A stretch of 64,000 nucleotides of DNA from contig OY987263.1 of NCBI GenBank assembly GCA_963920665.1, positions 24,912,547-24,976,546 of the forward strand, in the 5' to 3' direction. A program made the position numbers and the translations under genes. This DNA comes from Straminergon stramineum. Lineage: Eukaryota; Streptophyta; Bryopsida; Hypnales; Calliergonaceae. The notes under the pieces are model-generated. The model did not search any database and was not told the DNA's origin. It was given only the letters and a program-made list of their open reading frames with translations. Shown here piece after piece: positions 1 through 64,000 of the stretch (within the stretch, counting starts at the first letter, position 1; each line of letters starts with the position of its first letter).

Positions 1-250
1 TTCCATTTATATCCTCCATATTCCTTGTTCGAGGATGAGAGCATGTGCTCTTATTATTTTTACAAGCCCATTTTTGACTCCTTTCACATGTTTTTTTAAC
101 GTTTTGCTTGAAAAAATTTGCCCCATGGGTGACAATTCTTTGAAAATTTCAGAAATTGGATGGATTAATGTGGAGAGAAAGGATAGAAGTCGAAAAAATG
201 GAATAGGTTTGGACTTTGTGCTTGGACTTTAGACTTTGGCCTTTGGAGGC

Positions 251-382
251 TTCACACTATGGCCGGCTGAAGGTTCCAATCCCTAGTTTTTTAGGCCTAT
301 TTATTGCTAATTTCCTTGGACTCTCACCAAAGTTTGGCCACTCAATCCCATGGCCTCTCGACTTGGACGGCCATAGTGTGAA
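251..382. mobile_element. Small MITE, 132 bp, with 5-bp target duplication
   Basis: The ends are perfect 15-bp inverted repeats (TTCACACTATGGCCG at the left, its complement at the right). The pentamer GAGGC directly flanks both sides (246-250 and 383-387), as expected for a target-site duplication. There is no coding capacity, so this is a non-autonomous DNA transposon. The superfamily is not assigned. It lies in a HAP2 intron, downstream of the last exon visible here. Confidence 0.75.
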
Positions 383-677
383 GAGGCCCTAATTTCATTG
401 TTGGAAACACAAATTTTGGATATTCTAGAATATAAAAAATTTCAAATTTATGATTCAAAATTTGAAAAAAATGTGAATGTTTAGAAGTAATGTATTCCAC
501 AATATTTAAAACAATATTATTGGTATTAAAAACGCTTGTAAGAAAAAGCATTAAAATGGTGAAAGATTTAATATAAGTATTTTATAGGTACTGAAATTGA
601 TAAAATAAAAGCATCATTTTCTTAGAAGTAGAAAAATATTATGTGAATAAATGCAAGTTCAATTGAAAAATACTTAC

Positions 678-865
678 ATCCCAATAATCTTTAATTTGTG
701 AAGCCAAGCAAGTGTTTTGAGGTTCATTGCATTTTTGTCCTGGTTGATTTCGAAAGCCTGAATAACTAATACCTATTTTATTGCACTCATTTCCATCAAG
801 AGTGAAAAAATTATCTCTTAAAATCATCCACTGTTTCTTGATTTCGGCATAGCTTAGTGCATTGT
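678..865 (-). CDS. HAP2: HAP2 exon 6
   Basis: The acceptor is TTTAATAG|AC and the donor GGGAT|GTAAGT. It encodes FFTLDGNECNKIGISYSGF, then RNQPGQKC and TCLASQIKDYWD. This is the most diagnostic HAP2 motif in the window (DG.ECNKIG.SY.AF...Q...C...CL..QL). It ends in phase 0; the next exon is outside the window. Confidence 0.88.
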
Positions 866-3800
866 CTATTAAAGGAATGCAATCCCACATACCAATGATG
901 TTGTTTGAAAATAGTTAATAAAGTCTACATCTTGATCCACAACTAATTACAAGCAAAACCATTTTATTTATTTTAAAAATGTTTGAGAATTATGGTCTCA
1001 GTATTTTTCATCATTGCACTGAAATGTAAATACAAGAGATTTTTTATTCCAAAAAAATAGGAAGTAATTTAATAATTATTGGTGCAAACAAAAGTAGAAA
1101 CCACCCTCTTGTTTGCATTTTTTGAGAATTTTCTTAACACTCATTAACCCCTAATGCTGAAGGCTTTTATGAGCCCTTGGAATTTGCTTTAAAATTGAAC
1201 AAAAAATCAACATTTCTATAAGTTTGATCAATTTTTTGGAATTGTAATAGTATGAAAACAACCTAGACATGTTAGAGATCACATGGGGAAAGAAAAGGCA
1301 ACAATGTTACCTATGGATTGAAAGATTATAATATTTTATCATGAGGGTGTTATAACTGTGAAAGTGATTTGAAGTCTTTTGATCCTCTTTTCACATGTCA
1401 AACCTAAAAAATTGGTCACCAAAAAAATATGTGCTTAAAGGGCATAACATGCATAACCCCAATCAATTTATGGCTTTTCATTATCTACAATAAAAAAAAC
1501 TCATGAATTTCTAATATGATTCTATCTCCAAGATCTAGTCTAGTTGAAGCTCATTTCTAAGGCCCTCAACACTAGAGAATCAAGATTTGCAATAGAGAGC
1601 GGTGCACAAAATCTTTACAAGAAAAATCACAATCATTCATTTTCAAAATCTTACTTTTAATGCTAAAACTAGACTTCCAAAAGAATTTTTAAAAGATATG
1701 AACTTCTAAATATAGTAATTTGGTAAGGGGTTTGGTTATCATCAAAGTATTGTCAACACAAAAACTTGGAGCCTTGAACATTTAGGAGTTAATGGAACTC
1801 AAACCAAAAATGTCATAAAATTCTATTAAGGAATGTTTAAAAGTATTTTCTTAAATGTAAGAACTAGAGTATTTTTCTACTAGAGATTTTTTGATAAAAA
1901 TGTCATGTTTTAAAATTCAAATACAATTACAATTTGGGTGAGAATTTATATTGATTACTTGCAACTCAAAATCATTTTGAATGTTAATAGTGAATCTTTG
2001 CAACAAAAACATGTAGTATATGTTTTGAGATATTCTGAAGTTTTGGATTTTTAAGTTTGAGCTCGAAGCAAATTTCTTCATTTCAAAAAATTCTTCTTTT
2101 AAGTTTTTAAAATGAAAATTTAAGAAAAACAATCCTTACAAAATATAGTATATATATTCTAAATTTTATGTTTAAATTATTTTTGCACTGGAATTTCAAG
2201 AAATATTATTTGAAGTTGAAGAGGTAATATAATATGGTTATTTGTACTATCACATGTAAAAAAATGCTTCTATAATTTTGACATCTTTTCTCCTTAAAGG
2301 AGAAGAAAATGTTTTTTTGGAATTCTTTTCAATTGTCTGCGAATTGGTATCATTTGGATTAACAAAAAAACTCCCTTAGTTTTGAAAATTGATATTTAAG
2401 GCAATGTAAGTCTTGATTTTTCAAACAACTAGCTTCTTCTCTAATCACATATTATAGTTTATCAATGACTAAATGAAAATTTCTTTTATTATTTTACATT
2501 GAAGGTGTTTATAAAAATTCAATCATTCCTAGTTCATTTCTCAATCCTTTTTGAAATATGAGAATTTATGACCTCTAAAGTCTAAACATCTCAAAGATAA
2601 TTGCTTAATTGCTTAATCAATGTATCATATTTTACTTCTAGCATCCAAGTCTTGCTTTAATTTTCATACCCTTGATTCAAAATCTATTATTTTCCTTAGA
2701 TGTCACTAAATCTAATATATCTGGAAATGCTAGAACTAGAATATAAAAAATGAATTATTTTTTAATTTTATTTAAATTTTCAAGTTCAATATTAAGTGTG
2801 TACAATATAATGCATTTGACAATGTATTCAACCACTATACAAATTAGATAAGTAGTAATATTAAAAGCTATTGAATTCCTTCAAAGTAATTTAAGTTCCT
2901 CAATGCATATTTCTGAAGTTCAAAACAATTTGTTGAAATATGATGAAACTTGAACTTGAATACAAAATACTTTGAAACATTTTAAAGTCCATTCTCACAA
3001 TATTTAAATCCCAAAATATTCATCACACTAACTAAACTTGTTTGTCTTTCATTCAAAAGAAATAAAAATAAGAAGAATATTTTTATTTACAAATTATCAT
3101 TTGGATATTAATTGTTAATAAATATCTACATTTATTTAATAAAAAATATTTTTATATTTTATAATATGGATGTATTGCAAAACTAAAATTTGTGATTTTT
3201 AGTGATTTTTTCATGAATATCTAGTAGTGGATTTTTAACTACTTAGAAATTGAATGGTTTCCTAAAACTTGAACCCTAAAATTTTGTTATAGTAAGTTAT
3301 AATACTTTTGTATAAAGTATTCTATATATTGAGAAAAAATTGTGAAATCTATGAGTTTAGAATGATCATAGCCTCAAATCGAGCATTTGTAATTTTTTCT
3401 TTTAATTTGAATAACTAAAAGTTATACAATCATCAATATATTATGCATTTGTTTTATTCTTCTTTTTCTAAAATTAATTAGGTGTATTTACTTTTTAATC
3501 ATGATGTATTTATTAAAATGATCCTACACTACTTGTATCTCTTATAGTTAAAAATATACAACGTTTTCATAATTGTTAGAAACCTTACTTGCTGGTGGTT
3601 GGACCAAAAACATGGATGAAAGTTGAGGAAATGATTTATAATTTATGAAATCTCCTGCCAATGCCACTAGACACATTCCATCTTTACTTACAACCTCTCT
3701 TCTTGATGGTGATACTATCAATAATTCCTTCAAGCAAAGATGATAATATAATTATAAAATTATATTTCAAGCTTGATTTAAGTATTTTTTAAATGAAATA

Positions 3801-6800
3801 TCAATTGAATAAATAAAACATTATCATAATTATTCTATGTATAGAAAGTCTTTATCTTAGTCAATTTGCAAAGTGAATTTGGAAAGTGAATTTGGGAAGA
3901 CAAAAACACTTAATTTTTGTTTATTTGAAACTTACATTTAAAATCAACTGTGAATGGCTTGATGAAGTAACTTGAAAAATACCTTAATTACAATGATGTT
4001 GATTAACAAAATTTAATGATATTCTATTTTGATGCAAAAATTCTATATAATTTGAAACTAAAAATGAATCTTTCTTTAATAATTAGGTGGTTGTTGTTAC
4101 AATAGGGTGGTTATATAGAAACTAAACTTCAATCAATATCTATAGACTTTCATCTTTTCAATTACAAGAAAGAATAGAAAATACTAGAATATTGTACTAC
4201 TATTACAAGGGCTATGAAGTTGAATGTTCAATAAAATTTGCAAGATTGCAACTAGAGTGATGGCATATAGATCCCGATATAGACATATAGCTCAATTTAT
4301 TTCTCATGCAATTTTCAAAGTTGGATGAATCCATGTCAAATTTCTAAGCTTAGTAACTCACTTATTCTATATATCCATTGCTAGGATTGATATAAAATTT
4401 GAATAGAGGGATGTACTCTATTGATAATTACATGCACCTAATTATTGGAGATGAAAGGAAATACATAATACAAAAATTAGAGTCAAATTTAAAGGACATT
4501 GATGTTCTCTACCCATCTTCCAAACATATAATCAATATACTTAAGATATGGATCATACATTTTATGACAATTTTTTTGAACTGAAGGTGAAACTTTGCTT
4601 TGGGAAAAAATGGAAAACACTCGTTTTTATAATTCAAGGTTATTGGTCTTATAATCATTACAGTGACACTAGGGTGTGAGTATATGAGTGTGAGACTAAG
4701 AGTGGTGAACAAGGATTGTGTGAGCCTAGAAATTAAAAACATGATGTAATTTCTATGTTTTTTTTAGTAAAAAAGTTAAATGATTGATGTTGGTTCAACT
4801 AAATTTACTATATTTAGAAAAAAATGATCTATTACCATGGGACCTATAATTGTGGATTTTAGATTTAAAAGTTTGACAAGTTGATGATATCACATATTTT
4901 GAAATTTAAATTTAAATTTTGAGAGGCTATCTTAGGGTGGGTTGATCAAGAGAGAGTATAAATAATTTAGAGGCAATTCTAAGGAAGATAGGAAGAGGAA
5001 TGCTACAAAATATTCTAGGATGTGGAACATTGTATATATAATAAAATATTCTTTCATTGCAACAAGGAATACATATTGGAATATGAATATAATATTTTGC
5101 TATTAGATTTGGGAATTTTGAAGATCATATATCGGTATTATGTATTTACTTCATATCATGCTAATATCTGTCAACTAGCTTGCTCATTCGCACATCTTGA
5201 TAGTTTCAGTAAGGGTAAAATTGGTATCAATAAGTACAAGCAAAACTTTGGGGATCTTGGGTTAGGTAAGAATATGGGAGCACTTAAGTTCCATGATGAA
5301 TTATACAATGTGGTCTGTAGACAACCAAAAATCCTCAATCTGAATTGTCATGCACTTATAATCACGTTTTTGTCCTTTATAAGTAGGGGCAGTAATGGGT
5401 TTTCCATACATAACAATCAATAGCTTGCATTTGTCTTGTGTGTACTTCTAAATGGTGTGGCACTATTTCTTTGACATGTGTGAAATTCATGCTATGACCA
5501 CTTCGATGTATTGCAATCCATTTCCATCACAAATCAAATATAGGACATGACTGTGCTAACCCCTAAAAGCTTGAGGCGTTTGGACAAAATACAAATGTGT
5601 TATAAAATATAAGTTCTATAACTTTTTCGAAGTTTGCATCAATGAAGAGAATATGAAGCACAAAAAATAGAAAGTATAAGTATGTTTGAATTTATAAAAC
5701 TATTTTAAAATTCTCTTCAAATAAAATTTGAAGATATAACTTCAAAAAATCACCAAAGATACAATTTTTCTTTTTAGCATTTGAATTTATTTTTAATTGT
5801 TTAACATTTTGGTTTCTATTGATTTGTGAAAAAGTACACAAGGTCTAGTAATGAGAACACCAACACTTTCCTCAAATAATAAATTTTTCAACACTAGTCA
5901 AATCCTAAACACTTTGTGCTATTTCTCTTATAATTTTTGTTTGACTGCAACAATCTTAGTTTTGAACATAAATATTGAAAGATAAACCAATATTTGAAAA
6001 GAAAAAGAAAATTTGAATTTTTTTTTTGCCTGAAGTCGAGCAAAAAACAAAAAATGGTCACCCTTGAGTGCTTAGGGGGTAAATACCTCAATTGTAGTCC
6101 TAAATTTCACTCTAGCAATTGCCAATCTAATTTCAACCCAAAGATGAGAGAAGTGAACCTTGTCGGGGGTGATGAGATCAACTTCAAAATCAATCAAAAA
6201 ATCTAATTTCTTTTTGCTGGACCCAAATACCTCTTTTCCTTGTAAGTATGGAATTCAAGTGTAGATGTCTTCTAGTCTAGGCATCTCATTGAGTATGTCT
6301 GCAATTTTCCATCTCCAAATGCCATAGTATTTTTCAATTTCAAATCCTCTTTAGATGGGCTTTTCTTGAAAGGGCCGTGTAGATGCTTGATTTTCACCCT
6401 TGGAATTAAGCGAACACAACTGAGTTTTTGTGTTATCAAGTTGTGCTATAGGTGTCTGTATGTGAAATCCAAATATGCCTTCCAAGCAATCGATCTTTAG
6501 TATGAAAATTCTACTATGAATTCCCTAATTGAAAACTTAATCCACTTCAAACAAAGTTGTCCATGGCTTTGACCTTGGGATTTATCTCCCAAATTAGGCC
6601 CACGGAGGATTAATCAATCAAGGGGACAAACTCGGTCAGGATTTAGGGTTTTAATACCCTCTCCAAATGATAAGGAATTTTCAAATCCGATTTTCCTATG
6701 ACAAGATAATTGTGGAGAGAGTTTGGATTTCAATCTAAAGGTTAAAACTTCATCCATCACTTGCTTCTATTCTAACTATCAAAATCTACTTTTAGTTTTT

Positions 6801-9800
6801 GGATTATTTCCTATTTTTTAATCTTCTTTCTAAGTTCTGAAATCCACTTGGTTTGGTCAATTCTAGTTGACTTTCATCCAAATTCCTCTTAACCTTGATT
6901 AATTCTTCATCCTACTCTAACTTCTTCAATACTAATCTAATTCCTAGGATTAAGGTAGTTTTGGAACCCTGAAATTATGCCCTAAAGATTCTAAGTCTAA
7001 CTTATTCCTAAGATTCTTTGTAATTCCTTATTGTTCTAACTACATCTTTTAATTTTTAATCCTACTTGTTATTTTTAGATCTAAGTAAGTTTAAAGTCAA
7101 ATTCACCAAATTTTACCTTCTAGAAAAGGTTAAACACTTATACTTTTGAATTTCCTAAAAAGAGTTATTCACAAATGAAGTTTGACCGGCAACTGCTTCA
7201 TCAAACTTCATCCATCAATTCCTTTTACTTTTACTTTTGAAATTGATTTTTTTTCACTTTTCACTTTTACCTTTACTCTAAATTCTAAGATTACTTCCTT
7301 GATTCTTTTGGATGACTTGCTACTTTTCATCCACCTTTCTAACTACTTTTCATTTGAGCATCACTTTTGGAATTTTTGATTAATTTTTATATTTAATGAC
7401 TTTGAGGAAAGCTACCAACTTTTCCTAACTACTTTTCCAATCAAATACTACCTTTCTAATGATCCTAATGGTCTAAATCGAATTCATAACCCCTAACACT
7501 AATGTCTAACTTAAATCTAATTCTTTTTGGGTAAATTGAAACAAAGACAAATGTTTTACAAACTTGCCTCAAGATTTGCAACTCCCAAATTCATGGTGTC
7601 ATGCATTGCAATTGTCGTGGCATACTCCTTCCACTTCCATTTTATGTTGGTTTTTTGAAATGCTTGGTGAAGTAGGTAGAGGTTAACCCCTAAATGCCCA
7701 AACCTTTCCAAGTGTGTTTTGACTATGAAAAAAGAGCATAGGCTTATAGTTATCCCCAACCCCCAAAAATGTTTTTTTTTCAAAATCTAACTATATGGAT
7801 GTCTAAAGAGCTTGCTTATTAGTATGGGTACCAATTTGAAGAGAAAAATTTCATAGAAGTTGTGAGATTATAACAAGAGAAATGTGCATTTTCTATTTTT
7901 AGTATATTGCCCCTCTCCACAATGTCTTAGAAATTTGCATATAAGATTTTATTGAGATTGGAGGTGACATGACCAACTAAAAATTGTGTTAGCACACTAA
8001 AATGCATTTCCAAAAACCTTAAGTTCAAATGAAGGCATCAAACTCATCACACAATCCACCTTGCAATTGTTCAAATGCAATTTTTTTTATAAGTAGAAAT
8101 TGCAATTATCTCTAAATCAACATTTGCATGTTTAAATTTTCAATGGTGAATATCATGAAAACACTATACTTTTTCCATTGGGACCATTTTCAAAGCAAAT
8201 GGATAAGTACAATTTTTTAGATTTGAAATCAAGTGAAATTGGCAAGCTTTGCTCAAAGCTAAGAAATCAAGTAAAATTTGCATTTTGCAAGCTTTACTCT
8301 TCCACTAAGATACATATATGCCTTTGAGGACCCCTCAAAAATTAAGTATTTATCTTTTTCTGTGAAAAATAAAAAATTTCAGTAGTTAACCTTTGAAATT
8401 GCCCGTAAAAAGTTTAAAACTGGTCAGAGGAATTCAACTATCCATCCCCAAATGAGCCTAAAGTTTCAGATCATCCATATATGGTTGGTTGGGCATATAG
8501 GGGTTAAAGACTCTTTCTAGCTCATCCCAACTCTTTTCTTTTTCTTTTCCTTCATTCTAATTTTCTCCTTTTCTTTCTAGATATCTTTTGTAAATGAAAT
8601 CCTATCAAATCTAATCTCTAAATTCCTTACTAATTTTCCACTAAGCAACAAATACTTGAAGACAATTTGAATTGACTTCTTCTAACTATAACAAATTCCT
8701 AGAATCTAAAAAGTCAACTATTATCCCTCTTTGTTTTATCTATTTGTCTATAAACCAACTTCCGAATCTCGAACCACAAGTTCAATATTCCAAATGAATG
8801 GTTTTCACGAGGAGTGGACAAGGCTAAGTTGTGCTGACAAGCACCAGAGGAAGCCACATCAACCTAAGCTTAAGCTTAATTAGCTTCAAATGAATTCTGA
8901 TGTGGTCTGGTTCCTTCCTGAGTTCCCTGTTTGTTCCCAAAACTGTACTTCTGGATTTGAACTTTCAATTTCGAAATTCAATCAACACTTAATCATTGGA
9001 TCTTCAGTTCTCTGGTTTGAATCTGAGGTTTAGTCCCCAAATTTTGACACCACAATCTGCTGGATTCAGAGTAAAAAGGACCTAGTGTCTCGTGATGACG
9101 TCCAGAAATCAGCTTGATTTTTGGGCTCAAAATAATGGTGTCATCCAGGGCTTTTTTTTTGGACTAGTGTCCCCTGTGCTGGCTTCACTGCACTGCATAG
9201 GCCAGATTTTGGAGGGACAGATTCACATTGGTCAGATTCTGACAGATCTGGCGAAATTTCACGAGAAAAAAAAGCCCTGGTGTCATCAACCTTCAGTGCT
9301 TTAGAAATCACAATCTAAGAGAGAAAAAAATTAAAATTTAAGAACTAGAGGAGGCCATTAGGACCTCTGATCTGGTCCCTGGTCTTCTCTGACTGTATAT
9401 ATGTAAGTTATGTGGGGAAATTACAACCCCCCAACTTTTACGACCCAGCAACCAATACCTACCTACTAACGGTACCGGAAGCCTAACTGCTGCAGCGACA
9501 CGTGGCCGGCGGTACAGGTGGGTTTGGGGTAGCGGCTCCCGTGGCCTTGGGCCCAGCCACTGGCCCGTTAACCCCTAAACAACGGACTGGTCCCTGCGGG
9601 GAAAAGGCAGGCTGAGTACTGTTCATTGTGCACTGACCATGGGAGAGAAACACGTTCATGAACAGTACCAAAGAAAGGGGAACTCTCGTTGCCCTCGTAA
9701 AAATTGTAGGAGGGCAGCCTACGACCTAACACCGTGCACGGGTATTTCCGTGTTCTGTCCTCCATGTCTATGCTCCCTAAAATTATGAATGCATCCGAAT

Positions 9801-12800
9801 GACAGTATTTTTGGCCCTCCAAGATGCAGCACGTCTCCACAATTGTGTTAAAAAAAACGGATGAAAAACTGCATTCCTACTTCCTACAGATTACTTTCTT
9901 GTTATTCATCAGACGAAAAACGTCCGCATCGGCGTTTATGGGTTAATGAATATTATTGGCCATCTCTGGATCTCTGGCTGCTCACCCTGGCTTGGCCGAC
10001 TGGTTTAATTTCCTAGTTCTGAACTTTTTTCCACCCCCTTGGCCACTGCTTACCCATTTTTTGGAATTCAAGTCTCAACTTCTAGGATTTAACCCCACAC
10101 TTGGATCTCCTTTCAGGGACCCTTTTAATCTACAAAAATTGGAAATTTTTGAATAAGAGAGAAGCTACACCATCCAGGGATGGGTGGGGTGGGGTTAACC
10201 TCAACCTTTTAAAGACTAAAAAGTAACCCCAGGTTCAAAGCTTTGCTATACAGGGGGTTTTAAGCCCCGATTTGAACAACCAAAAGAGTGACAATAACAG
10301 AAAATGTGTTAGAAAAAGTGTCTAGAGGTGAAAGCTTTGTAGTATGGTGGGTTAACACTATGTTATGAGATACAAACAAGAAATTAGTTAAAACTTGAAG
10401 TTCTAGTTAGAATAAATAACCACAGAAGTAGTTTGCACATCAATGATTGGTTTGCAGGACTTTGGAGGATTGCAACAAACATCACCTCCCAAATGACTCA
10501 ATGACTCATGATTGGACCACAATTTCTCCACGTCAAGGCTTCAAGGGGGATCTTCAACATAAAATGTGTGAAATCCTCACAAAAAAAACTCGATAGGAAA
10601 TTGAGACTTCAAAAACACAAAGAGGTTAGCAATCGAACTTAGCAAAATGCCACAATGGTTAAGCATTTCAAAGGGACCCCCACATCCTTTGAAAGGGCTT
10701 CAATAACTCAATGAATTTATGGGAAATACAACCATTGATGAAGTTGCAAAGGAAAATAAGAGTTTTTGGAGAAATATCAAAAAATCTCACAATGTGGTTG
10801 CAATTTGGCCGAGCACAAAAACAAGAAAAGTCTTTCAAATGAAGGAAAAGGAATGCAAAGTGAGAGGAGGGGAAGCCTTCTATACATTTCTAAGGTCTCC
10901 TCCCCCCTAAAGTTACCTAACAAACTACTCCTAGGAAAAACCTCAAAATTAACTTTTAAATTTCTACCCTATTGTTGTGACTGCTCTATCTTTTGGAGAA
11001 ATGCTCCAAAAGCCAGACGGCTTACGCCATTGTCTTCAAAAAATCCAAATTAATCTAGACGACCCCATACCCCCTAGTCCTAGTCCATTTCGCAAACCAA
11101 AGCTAGCGCTTTGAAATCTAGTGAAAAAGGTCAAAAACTCAAAGTTTTGACTAGCTAGGGTAATTTAAGAGTTTCAATAAAGTAAGAAAAGACTCGAAGT
11201 TGACTTCAATCAGACTTCATATGCTCTAGATACACCAAGCAACTCATTGGGAATTTGGGAATTCTATCAAAAGTTACAATCGCCACTAATTTTGGTACTT
11301 GTTGGTGTTGGAACGTCTTGAAATTTGGCAAGGCCTTTATTTATGCTAAAACATAGTATCTTAACTTTTAGTGGGGTTTTACAACTACCTTGGTAATTTC
11401 CATAAATTTTCAAATGCCGGTAAATGTTGTTGACTTCCCATGGAGTCATCTTCTACAATCCAGAAAATTATGAAACTTTGTGGATAGCTACTAGGAAGAC
11501 TCCAAATGATAAGTGCAATTTTTCATGTCTATTTTGCACATTATGGTAAAGGTGTTAAAATAACACCTATCAAATTAATTCCTCTAGGGAAGAATCATTC
11601 CCGTACTAGGGAATTTTCACCAACTAACTTTGCCATTGTATTCTTAGCATGTTTTCAACTAAAACACCTCTGTGTATCCATCAGTTGCACAATCATCAAA
11701 CTTGTGGATTTCACTTGCAAAGAATAAAAAGTGACTTTTCTAATTCTTTGCGAATTGGATGGTGATCTTTATGTAGGTGACCTACATGTATTTCTAGGAC
11801 TTAGGGAACCAATTCCCACCTTGACCCTCTAACTTCTATACTCTAACCCTTTATCACCATTCCCCCAAGGTTTGGCCCACTATAACCCAAATTAGGTGTT
11901 CTTACATATTCTTACCAATATGACTTAAACTACACCAAATCCTAATTGTTATACTGAACGCTTAATTTAGACATTGGAACTTTAGAAAGGAAAGTATTTA
12001 AGGCACTTCTAGGACTTTTAGGACTAACACATCTCATTTTTAGGGACTTAAACCAAATTCATTGTAAATACTCTTTTTCAATCTTTTCAACTCTAAATGA
12101 TACTTATTATGAGCAAAAGCAAAAAAAACCCAAGACCCAGGTGCTAACTATAGGGCTCATAGGTTGCTACAAAGATAAGTCCTATAATTAATCATTTGCA
12201 TGAAGGTTCAAACCTAATCATCACATATGGCAATGGATAAGTAAAATGCACATTTCTTGAAAGCCTACATCCATTTGTTGTTCACGGTTTCTTTTAGGTT
12301 TCAAGTTAAGATGTTTGCTAGTTTCTCTATTGTCAATTTTTGCAAAGATGATGTATGAAGTTATTATTCATTATTCAAATAGTTAGTGATTTAGGGTTTA
12401 GGGTAAGAAATAGAAAAAAATGAGGTTAAAGGTAATATTATTTCCAAAAATCCACCCCACTAATGGTATTGAAAGTACCAAAATGCGATTGAATCCTCTA
12501 GTTCATGAATTTTTGCTCTTAATGCATCTATGAAAGAGTACCACCAAGCTCTAATTCTAGATACATCTTGTCTGCTTCACATATCGACTTTGTATCCTTG
12601 TCATTCATGTAGAGTCAAATATGATGGTTCAAGAACTATTTGGCAATTAGCTTCTTCTTGTGTTTGTGCATATTTACTACCCATTGAAACAAGCAAGTCC
12701 TTTCAAGAAATGTAAAGATGGTTTGCCAAAAATCCAAGAGAATCCAATAACAATTCATTGAATCAAATATCAAATATCATTTGACCATCTACCATCAAGA

Positions 12801-15800
12801 AATTCATTATGGAAAAATGAAGGAATTACTTCATTAATATTTAATGAGATTGAAGGGTTGAGAGATTGTTTTTACAACAAAATCCATTGTCCATCATAAG
12901 AGGTTGAAACATAGGCTAAGTTTAAAGAAAATTATAGCTAATGGTATGTAGAGTCTACCTAGAAGCTCATATAGAAAAGTAGTCAGCAACTCTTTTATTA
13001 AGAAGAGCAAGGGAAGGCAAGGCAAAGTGTTAGAAGTTGTTGATGATTAATTGCTACAATGACTTTGGGACTTCAAAGGAATAATGCATTCATCTCTACA
13101 TTACACCACTTGAATAAATTCAACTACACAATTTGGAAAAAAGATTGTTTTCTATTTTAATTGAAAAACTTAGAAATAATTATAAATATAAATTATATAA
13201 GAAAAATATGATAGAATTTGGCAATAAAAATCTTCAATTCAAAACTAATCTATATTCAATTTATTACTTGAAAGAAGTTGGTATTTAGGAACAAATTGCT
13301 AGAGTCCAACTACCGTTCTAAACATCAAGGTTGAAAGATATTTCTAAAATCAAAGGCTGGAAAAATTGGGATAATCTTTCTCAAGAAAACTAGTAATAAT
13401 AAATGTTTTAATTTTATAAAATTAGAAATATTTATTTTATAACTTAATGCAATTTTAAATGATATTATTTACATGTTTACAATGAAGCTCAGTTGTACCT
13501 ATATGTGTTCTACTATTATTTACAATCAACTTGTAATAGTTTAATTTACATGGTTTCTTTTATTAAAACAAATCAAATTCAATGGATAAAGTTTTATAAA
13601 ACAGAGTACAAAGGTTTGTATTCATTTTTAGTTTTCAATAAAATTGAAGCTCTAGGATTTGCATTTTGCAACAATAAATAAAATTTCTATAATTGAATTT
13701 TGAATAATTGAATATAATGGTGCATTCAAAAGTTAATTTACTTAGTAACTTAGTGAGAAATTTGATAATTACTTTATATTGCATTTTTCTACTACAAAAG
13801 GAAATTATTTCCAAATTTTTCATTACTTCAAGGTAAAGTGGATATACTTTCTTCTCCCAATATCTAGGAAGAAAAAAAAATATAAAATAATAACCAATAG
13901 AAAAATACAATTAAATAGAATTTGGGTGTCTCATACCAATTGAATTATCTTGAATAATGATAATTCCATTCTTGAGCATTACCTCAAATAATTACAATCC
14001 AAATTCCCCCCTACACTACAATATGAACATGCCAATTGTAATTTTTGCTTTGTGCCTTAAAACATTCATAAATATCTTACTCTTATATGTAGCCTTCCTC
14101 CATTATATTACAATCTTCACCAAAAAATCAATAATGATTTAAAATTTTCGTATATGATATATCTTTTTTTCAAATTCTTCATCTCCTATATGATTGAAAA
14201 GTCACTAGTTCAAAACAATTCTCATCAATAGGCCATGATTTATTGAAGTGTAGATGATCCAAGAGATGATATAAAATCTTGGTGTCAATAAATTTGTAAT
14301 TTTGTTTTTATTTCAAATATGAATGATAGAATAATCAAAAATTAAAAGTTCCTCAAAATGTAGCATGAACTATAAAAGTCTCTCAATTGAATTTTAGTCA
14401 ATGAGAGGGGAAGAGTATGGAAAAAACTTCAACCATTTGTTTTTCTAAATGCATAGAAGAATAAGAATTCATTTTTAATCATAAATTCCATCTTTCTATC
14501 AAACATCCAGAGCACAAATGGATTACTTTTTAGTCAATCAGCTTGTCCAAAGTTTACTTGTAATATTTTAATTTTTTCATTTCAAAATACACAACAGTTT
14601 TTTAATGTAATTTAAATGATAATTTCCATTATCTATTTATCTATTCAAACAATGTTTTTCAATTGTCTCCTTCAAATACCTAGTATTGAAAATTTCATAA
14701 ATTTTAATAAAATAAAAATTTAATGCAATAGTCATCATTTGTTAGTCTCATTATCTTATTGATTAAGAAATTTTATTGATATTATACTTTTATAAATAAT
14801 TATTAGACATCATATTCATTATTAAAAAATGAATTCATCAAATACTTCAAATAAGCTTTTATAAAATTGCTAAAATTTACACAATAATATTTTAAAATTA
14901 GTTTGGAAATTCAAATGTGATTGGTGATTTATATTTCAATTCTAATAATATCTTTTTATTCTCTTGTTTTCTTTTTTTTTAAATTATAAAATGTCTTGAT
15001 AGAAAATTCAACAAAGATCTTCTAAGGTCTTTTCTCTAAAATTAAAAAAATATTAAGTATCTGGAGTAAAATATATAGAAAGTCTTTTAAAGATTATTTA
15101 AGGTACTCCTATTGGTTATAAATAAATTAACTGAATTTTTTTATTGTGAACAAATACAAATCAAACTTCATTATGATTCAATTTTATATATGTATTGAAA
15201 TAAAACTAATATCTCTAAATTTTATTCTTAAATGTTTTCAACTCAATAATTGTCATACTGGCCATTAAAAATAAAGAGAATAAAGATTTTTAGTATAAAG
15301 ATAAGATCATATGAAATTTTATATACTTCATGAGATTACTGTAATTTCTTAGAATATATATGGTTCTTGATGTTTTTTGAAACCTGTTCAAGAAGATAAA
15401 ATACATAAAAAAAAGTCCATTTTATTGCATGAGAATTCTTTTTAACTGACATTCTTTCATTTAATTAAAACAAATTAGAAATGTTAATAAATGAGTTTGT
15501 ATAACAACAAATTGTTCTAAAATTTCATTTTTAGGAAAATTTTGTTTATGTAGTTTCAATTTTTCCACAAAATATATTTAAAATAAATTAGATAATTTTT
15601 TATATAAATATAGAGGAATTTTTATTTTGTAATTTTTTTTATTCCATCAGATAAAATATCATTAATGTTCTAGGTCAAAATATTTATTCCTTAACACATT
15701 CCATAATATTGGCTAAATACATCAAATTATTGATCAAATGAAATAATTACTTGTCCTGGAGGAGGGGTTTTGCCACTAAAATCGTCATTTCTTAATTCAT

Positions 15801-18800
15801 ATGAAAAACTAACAATAATTTTAAACTGCATACTTGGTTCTCGTATTGTAAATCCAAAATACCTAAATAATTTTGGAATAAAGATATTAACGGGGAGGAT
15901 TTTCAATGTTGTGCTTGGTTTTTTGTGAATAGTGAGTTCTTTATTTCTCTTCATACATAAATTTATTAAAGAACAATTTCAAATTCTTATAATGAATATT
16001 AACCAAGAAATTTAAAGAAAAATAACTTATAGGAGTAGAAAAATCTAAAATTATTTATATTAAAATATGATATACTATGTAAATAATTTTTTTTGAAAAT
16101 ATTTCATTAAAATATTGATATATTTGAAGTGAATATAAGATAAATCTATATTCTTAAACGATCAAAAAACAGAATGAACATTAGTTGGAAATCAAAGTAT
16201 TATGGAAAAAATTGCATGAATTGGATGTATAATATAATTGAAGCCTAAAATAATTCAAATTTTTCCTTAAAAACATATGAAAATATTCAAAATTTAATGA
16301 AATTCAAGTTAAAAGGTGATTTTTCACCTTTATTTAGTAATTTCTTTGATAATGTAACATTTTCTAGAAACCTATAAGCCTATAATACATAAGACTTTCA
16401 TAATTTTAATATACAAATTCTGAAATTCTCTAATTTGTAACTAGAATAAAATCTAAAATTTATTCCAACAGTGCAAGTGTGTGAGCATATAAATAGATGT
16501 ATAGTCTTCTAGGTTCATAGGCTCACACTTTTCGACTCACATAATAGTAACCCTTTCTTTTCTTACATGTTGTATAGTTCAATACTGAAGTCAACAAGTT
16601 ATGAAAATTATAAACTCAAACTAAAAGTTTGGAAATGGAAATTTTTTTTTGTTTTTTCATCTTCTTTCATATTCTCAAGGTGGTTGTTAATCATTGGAAT
16701 AGTTTAATTTTCAAATTATTTTCTAATTTTTTCATACAATGTAGAAAGTAAAACTTTTTGGTTAATAAAAAATAAATTTTTTTGTTCAAATTAATCTTTC
16801 AAAATGAATATAATACTTTAATTAATATCCATGGAAAAGTGAAATAAATATTCTTACGTGAGAATTTAGAGTTTAGAATTTCATTCTCATTTTATTTCAA
16901 ATGAATTTTAAAAAAATTGTTTCAAACTTTGTTATTAACTTTTAAAATTTGATCATGGTAATGGTAGTTGATTAGATTCATCCATTTAAATATTTCTTCA
17001 TAGATTATTAATAGTGTAAACTGATTTTTTTTAAATAAAATGAGAATCCTTTGCAATGAAAAAAGAGTACAAAATATCCAAGCTAATAAATTAGTTAAAG
17101 AAGAGAATTGAGCATAAAAGAGGAAGGAAGGATTAGGTAAAAAAGCAAAGGGGAGACCCCCCTACTTCAAATAATGACATTACCAGCCTTTGTAGCCAAA
17201 ACCAAAGACTACAACCAAATGCTAAAATGCTATCAAATTTTGACCAAATTATATCAGAATGCTAGTGGTGGTGACAAGCCCCATGTTTGAGCCTTCGGTA
17301 CCGCAATGCACTTAGAGCCCAAGAGGCCATCCTACAATGCTTTGTAAATGTGAAACTAGTGTACAAACTTTATTAAGACAGTTTTTGGAATTTGTAGTTT
17401 ATTTCACCTCTATATAATATTTTCAAGATTGCAATTATTGCAAAGATCTTGGAGAAATCAAATTAGATTTATTTAAATAATTGTCGCCTTATCTACAACC
17501 ATATACAACATTTGTATATTTGTAATAGTGTCAAAATGATTTTATTTTATTTATTTTATTAAATATAATGTTTACAAATTCAAATGCCTTAAAGTTTAAC
17601 CCCTCAAGGCCCAAGCATCTTTGTACTTTCTCACAAGTTTGAACTTTGATTGATAGTGCGCATTGTACATCAAGCTTGTTACATGATGTCAATTGTACTT
17701 TTGAGCTTCTCCCTTCAATATGCACATCATAATATGAAACTCATTTTGATATACTTCTTAGATTGTAGGAATATGATAGAAGTTATAATTTTGATTTGTT
17801 GAACAAGTGAGAGGCTAAAAAATGTCTCCTTGGGCCTTTAGGGGTTAATGGCTTCAAAACTAATAAATCATCTTTGTAAAACACCTCTACTTGCAAAATT
17901 ACCATCATTGACTTCAAAATTGTAGAAATTTATGATGTAATCATAATTAATAAAATATGATGCCAAAAATAATTAGTATTAATATAGTCAATTTTTTTTA
18001 TTAAACAACAATACCACCTAGTCTAATTTTTTTAATAATTTTTTTTAGTTTTTAGACTTCAATGATATTTTAACATGATAAATATAATATAATAAATAAA
18101 AATCCAACTTTCCTTCACCCCATACCTTCTTCTTATTAATCTAAATATTGATCACAATTTATTATAAAAAATTTAATTTATAGCATAATTTATATAATAT
18201 GATATACCCACCACAAAGGATCAAATCGTAAACAAGATGCAGATTGCCTACGATTCATTTCCAACTTATTATCACCTACAAAAGTGTTGTAATTTAATTA
18301 TTAAAAAATATAATAATTTTCAAATTAAAAAATTTGATAAAAAATTAAAAAAACAGAATTTTTTTTCCCTTAAATATGTTATAAATTTCAAAGAAGTAGC
18401 ATCAATAAAGATTTACTATCAACTTCATGTGAGTTCAATCTAAATATCTAATTACTGATTATCTCATAATAAAAATAAAGTTAAGTTTTTTGAAAAAATA
18501 GTAGAAAATTTATATGAATTAGAATTCAAATACATTATTTTTAAATTTCTGTTATTATTTCATTCCTGCAGAAGTGCAGATTTTACCAAGTCTAATTTAA
18601 TAAAGTTCATACACAATTGATATTATTCTACATGAAAAAACTATATTATCATTAGTTAATAACCTTGTGTTGGAGAAGATTGAAGAGATTACTAATGTTT
18701 CATTTCTTCTATATATATCTAATATTAATTGAAATCTAATTATTTAAATTTATAATTTATAAAACTTAAGCAAGGTACAAAAATTGAATGTTGGATACAA

Positions 18801-21800
18801 ATAAACTTATTTTCCATTACTATGTCTATAAGGTAGAAATTGAACAATGGATATGAATTAGTTTAAGGATCTAAAGATTTGCTTAAAACTTCAAGTTGAA
18901 TTTCAAGTACAAATAATAACTCAAAAACTCTAACCATTTAGGTCAAAAGATATTAGTTTCTTATGTAAGAAAAATGTTTTTTTTCTTAAAACTATCTTAA
19001 GTTTTCAAACTTTCAAACTTCTTCAATTTTTTTGCACTACAAAGTTTGAGGTTTGAATCTTTATTGTGGAGACTTCCATTGAGTTGAGAATTTAAGAATG
19101 AAAAAAAAATTAATTGATTTTTATTCTTTGCAAAATTATAAAGTAAAAAAAATACAAGATGGAAAGAAAAATGAAATCACAAATAGTTCTAAAATGGAAT
19201 TGAAAATTTTCAATCCTAATGATGATATTGTTGCAACAAGTTATCTACATGATGTCGTACTTTTGTTTTGAAAAATTGTGAAAATCGAACTCAAAAACAA
19301 ATCATATAAGATATTTTTTTGAAAAGTCTCTTTGATTGCCAACAAAACAAGAATCATCGTAAATTTTATATGACTAATCTAAATTGAATAAATCAAAGTT
19401 TTTAAGTAGACATGAATATAATATACAAGGCAAAAGGAAAAAATTAATGACTTCTGAATTTGAGAGTTTTTTTAAACTCCCTCAAATCGTGCATTTTGAG
19501 CTTAGGAGGGCATAATTTTTGTAATTCCATGCAATGGTGCTAGTATGTGAGCCCAAAAATGCGAGCTTGTGAACATAGAGCCTACAATATAGGTACATAT
19601 AATATAGATACCACACACTATAGAAGGTGTATGTATCATAAACATCTATAATATGGGTATTTGTAACATATATATATATCCTATAATCATAGACGGTTTC
19701 TATAATATTTACACCTATTACATAAGTGTGTAGTATTCTAGGCTCATGGGCTCAGCCTCCTATGCTCACATCATAGCAACCCTCTAGTCCCAAGCAACAA
19801 CTGAAATAAAAATTATATTCTTCCAAAGCAATTACATTCTTTTTCCTCCAAAAGAAGTTTTAAAAAATTATTGTAGAACTTAACACCATTTGAACATGTG
19901 TGAAATTCTAAAAGTCCATTCTAGGACATTGAATATATAGGAATTAAAGAAGATTGAAACCTCTCTCAATTTTAAGTTTTCATTCTAAAAGATAGATATA
20001 ATAAAAGTAATGAAAAGTGATATGAAAATCACTTGTGAATCATTTTTAGAGATTTGCCCAACATAATTTTGTGTCAAAGAAAGTAGTTGTGGACTTATTT
20101 GAAGAGAGATTATATATAAAGCCAAACTTAGTTCATTACTTTATTTCTTTTATATATATATAATTTATTTATTTATTAATTATTTTTTGCCAACCAACAA
20201 ACTGTAGAGCCTCATTCACGCGGGACAGTTCAAATCAAGAATAAAAAAAATATTAAAAAAATAATTGAAACATTAATCTTAAAATAAATTCAAAATCACA
20301 AAATTGTGAGATCTGATGTGGCATTAGTGCGACCACATCAGATTGCTATTATTATTTTAATATTATTTTTAATATTATTTGAATTATTTGAATATTTTTA
20401 AATATTTTTTTATTAAAAAATATTCATTTTTTCATATTTTTCATTTTTAAATATTTTTTTCATATTTTTTTATTGTGGCCCTATTCATCATTGATGATGA
20501 ATAGTGACCACTATTCCTTAAAGGGGCTGTGCGTTCCTTTGACGGGAACTTCTCACAAGGAAGCAACCCCTTTGAGGGCTGAAATTTTTCTAATGCAAGT
20601 TAGTAGTAGAGGGACCAAAACTAAGACACTCAAGGGACTAGCTATCTGGGGTTAGTAATGGTAACAACTTCAACTAAAGGCCCCCAAAAGTGGCATCGCT
20701 AGTCATATAGGGGGTGTGTGCTCTAAGGTAAGTACAATGACAAGATATAGAGGACTACAAACGAAGGCCCCTCAAGGTAACGCATGCAATGTTTAGTAAC
20801 ACAGTAAGGTAAAAAGCCTCCAAGCTCAAGCTTGGAAGAGTCAATACTATGCACATTACAAATGCAAGGGACCCATAAAGACCTCGCAAGCTCAAAAAAC
20901 AACAACAATGGCCAAAAGTGCCCCCAAAACACCATTGCAAGGCTTGTGGCTAAAATGCCACAATTTCCAATATAAATTGGACCCAATGGACCCAATTACA
21001 CAAAAGAGGGTGCCTTTTCATACTCTTTCCCGATCACCCACCTCCTCTTGTTCATCTAAATTAACCTTATCTTCGTGGATTTTCATCCAAAACTCAAGGT
21101 TTTCATCCTATGCTCGCCTGCTCAGCTAACTTTTGGAGATTAACTTCGAATCACAAATGGATTCCAGCATTGGCTTTAGAAGGCCATTTTTAGTCTGAGG
21201 TAAATCCCTCACCCTCTTCTATCTTCAAAATTGTAACGAAACCTAGTACCAACCTAACGCCCAAACCGGGAAAAATTCCAACTTTTGGAGGTTGACTTTT
21301 CTAGAAAAAGTAACTAGCCTAGGCTCCTAAATAAATATAGGGGAGTGAGTAAAGACCTATCTTGGGCCCCATTCCGCTTTCGTATGCTCCCGCTCCGCCG
21401 ATCAAACCTGCTGTAGACTTTAAATTCCATTAATTGTCAAGAAATTCTATAGGTTCGGATACTTCTGACTATCAGAATGTCTTGAAACTTGTTAGGGCAT
21501 CTTCTTAACATAAAAAAGCTATACTAATTTTTAGTGGGAATTTACCGCCATTTGGGGAATTTCCCATCCTAGGTTTGGGTAGTTGACCGTTCGAAAAGAT
21601 ATCTTCTGACTATCAAAAAATTCCGAAACTTTTTGTGGAACCTCCCATGGGATCCCACAACACATGTGTAGGCTAATATTTTTACTCTACACACCAGCCT
21701 AGGGGGGACAAAATCCACCCCCTCGTTTAATTATCGGTGGCCGGGGAATCTTGGCAAACTGACTTTGCCGTTGGCTCCCGGGCATAAGGTTAAGAGCATC

Positions 21801-24800
21801 TGCAGCCTAGCACGGCAAAGGGTCCCGGCGAGGGTGTGGGCAGGCCCGGTGAGGAAAAATCTGCCGCAACAGTACTGTGGCAACGGCCGGCAGGAAGACG
21901 GGCTCCTCAAATGGAGTGGTTTTCACACCAACTTGAAGTCACTTGGCAGGGTCACGGCACAAGCTCGGGAACCACGTCCAGGATATCCGTAGGCTTGACC
22001 AGGTGACGTGTGAGGTTGACGAAGTTCAAGTGCGATGGTGGAAAGGGGAGGTGGAGCTTGAAAGGGAGCTGCAACTCAGGTTTCGGAGAGGGCTCTGGAC
22101 TCAACGTCGACATGGGATTCCGGTGGCAGGGCATGGCTGCGGAGGGGGGCACGCCAATGAGGAGACCTGGAAGCTACGGGCTCAGAGTGGCACAGCAAGT
22201 ACCTCATATCGAGACCTTTCCCCATGCGAATGCTGCGGATGCTCTAACTCCAAACCACCCTCCCTGGACCTGAGATTCCTCCATGGTCCCATCTTGGTAT
22301 TTTGAACATTTACAAGCCGACAATTGGGGTTCTGCTATTCCGTCGATGAAATGGGGAAACTAGAACCTATCTCCGGGAATTGACTCCTATGCCTTACCAG
22401 GGTTCTCTCAACCAATTCGAGCCTAGAAATGTCCTTCCCATGTAGGGTTTTGAGCATGATACGCCCATCACTTGCATCTGACCAATTTGCCATGATTAGT
22501 TGGGTTCTAACCTATTTACAACTTGTGGTTGGGCCATTCTAGTTATAATATTCTAAAATTAGACCAAATACTATATTAGTGTGTGACACACCTATTTTGG
22601 TTCTACACTCTTTTGGAGTTTTTTTGTATATAAAATTGCATTTAAAATGATAAAATACGAAAAAAAGAAAGAGTGAGCCCCTGGTGACGAATTAGGGGCT
22701 CACAGTTGACCAAGCCAAAATTGCATTGACTCTAGTTCAAAACTAGATTTGCAAAAATGAGGTTATAGATTTTAAGAACTCAAAAAATTGAAAAAATCAC
22801 CATGTGAAGAGAACCTCGTTTTAAATCCATTCTAATAAGTTTTACTCAAAAAATGATAAGATTTTGCTTCTAAGCAAATTTAGAAGGAATTTAGAAATTT
22901 TCCTTTCAAAATTTATAAAAACAATATTGGTGATGATATTGGTGAATCTAACCATCTAATGGAATCTACAATTCTTAGTCTACAACGTTTGTCTGTATGT
23001 CAATTCCAAAATATGCTTCCAATTAGCACTTTATAAAGATTTTACTGAAATCGTCAATTTTGGAGATGAGTCTAAACGTTTACAGGTTAATTTCATTCTC
23101 TTACAATGTTTACAAGCCTTTGAAATTCCTTCATGCTAAATAAAGTTTTGATTTTAGTGTAGAAGCAATCATTTTTTCAATTTCTACTCAAAGAATTTTA
23201 ACTGTGTTTTTGTTTTGCCCATGAAGTTCTACATGAAGTGATTTTCAATGTTCACACTAAGACTTAATGCAAAGCCATTCATTCTTAAGGGACATCTCAT
23301 GTTTGGGCTTGGTCAAACTTCATTAGAATTCTACATTTTAAAGTTTTCATATTTTTCACATCTAGTAATATGTGTCTGAAATTTAATCTCATTTTTTAAT
23401 AATTAAAAACATCAAATTTTATTTTATTTTTTAAGTATTTTATTTTTTAAATCATAAAAAAATTTCTTAAAATAGTAGTGAAATTTTTAAGAAAAATTGA
23501 AATAATAGTGACAAACATCATGGTGCAATTGATGGCTCACACCAAGAGAAATTTGATAGAAAAAGTTCAAAGTGGTGTATTTTGAGCTCTCAAGATGCTA
23601 TCTTTAAAGTGTCACAAAAATTTTAATAGTTTTGAAAAAATTCAAATGGAGTAAAAAGTAGATTATTAGAGGTACATTTTCTTAGTTAAGTTGTACAACT
23701 TAAAAAATTAAGAACTATGTGAAAATTCCACTATGTGAAAACTCCGACTTTGACTTTCTAAATGCCATGAGCCATTGTGATTTAGAATTTTTTATGAATG
23801 AAACTCTAATTCTATAAGCAATATTTTTGTATGCTTCAGTATTTTTGTGTCCTTAGTTTATGTTACATAATTATGAAGTTGTAAATTTTATATTAGATAA
23901 TTTTCAATGTGACCTATAAATGTAAGAGAATTAAGATATATTACACATCATTGGAGCTCCGCCTCGATATGAATAAGATTTTATTCCATTGTGCGAAAAC
24001 CAGGATGGATTTCCACATTTACAACAAAATCCCTGCCATGAATTATAATTATTTATATATACAAATAGGCGTTATAGATTGACAATTTAATTTAAAAGAT
24101 TTTGAATATATTGGATATTTTTAGAATATAGAGGGTCAACGATAAATGAACAATATATATTTGACCATAGGGTTTAAGGGTTTACAATCAGAATTGGAAA
24201 ATAATTTTCAAGTTTTCTAGAATTTGAATTGCTTTCGTTGATTTCCATGGTGTTTATAGTTTCATGTGAGTATGGAGAAATTACATTTTAGGAGTAGTTT
24301 TGTCTTATCGTCAAATTAAAGGCAACCCAAAAGTTCAAGGCTAATGTTAAAAATAAATTTTCCAAAAGTCAGAAGTTTGCCTTTTCTACTTTTTAGGGGC
24401 CTCTTCCTGTAAATTTGTTAGCCAACAATTTTGATTCCCTCCTTTGTTTGTTGTAGGGTACAAAGGTGGCACGTAATAAAAGAAAATTTATAAGTCCAAA
24501 AGAAGACTTTTTTTGCACAACCCATATGTTGTTCATATATGAATTTTACGAGTAGTGGGTTTTATACATCAAATATAAGTGCGGTGTGCCAAAAAATGTT
24601 AAATAGTTGTAGAGACTATAATGTTGTTTTGTGTCTACTAGTTGATAACCTAAAGGTTTTGGATATTGTTGGTATTATCTTTAGTAGTTCATAATTGTAT
24701 ATATAATTTGTAGGGAATATATAGGGCCTTTGTATAGAGTCTTACCTATTGAGAAGCCATTGTCTAAATTGTAGTAGTAATACGGTGTTGTATGGACAAG

Positions 24801-27800
24801 TTCATGAATATTCTACTATTGGAAAGTGGGTGGAATTTGTCGTTTGTTGTATCAATTGGCTAATTTGTCTATTTGTTTGTTACCTTGTATATTAGTATAT
24901 GCACAAACTTGTTGAATGTTTGTAGTAGAAGTACATGATTTGAGTATTGTGATTATAGAACAGAGTAATGCCTTGTCATTGTTGTGATGGAATGATGAGG
25001 TGTTTCATTTGAGTGGTGATGGATGAGATATATAATACATATGGAGTTGATATTGTTAATTAAAATGTAAAAATATGAGCTAGTTCATGAAGTCCTTATG
25101 CTTTTATATAGCACTAAGTTTGCACACTTAGAAGGGCCAATCAATCCTTAATTGAGGCAGATCAATTGATCATGCAAAATATGTTGTTAACACTATCAAA
25201 TGCATCCTCAAATTCTTGTAGATGGAGTGATGCTCATCTTGGAACTCTGATTTTTTACCTTTGTAGACAAATATTAGATCCTAGTTCTTTCATTTTTGTA
25301 TCTAGAGATATTTTCAAATTTTATTTTGTATGAGTGAAGTTGTAGGAGAAAAAGAGAAGATAGTTTATTTTCTAGTTGAACTTTGGGATGAATTTGTCTT
25401 CAAGCTAAGAATAAGAAGTTAGTTGTAGGGTCAAAACTGGTGGACTGTGGGTGTTAAACTAACCATATGGTCAAGGTACAGATTGAAGTTCACTTGATCG
25501 GGTGGTTGAGATGAAGGATAAGGTGAAAGATAAGGAAGGAATTCTTCTTCTTGCTTAGTTTGTTTATTCACTTCTTCATAGTTTGCTTATGCACTTTCTC
25601 ATAGTTTGCTTAATTGAGGTCATGTATTTAGAGAGCCATAGTATATTGTGTATTATCAATTTTGAATAAAAATTCAAGAAGATGGTCTTTTTTTTGTAAT
25701 TACAAAAGGTTATCATTCATTCTTTTTGGAGTTTGTATGTAAAAGTTATGCTTGATGGAGGGAGATAGAGCTAATTGTCATAGAATCTAAAGACAAAAAT
25801 TTTGAACACTTATAATTTTTTGATGAAAAAGTATTTAGTTTTCATATTTGATTTGCCTATGCATTGAATTGTCAAATTTTCATAAAGCCATCACTGTTAG
25901 TTTGGAGTTAGAGAGTGAAAGTTGTAGGCTTGGAAGTAAAGTAGTGTTGAGCTACCTTAGAATTGAAAAAAAAGAACTTTGACTAGCTATAAAAGTTGGA
26001 TAGTGAAATTTTTTATTTGAAATTCAAAGGGTTCATAGGAATTTCTATTAACTTCAATAAAAGTTATCAGATTCTATGAGGCTTTCCCACTGCAAGGTGA
26101 AGAACCCCCCTAGAGTTGGCTGGTGGGGAGTGTATGGAACCTCTACCTAAATTGCCTTCCAAGCAATGGACTCCAACAATGAGGTTTATGGTGAATTTTG
26201 ACCTAAGTAACTCTATGTAAGAAGGGGCAACCCATCTCACATCACCAAATATACCTCTTAACAACCCACTATCATGCAATTAAATGCTCAAGGAGATTGT
26301 AACAACTTTGTATGCCAAAATCTACCTCAAATGTGCCATTTGGAGCTCAAAATGGCCTAAATGGGATCCTAAATACTAATCACAGCACATCACATCTCAC
26401 CCAAACCCTAAAAAATGAAATTCACATTTATGCAATTACAATCACACCAACCATTCTAACTCAATAAACATTACACTTACAACAATTTTTGTAGTAAAGT
26501 GCAATGAAAATTGAAATGATTCAATTATAATTGTAAGGATTATACCAAAACCCCTCAAATTTAGCTTCCTCCAAGGGGCAGCAGACCCTCTTCCACAAAA
26601 ACAACTGCCATTTTCTTGTCCTTGATCCAAATGGGTTGATCTTAAACAATCTAGAAAGCCAGATTCAAGATGCACCACCCCTCTAATTTTCAGCTGATTC
26701 CACCTTGTTGTTCTCCCATTATTGCCCTCCAAAGTTGGCAGTCCTCCATTGTTGTGGCAACCAACCTCCCCACACAAAATTGTCCACCACCGTGGCGTTT
26801 TGGCTCCAAATTGGATGAACCATAGCTTTTCAAAAAGCTAACTTCAAGGCGCTCCATCCCTCCAAATTTCAGCTTCATTCAATTCTCCACGCTCCCACAA
26901 TCGTCCATCCAAGTTGACACTCTAATCCCAATTCACATTTTCCCCTCTTCCCAAGCACTTTCTCATCTGATCTCAAAACCTTTCATTTTTCACCCATTTC
27001 TTTCATAAAAATGGTGAAACCTACTCGACAAATTGTTCTTAATCTTCCTCTACCCTATTCTTTTGCAATTCATGCTTCAAATGCCCACAAATCACAACAT
27101 TCCTCTCAAAACACACACACACCAAAAAAATTCACAAAGAAGAGAGAGACAGGGCTCCAAACCCTAATTTTGCCTATATCCAACTTCCTAACAGATTAGT
27201 TTCCTTAACTACTTTCATCCTACACTAATTTACTCTAAATCCGCTAATTTGGTGCAAAATGCACCAAATTAGTGCAAATCGCACTACATTATTGTAAATC
27301 CGCTAGTTTAGTGTAAATTGTGCTATTTCAGTGTTCAACCCCCTACATTACTGTATAATCCTATTTTAGTGTTTCTAGCACTATTTTAATGTTTTAGTAG
27401 TAGTTTTAAGTTTACTCACTTCTTTTGTGTTTTTCACATTTAATATTTTTTGTGGTTTTTACTTTACTTTAAGTTTCATTTCTTACTTCTAGTTATTTGG
27501 TTTTCATTTTTTGTTTCTTTTTTGTCATCATTTTATCATTAGCCTAATTTGGTTACTCTCAGTATCAATTCTTGTTTAACATCTTTTTAGTTTTAAATCA
27601 CCATTTTTTCCCAAGAATTTCCCCTAATTTTTTCCTAATTGCATTATCTAGCATCTTGCCCGAACCTCTTGAAGTTCCCATTGCTATTTAGTGGAAAACT
27701 CCCTAATTGATGGTTGTGGCTTAATCCAGACTACTAACACTTCCGGATTTGTAAATTCATGCCTAATGTTTATATTTTTGGATTTTTAAATAGTGAACCA

Positions 27801-30800
27801 ATTTGGTGGTTCACAGACTCTTACTTTGGAGTTGAAATGGAAAGTGATGGATTTGGAAGTAAAAGGGTTTAGAATTGCAAACAAATCTAGAGTTTGAGAA
27901 AGTTCCAACTTTGACAAAGTATAGAGAATGAGGTTTCTAGTGTCAAACGCTACCATTTTGGGATGATGTAAATTATGCAATCATCTTTCTAAGAAAATAT
28001 AGCTCAATGTATTTGGAGCTTTTATAAGACTGAAAAATGCTTCAAAGTTGAGGGATATATAGCTGCCATTGAATTGAGAGTGTCAACTTCAATAAACTAT
28101 AAAATATGGACACTATCTTCTTTGGCTTTTAAATTTGGAGAGGTTGTACAATATTTTGTTAGCTTTTCAACAAAAGAAGTCTTGATGGATTTGAAGTTTT
28201 AATGTAGCTATCCCACGCATTTCAAAGTTGACTATGTTTTTTAGAATTTTATGAAAATTAACAATTTTGCATACGACTTATATGGTATTGTATATGACTT
28301 ATACAATATTTCTACATAATATATACAAGTATAGATATATGTGGCTTATGTATATTATAAATGTATTGATTTGAATTTCTTATACAAAATCATATATGTA
28401 TGTGTATGAAGTTATATGCATTTTATACTATATGACATATTATACAAAAAACAATGCATTTATTTTATACTAAAATAGTACATCCTATCACTTATACTAT
28501 TGTATCTCCTCATATCCTAGGCTAAATCTTGTTAAGACCAAGATCTCAAAGTTTTTCAAAGTAGAGTTTTCTCTACTAGACAATGTGTAGTTAGTTGAAT
28601 GATGAGATATTTTATAAAAAGCTTAGTATGTGTTATGACACCATAGGTCATCTTTGTTGTTTGATTTCAAGTCAATTAGAATACAAAGATTAGTATCATA
28701 GTCAAAATTTTGTTACTACAAAATTTTCCAAGAAATTGGACAAAAAATAAAAAATAGTTTTGAGAATAGTCAAAGAAAAAAAATAGAAAAGAAAATAAGT
28801 TAGAAAAGGCCTAAATTAGAATAGATTTTAGGTTGCATCTATTTATTTCTTCATGAAAATTGTTAATTAAAGTTTGGAATACAAAATTGTTCATTTAGAA
28901 CTATAGATATCCTACTATGATTTTTAATTTTGATTTTTTGTATTATTTATTGTGGATTTTTAGTTCAGTTTGTAGGCTAATAGCGTAATTTGTATTCCAA
29001 TGGGTAGTTCTTTGGTATTATTTGACTCTTTTGGAAGTCCATTTTGTTTTTGTTTTCGAAGTTGGAATTGATATTGGGTGTGTTGAGTTGGAATCCAGTT
29101 GCCAAGTAGGATGGCAATTCCAATTTGGTAGTTAATAAGCAAGTTAGGTTGTCTTCCTCAGGGAGGGTAACCGCTAGTTGATTCCTATTAGGTGGTCGTC
29201 TTCCATTTTTTTCACCCATTGTTGAAGAGCACCTAGTGCGTGTTCCAATATGTTGTGCTGTATATTCTTTCTTTTATGTGGATGATTGTGCATATGAAGC
29301 GGTAGAATGTGAGTATGAGGATGCTAGTTGGTTGATGGAGATGGGGTATCCAAGTTGGAGATGTTGTGATGAAGTGAGTGAGAAGCTAGTTGGATGAGGT
29401 GCAAACAATGATAAAATTATAAACAATGATTTGTTCACCAATTTGGAGTTAATATGATGAAAATTACATGCCTAGTTGGTGCTTAGTATTGTGTTATAAA
29501 AGTGTTGATTGTTGTTAAGTAATTTGGATATGAGTTAATTGGAAATCATGGAATAGGAATGCCAATTGTTGTATGTGGAGTTGGTTGGTTTTAAGTTGCA
29601 AATCCCAATTGGAGTTTGAAGTGTCATTGTAGTGATCACTATAAGAAACCCACTTTTTTTGTGGCAAGCTCATAACGTAGTAGGTATGTTTTTTTGGACA
29701 TCAGCCATGTCAACATGGATGTCCAAAAAAATGCGTTTTAATGGACAAGCTAAAAAACATGGAAAATCACAAAAAACATGGTCTGATTTCAAGCAAATTT
29801 TTGAAGACATTACAAAAAACATGGTTTGAGAGGGTCATGAGAAGTTGCCACGTGGCTACCACCTTGCCTCCACATCAACATTGTCTAAGCGGGTAGTGCC
29901 ATGTCATCAATTTTTTCATCCGGGCCCTAGTTGATGTCATTGGTGCATTGTGCCTTGGGTCATGTCAATTTGGACGTCTACTATGACATGCACATGTTTT
30001 TTCAAATGTCAATACTGACATGAGGTTAATTTTTTGGAACATCATATAGCATCCACCATGTGTTATGGCATGTCCGCAGAGACATAAAAACATCACGAAC
30101 GACGTCTTCCAGAATGAATCTAATGTACATGTCTCAATCTTTGAAATGTCCACTAAGACGACTAGATGTTTTTTGCAGTGTCCACTTGACTATGTGCCAT
30201 ACACAATATACCATATAGAATAGGCCATTTGCAATACACCATACATTGCATACAATACTCCATATACAATATAGCGTATGTGGCAAATATGTCACATGGC
30301 TGAAAGTGGCACTTATTGTGAGTATATTGACATGAGAAGATAAGGTATATATACAAGTAGGGTGGTAGGAAGAAGACAAACCATATGGGATATGTAAACA
30401 TTGAAATTTTATTAAAAGTTAAATTTCATATATGAGCATTGTAATAAACACTATGTTGTCTCAACTAACGTATCAGAAACATCTACATGTTTGAGTTGAT
30501 GTTGCAAAAAACATTTGGACGTTTTTGTTGACGTCCTAGTTGATGTCACAAAAACATCTAAATATTTCTATTGATGTCTTAGTTGATGTCACAAATGACA
30601 TAGAAAAATAGTGTTAGAATTCTTAGATGGTGTTTAAATGTGATGACGGGGCATGCCAAATCATCCTCATTGCATGCCATGTCACTCAATTGCCACCTCA
30701 TTGACCTCAACTTGCAATTGCTACCTTTTTTTAACAAAAGTATACTATATAGTTGCCCTTCTTCTATTTTTTTTACATTTGGTCAGCCTTTTACCTCAGC

Positions 30801-33286
30801 CCCAAGTAACTTCTGGATATTTACCCAAAGTCAAAGTATGAATCCTTGCTGATATGACACTAATACATTGTTTTGGACATCACAAAAAACATGCCTATAT
30901 TTTATCGAATGTCTCACAAAACATTCACCTTTTCCATAGCATCATGTTATTTTCCTAGAGACACCATATATTGTCTGGGTTGTCCACCATAATTTTTCCA
31001 TCCATTGCCTCAAAGTCTCAGACGTCCTTATTTAAGAAAAAATATGCCACATTTTTTGTCTAATGTCATAAAAAACGTGGGTTTCTTATAGTGGATTATT
31101 GTTGATATTTTCCAAGTTGGGAGATTATGTTTATTTGGGATTATTGAGCAATTGAGCTGAAAATAGAACCCTAATTAGAACTAAAAGTCGAATATCAATT
31201 TTCTATTGGTATAAAATTTCCATTGACAAGCCTCCCTTGGTTCAAACTTATTATATCAAAGGGTAATTCCCTATTTGGGAATTATTCGCTTCAACAAGAA
31301 CAACCCCTTGTATAGTTTACATGGTCTAGCATATGTAAAACTTGAGAATTTGAAACCATAATCTATATAAATATTAAAAATCTTATTTCATAGATAAAGA
31401 GATTTTCAAATCCATATTATAATTCAAAAATAAGCAAAAACCAAATGAGATAGAGTAGGATGAAGTATTGACAATTAATTGGATAAGATTTGGATGAAAA
31501 CCACATTGTATTGGAAAATTAGAAAAAAAACTCAAAATTTCTCAAATAAAATTAATTCTTGAAGACCTAAATCCTTAAAGAAATACCTAAAACTTGGAAG
31601 GACCTAGTAGAAACCCTTGGATGAAGTTTCAGAGATCAAATTCCAACCAAAACTTTAAATTCCTCTAGATCATATTAGGAATGCCTGATTATGGAGTTTA
31701 ATAGCCTTTGAAAATTTGTACAACTTGCTCTATGCACTTGAAATTCAATAACTAGGAATCACATGTTTTTGCCTAGGATCATCAAATTCAAAGAATAGAT
31801 AGATATAAAATCAACCGTATACAAAGATTCGAAAGACTTAGGATTTAGTTTGTAATCTTTTAGAATTGGGTATGTACACACTTTTCAATACCTATACAAA
31901 GCTTGGAAAATAGGTAAGAATCAAAGGAGTTATGAGTAGAATTGGTTTCATATTTTTTTAGAGCATTCTAAATTCTAAATATCCATATGAACCAATTTGA
32001 AATCAAGTGCCAAGGCTATATCCTTAGAATTAGCCAAAACTACTAAAACCTAACTTACATTGCTTGAAGCCTTTTCACTTAAGGCCCCATAGATGAGAGG
32101 TTAGACAAGAAGCCTCCAAATAGTGGAGACTTCAAATTTCATGGCCATAGTCATATTCTTTCATACACAATATTGTTCAAATATTGACAAATGGATTCTA
32201 TTAATGGCAATGCATGAATTACACAAGATTATGTATTGTGTATAAGTGTGGAAAATCTCTATTGGCTTCTAGAAAGATTAAAACTTAGAATAATTTATCA
32301 AAAAATAAAAATAAAAATTGGGAAATACAACAAATCAATTCAATTCACATCTCTTCTTAAGGTTCAAATAAAAATGAATGGAAGAGTGAAATTTTTTCCA
32401 TAAAATTTTTCATTTTTCTACCGAAAACACCTCCATCTATGACCTCCACATTGAATTATCACTATATATCTAAATCTAGCCTTCATATCATTGATTGGTA
32501 GAATTTTTATATATTTCACATGTGAATTTTTTTCTAATAGATGTTGATATTTTCAATTTATAGAGTGGAAAAAAAATTCTTGTAATTTAAAAAAGTAGAA
32601 CATGTATGTAAGTTTTTACCAATCATAAGATACATTAGAATAATTTTACACCTCTACTAAAAATTAAGTTTAAAATAATAAACAAAAAAATTACTATTAA
32701 TTTAAATAACGGTAAAAATAGAAAATAAAAGTGAAAAACAAACAATCTTGTATGATTTGGATTCAACAACATGTAGCTTGCACTTGCAAAAATTCATTAA
32801 ATTATTGAATATTTATTTATTTTTAATGAAATAGAAATAATTATACTTGTCATTTTTTATTTTCATAATTTATGTGATGCAAAAATTGAATATTTTGAAG
32901 GTATAGTTGAGTTGGACCAAAAAGAATCTACCTTTTGGATGTATGCAATTCTAAGGAGTTAAATTCTATCAATAGAAAAAATTTCTTTGTCTTTTTAGGA
33001 TTCACATACATTTAAAACTATGAATGTTTAAAAATAAGATTACATATACCAAACTTTTATGGCATGTATAGTGGATTTTTCCTAAAATTAGATTGCTAAA
33101 ATTATTAGAAAATAAACTCTTTCTTCAAAAAATGTATGAAAAAAGAAAACCTTACACATGTATGACCTTTTTGAGTAGTTTTTTCTAGGAAAAAATTTAG
33201 ATATTTGACAAAATAGTGTATATCTTGCCCTATGCTTATAGAAGTGATGATTGATTTTTTTTATTAAGTATGCCATTGGATAAATG

Positions 33287-33338
<52 letters not shown>

Positions 33339-36145
33339 ATTCTAAGAATTATATGTAAATTATATAAGAGTTTGTATATTTAAAAGAAAATGAATAATTA
33401 AGGTGTCTAAATCTTGAATTAATTTCCCTATATATAAATTTGTTTATAAACTCATTTTTTTAAATTTCCAATTAATTATTACAAAATCATCATTCAGAAT
33501 TTACATTTATTTCCAGGATTGTTAGTGAATATATTTTGAAATTGAAAAATTTTGAAATTGTAATAGGCCTAAATTAACTTCAATGAATCTAAATTTTATT
33601 TTTAATAGATCCAAACCTTATCAAAGAACCTTCAGATGTATCCTTTTGTTTACATAGAATTAACAAACAATGTCAATTTGGAAAGGCAACTCTATTATTT
33701 GTACTTAAACTTTTAGATCATCTATAGTTCTTTGAATGCATTTTATATATCCTTGAATCATCTCAATTCCAACCTTTAAAATAGTTACAAATAAATTCAA
33801 AATTTGCATGGGAGTATTTTATATTTCAATATTTGGATTCATAATTTTTGCAAATTTTTATGTGGATTTTAATTCATTTTCAAGTTTAAAGGGTGAGAGT
33901 CTGAAATTTTAAGTATGTGGATAAAATTTTATTTTATGATTCTTATAATTTTCTAAAATTTTGTAAAACTCTAACATCATTATCTTTGAGTACTTATGAA
34001 AGTTTGGCTATCAATAGCTCCAAAATAAATCCTCTTACAAAAAATGCATTTGAACCTCTACATTTGTCATACAACCTAGCAAAGGATTGAAATTTTTAAA
34101 AGAATTTTCAATAGTGTACTACTTTACAAAGTTTCATCAAGATTCAATAGTGCAATTTTAAGAGTGCAATAACCAAATCTAGTCTAAATTGTCAAAATGA
34201 GCTTGTCATTAGGGAAGAATAATTTTTTGATCCCAAAATTCTCCACAAGTGTTAAATTTTTTTCTAGATTTATCGTAGGGAAAATCAAGAAAATTTCAAA
34301 TAAGAAAAATTTAAAAGAATTCAAAGCCTAAATGAGGAGATATTATAATCTAGAAAGTAATGGGATTTTCGCACCAAATTTTTTGGATATATTTGAACAA
34401 GTTAACATTCAGGTGCAATAGTAGGTTGTCTTTTGAGTGGATAGTGAGGGATAGGTATCCACCCGAAAGACAATGGGATTGTTTTTTTTATTTTATTATC
34501 CCTCTTACCAATTTTTTTTGTAAAAGCTACTCCCACGCTTATTTATATTTTTGATGAGCAGTTTATTTGGCAAACAATATGGGTTATGTCAACATATTCA
34601 ATATGTATTCAGTATTCAATAATTAGTATATATATAGTATACATTATGTATTCAATACGTAATTAGTATGTAATCAATATTCGGTACCCGTTTTTTGTAT
34701 ATGTTTTCCGTATCCATATACATACGGTATCTTAATATTTGTATTAGGATCAATGACAGGGAAGGGGGTGTTTTTATTTTTTTTCATAAACAATCAATGG
34801 CTACTAATTTTTGGGGGAGTGGATATTGTATTTTGAGTGGATAGTTAGATTCATCTCCAAAATAAAAAAATTGAATTCTTCAAAATCAAGCCCTTAAGGT
34901 GTATAAGTACTAAGTCTCAAAAAAAATATAATATTAGATTTTGCCTTCAATAGATAGTATGGTAATCTTATACAATTATGTAACCTTTGAAATGTATTAT
35001 TTCAATCCATTGGTGAATATATCATAGATAGAAATATTTGAAAAAAAATTCAATATTAATAAATACCTGGCTATTGTCAATTCTTATCCAATTGTTGTTA
35101 ACATTGTTATAAGCCCTAAAAAATCATAAATTTACAAAGTTATAAAAAACATACAATGTCACTTATTTTTTAATTCTAATTATTTTAATATGCTAAAAAT
35201 ATTTTTTTAATAAATAAAAAATTGGCCTCAATATAAGATATAGATTTATTTCATTTTCACACAGAGTAGTAATTATAGCTAATTTTCTAAAATTTGGCTA
35301 TGACATTTTCTCTAATAAGTAGCACAAAGTCATGTTAGAGAAAAAAAAATTATTTGATATTATTTTTTATTTACAAAGAATATATGACAAATAAATTTGA
35401 ATTTATTTCTTGAATTCAAATATGAAATTGTGAAGAAAAAATTAGTTGAAATAATACCAATTGCAAGTAACGTCGTTTTGTTTGGGATCATCTTGGCATT
35501 TGTCACTTTTAGTATATACAAGTAACTCAAATGGCTTAAAGTTAAAAAATTGTAGCTTATCAAGTGGATATTGGTTCCAAGTCAAGCCTTTCGTAATTGT
35601 CACCTTCATACCAAATCTCATTTGCAAGTCTGTTCCATTTTCACTCTTAACATTCCAATTTGTGAAGCGAAGCTCTCCAGATGGCTCCTGCAATATCATC
35701 TATATTACTATTGCATGTATATTCCAAAAACATCATTAAAAAACAAGTACCTCAAGTTCTTAAAGTTTGTTAATAAAAGTTGTCAGGGTTAAAATTTTGG
35801 TATTGTACCATGCTATTAATTATTAGCACCTAATTGTCAAAATTGTAAGGTATGTTACAAATTTGTATTGTATTTTCATTGCAAAAGCTAATTCACAAAC
35901 TTAAAAAAAATTCCTTAAAGTTCAAAAAAATTTACCCGATTTTCATTTGTAATAGTAAGTGTTGTTAATATTTTGTTCTTGCAATTTCTGATTGAAGATT
36001 TAGAATCTATTGATGAAGTATATCTTTCACATTTCATTATATCACTCTTTGCAAGTATGCCAAACGCACCCACATCAATAAATTCATATTGTGAGATCAA
36101 TAACCACCACCATATAGAAAATGTTATATTTTTATTTGTGAACAT
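678..36145 (-). CDS. HAP2: HAP2/GCS1 gamete fusogen, 5' part of gene (six exons seen; continues past left edge)
   Basis: HAP2/GCS1 is the class II-type fusogen on male gametes that merges sperm and egg membranes. Exons read on the minus strand: 36145-35936, 35687-35458, 24032-23945, 15862-15751, 3727-3589 and 865-678, each with AG acceptors and GT donors. In order they carry landmarks of the family ectodomain: the ILAKSDIMKCERY start, the TITKGLTWNQYPLDKLQFFN strand region, the GFCCKC cysteine cluster, the YFGFTIREPSMQF strand, GDFINYKSFPQLSSMFLVQP, and TLDGNECNKIGISYSGFRNQ followed by the CL..Q segment. Phases match at four junctions. The join from exon 2 to exon 3 does not, so a short exon must be missing from this model. 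An AHCL-type segment expected between exons 3 and 4 was also not found. Domain III, the membrane anchor and the tail lie beyond base 1. No stop or frameshift was seen in the exons, so the gene looks intact. Family identity is recalled knowledge; exon borders were read by eye. Confidence 0.85.
866..3588 (-). other. HAP2 intron 5
   Basis: About 2.7 kb of AT-rich intron. It contains the TTAA-ended element at 1144-1792. I see no other coding or structured element. Confidence 0.75.
1144..1792. mobile_element. TTAA-ended non-autonomous element, 649 bp
   Basis: The left end is TTAACCCCTAATGCTGAAGG. The right end, reversed, is TTAACTCCTAAATGTTCAAG. The ends are imperfect inverted repeats starting with TTAA followed by CYCCTAA, as in the other family members at 7.7, 9.6, 17.6 and 40.1 kb. 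There is no coding capacity. Confidence 0.6.
3589..3727 (-). CDS. HAP2: HAP2 exon 5
   Basis: The acceptor is CTTGAAG|GAA and the donor CCAGCAA|GTAAGG. It encodes ELLIVSPSRREVVSKDG and then LVALAGDFINYKSFPQLSS, the conserved GDF...P.LS..FLV.P block of the family. It ends in phase 1 and joins exon 6 in frame. Confidence 0.85.
5557..6083. mobile_element. Probable degraded TTAA-family element
   Basis: The left end is TAACCCCTAAAAGCTTGAGG. The right end, reversed, is TTTACCCCCTAAGCACTCAA. The inverted ends resemble the other family members, but both terminal tetramers are mutated, so the borders are approximate. Confidence 0.4.
7683..8508. mobile_element. TTAA-ended element, copy 1 of an 820-bp subfamily
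   Basis: The ends are TTAACCCCTAAATGCCCAA and, reversed, TTAACCCCTATATGCCCAA: 19 bp with one mismatch. The body is clearly homologous along its whole length to 40144-40962. If TTAA is the target duplication, the element proper starts with CCCCTA, as in piggyBac-type transposons. There is no transposase ORF, so it is non-autonomous. Confidence 0.75.
9568..9946. mobile_element. TTAA-ended MITE, 379 bp
   Basis: The left end is TTAACCCCTAAACAACGG. The right end, reversed, is TTAACCCATAAACGCCG. It is GC-richer than its surroundings and has no recognisable coding; the short minus-strand ORFs over it match nothing known to me. Confidence 0.6.
11255..11510. repeat. Dispersed repeat, related to 21,430-21,670
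   Basis: The two stretches share an ordered series of words (AATTCTAT, CTTGAAA, TTTTAGTGGG, GAAACTTTTTGTGG-like) in the same orientation with heavy divergence. This looks like two old copies of one retroelement or DNA-element piece. No ends or coding domain were identified. Confidence 0.5.
15751..15862 (-). CDS. HAP2: HAP2 exon 4
   Basis: The acceptor is TTATTTAG|G and the donor GGACAA|GTAATT. It encodes YFGFTIREPSMQFKIIV, then SFSYELRNDD and TPPPGQ, which fits the beta-strand region following the AHCL segment in HAP2 proteins. It ends in phase 0, matching exon 5. Confidence 0.8.
16471..16552. mobile_element. Mini-MITE with giant-MULE-like ends, about 82 bp
   Basis: The left end contains GTGCAAGTGTGTGAGC and the right end GACTCACATAATAGTAACC. 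These are inverted to each other and resemble the outer end of the 17.6-kb element (TGCTGGTATGTGAGC). It is probably a deletion derivative; the target duplication is not clear. Confidence 0.5.
17596..17848. mobile_element. TTAA-ended MITE, 253 bp
   Basis: The ends are TTAACCCCTCAAGGCCCAAG and, reversed, TTAACCCCTAAAGGCCCAAG: 20 bp with one mismatch. These are the best-kept ends of the family in this window. There is no coding capacity. Confidence 0.75.
19536..19782. mobile_element. MITE with giant-MULE-like ends, about 247 bp
   Basis: The left end is GGTGCTAGTATGTGAGC. The right end, reversed, is GGGTTGCTATGATGTGAGC. The core TGCTA..ATGTGAGC is the same as the outermost bases of the element at 41827-59439. 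The interior is AT-rich, with repeated TATAAT-type words and no ORF. No convincing target duplication was found. Confidence 0.6.
20311..20343. repeat. Short hairpin in AT-rich intron
   Basis: Perfect 11-bp arms (ATCTGATGTGG and its complement) are separated by 11 bp. It is probably a transposon end or transposon junction. Confidence 0.5.
21430..21670. repeat. Dispersed repeat, related to 11,255-11,510
   Basis: Diverged second copy of the same repeat, in the same orientation. It sits just left of the GC-rich island, so both may belong to one larger compound insertion between about 20.47 and 22.3 kb. Confidence 0.45.
21790..22247. mobile_element. GC-rich MITE-like island with GAGCATC ends
   Basis: The left end reads TTAAGAGCATCTGCAGCC. 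The right end, reversed, reads TTAGAGCATCCGCAGC. Such GAGCATC...CAGC ends are common on plant hAT-type MITEs. The interior is far more GC-rich than the flanks and open on both strands over 60-120 codons, which suggests captured or formerly genic sequence. No protein family was recognised and no 8-bp target duplication is visible. Confidence 0.5.
22713..23085 (+). repeat. Dispersed repeat, inverted copy of 37,345-37,760
   Basis: This stretch and the reverse complement of about 37,350-37,740 share long runs in order (for example GGAGATGA, GTAGACTAAGAATT-like and GAATGGATTTGAAATGAGG-like words). The right side ends in a TTAA-like border after ACGTTTACAGG, so this may be another divergent TTAA element. 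Confidence 0.5.
23945..24032 (-). CDS. HAP2: HAP2 exon 3: CCxC cluster
   Basis: The acceptor is CATGGCAG|GGA. The exon reads GFCCKCGNPSWFSHNG and then SYRGGAPMMC, matching the cysteine-rich GxCCxC segment that is a HAP2 hallmark. Two overlapping donors are possible: after 23945 (phase 1, keeps the last Cys) or after 23947 (phase 2, which would join exon 4 directly). It is an 88-bp island of sense coding in about 19 kb of intron, so it was recognised from the protein motif and splice sites and not from ORF length. Confidence 0.8.
27244..27272. repeat. Perfect hairpin, 13-bp arms
   Basis: CTAATTTGGTGCA, a 3-base spacer AAA, then the exact complement. It lies at the start of about 150 bp of degenerate repeats of AGTGYAAATCGCACTA-like words. 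Confidence 0.7.
29637..31093. mobile_element. Non-autonomous CACTA (En/Spm-type) transposon, 1,457 bp
   Basis: The left end is CACTATAAGAAACCCAC and the right end is its complement (GTGGGTTTCTTATAGTG). Both are flanked by the trinucleotide GAT (29634-29636 and 31094-31096), which is the 3-bp duplication typical of the superfamily. The subterminal parts are dense in GGACATC, GATGTC and AAAAACATG words in both orientations, as is usual for CACTA transposase binding regions. No transposase reading frame remains. It sits inside HAP2 intron 2. Confidence 0.9.
33287..33333. repeat. (TA)n microsatellite
   Basis: About 45 bp of pure TA dinucleotides. Confidence 0.9.
35458..35687 (-). CDS. HAP2: HAP2 exon 2
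   Basis: The acceptor is TTGCAG|GAG and the donor AATTG|GTATTA. It is in phase 0 with exon 1 across a 248-bp intron, the only short intron seen in this gene. It encodes GELRFTNWNVKSENG and MRFGMKVTITKGLTWN, followed by YPLDKLQFFNFKPFELLVY, the well-conserved stretch after the HAP2 N-terminus, and then CQDD and TCNW. It ends in phase 2, which does not join exon 3 in frame. A microexon of 3n+1 bases is therefore expected somewhere in the next 11 kb. Confidence 0.85.
35936..36145 (-). CDS. HAP2: HAP2 exon 1: probable signal peptide and N-terminus
   Basis: The exon has 70 codons from ATG at 36145 and ends at donor CGG|GTAAAT in phase 0. The first 28 or so residues contain a hydrophobic run (FSIWWWLLI) that could be the signal peptide. 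They are followed by GILAKSDIMKCERY and CKNKILTTLTI, which match the conserved start of the HAP2 ectodomain, including its first cysteines. The start codon is the first suitable ATG, but a more upstream 5' exon cannot be excluded. Confidence 0.75.
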
Positions 36146-37344
36146 ATCTACTAAATATCAAAACATCTTTTAGGTTAAATTTGAAGTATCAACTATTTAT
36201 AACTATCTTGTTCCATATTTGTTGCTCACCTAAAATCATAATGATTAAATTTGACCCAATACTATTCTTAGGGTTTTTTATTTCTATCTTCATGTTTGTT
36301 TTCTATTCCATCAATAATTCTTATAATAAAATTGATCAAAATCTCTTGGTAGTATATAAAAATCTATAAAAATTTCCTCTAAATATTTAAAAATTTAATA
36401 GGCATGAATCAACCATTAGTTTTTTTTTAGCCATTTTGGTTTAATTTTCCAACCACCTAGCTACTTGTTTCATGTGAGTAGCTCTATAGTACAAAAGTAA
36501 AATTTGTGGACTGAGCAATAGATTATGTGAGAGATGAAGTATGCAATTTATGGAGTTTGGCATGATAGAGCAATCATGCCAATTAACCCTAAAACTTGTC
36601 GATTTGCTATTTGCATTGTGCACATCATAAGTTACTTCTTCTTGAGGGCTTTGCACATCATTCATGTTTGATCAAAAACCACAAAAATCAAAAGATTCTT
36701 AGGGTTCTTTAGATGAATATTGGACCTAGTTGGCACTAGTTATTTTTCAAATGTTACAATCAATGGTCATTTTGTTGATATTCCTTTTCAATGTAGAAAG
36801 CTACTAGTATTGGGTTGCCTTTGCTACTGAGCTTAACTTAACTTGCTTCATCAGTTTGTATCTTGTGCACTCACATATACATCTAATTGTAGAAGCAATG
36901 TGATTTTTTCTTGGAATGCAACTTTGAATGATATCAATATGGAGAGTAAAATTGAAGGACTAGATTTCTTTCTCTCTAAGTATTAGAACTTAGTGTGTGT
37001 TTGCAACTTTCATATGATAGTTTGGGTGCATAGTATACATATTTTGGAGTTGAGGTCGCCATAATAATACATTGCACTCATGTCCCATTTGGAATCAAAC
37101 ATTTTGGGGTCACTTCTATATCTTCCCAAATGTCCTTCAGAAGAATTCTTTCTCTCTCTCTACTCATACGTGCTCAAATTCACAATTTCAAATGATATGA
37201 GATAATCCATGTTTATATAATATCTATATATGTATCCATATCCATCAAATGTGTGAATATATCATATTTGTATATTTGTATGTGGGATGAGACAATTGTA
37301 TCTATTCATATACGGTTTATCTAAAATGAAGTTGTTGTTTTTTC

Positions 37345-37930
37345 TAAACCCCCAAACGTCCAAATTCATCTCCAGAATTGATGACTTCAAAAAAATCATT
37401 ATAAAATGATAATTGGAAGCATATTTTTGAATTGATATGCAAACAAAAGTTGTAGACTAAGAATTTTAGATTCCCTCTATATAGTTAGATTCAACAATAC
37501 TATCACTAGTATTTTTTTATAAATTTTGAAAGGGAAATTCAAAATTCCTTCTAAATTTGATTACAAGCAAAAAATTATCATTTCTTGAGTAAAATTTATT
37601 GGAATGGATTTGAAATGAGGTTCTTTTTACATGGTACTTTTTTGAATTTTTGTGTTCTTAAAATTTGTGACTTCATTTTGGCAAATCCAATTTTGAACTA
37701 GAGTCCATGCAATTTTGGCTTGGTCAACCACTTGATATACTTGCACATTTGTAATTTTAGAAAAATAATGTACTCTAGTAACACCAAATCCAACCATTAG
37801 ATAGGACAACAAGTTGATAAAGTATCTCTAAAAATTATGATGACTTTCATCCAAGCAATAAGGAAGATGAACCTTTAATTTTAATCTATTCATCATCCCC
37901 CAAAATGGACATCAAAGTGCTTAGGGATTA
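37345..37930 (-). repeat. Dispersed repeat, inverted relative to 22,713-23,085; possible TTAA element
   Basis: The left border reads CTAAACCCCCAAACGTCC. The right border, reversed, reads TTAATCCCTAAGCAC, so this may be a member of the TTAA family with damaged ends. Body homology to 22.7-23.1 kb is clear on the opposite strand. Confidence 0.5.
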
Positions 37931-38210
37931 AGTCTTAGATAATTAGATATAAGCTATATATATGATTAAGTTCACAGCTTCAAAAAATTTGGGATAATGC
38001 ATGTTTGTTCATATGAAGGATTTGTATCTATATATCATATATATATTCATATATGAAACATGGGAAATGACATGGGATACTTGTTTGCATTTTCAGGTGC
38101 ATAGTGTCAACATGCTCATGGCATCCTATGTCTAAGAGTTTTAAAAAAATTAGATACAAGTATATGAATGAATGAGTTCAAAGCTTCAAAAGATGTATGA
38201 TAATGTTAGG

Positions 38211-38211
38211 T

Positions 38212-38291
<80 letters not shown>
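38211..38291. repeat. (TA)n microsatellite, about 80 bp
   Basis: Roughly 39 pure TA dinucleotides. The 60-codon ORF over it is an artefact. Confidence 0.95.
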
Positions 38292-38293
<2 letters not shown>

Positions 38294-39999
38294 TATCCGT
38301 AAATTCATATTTGTGTATCTATATATCATATTCATTTGAGATGTGGAATAGGATACTGATACATGGTTGGCATTTTTAGAATCATAGTCATAGTCATAAT
38401 TTTGTGTTTTTGCATTATGAAGTTATTTCCTTTTCCATTAGATGTAGAGTCAAGGTTGCATTTCAAAATCACTTGGTTTTTAAGCATTAAATAATTTACA
38501 ACTTCAAAGTCCAATTTTTTTAAAAGACATACAAACTTGAAGTATAAAAAAGATATAATTGTAAATGCTTAAAAATGCACCACATTTTAAGCTATGTAAC
38601 AATTTTACAAAAGTAGCCATTTTTTAGCCCAATGAGTTTAAGAAACACCACAATACTTTAGTGGTTAAAGAATATAGACTATTGTACTCAGTGGTCAAGT
38701 TCAACATTCCTTGTTGAATAATTATTAAAGATGTTAGATGTAGTTAGACAAATGTCTAAATAAATGGGTTCTTTTTTTCTATGTAATTTCAAAATACATA
38801 TTCCAAAAATTATAGTATTCATTTTTAAAAATATTTAGACTTTCCAATCAAATAAGCTTTACATAAGTCCATTCAATGATACAAGGAAAATCGAAATACT
38901 TCTAAATGATTTAGATAAGTTTATTCAATAATATTTTTAAGATAAAGATCTAGTTTTTATTTTTATTTTTTCCAAACATTCAACTCAGTTACCTAGTAAA
39001 ATTTGTATTAAATTTGAAATCTTTAGAGAGAAAATTTGAAGTTAAGAGAATTTAAAGTCTAATGACCAAATATGAAGATGTACAACATTGTTATTTTTCT
39101 TTTAAATGCTAATATCTTGCAATTTTTATCATCAAAGATTTTAAGAATATTTTCACACATTCATATTAGTCTTGTGCAAGATCTTGTACAATATGGTTGG
39201 ATATGAAAAGAATTTGCTTTTCTATTTTGTCTCTTTGCACTAAAAGTGGAATTTTTAGAGTGTTTTTTTAGTGAGACATAGTCATGAAACTTTAGAAGTA
39301 AAAAATCCAATCCAACCTAAGAGATTATACAACCTTCTAAAAAAATTTAAATATTATTTTGATAAGGACCAACCAAGTCAACAAGTACAAAATAAAGGTT
39401 GGAACCAAGCATTTTTTTTCATTTATTTTGGTCAATGTAGAAAGTAATATCTGTTAGAGTGATATAGTTGTTTACATTTATGTAAGTAGATGAAATGTGA
39501 AAAATTAAAATTAAAACTTAAATTATTCATCGGATAATGTGTACATTCTACTAGAAAAGAGCCATAGAGTCCTCAGAATATACAACAAATCAATGATTCC
39601 ATCCATTAAAAATGACAGAATACATTGCCTAATAGTCCCTCAAAAAATTATATTGTTTCAATTGAGCAACATATCACTCAAAAATTCCTCATTGGATGTA
39701 ATCCAAAGAAGTAGAAATGTAAGGAAGAAGCATGCCATCATAATGACCTAAAACCATGTCTTTTCTACTCCTCATCATCCCATTAGAAGAAATTTAGCTA
39801 CTCTGAAAGCTTGTGAGTTCCCTCGAGTCCTCGAATTGTAGGAACTTGGTGGTAGCAAGCTAACTTGGCTAGGTGACAACCATGTCAAACCATAATAAAT
39901 TATTTTGAAATTATTTTTTGAAATTTTAATTAATTTTTTCATTTTTTATAATTTTCAATTTTGAATTGCAGTGACTGGTTCTCAACATGGGTAACCAAC

Positions 40000-41045
40000 C
40001 ACTACAAGAGAAAGGGATATTTTATTTGAATTCTTGAGTATAGTCCTAGATATAAGATTATAAGTAATGATCTTTCAGGAGATTTTCAATAAAAATTTAC
40101 TAGAAATACATATGTATCTAGTAAATTTTTACTAAAAATCTCCTTAATCCCTAAGTGCCTAAGCCTTTCCAAGTGTGTTTTGACTATGAAAAAAGAGCAT
40201 AGGCTTATAGTTATCCCCAACCCAAGAATTTTTTTTTCAAAATCTAATTGTATGGATGTCTAAAGAGCTTGCTTATTAGTATGTGTACCAATTTAGAGAG
40301 AAAAATTGCATAGAAGTTGTGAGATTATAACAAGAGAAATACACATTTTCTATTTTTAGTATGCCATCCCTCCCCCACAATGTTTTAGAAATTTGCATAT
40401 AAGATTTTTTTGGGATTGGAGGTGACATGACCAACTAAAAATTGTGTTAGCATACTAAAATTCACTTCCAAAAACCTTAACTTCAAATGAAGAGCTATCA
40501 AACTCATTACACAATCCACCTTGCAACTATTGAAATACAATTTTTTTTAATAAGTAGAAATCGCAATTAACTCCAAATGAACATTTGCATGTTTAGATTT
40601 TCAATAGTGAATACCATGAAAACAATTTACTCTTTCCAATTGGGACCATTTTCAAAGCAAATGGATAAGAACAATTTTTTAGATCTCAAATCAAGTGAAA
40701 TTGGCAAGCTTTGCTTAAAGCCAAGAAATCAAGTAAAATTTGCAAGCTTTACTCTTCCACTAAGATACATATATGCCTTTGAGGACCTCTCAAAAATCTA
40801 GTATTTACCTTTTTTTGTGAAAAATAAAAAATTTCAATAATTAACCTCTGAAATTGTCCGTAATAAATTTCAAAGCGATCATAGGAATTTAACTGCCCAT
40901 CCCAAAATCACTGTGAAATTTCAGGTCGACCAAATATGGTCGATGAGGCAGTTAGGGGTTAAAGGTCATTACTTATAATCTTATATCTCGGATTATACTT
41001 AAAAACTCACTTAAATGCTCCTTTTTCTTATGGTGAGCCTCAAAC
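40000..41045. mobile_element. CACTA-like MITE interrupted by a TTAA element
   Basis: The outer ends are CACTACAAGAGAAAGG and, reversed, CACCATAAGAAAAAGG. Inside them, AGATATAAGATTATAAGT is repeated in inverted form at 40.05 kb and 40.97-41.0 kb. With the 819-bp insertion removed, the host MITE is about 227 bp and almost all inverted repeat. No perfect 3-bp target duplication was seen (AAC versus AGC). Confidence 0.55.
40144..40962. mobile_element. TTAA-ended element, copy 2 of the 820-bp subfamily
   Basis: The left end is TTAATCCCTAAGTGCC. The right end, reversed, is TTAACCCCTAACTGCC. It is homologous along its full length to 7683-8508. It inserted into the inverted-repeat MITE that surrounds it, so it is the younger of the two. 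Confidence 0.75.
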
Positions 41046-41816
41046 AATCTTCTAATGTAGTTGAATCTCTTCTAATGCCTCCCCTCTCTTCCCAATTATC
41101 ATATATAGTTTGTTGAAGCATTACCAATATGACAATAAATGGTCACTACGGTCATTAACATTACACAATCATGGTACAACATATGTAAAGTAATTAGAGC
41201 CTTGGTGAATGATTTTGAGTCTTTCAAAAGATTATTCAAAGATGCATTATGTATACTCTATACTAGATGCACTATATAACACTTTCAATTTTTTATTCAA
41301 ATCTTGACTTTTTAATGTTAATACAAGTTACCAAAAAATTACCAAACATATGGTTTTTGAATAACATTGGTAATTTCTAATTTGTGTATAAGGAATTATT
41401 AATCCCTAATTGTAATTTTGACTCAATCAATATATTTGCATAAACAAAAAACTTTAGATGGTTCTTTCTAGAATGTAAGCTTAGAGCATCCTTATTGTCC
41501 TCAATCAAATTTACTACAAAAACAAATTTTGAATGTCTATAGACTAAGATACAAGAATAAGGGGAAGAGATCCTACCTTGAATCCCATATAGTATCCTTT
41601 GGACCTCTAGACATATCAATAAATTCATCCTCAATCAATGGGTAAAAAAGGTTCTTAGTCCATTGTGGTTAGGATGATATTCTTCAAAAAACTCCAAGTT
41701 AGATTGCGATCTCTTATAGATAAGTTGTGAGGTTTCCAAATCATTGCAAAATTCTCCAAAGTTTGGTTTCTTCTGTATTGCAAGGCTCTCTAGTGCCTAT
41801 ATAATAAGCTTGCATA

Positions 41817-41826
41817 GTGGTTGGCA
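41817..41826. repeat. Left target-site duplication of the giant element
   Basis: GTGGTTGGCA; the partner at 59440-59449 is GTGGTTGGGA (9 of 10 bases match). A length of 9-10 bp is typical of Mutator-like transposons. Confidence 0.75.
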
Positions 41827-42200
41827 GGGGAATGCTGGTATGTGAGCATGGAGCGGTGAGCGGTGAGCGAGAAGCGGGGATTGGTGAGCGGGGTTTAGGG
41901 TTATTGGTTTAAAAATATTTATAAGAAAAAATGGATTAAAAATTTGCTAGAATTATTTGGGAAATTGGATTGAAGTTGAAGAAGAAGTTGATGAATGTCG
42001 ATGGAAAATGGATGAAAGTGGTTGTAAAAAGTTGATGAAAGCAGTTGGATGAAATGGATGAAAGGGATGAAAGTGGTTTAGGATAATTGATGAATTTCAT
42101 TGGAAAAATGGATGAATGAATTTTAGGGTTTGGATGAAAGTGTGTCAAGAAATAGATGAAAGTAGATGACAAAACAAGATGAAAATGGGTGAGAAAATGG
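41827..42200. repeat. Left terminal and subterminal inverted repeat of the giant element
   Basis: It comprises the outer 21-bp end, then GCGGTGAGC-type short repeats to about 41.9 kb, then clustered GGATGAAAGTG-type units to about 42.2 kb. The 78-codon ORF on the minus strand here is a by-product of this repeat. The inner limit is approximate. Confidence 0.75.
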
Positions 42201-45200
42201 GTGAGAACTTCCTATGAATAGATGCCATTTTGGGAAAGACATCGGAAAAAGGCTAAGATTATGTTTTAGGGCTCCATTTAATTGAAAAGTGGTTAGGATT
42301 TAGGGTCCCATTTTCTGTAGAAACAATTGTCTTATAACCGTGCAGGTGTAGTCTACCTACAACAGTGGGTTTAGGTCACGTGAGAGGTTTAGGGTTTTAG
42401 GATTTTAAATCAATTTTGGTAGTGCAACCTCAAATCACTATGAATAACATCATCTAATTTAGAGCCACAAACATTCAAATGATATAAGTAGACTTCAAAT
42501 AGGAAAGAAAGGAGAAATTTAGAAATAGTCAATCACCAACATGCACTGAAAATACCATAGTGGTGTACAACAATATTTCAGCTGAAGTGGGCTGAGGTCG
42601 AACTACCCTCACTATCTGATGTTTGTGAATCTGATTCTGTAGCACAATCATCTACGAACTCCAGTACACGAGGATCTACCAAATGGGCCCTAGAAGTTGG
42701 CCTCGAATTTAGGGCAATGAAATCCTTGGAAACCGCCTCAGCATACACGGGCAGTTGAAATGGCTTAGGGGGACTTGGGAAAAATCGAGGGTTGGAAAAA
42801 AATGGAACCTTCTTAGAGTTCTTCACTGTCGGGTCTTGCCTATCAAAACAAGTGAACAAAGTATTAGATCAAATGAACCCATGAAGAAAACAGTAAATTT
42901 AAACCATAGAACTCAGAGGAAAACTTACTTACTGAATTGTGATGTCTTGACAATAGCTTGGACCGGTACATCCATGTCGTCAAGATCTAGAGCGGCTGTA
43001 GGAGGGTGTGGCGATGGCGGTTTTGGAACTGTGCGCATGACTGGAGCAATGAGGGCATCAAAGATAGCCTTGTCCTCCTCAAATGCTAGAATGTGCCGAC
43101 GTGTGGCACGACAAGCTTGAATGCTGGCCCCTGCTAGCATCCAAGAGAAGTTAAAGTCCAAGACATCGAAATAGCTATATTATCCAATAATTCGACATAA
43201 ATTAGTTGAACAAAGAAAACAATAAGTACCTGTAGACGCAGTGCAGTCGACGACGACGTCCCCAGGTTCAGAGCATGCTTCTATAAGCATTTGCATGAAC
43301 TGCCGAGCCTTTTCCCGAGGACCCCGCCACGGTTTGTTGCCATTCATGATGACGTCCTCCTTGTTACAAAAATTCTGGAGGATGTCGTCCCGTCCCACAT
43401 TAACACCCACTGCATCATGGGATGGGACGAATTGGAAAGGAAATTCCTCCTGTGTCTTTGGTCCACATTCCTTGACCACCAGAGAGATGGCAAATCTCAT
43501 TGTCTGCAGGCAGAAGAAGTAAGAAATCCAGTATAGTTGATGAGAAAATGCATGAAAAGTATTTAGGAGTCTAAAAGGTCTCTTACCGTCTTAGTGGGAT
43601 CAGCAAGCGAGGTTAAGTGAAGATGATTCATGCCGAACCAAGTGATGAGTATTCTGAAGTTATACTCTTTGCAACATCCGAGTATGTGGCTTCTGTGGGG
43701 AACAGAGGGGGCTGGATACATCACCAACATACCACCACTGTCGTGCAAAAACTCTTAAGCGAAGTCAAAAACTGGAACTAACCATTGAGATGTGAACTTG
43801 TTCCACTTAGGAATGGGGCCAGGTGGAACTGATATGGTAGGTACATGGAGACCTTCGGAAACATCCACGATGATCAAGTCCACAGCTGATTGGGAATCGA
43901 GGACCCCGTTGAAGTAGCGATCTTTGTCACTGGAATGCTGCACGGAAAAGTGTTAGTGACAAAAAACGAAGGAGGATAAGATATTAAAAAATGTATATTG
44001 AAATACAAACGTCACTATAGTAAACAAAGCCGCGGTTTAGAGCCAACAAAAGAAGAGATGTGTGATGCAATGGTGGTTTAGGTTTTTGAAAATGATAGAG
44101 GCACGGTGGACATAGGAAGAGATGAAGGGCTTACCATGGCCAAGAAGGATAGGACATCATCATAGGCCTTTTTCGTGCCTTGAAGATTACCCAGGGCCAA
44201 GTTCAAGATGCACTCATCAATATCCGGAATAGGGTCTAGATTATGAGTTGTTGGTGTCAATCCATGCACCAAACGCTCTTGAGTTAGGGAAAAACCGGAC
44301 GACCCTTCTTTCATGTCAGCTGCACTAGTAGCCGATTCCTGCAATGGTGTCTCAGCTTTTCTCTTCGTGCCCTTCTTCTTAGCCTTCTCTTGATCCTTCT
44401 CAGCCTGGGCAGCAAGTCTCTTCCTCTTGTTTTCCTCGGTCTTCTTCTTGGCATCCTCCAATTTCTCCAATTTCCTCTTGTCAGACGCTTCACGCCTCTT
44501 GATGGCCCTATCTCGTGCCTCCGGGTCTAATCCGGCGAATTCATCGAACTCTGACTCAACAATGGCGGTATCCTTGAGCCTCTGAAAAAGAATCTCCTCT
44601 TCCGGTGGCGTGATCCCGAAGTTGCACTCCAGGTACCAAGGGCAAGCCTGCAAATGAGAGCTCGTCCAGTTCTTCAACTGTGTGGGCGAAAACATACAGT
44701 CTGCGGAGGATCGATCCAGCCACGTGGTGAGAAATGGGGGCAAATCAGCCTTTGCAAGGGCTTTCTTGCCATATAACTCGAACTTGAAGTACCTACAAAT
44801 GAATTTTTCATGTTAGTCTATCTCACTTCATGGAAGAGTAGTTTGGTGTGTGTAAGACCAAATTGCAATAGAAGTTTAGAATATATGGAAGCGATTGCAT
44901 GTCTCAGTGTACATCACAAAAAAGTTTAAGAGAAATAGAACCAGCTCCATTAGAAAAGATCCTAGACCACTCAATTAGACTGGACACATCTACATTGGTA
45001 GTTCTTCGTCGACTGTGAAGGCACATTCAAAATTAGAGGAAGAGAAAGGAATGGTTAATCAGAGAAACATATACCTTTATATCACGCGTTTAACTGCCAA
45101 TACGAATCCCCTGAAGTCCTTGAAGGAGTCTGACTTTTTGAAGGCGTCAGCACCCTTGAACGTACCCGTATAAGCATGATCCCAAAGCTTCATTCTCCAC

Positions 45201-45862
45201 CCCTCCAAATACTCGGAGAGTGTTTGCGGCTCAGTAGCAACAGAGAAGTCCACGGTTATATTATCTGCCTGGATTATAGAGTCGAACATCTCAGTAGCTG
45301 TCTCCTCAATCTGTTTGTACATGGGGATCACCATCCATAGTAAAGTGAGTAAGAACAGTAGATTTTTTTGTATACTAGATTAAAGGAATGTGAAGATAGC
45401 AACTGGAATTATTTATGGTACTTTGACGAGGGGTAGGAATTCATAGAAAAAAATATTACCCCTGCATACCAGCATGCCTTACTAAGGAAAACCTGTAATT
45501 TTTCCTCATTCACAGGACGCGGTGGGAAGCGGCGTGCCTCTCGAGTGGGAGCTGAGGCATTGATCCATTTCAACCACCTAATCTTGAACACCGCATTGAT
45601 GTTGGCTGTCGCAATCATTTGCAACTTTTCTAAGGTCAACTCGGGGCTGGAGTATAGGCTCCAGTGCCGTTCAATCTGTGTCCAAGCAAAGAACACCTGT
45701 TTAAAAACAGAAGACAAGAGTAGAGTTTCAATCCTCTGAATTCAACTATGAGTGGACTGTACCTCTTCCAACCAATCTCTTCCAAGTGCAGGGTTGGCCA
45801 CCGCTACAATCTTCGATAACTTCTTGTACAGCTTCTCCGTGGTTTCCTTAATTGAACACCGC

Positions 45863-47258
45863 TGTTGTATTGTAAATGTGTTCATTATGTGAAAATGCAT
45901 AATTGTTTGTTAAATTGGAGGGTTTTTTTTGTAGAGTTTCAAGAAACAAATGGGGTTATACTCCACTTGAATTCTTTTTTTTTACCTCTATTTGACAAAC
46001 ACTTAGTTCTTTGATTTATATATTAGAAGATATTTTAATAGGTTAGTTAGTTAGGTTGAAGTTGTAAAAGCAAAAGGTAAAGCTTGTTTTACCTTTTTCC
46101 TTGTTTTTATTTTATTTTTAATGGATTAGAAATCCACGTAGATGATATGGATAGACTTATCGAGAAGAGGAAGTGGCCCATGTGGTATTATGGCCCATGT
46201 GGCTTCTTAGTGGCCAAAATCCACTAACTTAAGTGGATGGTATGAAGGTTGAGGTGGCGGATGAGGTTGAGGATCATCTTCTTCCTCCTCCTTGTTTTGC
46301 TTAGGGAAGCCGTCACTTTGGGAGGGGATAGGACTTTGTACATGGAGAGTTTGGTAATGAGATATTGAGAGCTTGTGTATCTTGTTTTTGTGTTTCCAAA
46401 AAGCTATCACTCATGAAGTTTGGAGTTAGTATGTGTAAGTTATGAGTTTGGGAGTGAATTGTTGTGAAGCTGCCTCAAACTTTCAAGAGAGTGAGCTTTG
46501 AAAGGGTGTGAAATGTGGACAGTATTTTTTGTTTGAGTGAAACTTGGAGAGCTTGTAGATATTCATGTTAGCTTTCCAAAATGGGTTTATTTTCTTGATT
46601 TGGAGGTAGTATGAGAAAGTTATGGGCTTGAGAGTGAAAGGGTGAAGGGATACTTTCGGGTTTTCAAGTGAGTGAACTTTGAAAGGGTGTGAAATGTGGA
46701 AAGTACTTTGTATTTGAGTGAAACTTGGAGAGCTTGTATATGTTCATGTTAGCTTTCCAAAATGGATTTAGTTTCTTGATTTGAAGGTAGTATGAGAAAG
46801 TTATGAGCTTGAGAGTGAAGTATAGGTGAGCTGCCTTTGAGTTGGGAAGGGTGAACTTTGACCGACCATAAAAGTCGGACAGTATCTTATTTTTGAATGA
46901 ATTTTGGAGGGGTTGTAGAACTTTTTGTTAGCTTTTCAGAGGCATATCACACTCTTAGTTTGGAGTTGTATAGCGAACGTGGGACTCAATCAACTATCAG
47001 ACACTTCTTCGAGAGGAGTTCATGAAGGATATAACTTTGTTTCTACAATTTTTTACCATGCATGGGGTATATTGAGACTCCATGGCATCTTTCGAGGGGT
47101 GTATGGAAGGGTGATAGTATGTTGGTTCATATGGCATCATGGGGGGGATTTATTGTTATGTTTGTGACTTTGGCCATGGGATCTTTCATTATTTGAACCA
47201 CATCTAGTTGCAGCTAGAAGCCCCGTGTTTTCCCAAGGCAAGGCCTCTCTACTCGATA
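45863..47258. mobile_element. Solo LTR, copy 1 (1,396 bp), inserted in an exon
   Basis: It starts TGTTGTATTG and ends ACTCGATA (expected CGACA, as in copy 2). The flanking tetramers are CCGC and CTGC, a target duplication with one C-to-T change. With it removed, the reading frame of the methyltransferase gene continues (...GVATAM then RCSIKETTEK), so this is a later, independent insertion. It contains an extra 181-bp internal repeat unit (46500-46680 and 46681 onward) that copy 2 lacks. The orientation of the parent retrotransposon is unknown. Confidence 0.7.
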
Positions 47259-49253
47259 CTGCATTGCCGTTGCAACTCCCTCTTTGGACATCTCATCCTC
47301 CGCGGTCTCCTCGTTGTATTTTCGAACTGCAGCATCAGCAGCTGCTGCGATTTCTTGCTGAAATAGCAAGCGTAGCACATAAGAACAAGGTGTGCTCGGA
47401 CAGAAAAGTGAAGTAAAGAACAATGAGATATTAATTTGCATTGAAATGATAACCAACTAGTAAAGGAATCATATTTTACCTTGAAGATGAAGGAAGTGAA
47501 GACTTCTAGGGGCATAGAATACCATGTCCTTCGTGTATTCTGCTGGCAGGTTTTAATGTCATCATGACTGAGAAGCTCGTTGAACTTCTCGAGATCCATG
47601 ACTCCGTATTTTTGCACTCGATACAATGTGTGTACGAGGTTTGTCTTGACATGAGAGTTTTCAGTATGCCTGTCACACCATACCACTCCAACATATGAGG
47701 TGCCAATGAAAAAAATAAAACCAAGAATTCAAATGAAAATGAAGATGTGTAATAAGTTCAATTGGTTTAATCCAAGTAGGTAAGGCGTACTTGTTGATGT
47801 CGTGCATTGCTTGCATTGCCACCCCGATACGATTCCGTGTATCAAGTACAATGGAGTCCACTGAAATATGCCAATCCCTCTCTATTCAATGAAGTCGGTT
47901 AATATGGTTCATCCAAGCTATACGTCTGTGATTCCCATCACAGACAAAGAACTTGTAGTCCACTAAGTGCTTCACAGCTGGTTTGGACTTCAAAGAAAGA
48001 TTGAACTGATCATTCACCGAATTCCATATGGGCCCCCACTCATCTTTCTCTCTATTGGAGAAAACTGCTCTCTGACCATCTTCATCCGAAATGGAGACAT
48101 AAAAAAACCTCACGCCTTCTTCATATCCATGGCTAAATTGATTCTCAAGCAATGTAAGATCGCAAGAGAGTGTCGGTCGGACCATAGGCATAGGCACCAG
48201 TCGGCAAAGGGGAATCCGCATGCGGGGGAGATTAGAGGTGGTCAACCGCAAACTCGAAATGATAGACACTGTGTCCATTGTTTGGGACTTCCTGATGTCA
48301 TCCTCCATGTAGTGATGCTGACCTCCAAGAAGGTGGTCCTCCACACCGTCATCCATTTCCACGTCCAAGCCAATGCCTGGTTGTGAACCCACATCCACCA
48401 TCGTTGACCCACTGGACCTTGTCGGAGAGTGAAGAGGTCCTGATGAAGTAATGTTCTATATTGAGCAGAGAAGTATAATTAAATCATAATTCAAATGACA
48501 AATCAGCTTCATTTGGTCACGAGAAAATGAAATCAGAAGACGAAAATGGGAGTCTCATAATAATAATAATAAAAGAAACAATTGTTCAAGTACTCATTCA
48601 TGTTATCTCAAAGTAAGCGCTATGAAAGTACTCAATCCGCATCAAACAGCGCAAACACAAGCCTCAGTAAGAGACCTGTACTGTCCACAACAAAATATAA
48701 GAATATCAGCATCAGACACTACGCCGGATGTGACCTCTACATCCACATGGTTGCATGTGCAATACTCTGTCATCTCCTCAATGACGTAATCGACCTCCAT
48801 ATCTTGGTCATCTCCTACGCTGGTGCAAGAGGAATGAGGAGGTGATGACTCTCCTTGACTGGACATGTCCTCATTGTCTGTGTCTAAGTCCCGTATTAAC
48901 GCGTCCAAGCTTACCCTCGGTCTCGGTAATGGATTTTCCAGAATATCAGGAGGTGGTAACTCGGCCGTCTCCATCTCCACGAAAACCTCAAGAGGCACTT
49001 CTGCAACTGTTGCTATGTCCCCACATCCTTCAGTCCCATCAATGACAACATTGTCCAGGGCAGCCAGGATGTCCTGAATCAAACCAACTCCAGTTATGAC
49101 AAAATCATGAGGAGAAACACGGAATAAAACGTGAAGCCCAATCATGTGATCCCTCGATGTCCAGAACTCTTACGTAGAATCCCCCTTGATGAAGAATATC
49201 TTAGGATTATGGAAGCCCACCAAGCGCAAACTCAAATTTGGAATGCATGCACA

Positions 49254-51430
49254 TCATATAGAATACGGTAATACGCATATAGGGACCAAGGCTGGATTTC
49301 CTCTCAGACCCGAGAGGGGACCTGGGGTCATCCAAGCTATGCACAGATACCCGCATAGGGACCTCCCCTTCAAAAAATTCAAATCGCAAAAAAGTAAAAT
49401 ACTCTCATCGAAATAAAAAAGGGTGGCACTGAGAATACCTAGAGAAACCCAACAGGCCTGAAAGCATGAGCATTCGCAAAACAAAAGATGAAACCTAAAA
49501 TTCCAAAGACAGTGAAGGACTGGAATCAAAGGGGCCGCGGGCTCCTCCCCTGCGCTCGGTATGCATGGGGTCTCTCACTGTCTGGGACCTCTCGGGCCCG
49601 AGAGGGGACCCGGGGTCACCCACGCTATGCACAGATACCCGCATAGGGACCTCCCCTTCAAAAAATTCAAATTGCAAAAAAATAAAATACTCTCATCAAA
49701 ATAAAAAAGGGTGGCATTGAGAATACCTGGAGAAGACCGACAGGCCTGAAAGCATGAGCATTCACTAATCAAAAGATGAAACCTAAAATTCCAAAGACAG
49801 TGAGGGACTAGAATCAAGGGGGCCGCGGGCTCCTGCCCTGCGCTCGGTATGCATGGGGTCCCTCACTGTCTGGGACCTCTTGGGCCCGAGAGGGGACCCG
49901 GGGTCACCCACACTATGCACAGATACCCGCACAGGGACCTCCCCTTCAAAAAATTCAAATCGCAAAAAAGTAAAATACTCTCATCGAAATAAAAAAGGGT
50001 GGCACTGAGAATACCTGGAGAAACCCAACAGGCCTGAAAGCATGAGCATTCGCAAAACAAAAGATGAAACCTAAAATTCCAAAGACAGTGAGGGGCTGGA
50101 ATCAAAGGGGCCGCGGGCTCCTGCCCTGCGCTTGGTATGCATGGGGTCCCTCACTGTCTGGGACCTCTCGGGCCCGAGAGGGGACCCGGGGTCACCCATG
50201 CTATGCACAGATACCCGCACAGGGACCTCCCCTTTAAAAAATTCAAATCACAAGAAAGTAAAATACTCTAATCAAAATAAAGAAGGGTGGCACTGAGAAT
50301 ACCTAGAGAAGACCGACAGGCCTGAAAGCATGAGCATTCACTAATCAAAAGATGAAACCTAAAATTCCAAAGACAGTGAGGGACTAGAATCAAAGGGGCC
50401 GCGGGCTCCTGCCCTGCGCTCGGTATGCATGGGGTCCCTCACTGTCTGGAACCTCTCGGGCCCGAGATGGGACCTGGGGTCACCCACGCTATGCACAGAT
50501 ACCCGCACAGGGACCTCCCCTTTAAAAAATTCAAATCGCAAAAAAAATAAAATACTCTCATCGAAATAAAAAAGGGTGGCACTAAGAATACCTGGAGAAG
50601 ATCGACAGGCCTGAAAGCATGAGCATTCACTAATCAAAAGATGAATCCATAAATTCCAAAGACAGTGAGGGACTGGAATCAAAGGGGGCCGCGGGCTCCT
50701 CCCCTGCGCTCGGTATGCATGGGGTCCCTCACTGTCTGGGACCTCTCAAGCCCGAGAGGGGACCCGGGGTCACCCACGCTATGCACAGATACCCGCACAG
50801 GGACCTCCCCTTTAAAAAATTCAAATCGCAAAAAAATAAAATACTCTCATCAAAATAAAAAAGGGTGGCACTAAGAATACCTGGAGAAGACCGACAGGCC
50901 TGAAAGCATGAGCATTCACTAATCAAAAGATGAATCCATAAATTCCAAAGACAGTGAGGGACTGGAATCAAAGGGGGCCGCGGGCTCCTCCCCTGCGCTC
51001 GGTATGCATGGGGTCTCTCACTGTCTGGGACCTCTCGGGCCCGAGAGGGGACCCGGGGTCACCCACGCTATACATAGATACCTGCGCAGGGACCTCTCAC
51101 GCAAAAACTGAAATCGCAAGAAAGTAAAATACTCTAATCAAAATAAAGAAGGGTGGTTCTGAGAATACTTGGAGAAGACCGACAGGCCTCATAGCGTCGG
51201 CTTTCACTAATCAAAAGATGAAACCTAAAATCCCACAGACAGTGAGGGACTGGAATCAAAAGGGCCGCGGGCTCCTCCCCTGGGCGCCGTATGCATGGGG
51301 TCTCTCACTGTCTGGGACCTCTGGGGCCCGAGATGGGACCTGGGGTCGCCCACACTATGCACAGATACCCGCACAAGGACCTCTCACGCAAAAACTGAAA
51401 TCGTAAGAAAGGAGAATACTCGCATGAAAA
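49254..51430. repeat. 288-bp tandem array, about 7.5 copies, GC-rich
   Basis: ATGCATGGGG occurs at 49561, 49849, 50137, 50425, 50715, 51004 and 51291, giving spacings of 287-290 bp; a degraded unit precedes the first. Each unit carries the 18-bp perfect palindrome CCTCTCGGGCCCGAGAGG (for example 49588-49605), with variants. Each also has inverted 14-bp arms (AGACAGTGAGGGAC and its complement) about 50 bp apart. Because 288 is divisible by three, the same 60-80-codon ORF recurs on the minus strand in each unit; I treat these as repeat artefacts. The array lies within the putative first intron of the ParB-methyltransferase gene. Confidence 0.9.
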
Positions 51431-51871
51431 AAGAGAATGGTGGCACTGCGGCGCATCTGCGGGAAACCTCTCTGTTCCGATTGGATCCTGTTTTACTGAA
51501 GAGAAATGGGGGTTACACGCATTACGACCAGAGTGATGATTTTTGAAATGTCTTGATTATTGGGTTGTAGGACTTACTCCCGAGCTTGATGTCGGTAGTG
51601 TCGCTACTGCGACAGGGACTTCTCCAACGTGGTTCCTTCGTGATCTCAGGTTACGTTCCATCACCATGGTTGCTGTAATGAAGAAACCGCAGGGGATAAT
51701 CTTCCGATACCAGGAGTTGAACATACAACGCGCTCTTCCAAACTGGTGTGTAGCAAATGAAGAGCAGGAGACTATGTTAGCGCCGTCTTCCCTCTGATGA
51801 CAGGAGTCCCTCAGTGGGTGTACTTCCTTCGGCGTCGGCGTTGGTGTCTTCGTGGAGGGAATCGCGGCCAA

Positions 51872-52993
51872 ACCTATGGGGCTTTAGGTCTGGTAGACCC
51901 ACAGGAATCGCTTGCTCGGGTTATCAATTTAGGATTGTTTGTCAATGGAGCTTCACTTGAAGATTTGACTGAAGGTCCACTGGCTCGATGATCTCATGTA
52001 GTGGATGTTTGTGGTTAATTTTTTGAATGAAAATTGCATGTAATGAGATATGTATGGGATACACACTGTATCTGGTCTGTCTCGCAAACTGACTTATTTG
52101 TGATCGTTCCAAAAAAGTACTTTTAGTACTTGACAGTTTATTTTTGGGGTCACAGAAGAACTTTCTTTTTAGATTTATGTCATTTTCATTCAACTCAGCT
52201 ATCTTCCTCTAGTTCATGATTCTATGAGTCGCGAATTTCATTTCCATTACTACCTAGATCCAACTTAAACTGTGTAAGGATTACAAAGGGATACACGCTG
52301 AAACTAGCATGGGGACTATTTGAATTGGACTACTTCTGACAAGTAATAATTCTAATGTGATTTTATATTTTCTTTCTTCTAGAATTATAAAAATCCATCC
52401 GTTCTTTTCCTTTGACTACTAATGATGTGAGTTATTATATTTTCGTAGATGTGGCTACAATATCGAAAGGGTCTATCCCTTAAACCCTCTGCAATTTTGT
52501 ATTGTTCATTTCCAATACTTGTGTCCACTTTATATTCTATCTAAATTTTTATGATGGGTTTACTATAAAAAATACTTTTATCCAAAATGATTATTCTAGG
52601 CTTCTTATAATAAACTTTTGTAGGCATATATTTATTTAAATATTTTATGAAAGTGATAATTTCGTTTATAGCCTTGTGCTGTTGATTCGTGGCTTCTAAT
52701 CATAGTTACTTTGTAGGGAAATCATCCTTATTTAGGATGACGCATGGTGGCTCTTCAGAATATTATTCTAGCGAGGAATTTTTAACATACTGGATGCATG
52801 GAATAAAATTAGTCATTTTCATCTAAATGACACAACTAATATATTGTTATATTACATGATTCCATATTTGATGAGTACTACTATATATCTTTAGTGGATG
52901 TTCTTTTTGACGTCTACTAATAATCAGGCATCTAGGATATTCGTAGTCACATGCAATCAATGAACCGTCACCTTCCCTTAAATATGAAGCCGT
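51872..52993. other. Intergenic region of the giant element
   Basis: This is the spacer between the 5' ends of the two divergent genes, so promoters for both may lie here and in the 54.2-54.5 kb stretch. The minus-strand ORF ending at 52847 contains LREGDGSLIACDYEYP, faintly like a DDE transposase piece, and is cut by the LTR at 52994. I see no firm promoter element. Confidence 0.5.
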
Positions 52994-54191
52994 TGTCGTA
53001 TCGTAAATGTGTTCATTATGTGAAAATGCATAATTGTTTGTTAAATTGGAGGGGTTTTTTTTGTAGAGTTTCAAGAAACAAATGGGGTTATACTCCACTT
53101 GAACTCTTTTTTTTTACCTCTATTTGACAAACACTTAGTTCTTTGATTTCTATACTAGAGATATTTTAATATGTTAGTTAGTTAAGTTGAAGTTGTAAAA
53201 ACAAAAGGTAAAGCTTGTTTTACCTTTTTCCTTATTTTAATTTTAATTTTAATGGATTAGAAATCCACATAGATGATATGGATAGACTTATCGAGAAGAG
53301 GAAGTGGCCCATGTGGGTATTATGGCCCATGTGGCTTCTTAGTGGCCAAAATCCACTAACTTGAGTGGATGGCGTGGAGGTTGAGGATCATCTTCTTCCT
53401 CTTCCTTGTTTTGCTTAAGGAAGCCTTTACTTTGGGAGGGGAGAGCACTTTGTACATGGAGAGTTTGGTAATGAGATTTTGAGAGCTTTTGTATCTTGTT
53501 TTTGTGTTTCCGAAAAGCTATCACTCATGAAATTTGGAGTTTGTATGTGTAAGTTATGAGTTTGGGAGTGAAGTCTTGTGAAGCTGCCTCAAACTTTCAA
53601 GAGAGTGATCTTTGAAAGGGTGTGAAATGTGGAAAGTACTTTGTATTTGAGTGAAACTTGGAGAGCTTGTATATGTTCATGTTAGCTTTCCAAAATGGAT
53701 TTAGTTTCTTGATTTGAAGGTAGTATGAGAAAGTTATGAGCTTGAGAGTGAAGTATAGGTGAGCTGCCTTTGAGTTGGGAAGGGTGAACTTTGACCGACC
53801 ATAAAAGTCGGACAGTATCTTATTTTTGAATGAATTTTGGAGGGGTTGTAGAACTTTTTGTTAGCTTTTCAGAGGCATATCACACTCTTAGTTTGGAGTT
53901 GTATAGCGAACGTGGGACTCAATCAACTATCAGACACTTCTTCGAGAGGAGTTCATGAAGGATATAACTTTGTTTCTACAATTTTTTACCATGCATGGGG
54001 TATATTGAGACTCCATGGCATCTTTCGAGGGGTGTATGGAAGGGTGATAGTATTTGGTTCATATGGCATCATTGGGGGGGATTTATTGTTATGTTTGTGA
54101 CTTTGGCCATGGGATCTTTCATTATTTGAACCACATCTAGTTGCAGCTAGAAGCCCCGCGCTTTCCCAAGGCAAGGCCTCTCTACTCGACA
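52994..54191. mobile_element. Solo LTR, copy 2 (1,198 bp)
   Basis: It starts TGTCGTATCG and ends TACTCGACA, so it has TG...CA ends with a TGTCG/CGACA inverted terminus. It is flanked by CCGT on both sides (52990-52993 and 54192-54195). It is nearly identical to 45863-47258 apart from one fewer internal 181-bp unit. Its own target duplication shows that the two copies are separate insertions and not the two LTRs of one element. Confidence 0.75.
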
Positions 54192-54547
54192 CCGTCAGCG
54201 TGTTCCTAGGTTCAGTGAGTGCATGCATTAATTCGTAAATGGTTCAAGATGACCCGTGTTTTTATCTGCACTTTCTATTTCAATGTTTTCTGAGGTGTCT
54301 TACCATCTTCTTTGCTCATTCTAGAAGATGTCACACTTTCCTTTCGTTTTAGGAGATTGTAGCAGTAACCATTCTGAATGATTTCCGAAGAAGTGCTTTA
54401 CAGATGTGCTCACTTATGGCCTTTGTGTTGTTCCTTCATGTTCCATTACTTATACTTAGTATGTCATGTTCTGAAGTTGATGTAGAGAGTCATTTGTAGT
54501 ACAAGTTACATTGTATTGGGTTAGAAAGGAGTGCTGGGAGATCGGAC

Positions 54548-57500
54548 TTGAGTTCGATGGCGGACTTCATTGATATGGTTGTTGTCACTGCAAATGGTGA
54601 AGGGGTACCTATCATTTTCCTGGTGGAACAAGGCGGACATGCCGAAGTGTCGGCGGTTAGATTAAGTCGTAGGTTCCAATTGAGATTGGATTCGATCCAT
54701 GTCGATGAGGAAATTTATGAAAGTGAGTCAGGTGTTCTTACTCACACTGTTGGACAATTACCGGCATCCAGTGGGGAGAATACTTTCTGGAAATTAAAAT
54801 CCGGAAAATATAGGGCCTACGGCATCCGTATTTTTCATGGTTCAAATTCCAATGACGGAGTGACATTCAACCGGTCCTCTCCTTTGTCTTATAAAACTCC
54901 TCCCTTAATTCATGTTAAGGTTGAAGGTCATTCTGAGAAAGTCACCTGCTTGAGTTCTGATTCAGATGTCAATTCCCCTGAACCACCTTCTAACTCTGAG
55001 ACTCTTCATGCGGTGCTGACTTTGCAAAACTTAGGTGCATCAAAAGAGAATGCGACCGAAGACCTAGATGTCCGGAATATATCTGCAGCATCTGTCCTTG
55101 ACTGTTTGAGAGGTCTCCATAACTTAAAAGGTTGCAGGAATGCTTTGTCCAAAATTGATTACGACACTATTGACATTCATAGAGTGACGGTGTTGCCACC
55201 AACTTTTAATGGCGATGTAGTTTTTGAGTTGCCAGCATTAGACAATCTTGGGGCTCCATCTCAAGCCAAGCAAATGGTTGGAATGGATAAACGATACGAT
55301 GGACATGTTTGGTCCAAGACTGTCACGACAAACATAATCAACCGTCAAGGCTTGTCGTTCCGCACGTCAGTTTGCTTAGGCCATCTTAAGTGTATGAACA
55401 CTGAGTGTGCGTTCCTTAGTCACACTCACCGGGTGAAGGAGGTCAATGAATTGGAATGGGAAGGTCTAGCACCCACTCCACTTGAGGTTGGACGTACGCA
55501 TCCCATAGGTTCCACACTTGTATGTAAAATCTGCAAAGAGGCACCATCGTGTATTGCGCGGTGTAATGCGCGAGTTTATTATGTTGGTGGAAACCCGAAA
55601 TTCACTAGGGCGTTTGTTCATCTTGGAATTCATGAACATCCGGTTAAAGATGGTGAACTCAGAAACATGTAGGAGAAAACGCGAACTCTCATTGGTGAGC
55701 AGCTGGAGAAAACACCGTTAGCGACCAATTCTTCTATTGTGATGGAGGCTACTAAGGAACTACTTGGTGACTTCCTTTAAATATTTGAGGAGATTTGGAG
55801 TGATAGATAGCATTACGAAGTTGAGGGGATCGAGTGCCTGGGCCTTCGTTCAAGAAAGTAAATTTCCACGTCAGGGGACAAATGTTGATAAAATATTCGT
55901 CTTCAAAATGTCTGAAGTGGGGCCAGGTAGTAGAGTCGACCTGGTGAAGCACATGCAAACTGGAGGGGACCTTCAAGATTCTTGGATCATGTTTGATCAC
56001 GTCAAGCATGTTAGAGGGTGGACAACTATGGCATGTCATGTTTATGACTCTTCGTATTGTCGTGTGATGACCATTGCATGTTGCGACATGCAATCTGAAG
56101 ATTGCGCAGCACAAATTTTGTTCTGGAAGAATTTGAATTCTGTACTTGAAAGAAATGGTGTACCAATGACTCAGTTCAAAGGATTCATGGCAGACAGTGC
56201 TCAAGCGAATTGGAATGCTGTAAGGATGGTCTATGGTTCTAGTGACATTGCCGAGCCAATGGAAAATCGAGAAAGAACATGCCTCTTCCATTGGTCTCAG
56301 TCCATGGAAAAGCATACAAAGGCTGAAATTCGTGGGAACATGCAGGATCAACATCGTATGCTATGCAAACAGTACAAGAATGCTACGACTCTTGAAGAGT
56401 CCGAAATGCGTTACCTTGCTATTAGGGCATGGTGGTTGTCATCAGGAGCTACTACCGAAGAAGGACTCCATCGATTGGAGCTATGGCTTTCATTTTGGCA
56501 TTTCCGTTATCGCCAATGGGGTGGTTTCATGCAACTAGTAAGTCTTTGAACTACATGACTTTCACTTCCTAATCATTTTGATATTGTTATATCTATCATG
56601 AGTTCTTCAGGTCTTCTTATAGGCCCCGCCATTGTTTTGTCTCTTGAAATTGGGGAATGGCTTTACCCTAGGTTGTACACCATTCATAAGATGTCGTCAT
56701 TGTTGAAGTCAGTCATGCATGAAAACTATATCCTAAAGAGTCTGTCGGGGCCAAGTGGGGTTACCTAAATACCTAGGATCATGGATTTATCATTCGTTTA
56801 TAGATTGGCTATTGAATTCCTTGAACCACTGCCGGATAAGTGGTGCATGGCTCGACTACCCCTTGGGGCCGTTTCGGTGCTGAGAAGGGCCATTCAGAGG
56901 GTACCCTCAGGCAAACTGTACAAGCTCTTCTGATTAGATAATGTGCTTCAATGGAGAAGTTTTAAGAAAGCATTGCAGGGCAGTTGGACCGTCGATGAAC
57001 TCTATTGGTAGCCTACTTTCTTCTGTCCCGAATATTGATTGCATTGAAGTGTACAAAGATCTGATTATGGTATTTCAATTCTGCATTTTCCAAAATCTTA
57101 CAGAATTGGAGCTTGCAGAAATGCCATCCTGCAACTTAGTCGAGACTGTCCACAACAAGTGGCTACAACAATCTGGAAATCGTGGAAATGATTTATACAT
57201 TGCCACGGTGGACGATTTTGTTAGAGCTTTCATGCAAATGGTCCGATATTATCAGTACCTCAAGGGGAATCAAGCCGGGACAGGACCAGGGAAGGAAGAA
57301 TTACTATTACGTGTTGCCCAGCGATCGGCTGAGCGGACTGGAAATCCCAAGGCTCTAACGGATGCTATTTCAAACATCTCTAGAGTGGCAGAATTTCTGA
57401 ATAGAGAGATCCATTTAGAAGGTGAAGAAGTTTTTGGGTCACAGAAAAGAAAGGCAGACATGCCACTTGGTTGCGAATACGATTCTCACAGACCAGACAA

Positions 57501-58563
57501 GGTAAATTTCTCTCATCCTCGCATTCAGACAAGATCATGGAGAGGCACACGAAGTACAGAAGATTTGAATCCAATTCTTGAAGACATTGCTCCAATGATA
57601 GATGTGCACACTAGCGACGTGATGTTGGACGAGGAAAACTCAGGCCAGAATATTGCTCAGACCTCAACTCATGTGTCAGCAATTCAAGAGAGTGTCTGTG
57701 ATGAGATGTAATGGCACATTGCTCGATTACCCAAGACATCAGCAAAGGCGTGCTTCGCACTTCAAGCGATTACTAGAAAGAAGTGTATAGCCAAAATAGT
57801 CCACAACAACATGGCAACAACAACGCCCACTTACACAGGTATGATGGTGAATTATAGAAAGAATTGTAATGAACGTATGCAATTTTTCTTCTGCAACGAC
57901 GACATTGAACGCTGTGTCAAGGGAACACGTAGAAAATGGGTGGTATCAAGACCCCCTGTTCCGATCATATGGCCTGTTCAAATGGGCACCAAACTCTCGA
58001 AGGCCGAGATTCTAGCCTTCGAAGCAGCCGGTTTCCAACTTCCGCAGCGTCAACTCATTTCACCCCGAAGACTGTTTGGTGGAGAAGCAGGCATCGATTT
58101 GGTGCGTGGCTACCCTATTCCATCTCTATCTGATGAGCATCCCAACATTTGAGCGGGCAAAGTCATTCGTCGCAACCCGAAGGCCCCAACAACTAAGCAC
58201 CAGAACAATTGTGCTTCGGCCTTGACTCTTATTGCACACATTCAAAGGGTAACCATGGTTCCTCATCCTGGATTTGGTTGCATAGTCTCTCTCATTTCTG
58301 GTGTAGAGCCTCGAACTGAAAAGTATATGCTTACAATCTCATCATTCCCAGATTGTACCTGCCCATATTTCAAGGAGATGAAACTGAAGTGCCTTAGAAA
58401 GCGTGGAACCTGGGCAAATTGTAAGCATCTTTACTTTGTCTTCACTGTCATTTGCAACCTCCAATCTACATCAGATGGCTTCATTCATGCCGCGAGTTTT
58501 AGTTTCAATGAAGTCAAGGAAGTCCTTCTCAGTGGGATACTAAATCATTTAGGATCAAATTAG
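54548..58563 (+). pseudogene. Mutator-like (MULE) transposase, disrupted
   Basis: MULE transposases cut and rejoin DNA at the element ends. The first ORF (374 codons from 54548) ends with a Cys/His region (SVCLGHLKCMNTECAF, LVCKICKEAPSC, ARVYYVGGN, GIHEHPV) like the WRKY/GCM1 zinc fingers at the N-terminus of MULE transposases. The DDE-type core follows at 55.8-56.5 kb: a first Asp in SWIMFDHVKH, a second in GFMADSAQANWNAVRMVYG, then CLFHW, the CxxH motif typical of MULEs. A GT-AG intron probably starts at 56536 (CTA|GTAAGT). The C-terminal exon (from about 56941) ends with a SWIM finger (CTCPYFKEMKLKC, then CKH). Breaks: TAG at 55670-55672, a one-base frameshift near 55780, TAA at 57709-57711 and TGA at 58150-58152. 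In each case coding sense continues beyond the break. I could not resolve the reading between 56611 and 56940. Confidence 0.8.
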
Positions 58564-59079
58564 GATTATATTTCTACAAAGAATGAACACTGTGTGTGTT
58601 TATTGTACTCATCATTGAAGATGTAGTGAGACTACAAGGGCCACTACATGCGCTTCAATTATACATGTGAATTTGCACCCTAAACCAATCTCCAGTCTAC
58701 TAGTACTTCACATTATGTTTCACTGTATTTTGCCTCTTACATCAGCTTAATGTACCTTATGTTCCTTACTATTGTGTCTCCACCGATTCCTAGCATGTGA
58801 CCTACATGTAAAATCATAATATATTGGTCATGAATTGGGGTTCTTAAATTCCTTATACAAGCAAAATGGCCTTGTCCCAATGTCCTTGAAACCCTTAAAA
58901 TATATACATAACAGGTTTAATTGCATTCTACTGTATTATGGTTGTTGAATCCCACACTTTCATATTCCACGGTCTTAGGTCACCCTACTTCCGTGGTCAT
59001 AGGTCAAGCACCGAAGAAGTTTTAGTTTATGCACAACAGAATTTTATACTGGGTTTCACATTTTCTTCCTTTTGATTTT
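58564..59079. other. 3' flank of the transposase gene
   Basis: AT-rich sequence between the transposase stop and the right subterminal repeats. It presumably holds the 3' untranslated region. Nothing else is seen. Confidence 0.5.
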
Positions 59080-59439
59080 CTTAGTTCACCTACTTTTCAT
59101 CCACTGTTTCCATCTATTTCCTTCTACTGTTTCATCTACTGTCATCCACTTTTTCATCTACTTTCATCCACTTTTTCATGTACTTTCATCCATTTTTTTA
59201 AACTACTTCCATCCACTTTTTTATCTACTTCCACCCAAATTTTTTTAACTTTCATCCAATACTTTGCTGACTACCAAAAATTCCTTCACTTTCATTAAAT
59301 TTTCATTGACTTTCATCCAAAAAAAAATTCACATCCTTCGCTTTCTTTCCTTTTTTGTCCAAGATCTACGCTCACCGCTCCCCATTCCATGCTCCCCGCT
59401 CGTCGCTCCCTACTCCCCGCTCACATACTAGCAACGTCC
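59080..59439. repeat. Right terminal and subterminal inverted repeat of the giant element
   Basis: Clustered ACTTTCATCCA units (59.08-59.32 kb) are followed by CTCACCGCTCC-type repeats and the end GCTCACATACTAGCA. The whole is the mirror image of the left end. The 89-codon ORF here is repeat-derived. Confidence 0.75.
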
Positions 59440-59449
59440 GTGGTTGGGA
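59440..59449. repeat. Right target-site duplication of the giant element
   Basis: GTGGTTGGGA, matching 41817-41826 at 9 of 10 positions. Confidence 0.75.
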
Positions 59450-61067
59450 GAGTTTCCTGTCAATAATCCAATGCTTCTTTGTATTTGGTTGAAGATTGTA
59501 AGGGTTTGATATTCCTTGTGATTCTCCAAAGACCACTAATTTTGTATTTGAGGGATTGGGTCAAGGACAATAGTGGATGCATTTAGAGAATTTCCATGGA
59601 GCCACTATCTCCCCCTTGCAACTATATTTGCAAGGTCAGTCCAATATTTGGAAGTGAAAACAACTTCCAATAGATCCATTACTATACTCCAAAAATTTGT
59701 GGACTTTAAATTCTTTGCCCTTGTTTGGTTGTTGCAACACTTTCTTCTCTTTTTACGAGATTGGAGCAATGTTTTTAACTTCTATAGATTCTTCCACTAT
59801 TCCACTCTAGTTGTTTCCAACAATCTGTAGCAACGTACATTTTGATGGAACAATCTTTGTGACGTAGTATTGCAAGGGATGGATAACAAATCTCCATTGA
59901 AGACTCTCTTAGAGCATCTCTATTGCTTTGGTTGTTAAGCCCACTCCAAAGTTTTTTGGATGAAAAGTGAGTAAGAAATGCATGGCTCTACCAAAATATC
60001 CTATTTGGCAAGGTAATATTTGCATTTTTGCTCGTTGTTTAGCATCCTTGCGAAATGCATGCTACTATTCATCTTCAAAACAATACATTGACAATGGTGA
60101 GATTCTTTTTGCTCTTGCACACTAAGAGAGTTGAAGTTGGTTGGAAGTTAAAATGGTGAGTTGCTCTCCAAATCTTGGACACTATGTTTTTGTATACAAT
60201 ATGTATACTTGAAATCAACATTGCCCCAAATGCAACACCTACATTTGGACTATAAATTGTCACCTTTTCCTAGATATTGTTTGCACAAGAAAAATATGAA
60301 AGTCTCTAAGAGTTTATTGTTGTTTTTTGATACCTCTAGAGACAATACTTTGAAAAATTCATAATTAATATATACAATTTCCAAAAAATACATTCTAAAA
60401 TGTATTAAGATCCTCTTTCACTTGCCAATAAGATCTAATAAAAAAAATCATATTTAATAATAGTAACTATGCTCATTTGTAGTCAATAATTATTCTAGGT
60501 TCATATACCTTAGATGAACTTTTGATAAACCACTAGAAATGCTCTTCGGAGATGTGCAAAGGCTAGGTTGTCAGAGCTGCAACTATACATGGTTGGGGAA
60601 GGGGAGTGATTTTATTGTGGAGATGATATTAAAATGAATTTTGAGGTCATCTCAATGCATTTAGAATTTGCCCTACAATATATAACTCCAACTATTCATT
60701 GCTTTGTAATTAGAACTAAAAAGTTTTATCATTAGAAGCACGTTCAAAAGTACTTTGAATAGATACAAGATAACTCAAATTTAACCCTTAGAGAACGAAT
60801 TGGTGACCGTGGAAATCAGTCCTTTAGGAACTATGTGACATCATCTACTTTAAAAAAAACCCAAAAATACTCATTGGAAGTCAAACATTTGTGCAAGATC
60901 TCTCTTTTTTGCACAAGATTTTAGGGATGAACAATTACAATTGCACTTTTGTCCTACATAGGAAGATTCTTTGTCATCAATTGAATAAGGAATGTCAGCA
61001 ACGTCGTTTAAGGTTTAAGCATTGGACAAAGAAAATTATTGCTTCAAAAGCGCACTGAAAGACAAAA
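59450..61067. other. Spacer between the giant element and the next gene
   Basis: AT-rich sequence. Before the insertion it was contiguous with the stretch left of 41827. I see no conserved reading frame or repeat structure in it. Confidence 0.6.
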
Positions 61068-61099
61068 ATGATAGTGGTGTTGGCAAATCACGAATACCA

Positions 61100-61449
61100 A
61101 TGCAGTTTGCACTCCCTAAGAACTTCAGTCAGTCAGGAACTGAACGGCCCTCGACGGCGATCTAGAATATCGCCATCCAGCCAGTGGCCCCTCAAGCAAC
61201 CCATTTCTGTGGATGAGACGCTGCAGCCCCTGCGGCGCCTCCGATGTACTGCTCGCTGCAACGACTCAGATCACTCCGCCTTGATCTCACGGGATCCCAC
61301 TCCCTCCCATCCATCTTCTCTACAGCCCTTCAACAACTTGACTCAATCCCTGTTTTTCTCACTTAAACTTAGAGCCATTTGCAGCTCTTGAGTTGTTGCA
61401 ATCGATCCGCGTTGCTGTGCATCTCTAGCTTGTAGCTCTATCCTTTCAG
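61100..61449 (+). other. Probable 5' untranslated exon of the gene at 62.2 kb
   Basis: A sharp rise in GC content and pyrimidine-rich CTCCC words mark an exon-like block ending at TTTCAG|GTATGT, a strong plant donor. The matching acceptor GGTGCAG| is at 62151-62153, giving an intron of 704 bp in the 5' leader, a common arrangement in plant genes. An ORF of 107 codons (61068-61391) falls here but does not continue across the splice, so I treat it as leader sequence. The transcription start is not determined. Confidence 0.6.
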
Positions 61450-62163
61450 GTATGTCAAGCTACTGATTTGTTCCGCGCCTTTGATTCTGGTGGCACTATC
61501 TGTAGTTGCTAGTGGCATCTTTGGGGTGGGTTCAGTTTCGCGTGATGAGTTGCATTTTGGTACTGGTTCATGGTTTTGATTTTGACGATTTTGACGATCA
61601 TGGAGTATTTGCTGGGTTGGAAGTGTGTCGACCGACTTTCGAGGATGTAGTTGTGATTTGAGAGGATTTTTCGTTTCTCTAGGTTTAAGGGAGGTTTAGT
61701 TTATGTTGTGGAGGGCTTGCCTACTACTGAATTTTGGAAGTGGTAGTGTGGTTTTGGTATTAGTGGGTTGAGGACTTTAGGAAATACGTCGCATTCTTGA
61801 ATGAAGGTATTCGAAGATGAATGGTATGTTTACATGGTGTGGACACTGAAATGTTGGACGATGGGCTCGTTCGCATCTCGCAATTTGGGGGATGGCATTG
61901 TATTGGTTGTTGGCTGTGTCACCTTGCTTGAGCTGGCGTTGCCTAGTTCACTTGTTAATCATTATGACATAATCACCTCTTAGGGTCTCAAAGTTTCTGT
62001 GTTGGATTTGTTCTGAATCTCTTGTAGCGGTCGTTCCTCAAGGCGTGAAGCTCGCTATTGTAGTCTCTACGTTTGCAGCTTTTTTTTTGTGTGTCTTTAC
62101 TACGACCTTAGCTACCGTTTCTTGATTTTGACTTATCTGATTGCTTGGTGCAGCCCTAGAACA

Positions 62164-63132
62164 ATGGAAGACGTGGAGACGGAGCAACGAATCAGCCGAA
62201 AGAGGCGGAAGCTCACCACTCGTCAAGGGGTCGTCATCGGAGTAGCAACAGTGGCAGGTCTGGGTTTAGTCGCCAAGCTCGTTTCCTTTTTGCGTCGGGA
62301 TAAACCCAAGGAAGTGGAAGACAGCGACATCCACTCTCTGGAAGCCGTGTTGAGTGGCGACGCTGTGAAGGGCATTCTTGCCACTCCCCAATTCGCAAAC
62401 CTCGAAGAAGACGATGCGCACGAAGCAGATTCGTCAACTCCAGAGAGAGATGCAACCCAAGATCTGGACGCGAACACCACGCCTACGTCTCATTTGAATG
62501 GCGAGGAGAATGGTTTTACGCATCCCAGTGACAACAGGGATGCAACCCAGTTTCGCAAGGAGAAAGAAGGGGAGCATCGTAGTGAGGATGGAGTGGAGCC
62601 TCCCGTTGGCAACACGGATGAAGAGTCTCACACTGAGGAAGTCGAAGAGCTTCCCATTGAGGACGCGGAAACGCTGTCCACCGAGGACGTGGGGAAGCTT
62701 CCTACTGAGGATGTCGAAAGGCTCCCGACTGCAGAAGGGCAAAAGCTTCTTACTGAGTATGTAGAAAAGCCGCATGTAGAACAGCTTCCCACGGGAGATG
62801 AGGGAAAGCTTGACAGTGAAGGTGATGGAAACTTTCAAGTCGAGGATTCGGAAGAGCTTCCCACAGAGCAAAGGACGCATTCAGTCGAGGCTCACAGTGA
62901 GAAGCAAGCCAATGGAGATGTCGAAGGGCTTGGTACTGATGGTAAGGTGAAGCCATTCATTGAAGAAGCAGCGGATGCAGACAGGCTTGACACGGAAGAT
63001 GCATCAGAGCCTGAAGTCAAGGATACAGAAAAGGCTGGAAATTGGAAGCATGAAAGCGAAGAGTCAGTAGAAGCTCACAGAGTAGATGATGAAAAGGATC
63101 TCACACAGAATGGAGAGATACTTCAGTCATGA
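62164..63132 (+). CDS. Acidic repeat protein with one N-terminal membrane-like segment (322 aa), function unknown
   Basis: The start is ATG at 62164, 10 bases after the acceptor AG at 62153, and is followed by MEDVETEQRISRKRRKL. The longer frame from 62089 begins inside the intron and is rejected. Residues about 20-42 (GVVIGVATVAGLGLVAKLVSF) form a single hydrophobic segment with an arginine/lysine-rich stretch on each side, so a membrane anchor with a large soluble C-terminal part is plausible. From about residue 150 the protein is a degenerate 8-11-residue repeat of the type EDVEKLPT, very rich in Glu and Asp and probably disordered. I do not recognise a family. Codon use and GC content are normal for a host gene, unlike the surrounding AT-rich repeats, and the frame is intact. 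An AATAAA-type signal near 63690 fits a 3' end there. Confidence 0.75.
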   Translation: MEDVETEQRISRKRRKLTTRQGVVIGVATVAGLGLVAKLVSFLRRDKPKEVEDSDIHSLEAVLSGDAVKGILATPQFANLEEDDAHEADSSTPERDATQDLDANTTPTSHLNGEENGFTHPSDNRDATQFRKEKEGEHRSEDGVEPPVGNTDEESHTEEVEELPIEDAETLSTEDVGKLPTEDVERLPTAEGQKLLTEYVEKPHVEQLPTGDEGKLDSEGDGNFQVEDSEELPTEQRTHSVEAHSEKQANGDVEGLGTDGKVKPFIEEAADADRLDTEDASEPEVKDTEKAGNWKHESEESVEAHRVDDEKDLTQNGEILQS

Positions 63133-64000
63133 GCTGCGAATCAAGCAACATGGGGAGCGTCTTCCTCTCGCTAACCATATGAGTTAGATGGCAATGTAGG
63201 TAGCAATCATGTTAGTAATAGCGGTGTTAGTAATGTTTGCAATGTTGATAATTTGTCGATACAAAGTTTTGTAGTATCAGATTCTTCCTTCGCATTCTGT
63301 GGGCTGCATTTCAGCCGACATGGAAGTGTGATTCTAGCTCATTGCCAGGCAGTACTTGATTTCGAAAGAAAGGTGTTTTGGCTTTACAGGTTATAGAGAA
63401 TCTGTTTGTGGCCCTGTGTGTTATCGGAGTTTGCAATTGTGATAAGCCCCAGTTCCCAAGTTGAAAAGGCTCTGGGTTTGCAAGTTGGAAAGGCTCTGTT
63501 TTGGGGAAATTCCTCAAATGTGTCAGCTGGAAAACTCTGTCATCTGGATATGTGTAATATAAGTTAAGCTTCTGTGAAAAAGCAATTCTTTTTCTGACCT
63601 CTACTGGTCTGACATACATTTTGGGTACTGACAAGATTACTGACAACTGCCGTTAGGGGGGAGAACTGGGGGAGTAGGTGTTCCGTATAATAAAATACTT
63701 TTGAGTGATACTTGGCAGTGTTCGGAAAAAACGGCGGCTAGTTCAGAGTTGAGCGGTGGAATTGGGAATAATTCCGGTTACAATTTGAAAACATCAGTAA
63801 GAAAATACTGAAAAAATTTACCATTAAATAGAGGAAATGATTGGACTGAATACTTGAACCCATGAAGGATGACCAAGGTAGTCACCAAAATGCTCCAATT
63901 ATTGAACCACTAGGTGCATTCTTTATTTGCACACTAAACAATGACTTCATCATTCATTTTGGGTCCTCAATGTCCTTCAATAGTTAAAAGGAATATAGCT
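63133..64000 (+). other. 3' untranslated region and downstream spacer
   Basis: Sequence of moderate GC content continues to about 63.7 kb, where GTATAATAAAATAC contains a likely polyadenylation signal. Beyond that the sequence is again AT-rich with nothing recognised. The 111-codon minus ORF at 63311-63646 lies opposite the presumed 3' UTR and has no features. Confidence 0.55.

Follow-up and report, generated by a model that had tools for sequence, protein, structure and literature searches.

A DNA transposon family in the moss Straminergon stramineum, likely Mutator-like, pairs its transposase gene with a divergent partner gene whose product is predicted to have a bacterial-type N6/N4 DNA-methyltransferase fold. 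The pairing is not due to chance, and in this gene, which is under purifying selection, a conserved and mostly acidic motif replaces the catalytic motif. Judging from the sequences, we consider it somewhat probable that the partner is a dedicated second gene whose product binds the DNA of the element and counters silencing by the host, rather than methylating DNA.

The element in the window is a decayed copy of a transposon family

We analyzed a stretch of 64,000 nucleotides of the moss genome (the window). The element at 41827..59439 belongs to a DNA transposon family whose inverted ends are short and imperfect, and this copy has decayed. The GAGCG-rich left terminal inverted repeat (41827..41896, + strand) starts GGGGAATGCTGGTATGTGAGC, and the right repeat (59370..59439, - strand) is its imperfect inverse; 48 of the 70 terminal bases match. 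The ends are flanked by a 10-bp target-site duplication with one mismatch, GTGGTTGGCA at 41817..41826 and GTGGTTGGGA at 59440..59449. Between the ends there are two divergent multi-exon genes. The original prediction had described this arrangement, and it is borne out by the 34 paired copies described below, which reject chance as the origin of the inverted ends. Inside the left end is an array of GATGAAA-type repeats (41973..42230, + strand; the leftmost 600 bp hold 8 GATGAAA), and inside the right end is an array of TTTCATC repeats (59085..59260, - strand; 7 in the last 600 bp). TTTCATC at the right end is the GATGAAA motif, and the arrays at the two ends point inwards.

The length of 17.6 kb originally given for the transposon is not its native size, although the element itself is real. 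The window copy is inflated by two nested insertions, one at about 45863..47257 that interrupts a partner-gene exon and one at about 52992..54191. They are 92-99% alike and both are absent from seven aligned copies, and the ten other copies that we read are each 13.5-14.2 kb. We considered whether the direct repeats at 45843-47256 and 52973-54189 were the two LTRs of one element around the ParB-like exon, and rejected this because all seven aligned copies lack both inserts yet keep the DNA between them. The spacer between the two genes contains a 288-bp tandem array of 7.5 copies (49300..51448). There was no Rfam match.

The transposase gene is on the + strand. Its N-terminal region (54500..55777; open reading frame and tblastn) has one in-frame stop in the aligned part. 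It is followed by the catalytic core (55767..56540; MFDH ... FMADSAQAN ... CLFHW), just upstream of which, near 55766-55779, approximately 100 bp are missing relative to the seven aligned copies. The C-terminal reading frames (56938..58563) contain a SWIM-like CxC...CKH pattern, with a weak match to the SWIM zinc finger (E 0.04) that scored 13.9 bits, under the cut-off of 19.6.

The partner gene is on the - strand, and its exons were placed by tblastn with the exons of another copy, C6_169. From the 3' end, they are the last exon, encoding the C-terminal tail (42578..42838); an exon encoding the latter half of the SAM-binding motif I region (42931..43128; ASIQACRATRRHILAFEED); an exon with motif I (43228..43503; GDVVVDCTASTG); and an exon with an altered motif IV, DVSEG, and one in-frame TAA (43587..43937). 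These are followed by a Lys/Glu-rich middle-region exon (44135..44791), two further middle-region exons (45080..45310 and 45457..45675), and the 3' and 5' parts (45760..45861 and 47259..47357) of the exon that is cut by the first nested insertion. Upstream are an exon at 47501..47662 and an exon with the ParB-like motif DGNHR and one in-frame stop (47790..48206). A probable N-terminal exon, acidic and Cys/His-rich (48642..49169; CTCNHVDVEVTS...CCGQYR), was placed from its open reading frame only. A segment like this Cys/His-rich stretch is also present in the subfamily that we call A. Besides the split exon, two stops interrupt the reading frame of the window copy in its tested partner exons.

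The family is likely Mutator-like

Three features indicate that the family is likely Mutator-like: the 10-bp target duplications, the D...D...CxxH pattern, which is the catalytic pattern of Mutator-like transposases, and the weak SWIM match. In the 11 copies read, the duplication was exact in five, matched at 9 of 10 positions in four (including the window copy), and was absent from two; the subfamily A duplication also matched at 9 of 10. The terminal inverted repeats of these copies are imperfect, with 38-49 of 70 terminal bases matching. Both aspartates are present in all six aligned transposases and CxxH in five, with CLFY in copy C6_169. The identification of the transposase as a MULE transposase thus stands on these features and not on a profile, as the Pfam MULE model did not match the transposase pieces tested. 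A PDB sequence search with the transposase also gave no match.

The transposase and partner genes are paired in many copies

We searched the host genome with the ends of the element, scoring 40 of 75 candidate left-end places and 40 of 87 candidate right-end places. A right end on the same strand could be paired with 34 of the 40 scored left ends; among these 34 end pairs, 19 span 13.4-14.6 kb. A methyltransferase-fold exon was found inside all 34 pairs, in the expected orientation opposite to the transposase. In all 11 copies read, including the window copy, every one of the ten partner exons tested is present, as is the transposase core. All 11 also have stops in the partner gene, from two to eight each; an open partner gene is present elsewhere, for example at C4:17.70-17.71 Mb.

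The pairing extends beyond the window family. Five of five loci of other subfamilies that we extended (A, B, C, F and G) have a divergent transposase. Genome-wide, we scored 150 of 642 methyltransferase-exon candidates, from several subfamilies, and 150 of 856 transposase candidates. A divergent transposase lies upstream of 97 of the 150 scored exons, compared with a mean of 0.94 and a maximum of 6 in 500 random placements. Other arrangements were rare (same-strand upstream in one case, downstream in two). There were 53 scored exons with no transposase among the matches listed, 31 of them at 37-54% identity, and 53 scored transposases with no methyltransferase exon among the matches listed; of the 43 transposases in the 55-61% band, 35 had none. 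With 150 candidates scored on each side, elements carrying just one of the two genes may exist.

These counts bear on whether the partner is a host gene captured by chance, a passenger like those of Pack-MULEs. MULEs tend to acquire fragments of host genes, according to a published account (PMC6446971). The mark of a Pack-MULE would be a fragment private to one or a few copies, which was not found in the 34 pairs or at the 97 of 150 exons. The gene is instead present with several exons in 34 of 34 pairs and at five of five extended subfamily loci, and its nonsynonymous divergence between subfamilies is low. We therefore rejected this explanation as highly improbable. The original prediction had asked whether other copies hold both genes between the same ends, and had taken an unpaired gene, or one outside such elements, as the sign of chance capture. 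Within the host genome, other copies do hold both genes, and the counts (34/34, 11/11 and 97/150) favor a true pairing.

The partner has a predicted methyltransferase fold with an altered motif IV

The prediction of a methyltransferase fold comes mainly from profile comparison. An alignment of the partner matched eight phage DNA methyltransferases with a probability of 99.3% (E 2e-19), compared to 0.2% for a reversed control. All families matched in PHROGs and NCBIfam were DNA methyltransferases (best E 3e-6 and 6e-5, respectively, the NCBIfam match being far below its cut-off). With Pfam N6_N4_Mtase (PF01555; cut-off 26.7 bits), a relative from the moss Ceratodon scored 30.4, subfamily A 23.9 and the window exon at 43228..43503 18.7. 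The Ceratodon protein (M758_1G295400) was the only relative among the protein database matches listed (30% identity over 84%, E 1e-153). The broken partner protein of the window had no match in the protein database, and viral contigs contained no relative. PDB sequence searches gave only weak matches (E no better than 0.026), the best being to DpnA and CcrM in their motif I region. A structure of the Ceratodon protein together with window exons, modeled by AlphaFold, reached a mean pLDDT of 41, and we set it aside.

A motif I resembling DCTASTGAS follows motif IV, a permuted order, in the window copy and in subfamilies A, B and D. The ten other copies read have this order too, some of them with substitutions in motif I. 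In motif IV (D-P-P-Y), the fourth residue is acidic (E or D) in 52 of the 60 loci read and K in the other eight, and is aromatic in none. The sequence fits D-x-P-E/D/K-G exactly in 50 of the 60, and the ten other copies of the window family have DVPEG or DVPKG. In contrast, D-x-P-Y/F is kept in all eight phage methyltransferases read.

These residues bear on a different reading, proposed for algal ParB-methyltransferase transposons, in which the partner marks the element as an active N6A or N4C DNA methyltransferase. Such an enzyme would fit the recognizable SAM motif I region where it was read, the low nonsynonymous divergence of the methyltransferase region, and the D-T-P-F kept by the Ceratodon relative. 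It would also fit the shared architecture and similar size of the 1104-aa Ectocarpus Sola1 protein, as described in PMC12477816. However, none of the 60 loci read in the host genome has an aromatic fourth residue, and an acidic residue at this position is common even to subfamilies that are only ~45% identical. The altered motif lowers the chance of catalysis but is still compatible with it. We consider an active enzyme quite unlikely, and because none of the 60 loci has an aromatic residue at this position, protection of the element through DNA methylation, as originally suggested, is unlikely as stated.

The ParB label is motif-level

The original description of the gene as a fusion of a ParB-like domain and a methyltransferase fold is supported for the fold; the ParB part is motif-level, resting on DGNHR and the architecture. 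DGNHR is common to A, B, D, the Ceratodon relative and most copies read. Pfam ParB_N did not match the partner proteins tested, tblastn of the ParB-like part against phage gave no match, and its alignment by hhalign with the N-termini of two phage ParB-methylases, one of them Pfam-confirmed, had a probability of 0.5%.

Evolution of the partner gene and of the element ends

Between four loci, the partner gene has 0.13-0.38 nonsynonymous and 0.68-0.91 synonymous differences per site (uncorrected, the synonymous values near saturation). Nonsynonymous divergence is low in the ParB-like, middle and methyltransferase regions, a pattern of purifying selection on the gene between subfamilies. Across ten copies, C>T changes were found at 10.4% of CG, 10.6% of CHG and 2.5% of CHH sites, which fits methylation of the element by the host at CG and CHG.

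Each of the four window-family copies counted has inward-pointing GATGAAA arrays inside its two ends. The three copies other than the window copy had 7-10 repeats at the left end and 6-8 at the right, compared to null means of ~0.5. Subfamily A had no GATGAAA array near its left end, and therefore a binding target could not be the same in every subfamily.

Trees of the two genes, made with FastTree and a resampling test, differ. In the partner gene, A is close to the window family, whereas in the transposase A is close to F, which favors exchange. The unusual position of F in the partner tree could partly reflect fast evolution.

How the partner might act

We infer that the partner is an accessory protein without catalytic activity, which attaches to the element and works against its silencing. 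Its ParB-like segment, or else its middle region, would be the candidate for recognizing the subterminal arrays, and the methyltransferase-like domain would hold SAM or a base but transfer no methyl group. Once bound, the protein would bar the methylation machinery of the host from the element, as does VANC in Arabidopsis.

A partner that assists transposition, by binding the ends or helping strand transfer as does yeast Mutyl mutB, and that has no role in silencing, would account for several of the same observations. Maize mudrB is a comparable transposition co-factor. The partner is strictly co-inherited with the transposase in the window family and linked to it beyond that family, and the subterminal arrays could serve either protein. 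No result here separates such a co-factor from an anti-silencing protein; the different trees argue against transposase and partner proteins being closely matched one to one, and we consider a pure co-factor fairly unlikely.

Beyond this moss family, we tentatively propose, with the chances somewhat against it, that plant Mutator-like transposons turned a prokaryote-type methyltransferase into a non-methylating D-x-P-E-G factor. This factor would bind DNA or SAM and shield the element from host cytosine methylation, the module would have been exchanged between elements, and it would be present at no fewer than 150 scored loci of one genome. Our literature searches found no description of an anti-silencing protein of the D-x-P-E-G methyltransferase-fold kind.

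Comparison with known systems

The original prediction knew of no description of such an element. The same pairing is published for transposons of other superfamilies: PMC12477816 reports genes with ParB plus methyltransferase from transposons of brown, green and red algae. That paper was the only relevant one among the matches listed for ParB and methyltransferase in transposons. A literature search for a ParB-methyltransferase gene in a plant Mutator-like transposon found no paper, a search for moss or bryophyte cases had nothing relevant among the matches listed, and PMC12695648 mentions neither Physcomitrium, land plants or moss nor ParB. The accessory found reported only from algae is now extended to a likely Mutator-like moss element, and whether transposon ParB-methyltransferase proteins methylate DNA or bind it becomes a testable question.

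As described in PMC12477816, Ectocarpus Sola1-1_Ec32 is likewise a large DNA transposon with an accessory of ~1,100 aa opposite the transposase that has a ParB-like and an N6/N4-type methyltransferase domain. It belongs to Sola1, whereas the moss element is likely Mutator-like, with 10-bp duplications and a partner in which motif IV is altered and ParB is not profile-confirmed. Phage and bacterial ParB-methylases share the pairing of ParB with an adenine methylase, and L080, the one phage ParB-methylase scanned, exceeds the Pfam cut-offs of ParB_N and of N6_N4_Mtase; in contrast, the moss family has no aromatic motif IV and no detectable ParB_N match. Fungal KDZ transposons, which carry TET/JBP genes, are also DNA transposons with genes of the DNA-modification type, but differ in transposase superfamily and chemistry. 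The ParB domain of one bacterial ParB-methylase, Bce_0392 of Bacillus cereus, is reported to nick DNA non-specifically (PMC5512222).

The accessory proteins of Arabidopsis VANDAL elements offer a further comparison, as VANC binds clusters of short motifs in its element. VANC of the Mutator-like element Hiun has an anti-silencing function, and VANC and VANB, like the moss partner, are encoded by accessory reading frames in a Mutator-like element, according to PMC6446971. The moss partner differs from them in its predicted methyltransferase fold; if it does bind DNA as proposed, anti-silencing factors would derive from methyltransferase folds as well as from VANC.

Copies of the element and their ends

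The element (41827-59439) is a transposon copy that comparison of ends and flanks delimits by imperfect inverted ends and a 10-bp target-site duplication with one mismatch. We searched a 326-Mb assembly of 59 contigs (the 11 drawn on are 17-47 Mb each) for both ends. Using the best 40 of 75 places for the left end and the best 40 of 87 for the right, we found a same-strand right end to match 34 of the 40 left ends. Nineteen of these 34 pairs span 13.4-14.6 kb, and the remainder reach up to 38.3 kb. Ten pairs were picked by size (13.5-14.2 kb) for detailed reading. Among these ten copies and the window copy, the duplication was exact in five, matched at 9/10 positions in four (window included) and was absent from two. 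The inverted ends of the original prediction recur, with exact duplications at some copies.

Seven of the ten picked copies were aligned against the window. Two stretches, at about 45863-47257 and 52992-54191, were absent from all seven and are nested insertions in the window copy; all seven contain approximately 100 bp that are missing from the window transposase. The two stretches belong to one 1.2-1.4 kb repeat family, in the same orientation and 92-99% alike, within one transposon copy. The spacer between the divergent genes holds a 288-bp tandem array (49300-51448, 7.5 copies, 92% matching), and locus A, from a diverged subfamily, has repeated reading frames at the matching position. Outside the element are a decayed transposase remnant with stops (12436-12704, minus strand), which shares about 40% identity with the transposase of subfamily A, and an open frame of 371 codons (62017-63129, plus strand) with no Pfam family above its cut-off.

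Linkage of the partner gene and the transposase

The second gene of the element, the partner gene, combines a ParB-like segment with a methyltransferase-fold region. Other copies do contain both genes between the same ends: the methyltransferase exon lies in the expected orientation inside 34 of 34 end pairs, and all 10 tested partner exons (minus strand) and the transposase core are present in the 11 window-family copies read. A left end lies within 3 kb of 40 of the 46 methyltransferase exons with at least 80% identity. We extended the comparison to the best 150 of 642 candidate exons, down to 37% identity, and the best 150 of 856 candidate transposases. An opposite-strand transposase was located 4-30 kb upstream of 97 of the 150 exons, and control positions gave 1 (same strand, upstream) and 2 (downstream); 500 random placements gave a mean of 0.94 and a maximum of 6. 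By identity, 38/46 (80-100%), 1/3 (72-79%), 44/56 (55-71%), 0/6 (45-54%) and 14/39 (37-44%) of these exons were linked. In the reverse direction, an exon from this set was beside 97 of the 150 transposases: 37/41 (75-100%), 50/56 (66-74%), 2/10 (62-65%) and 8/43 (55-61%). The weaker linkage at low identity could reflect the use of the best 150 of 642 and of 856, or single-gene elements. All five loci of other subfamilies that were extended (A, B, C, F and G) have a divergent transposase. The pairing is recurrent and real.

The window family is decayed as far as read, because the partner gene has 2-8 in-frame stops in each of the 11 copies. Some other subfamilies are better kept. In the case of locus A (C4:17.70-17.71 Mb), all partner exons are open when their limits are set by eye, and many of these limits show GT/AG-like junctions; both ends were found, with a 9/10 duplication beside the matching inverted end, giving an element of 16.1 kb. 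The end patterns tried found no ends at B, C or G. The 490-residue transposase core is stop-free in A, B and G, with two stops each in C and F.

A methyltransferase fold with an altered motif IV

The C-terminal part of the partner has the motifs, and the motif order, of a permuted N6/N4 DNA methyltransferase. Its sole relative among the database matches listed is M758_1G295400 of the moss Ceratodon purpureus (30% identity over 84%, E 1e-153), which passes the Pfam N6_N4_Mtase cut-off; sequences of the present genome score below it. A profile built from the Ceratodon protein and four sequences of this genome matched eight phage methyltransferases with 99.3% probability (E 2e-19; reversed control, 0.2%), and the alignment sets D-V-P-E-G opposite D-P-P-Y-N, the catalytic motif IV. 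In active enzymes, the aromatic residue of this motif stacks on the target base.

We examined motif IV at 60 loci: 10 further window-family copies, 40 diverged exons taken from the 150 mostly for being stop-free (37 of 40), loci A, B and D, the window, and six more distant exons from a search with the Ceratodon query. The fourth residue was aromatic in none; it was E or D in 52 and K in 8, the latter derivable from a Glu codon by a G-to-A change. The exact form D-x-P-E/D/K-G occurred at 50 loci, and the other ten, including DVSEG in the window, deviate at another position. D-x-P-Y/F is kept in all eight phage proteins, and the Ceratodon protein has D-T-P-F. The SAM motif I region (DCTASTGAS...ACR...RH...EED) can still be made out in the ten copies, the window and loci A, B and D, although some of these carry substitutions in it. 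The fold thus persists, and SAM binding probably does too; because the aromatic residue is gone, catalysis is predicted to be absent or altered. This conserved change at a catalytic motif is unexpected.

Selection and probable module exchange

Partner genes of A, B, D and the window-family copy C6_169 differ by 0.13-0.38 nonsynonymous and 0.68-0.91 synonymous changes per site (uncorrected, synonymous near saturation). The low nonsynonymous level is alike in the ParB-like, middle and methyltransferase regions, pointing to selection on the gene.

The two genes have different histories. The transposase of A clusters with that of F (77% identity, as opposed to 64% with the window family), whereas its partner gene clusters with the window family (75%, as opposed to 44% with F), each grouping being backed by 1000/1000 column resamples. 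Exchange of partner modules between elements would best account for this discordance, to which a fast-evolving F partner gene could contribute. Locus F (C3:17.572-17.590 Mb) is itself a mosaic, its transposase 77% like subfamily A and its partner 41-46% like the others compared.

The N-terminal segment

Conservation is high around FFVCDGNHR, a segment that resembles the ParB/sulfiredoxin signature. Pfam ParB_N had no match in the partner sequences scanned, phage tblastn with this part found none, and an N-terminal profile, very shallow, gave 0.5% probability against the N-termini of two phage ParB-methylases (one Pfam-confirmed). The predicted ParB-like domain thus survives as a motif-level resemblance, DGNHR, and lacks profile support.

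Probable host methylation and comparison with known systems

Among ten copies, C-to-T differences from the column majority affect 10.4% of CG, 10.6% of CHG and 2.5% of CHH sites, and A-to-G differences 1.3%. The rise at CG and CHG is consistent with host methylation. Together with the Ceratodon relative of the partner, this pattern makes a moss the likely host. Close within both ends, three copies carry inward-pointing GATGAAA arrays (left/right 10/6, 7/7 and 10/8; null means about 0.5), with 1-3 motifs on either strand in their 12-kb interiors; the window copy has 8/7 and a further 7 across its 16-kb interior. Near the left end of subfamily A this array is absent, so the target would have to vary from one subfamily to the next. 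A protein bound at the arrays could keep methylation off the element. We infer this mode of action by analogy with VANC, an anti-silencing protein which keeps methylation off its element in Arabidopsis (PMC6446971).

A ParB-methyltransferase gene in a transposon is of a known kind, since one is reported in an Ectocarpus paper (PMC12477816) that also cites green and red algal cases. The authors suggest that proteins of this type could bind the transposon that encodes them and modify it, and the 1104-aa Ectocarpus protein, with a ParB-like domain and a methyltransferase, agrees with the partner in architecture. In the literature searched we found no plant Mutator-like case, altered motif IV or module exchange; these are what the present element would add to the known pairing.
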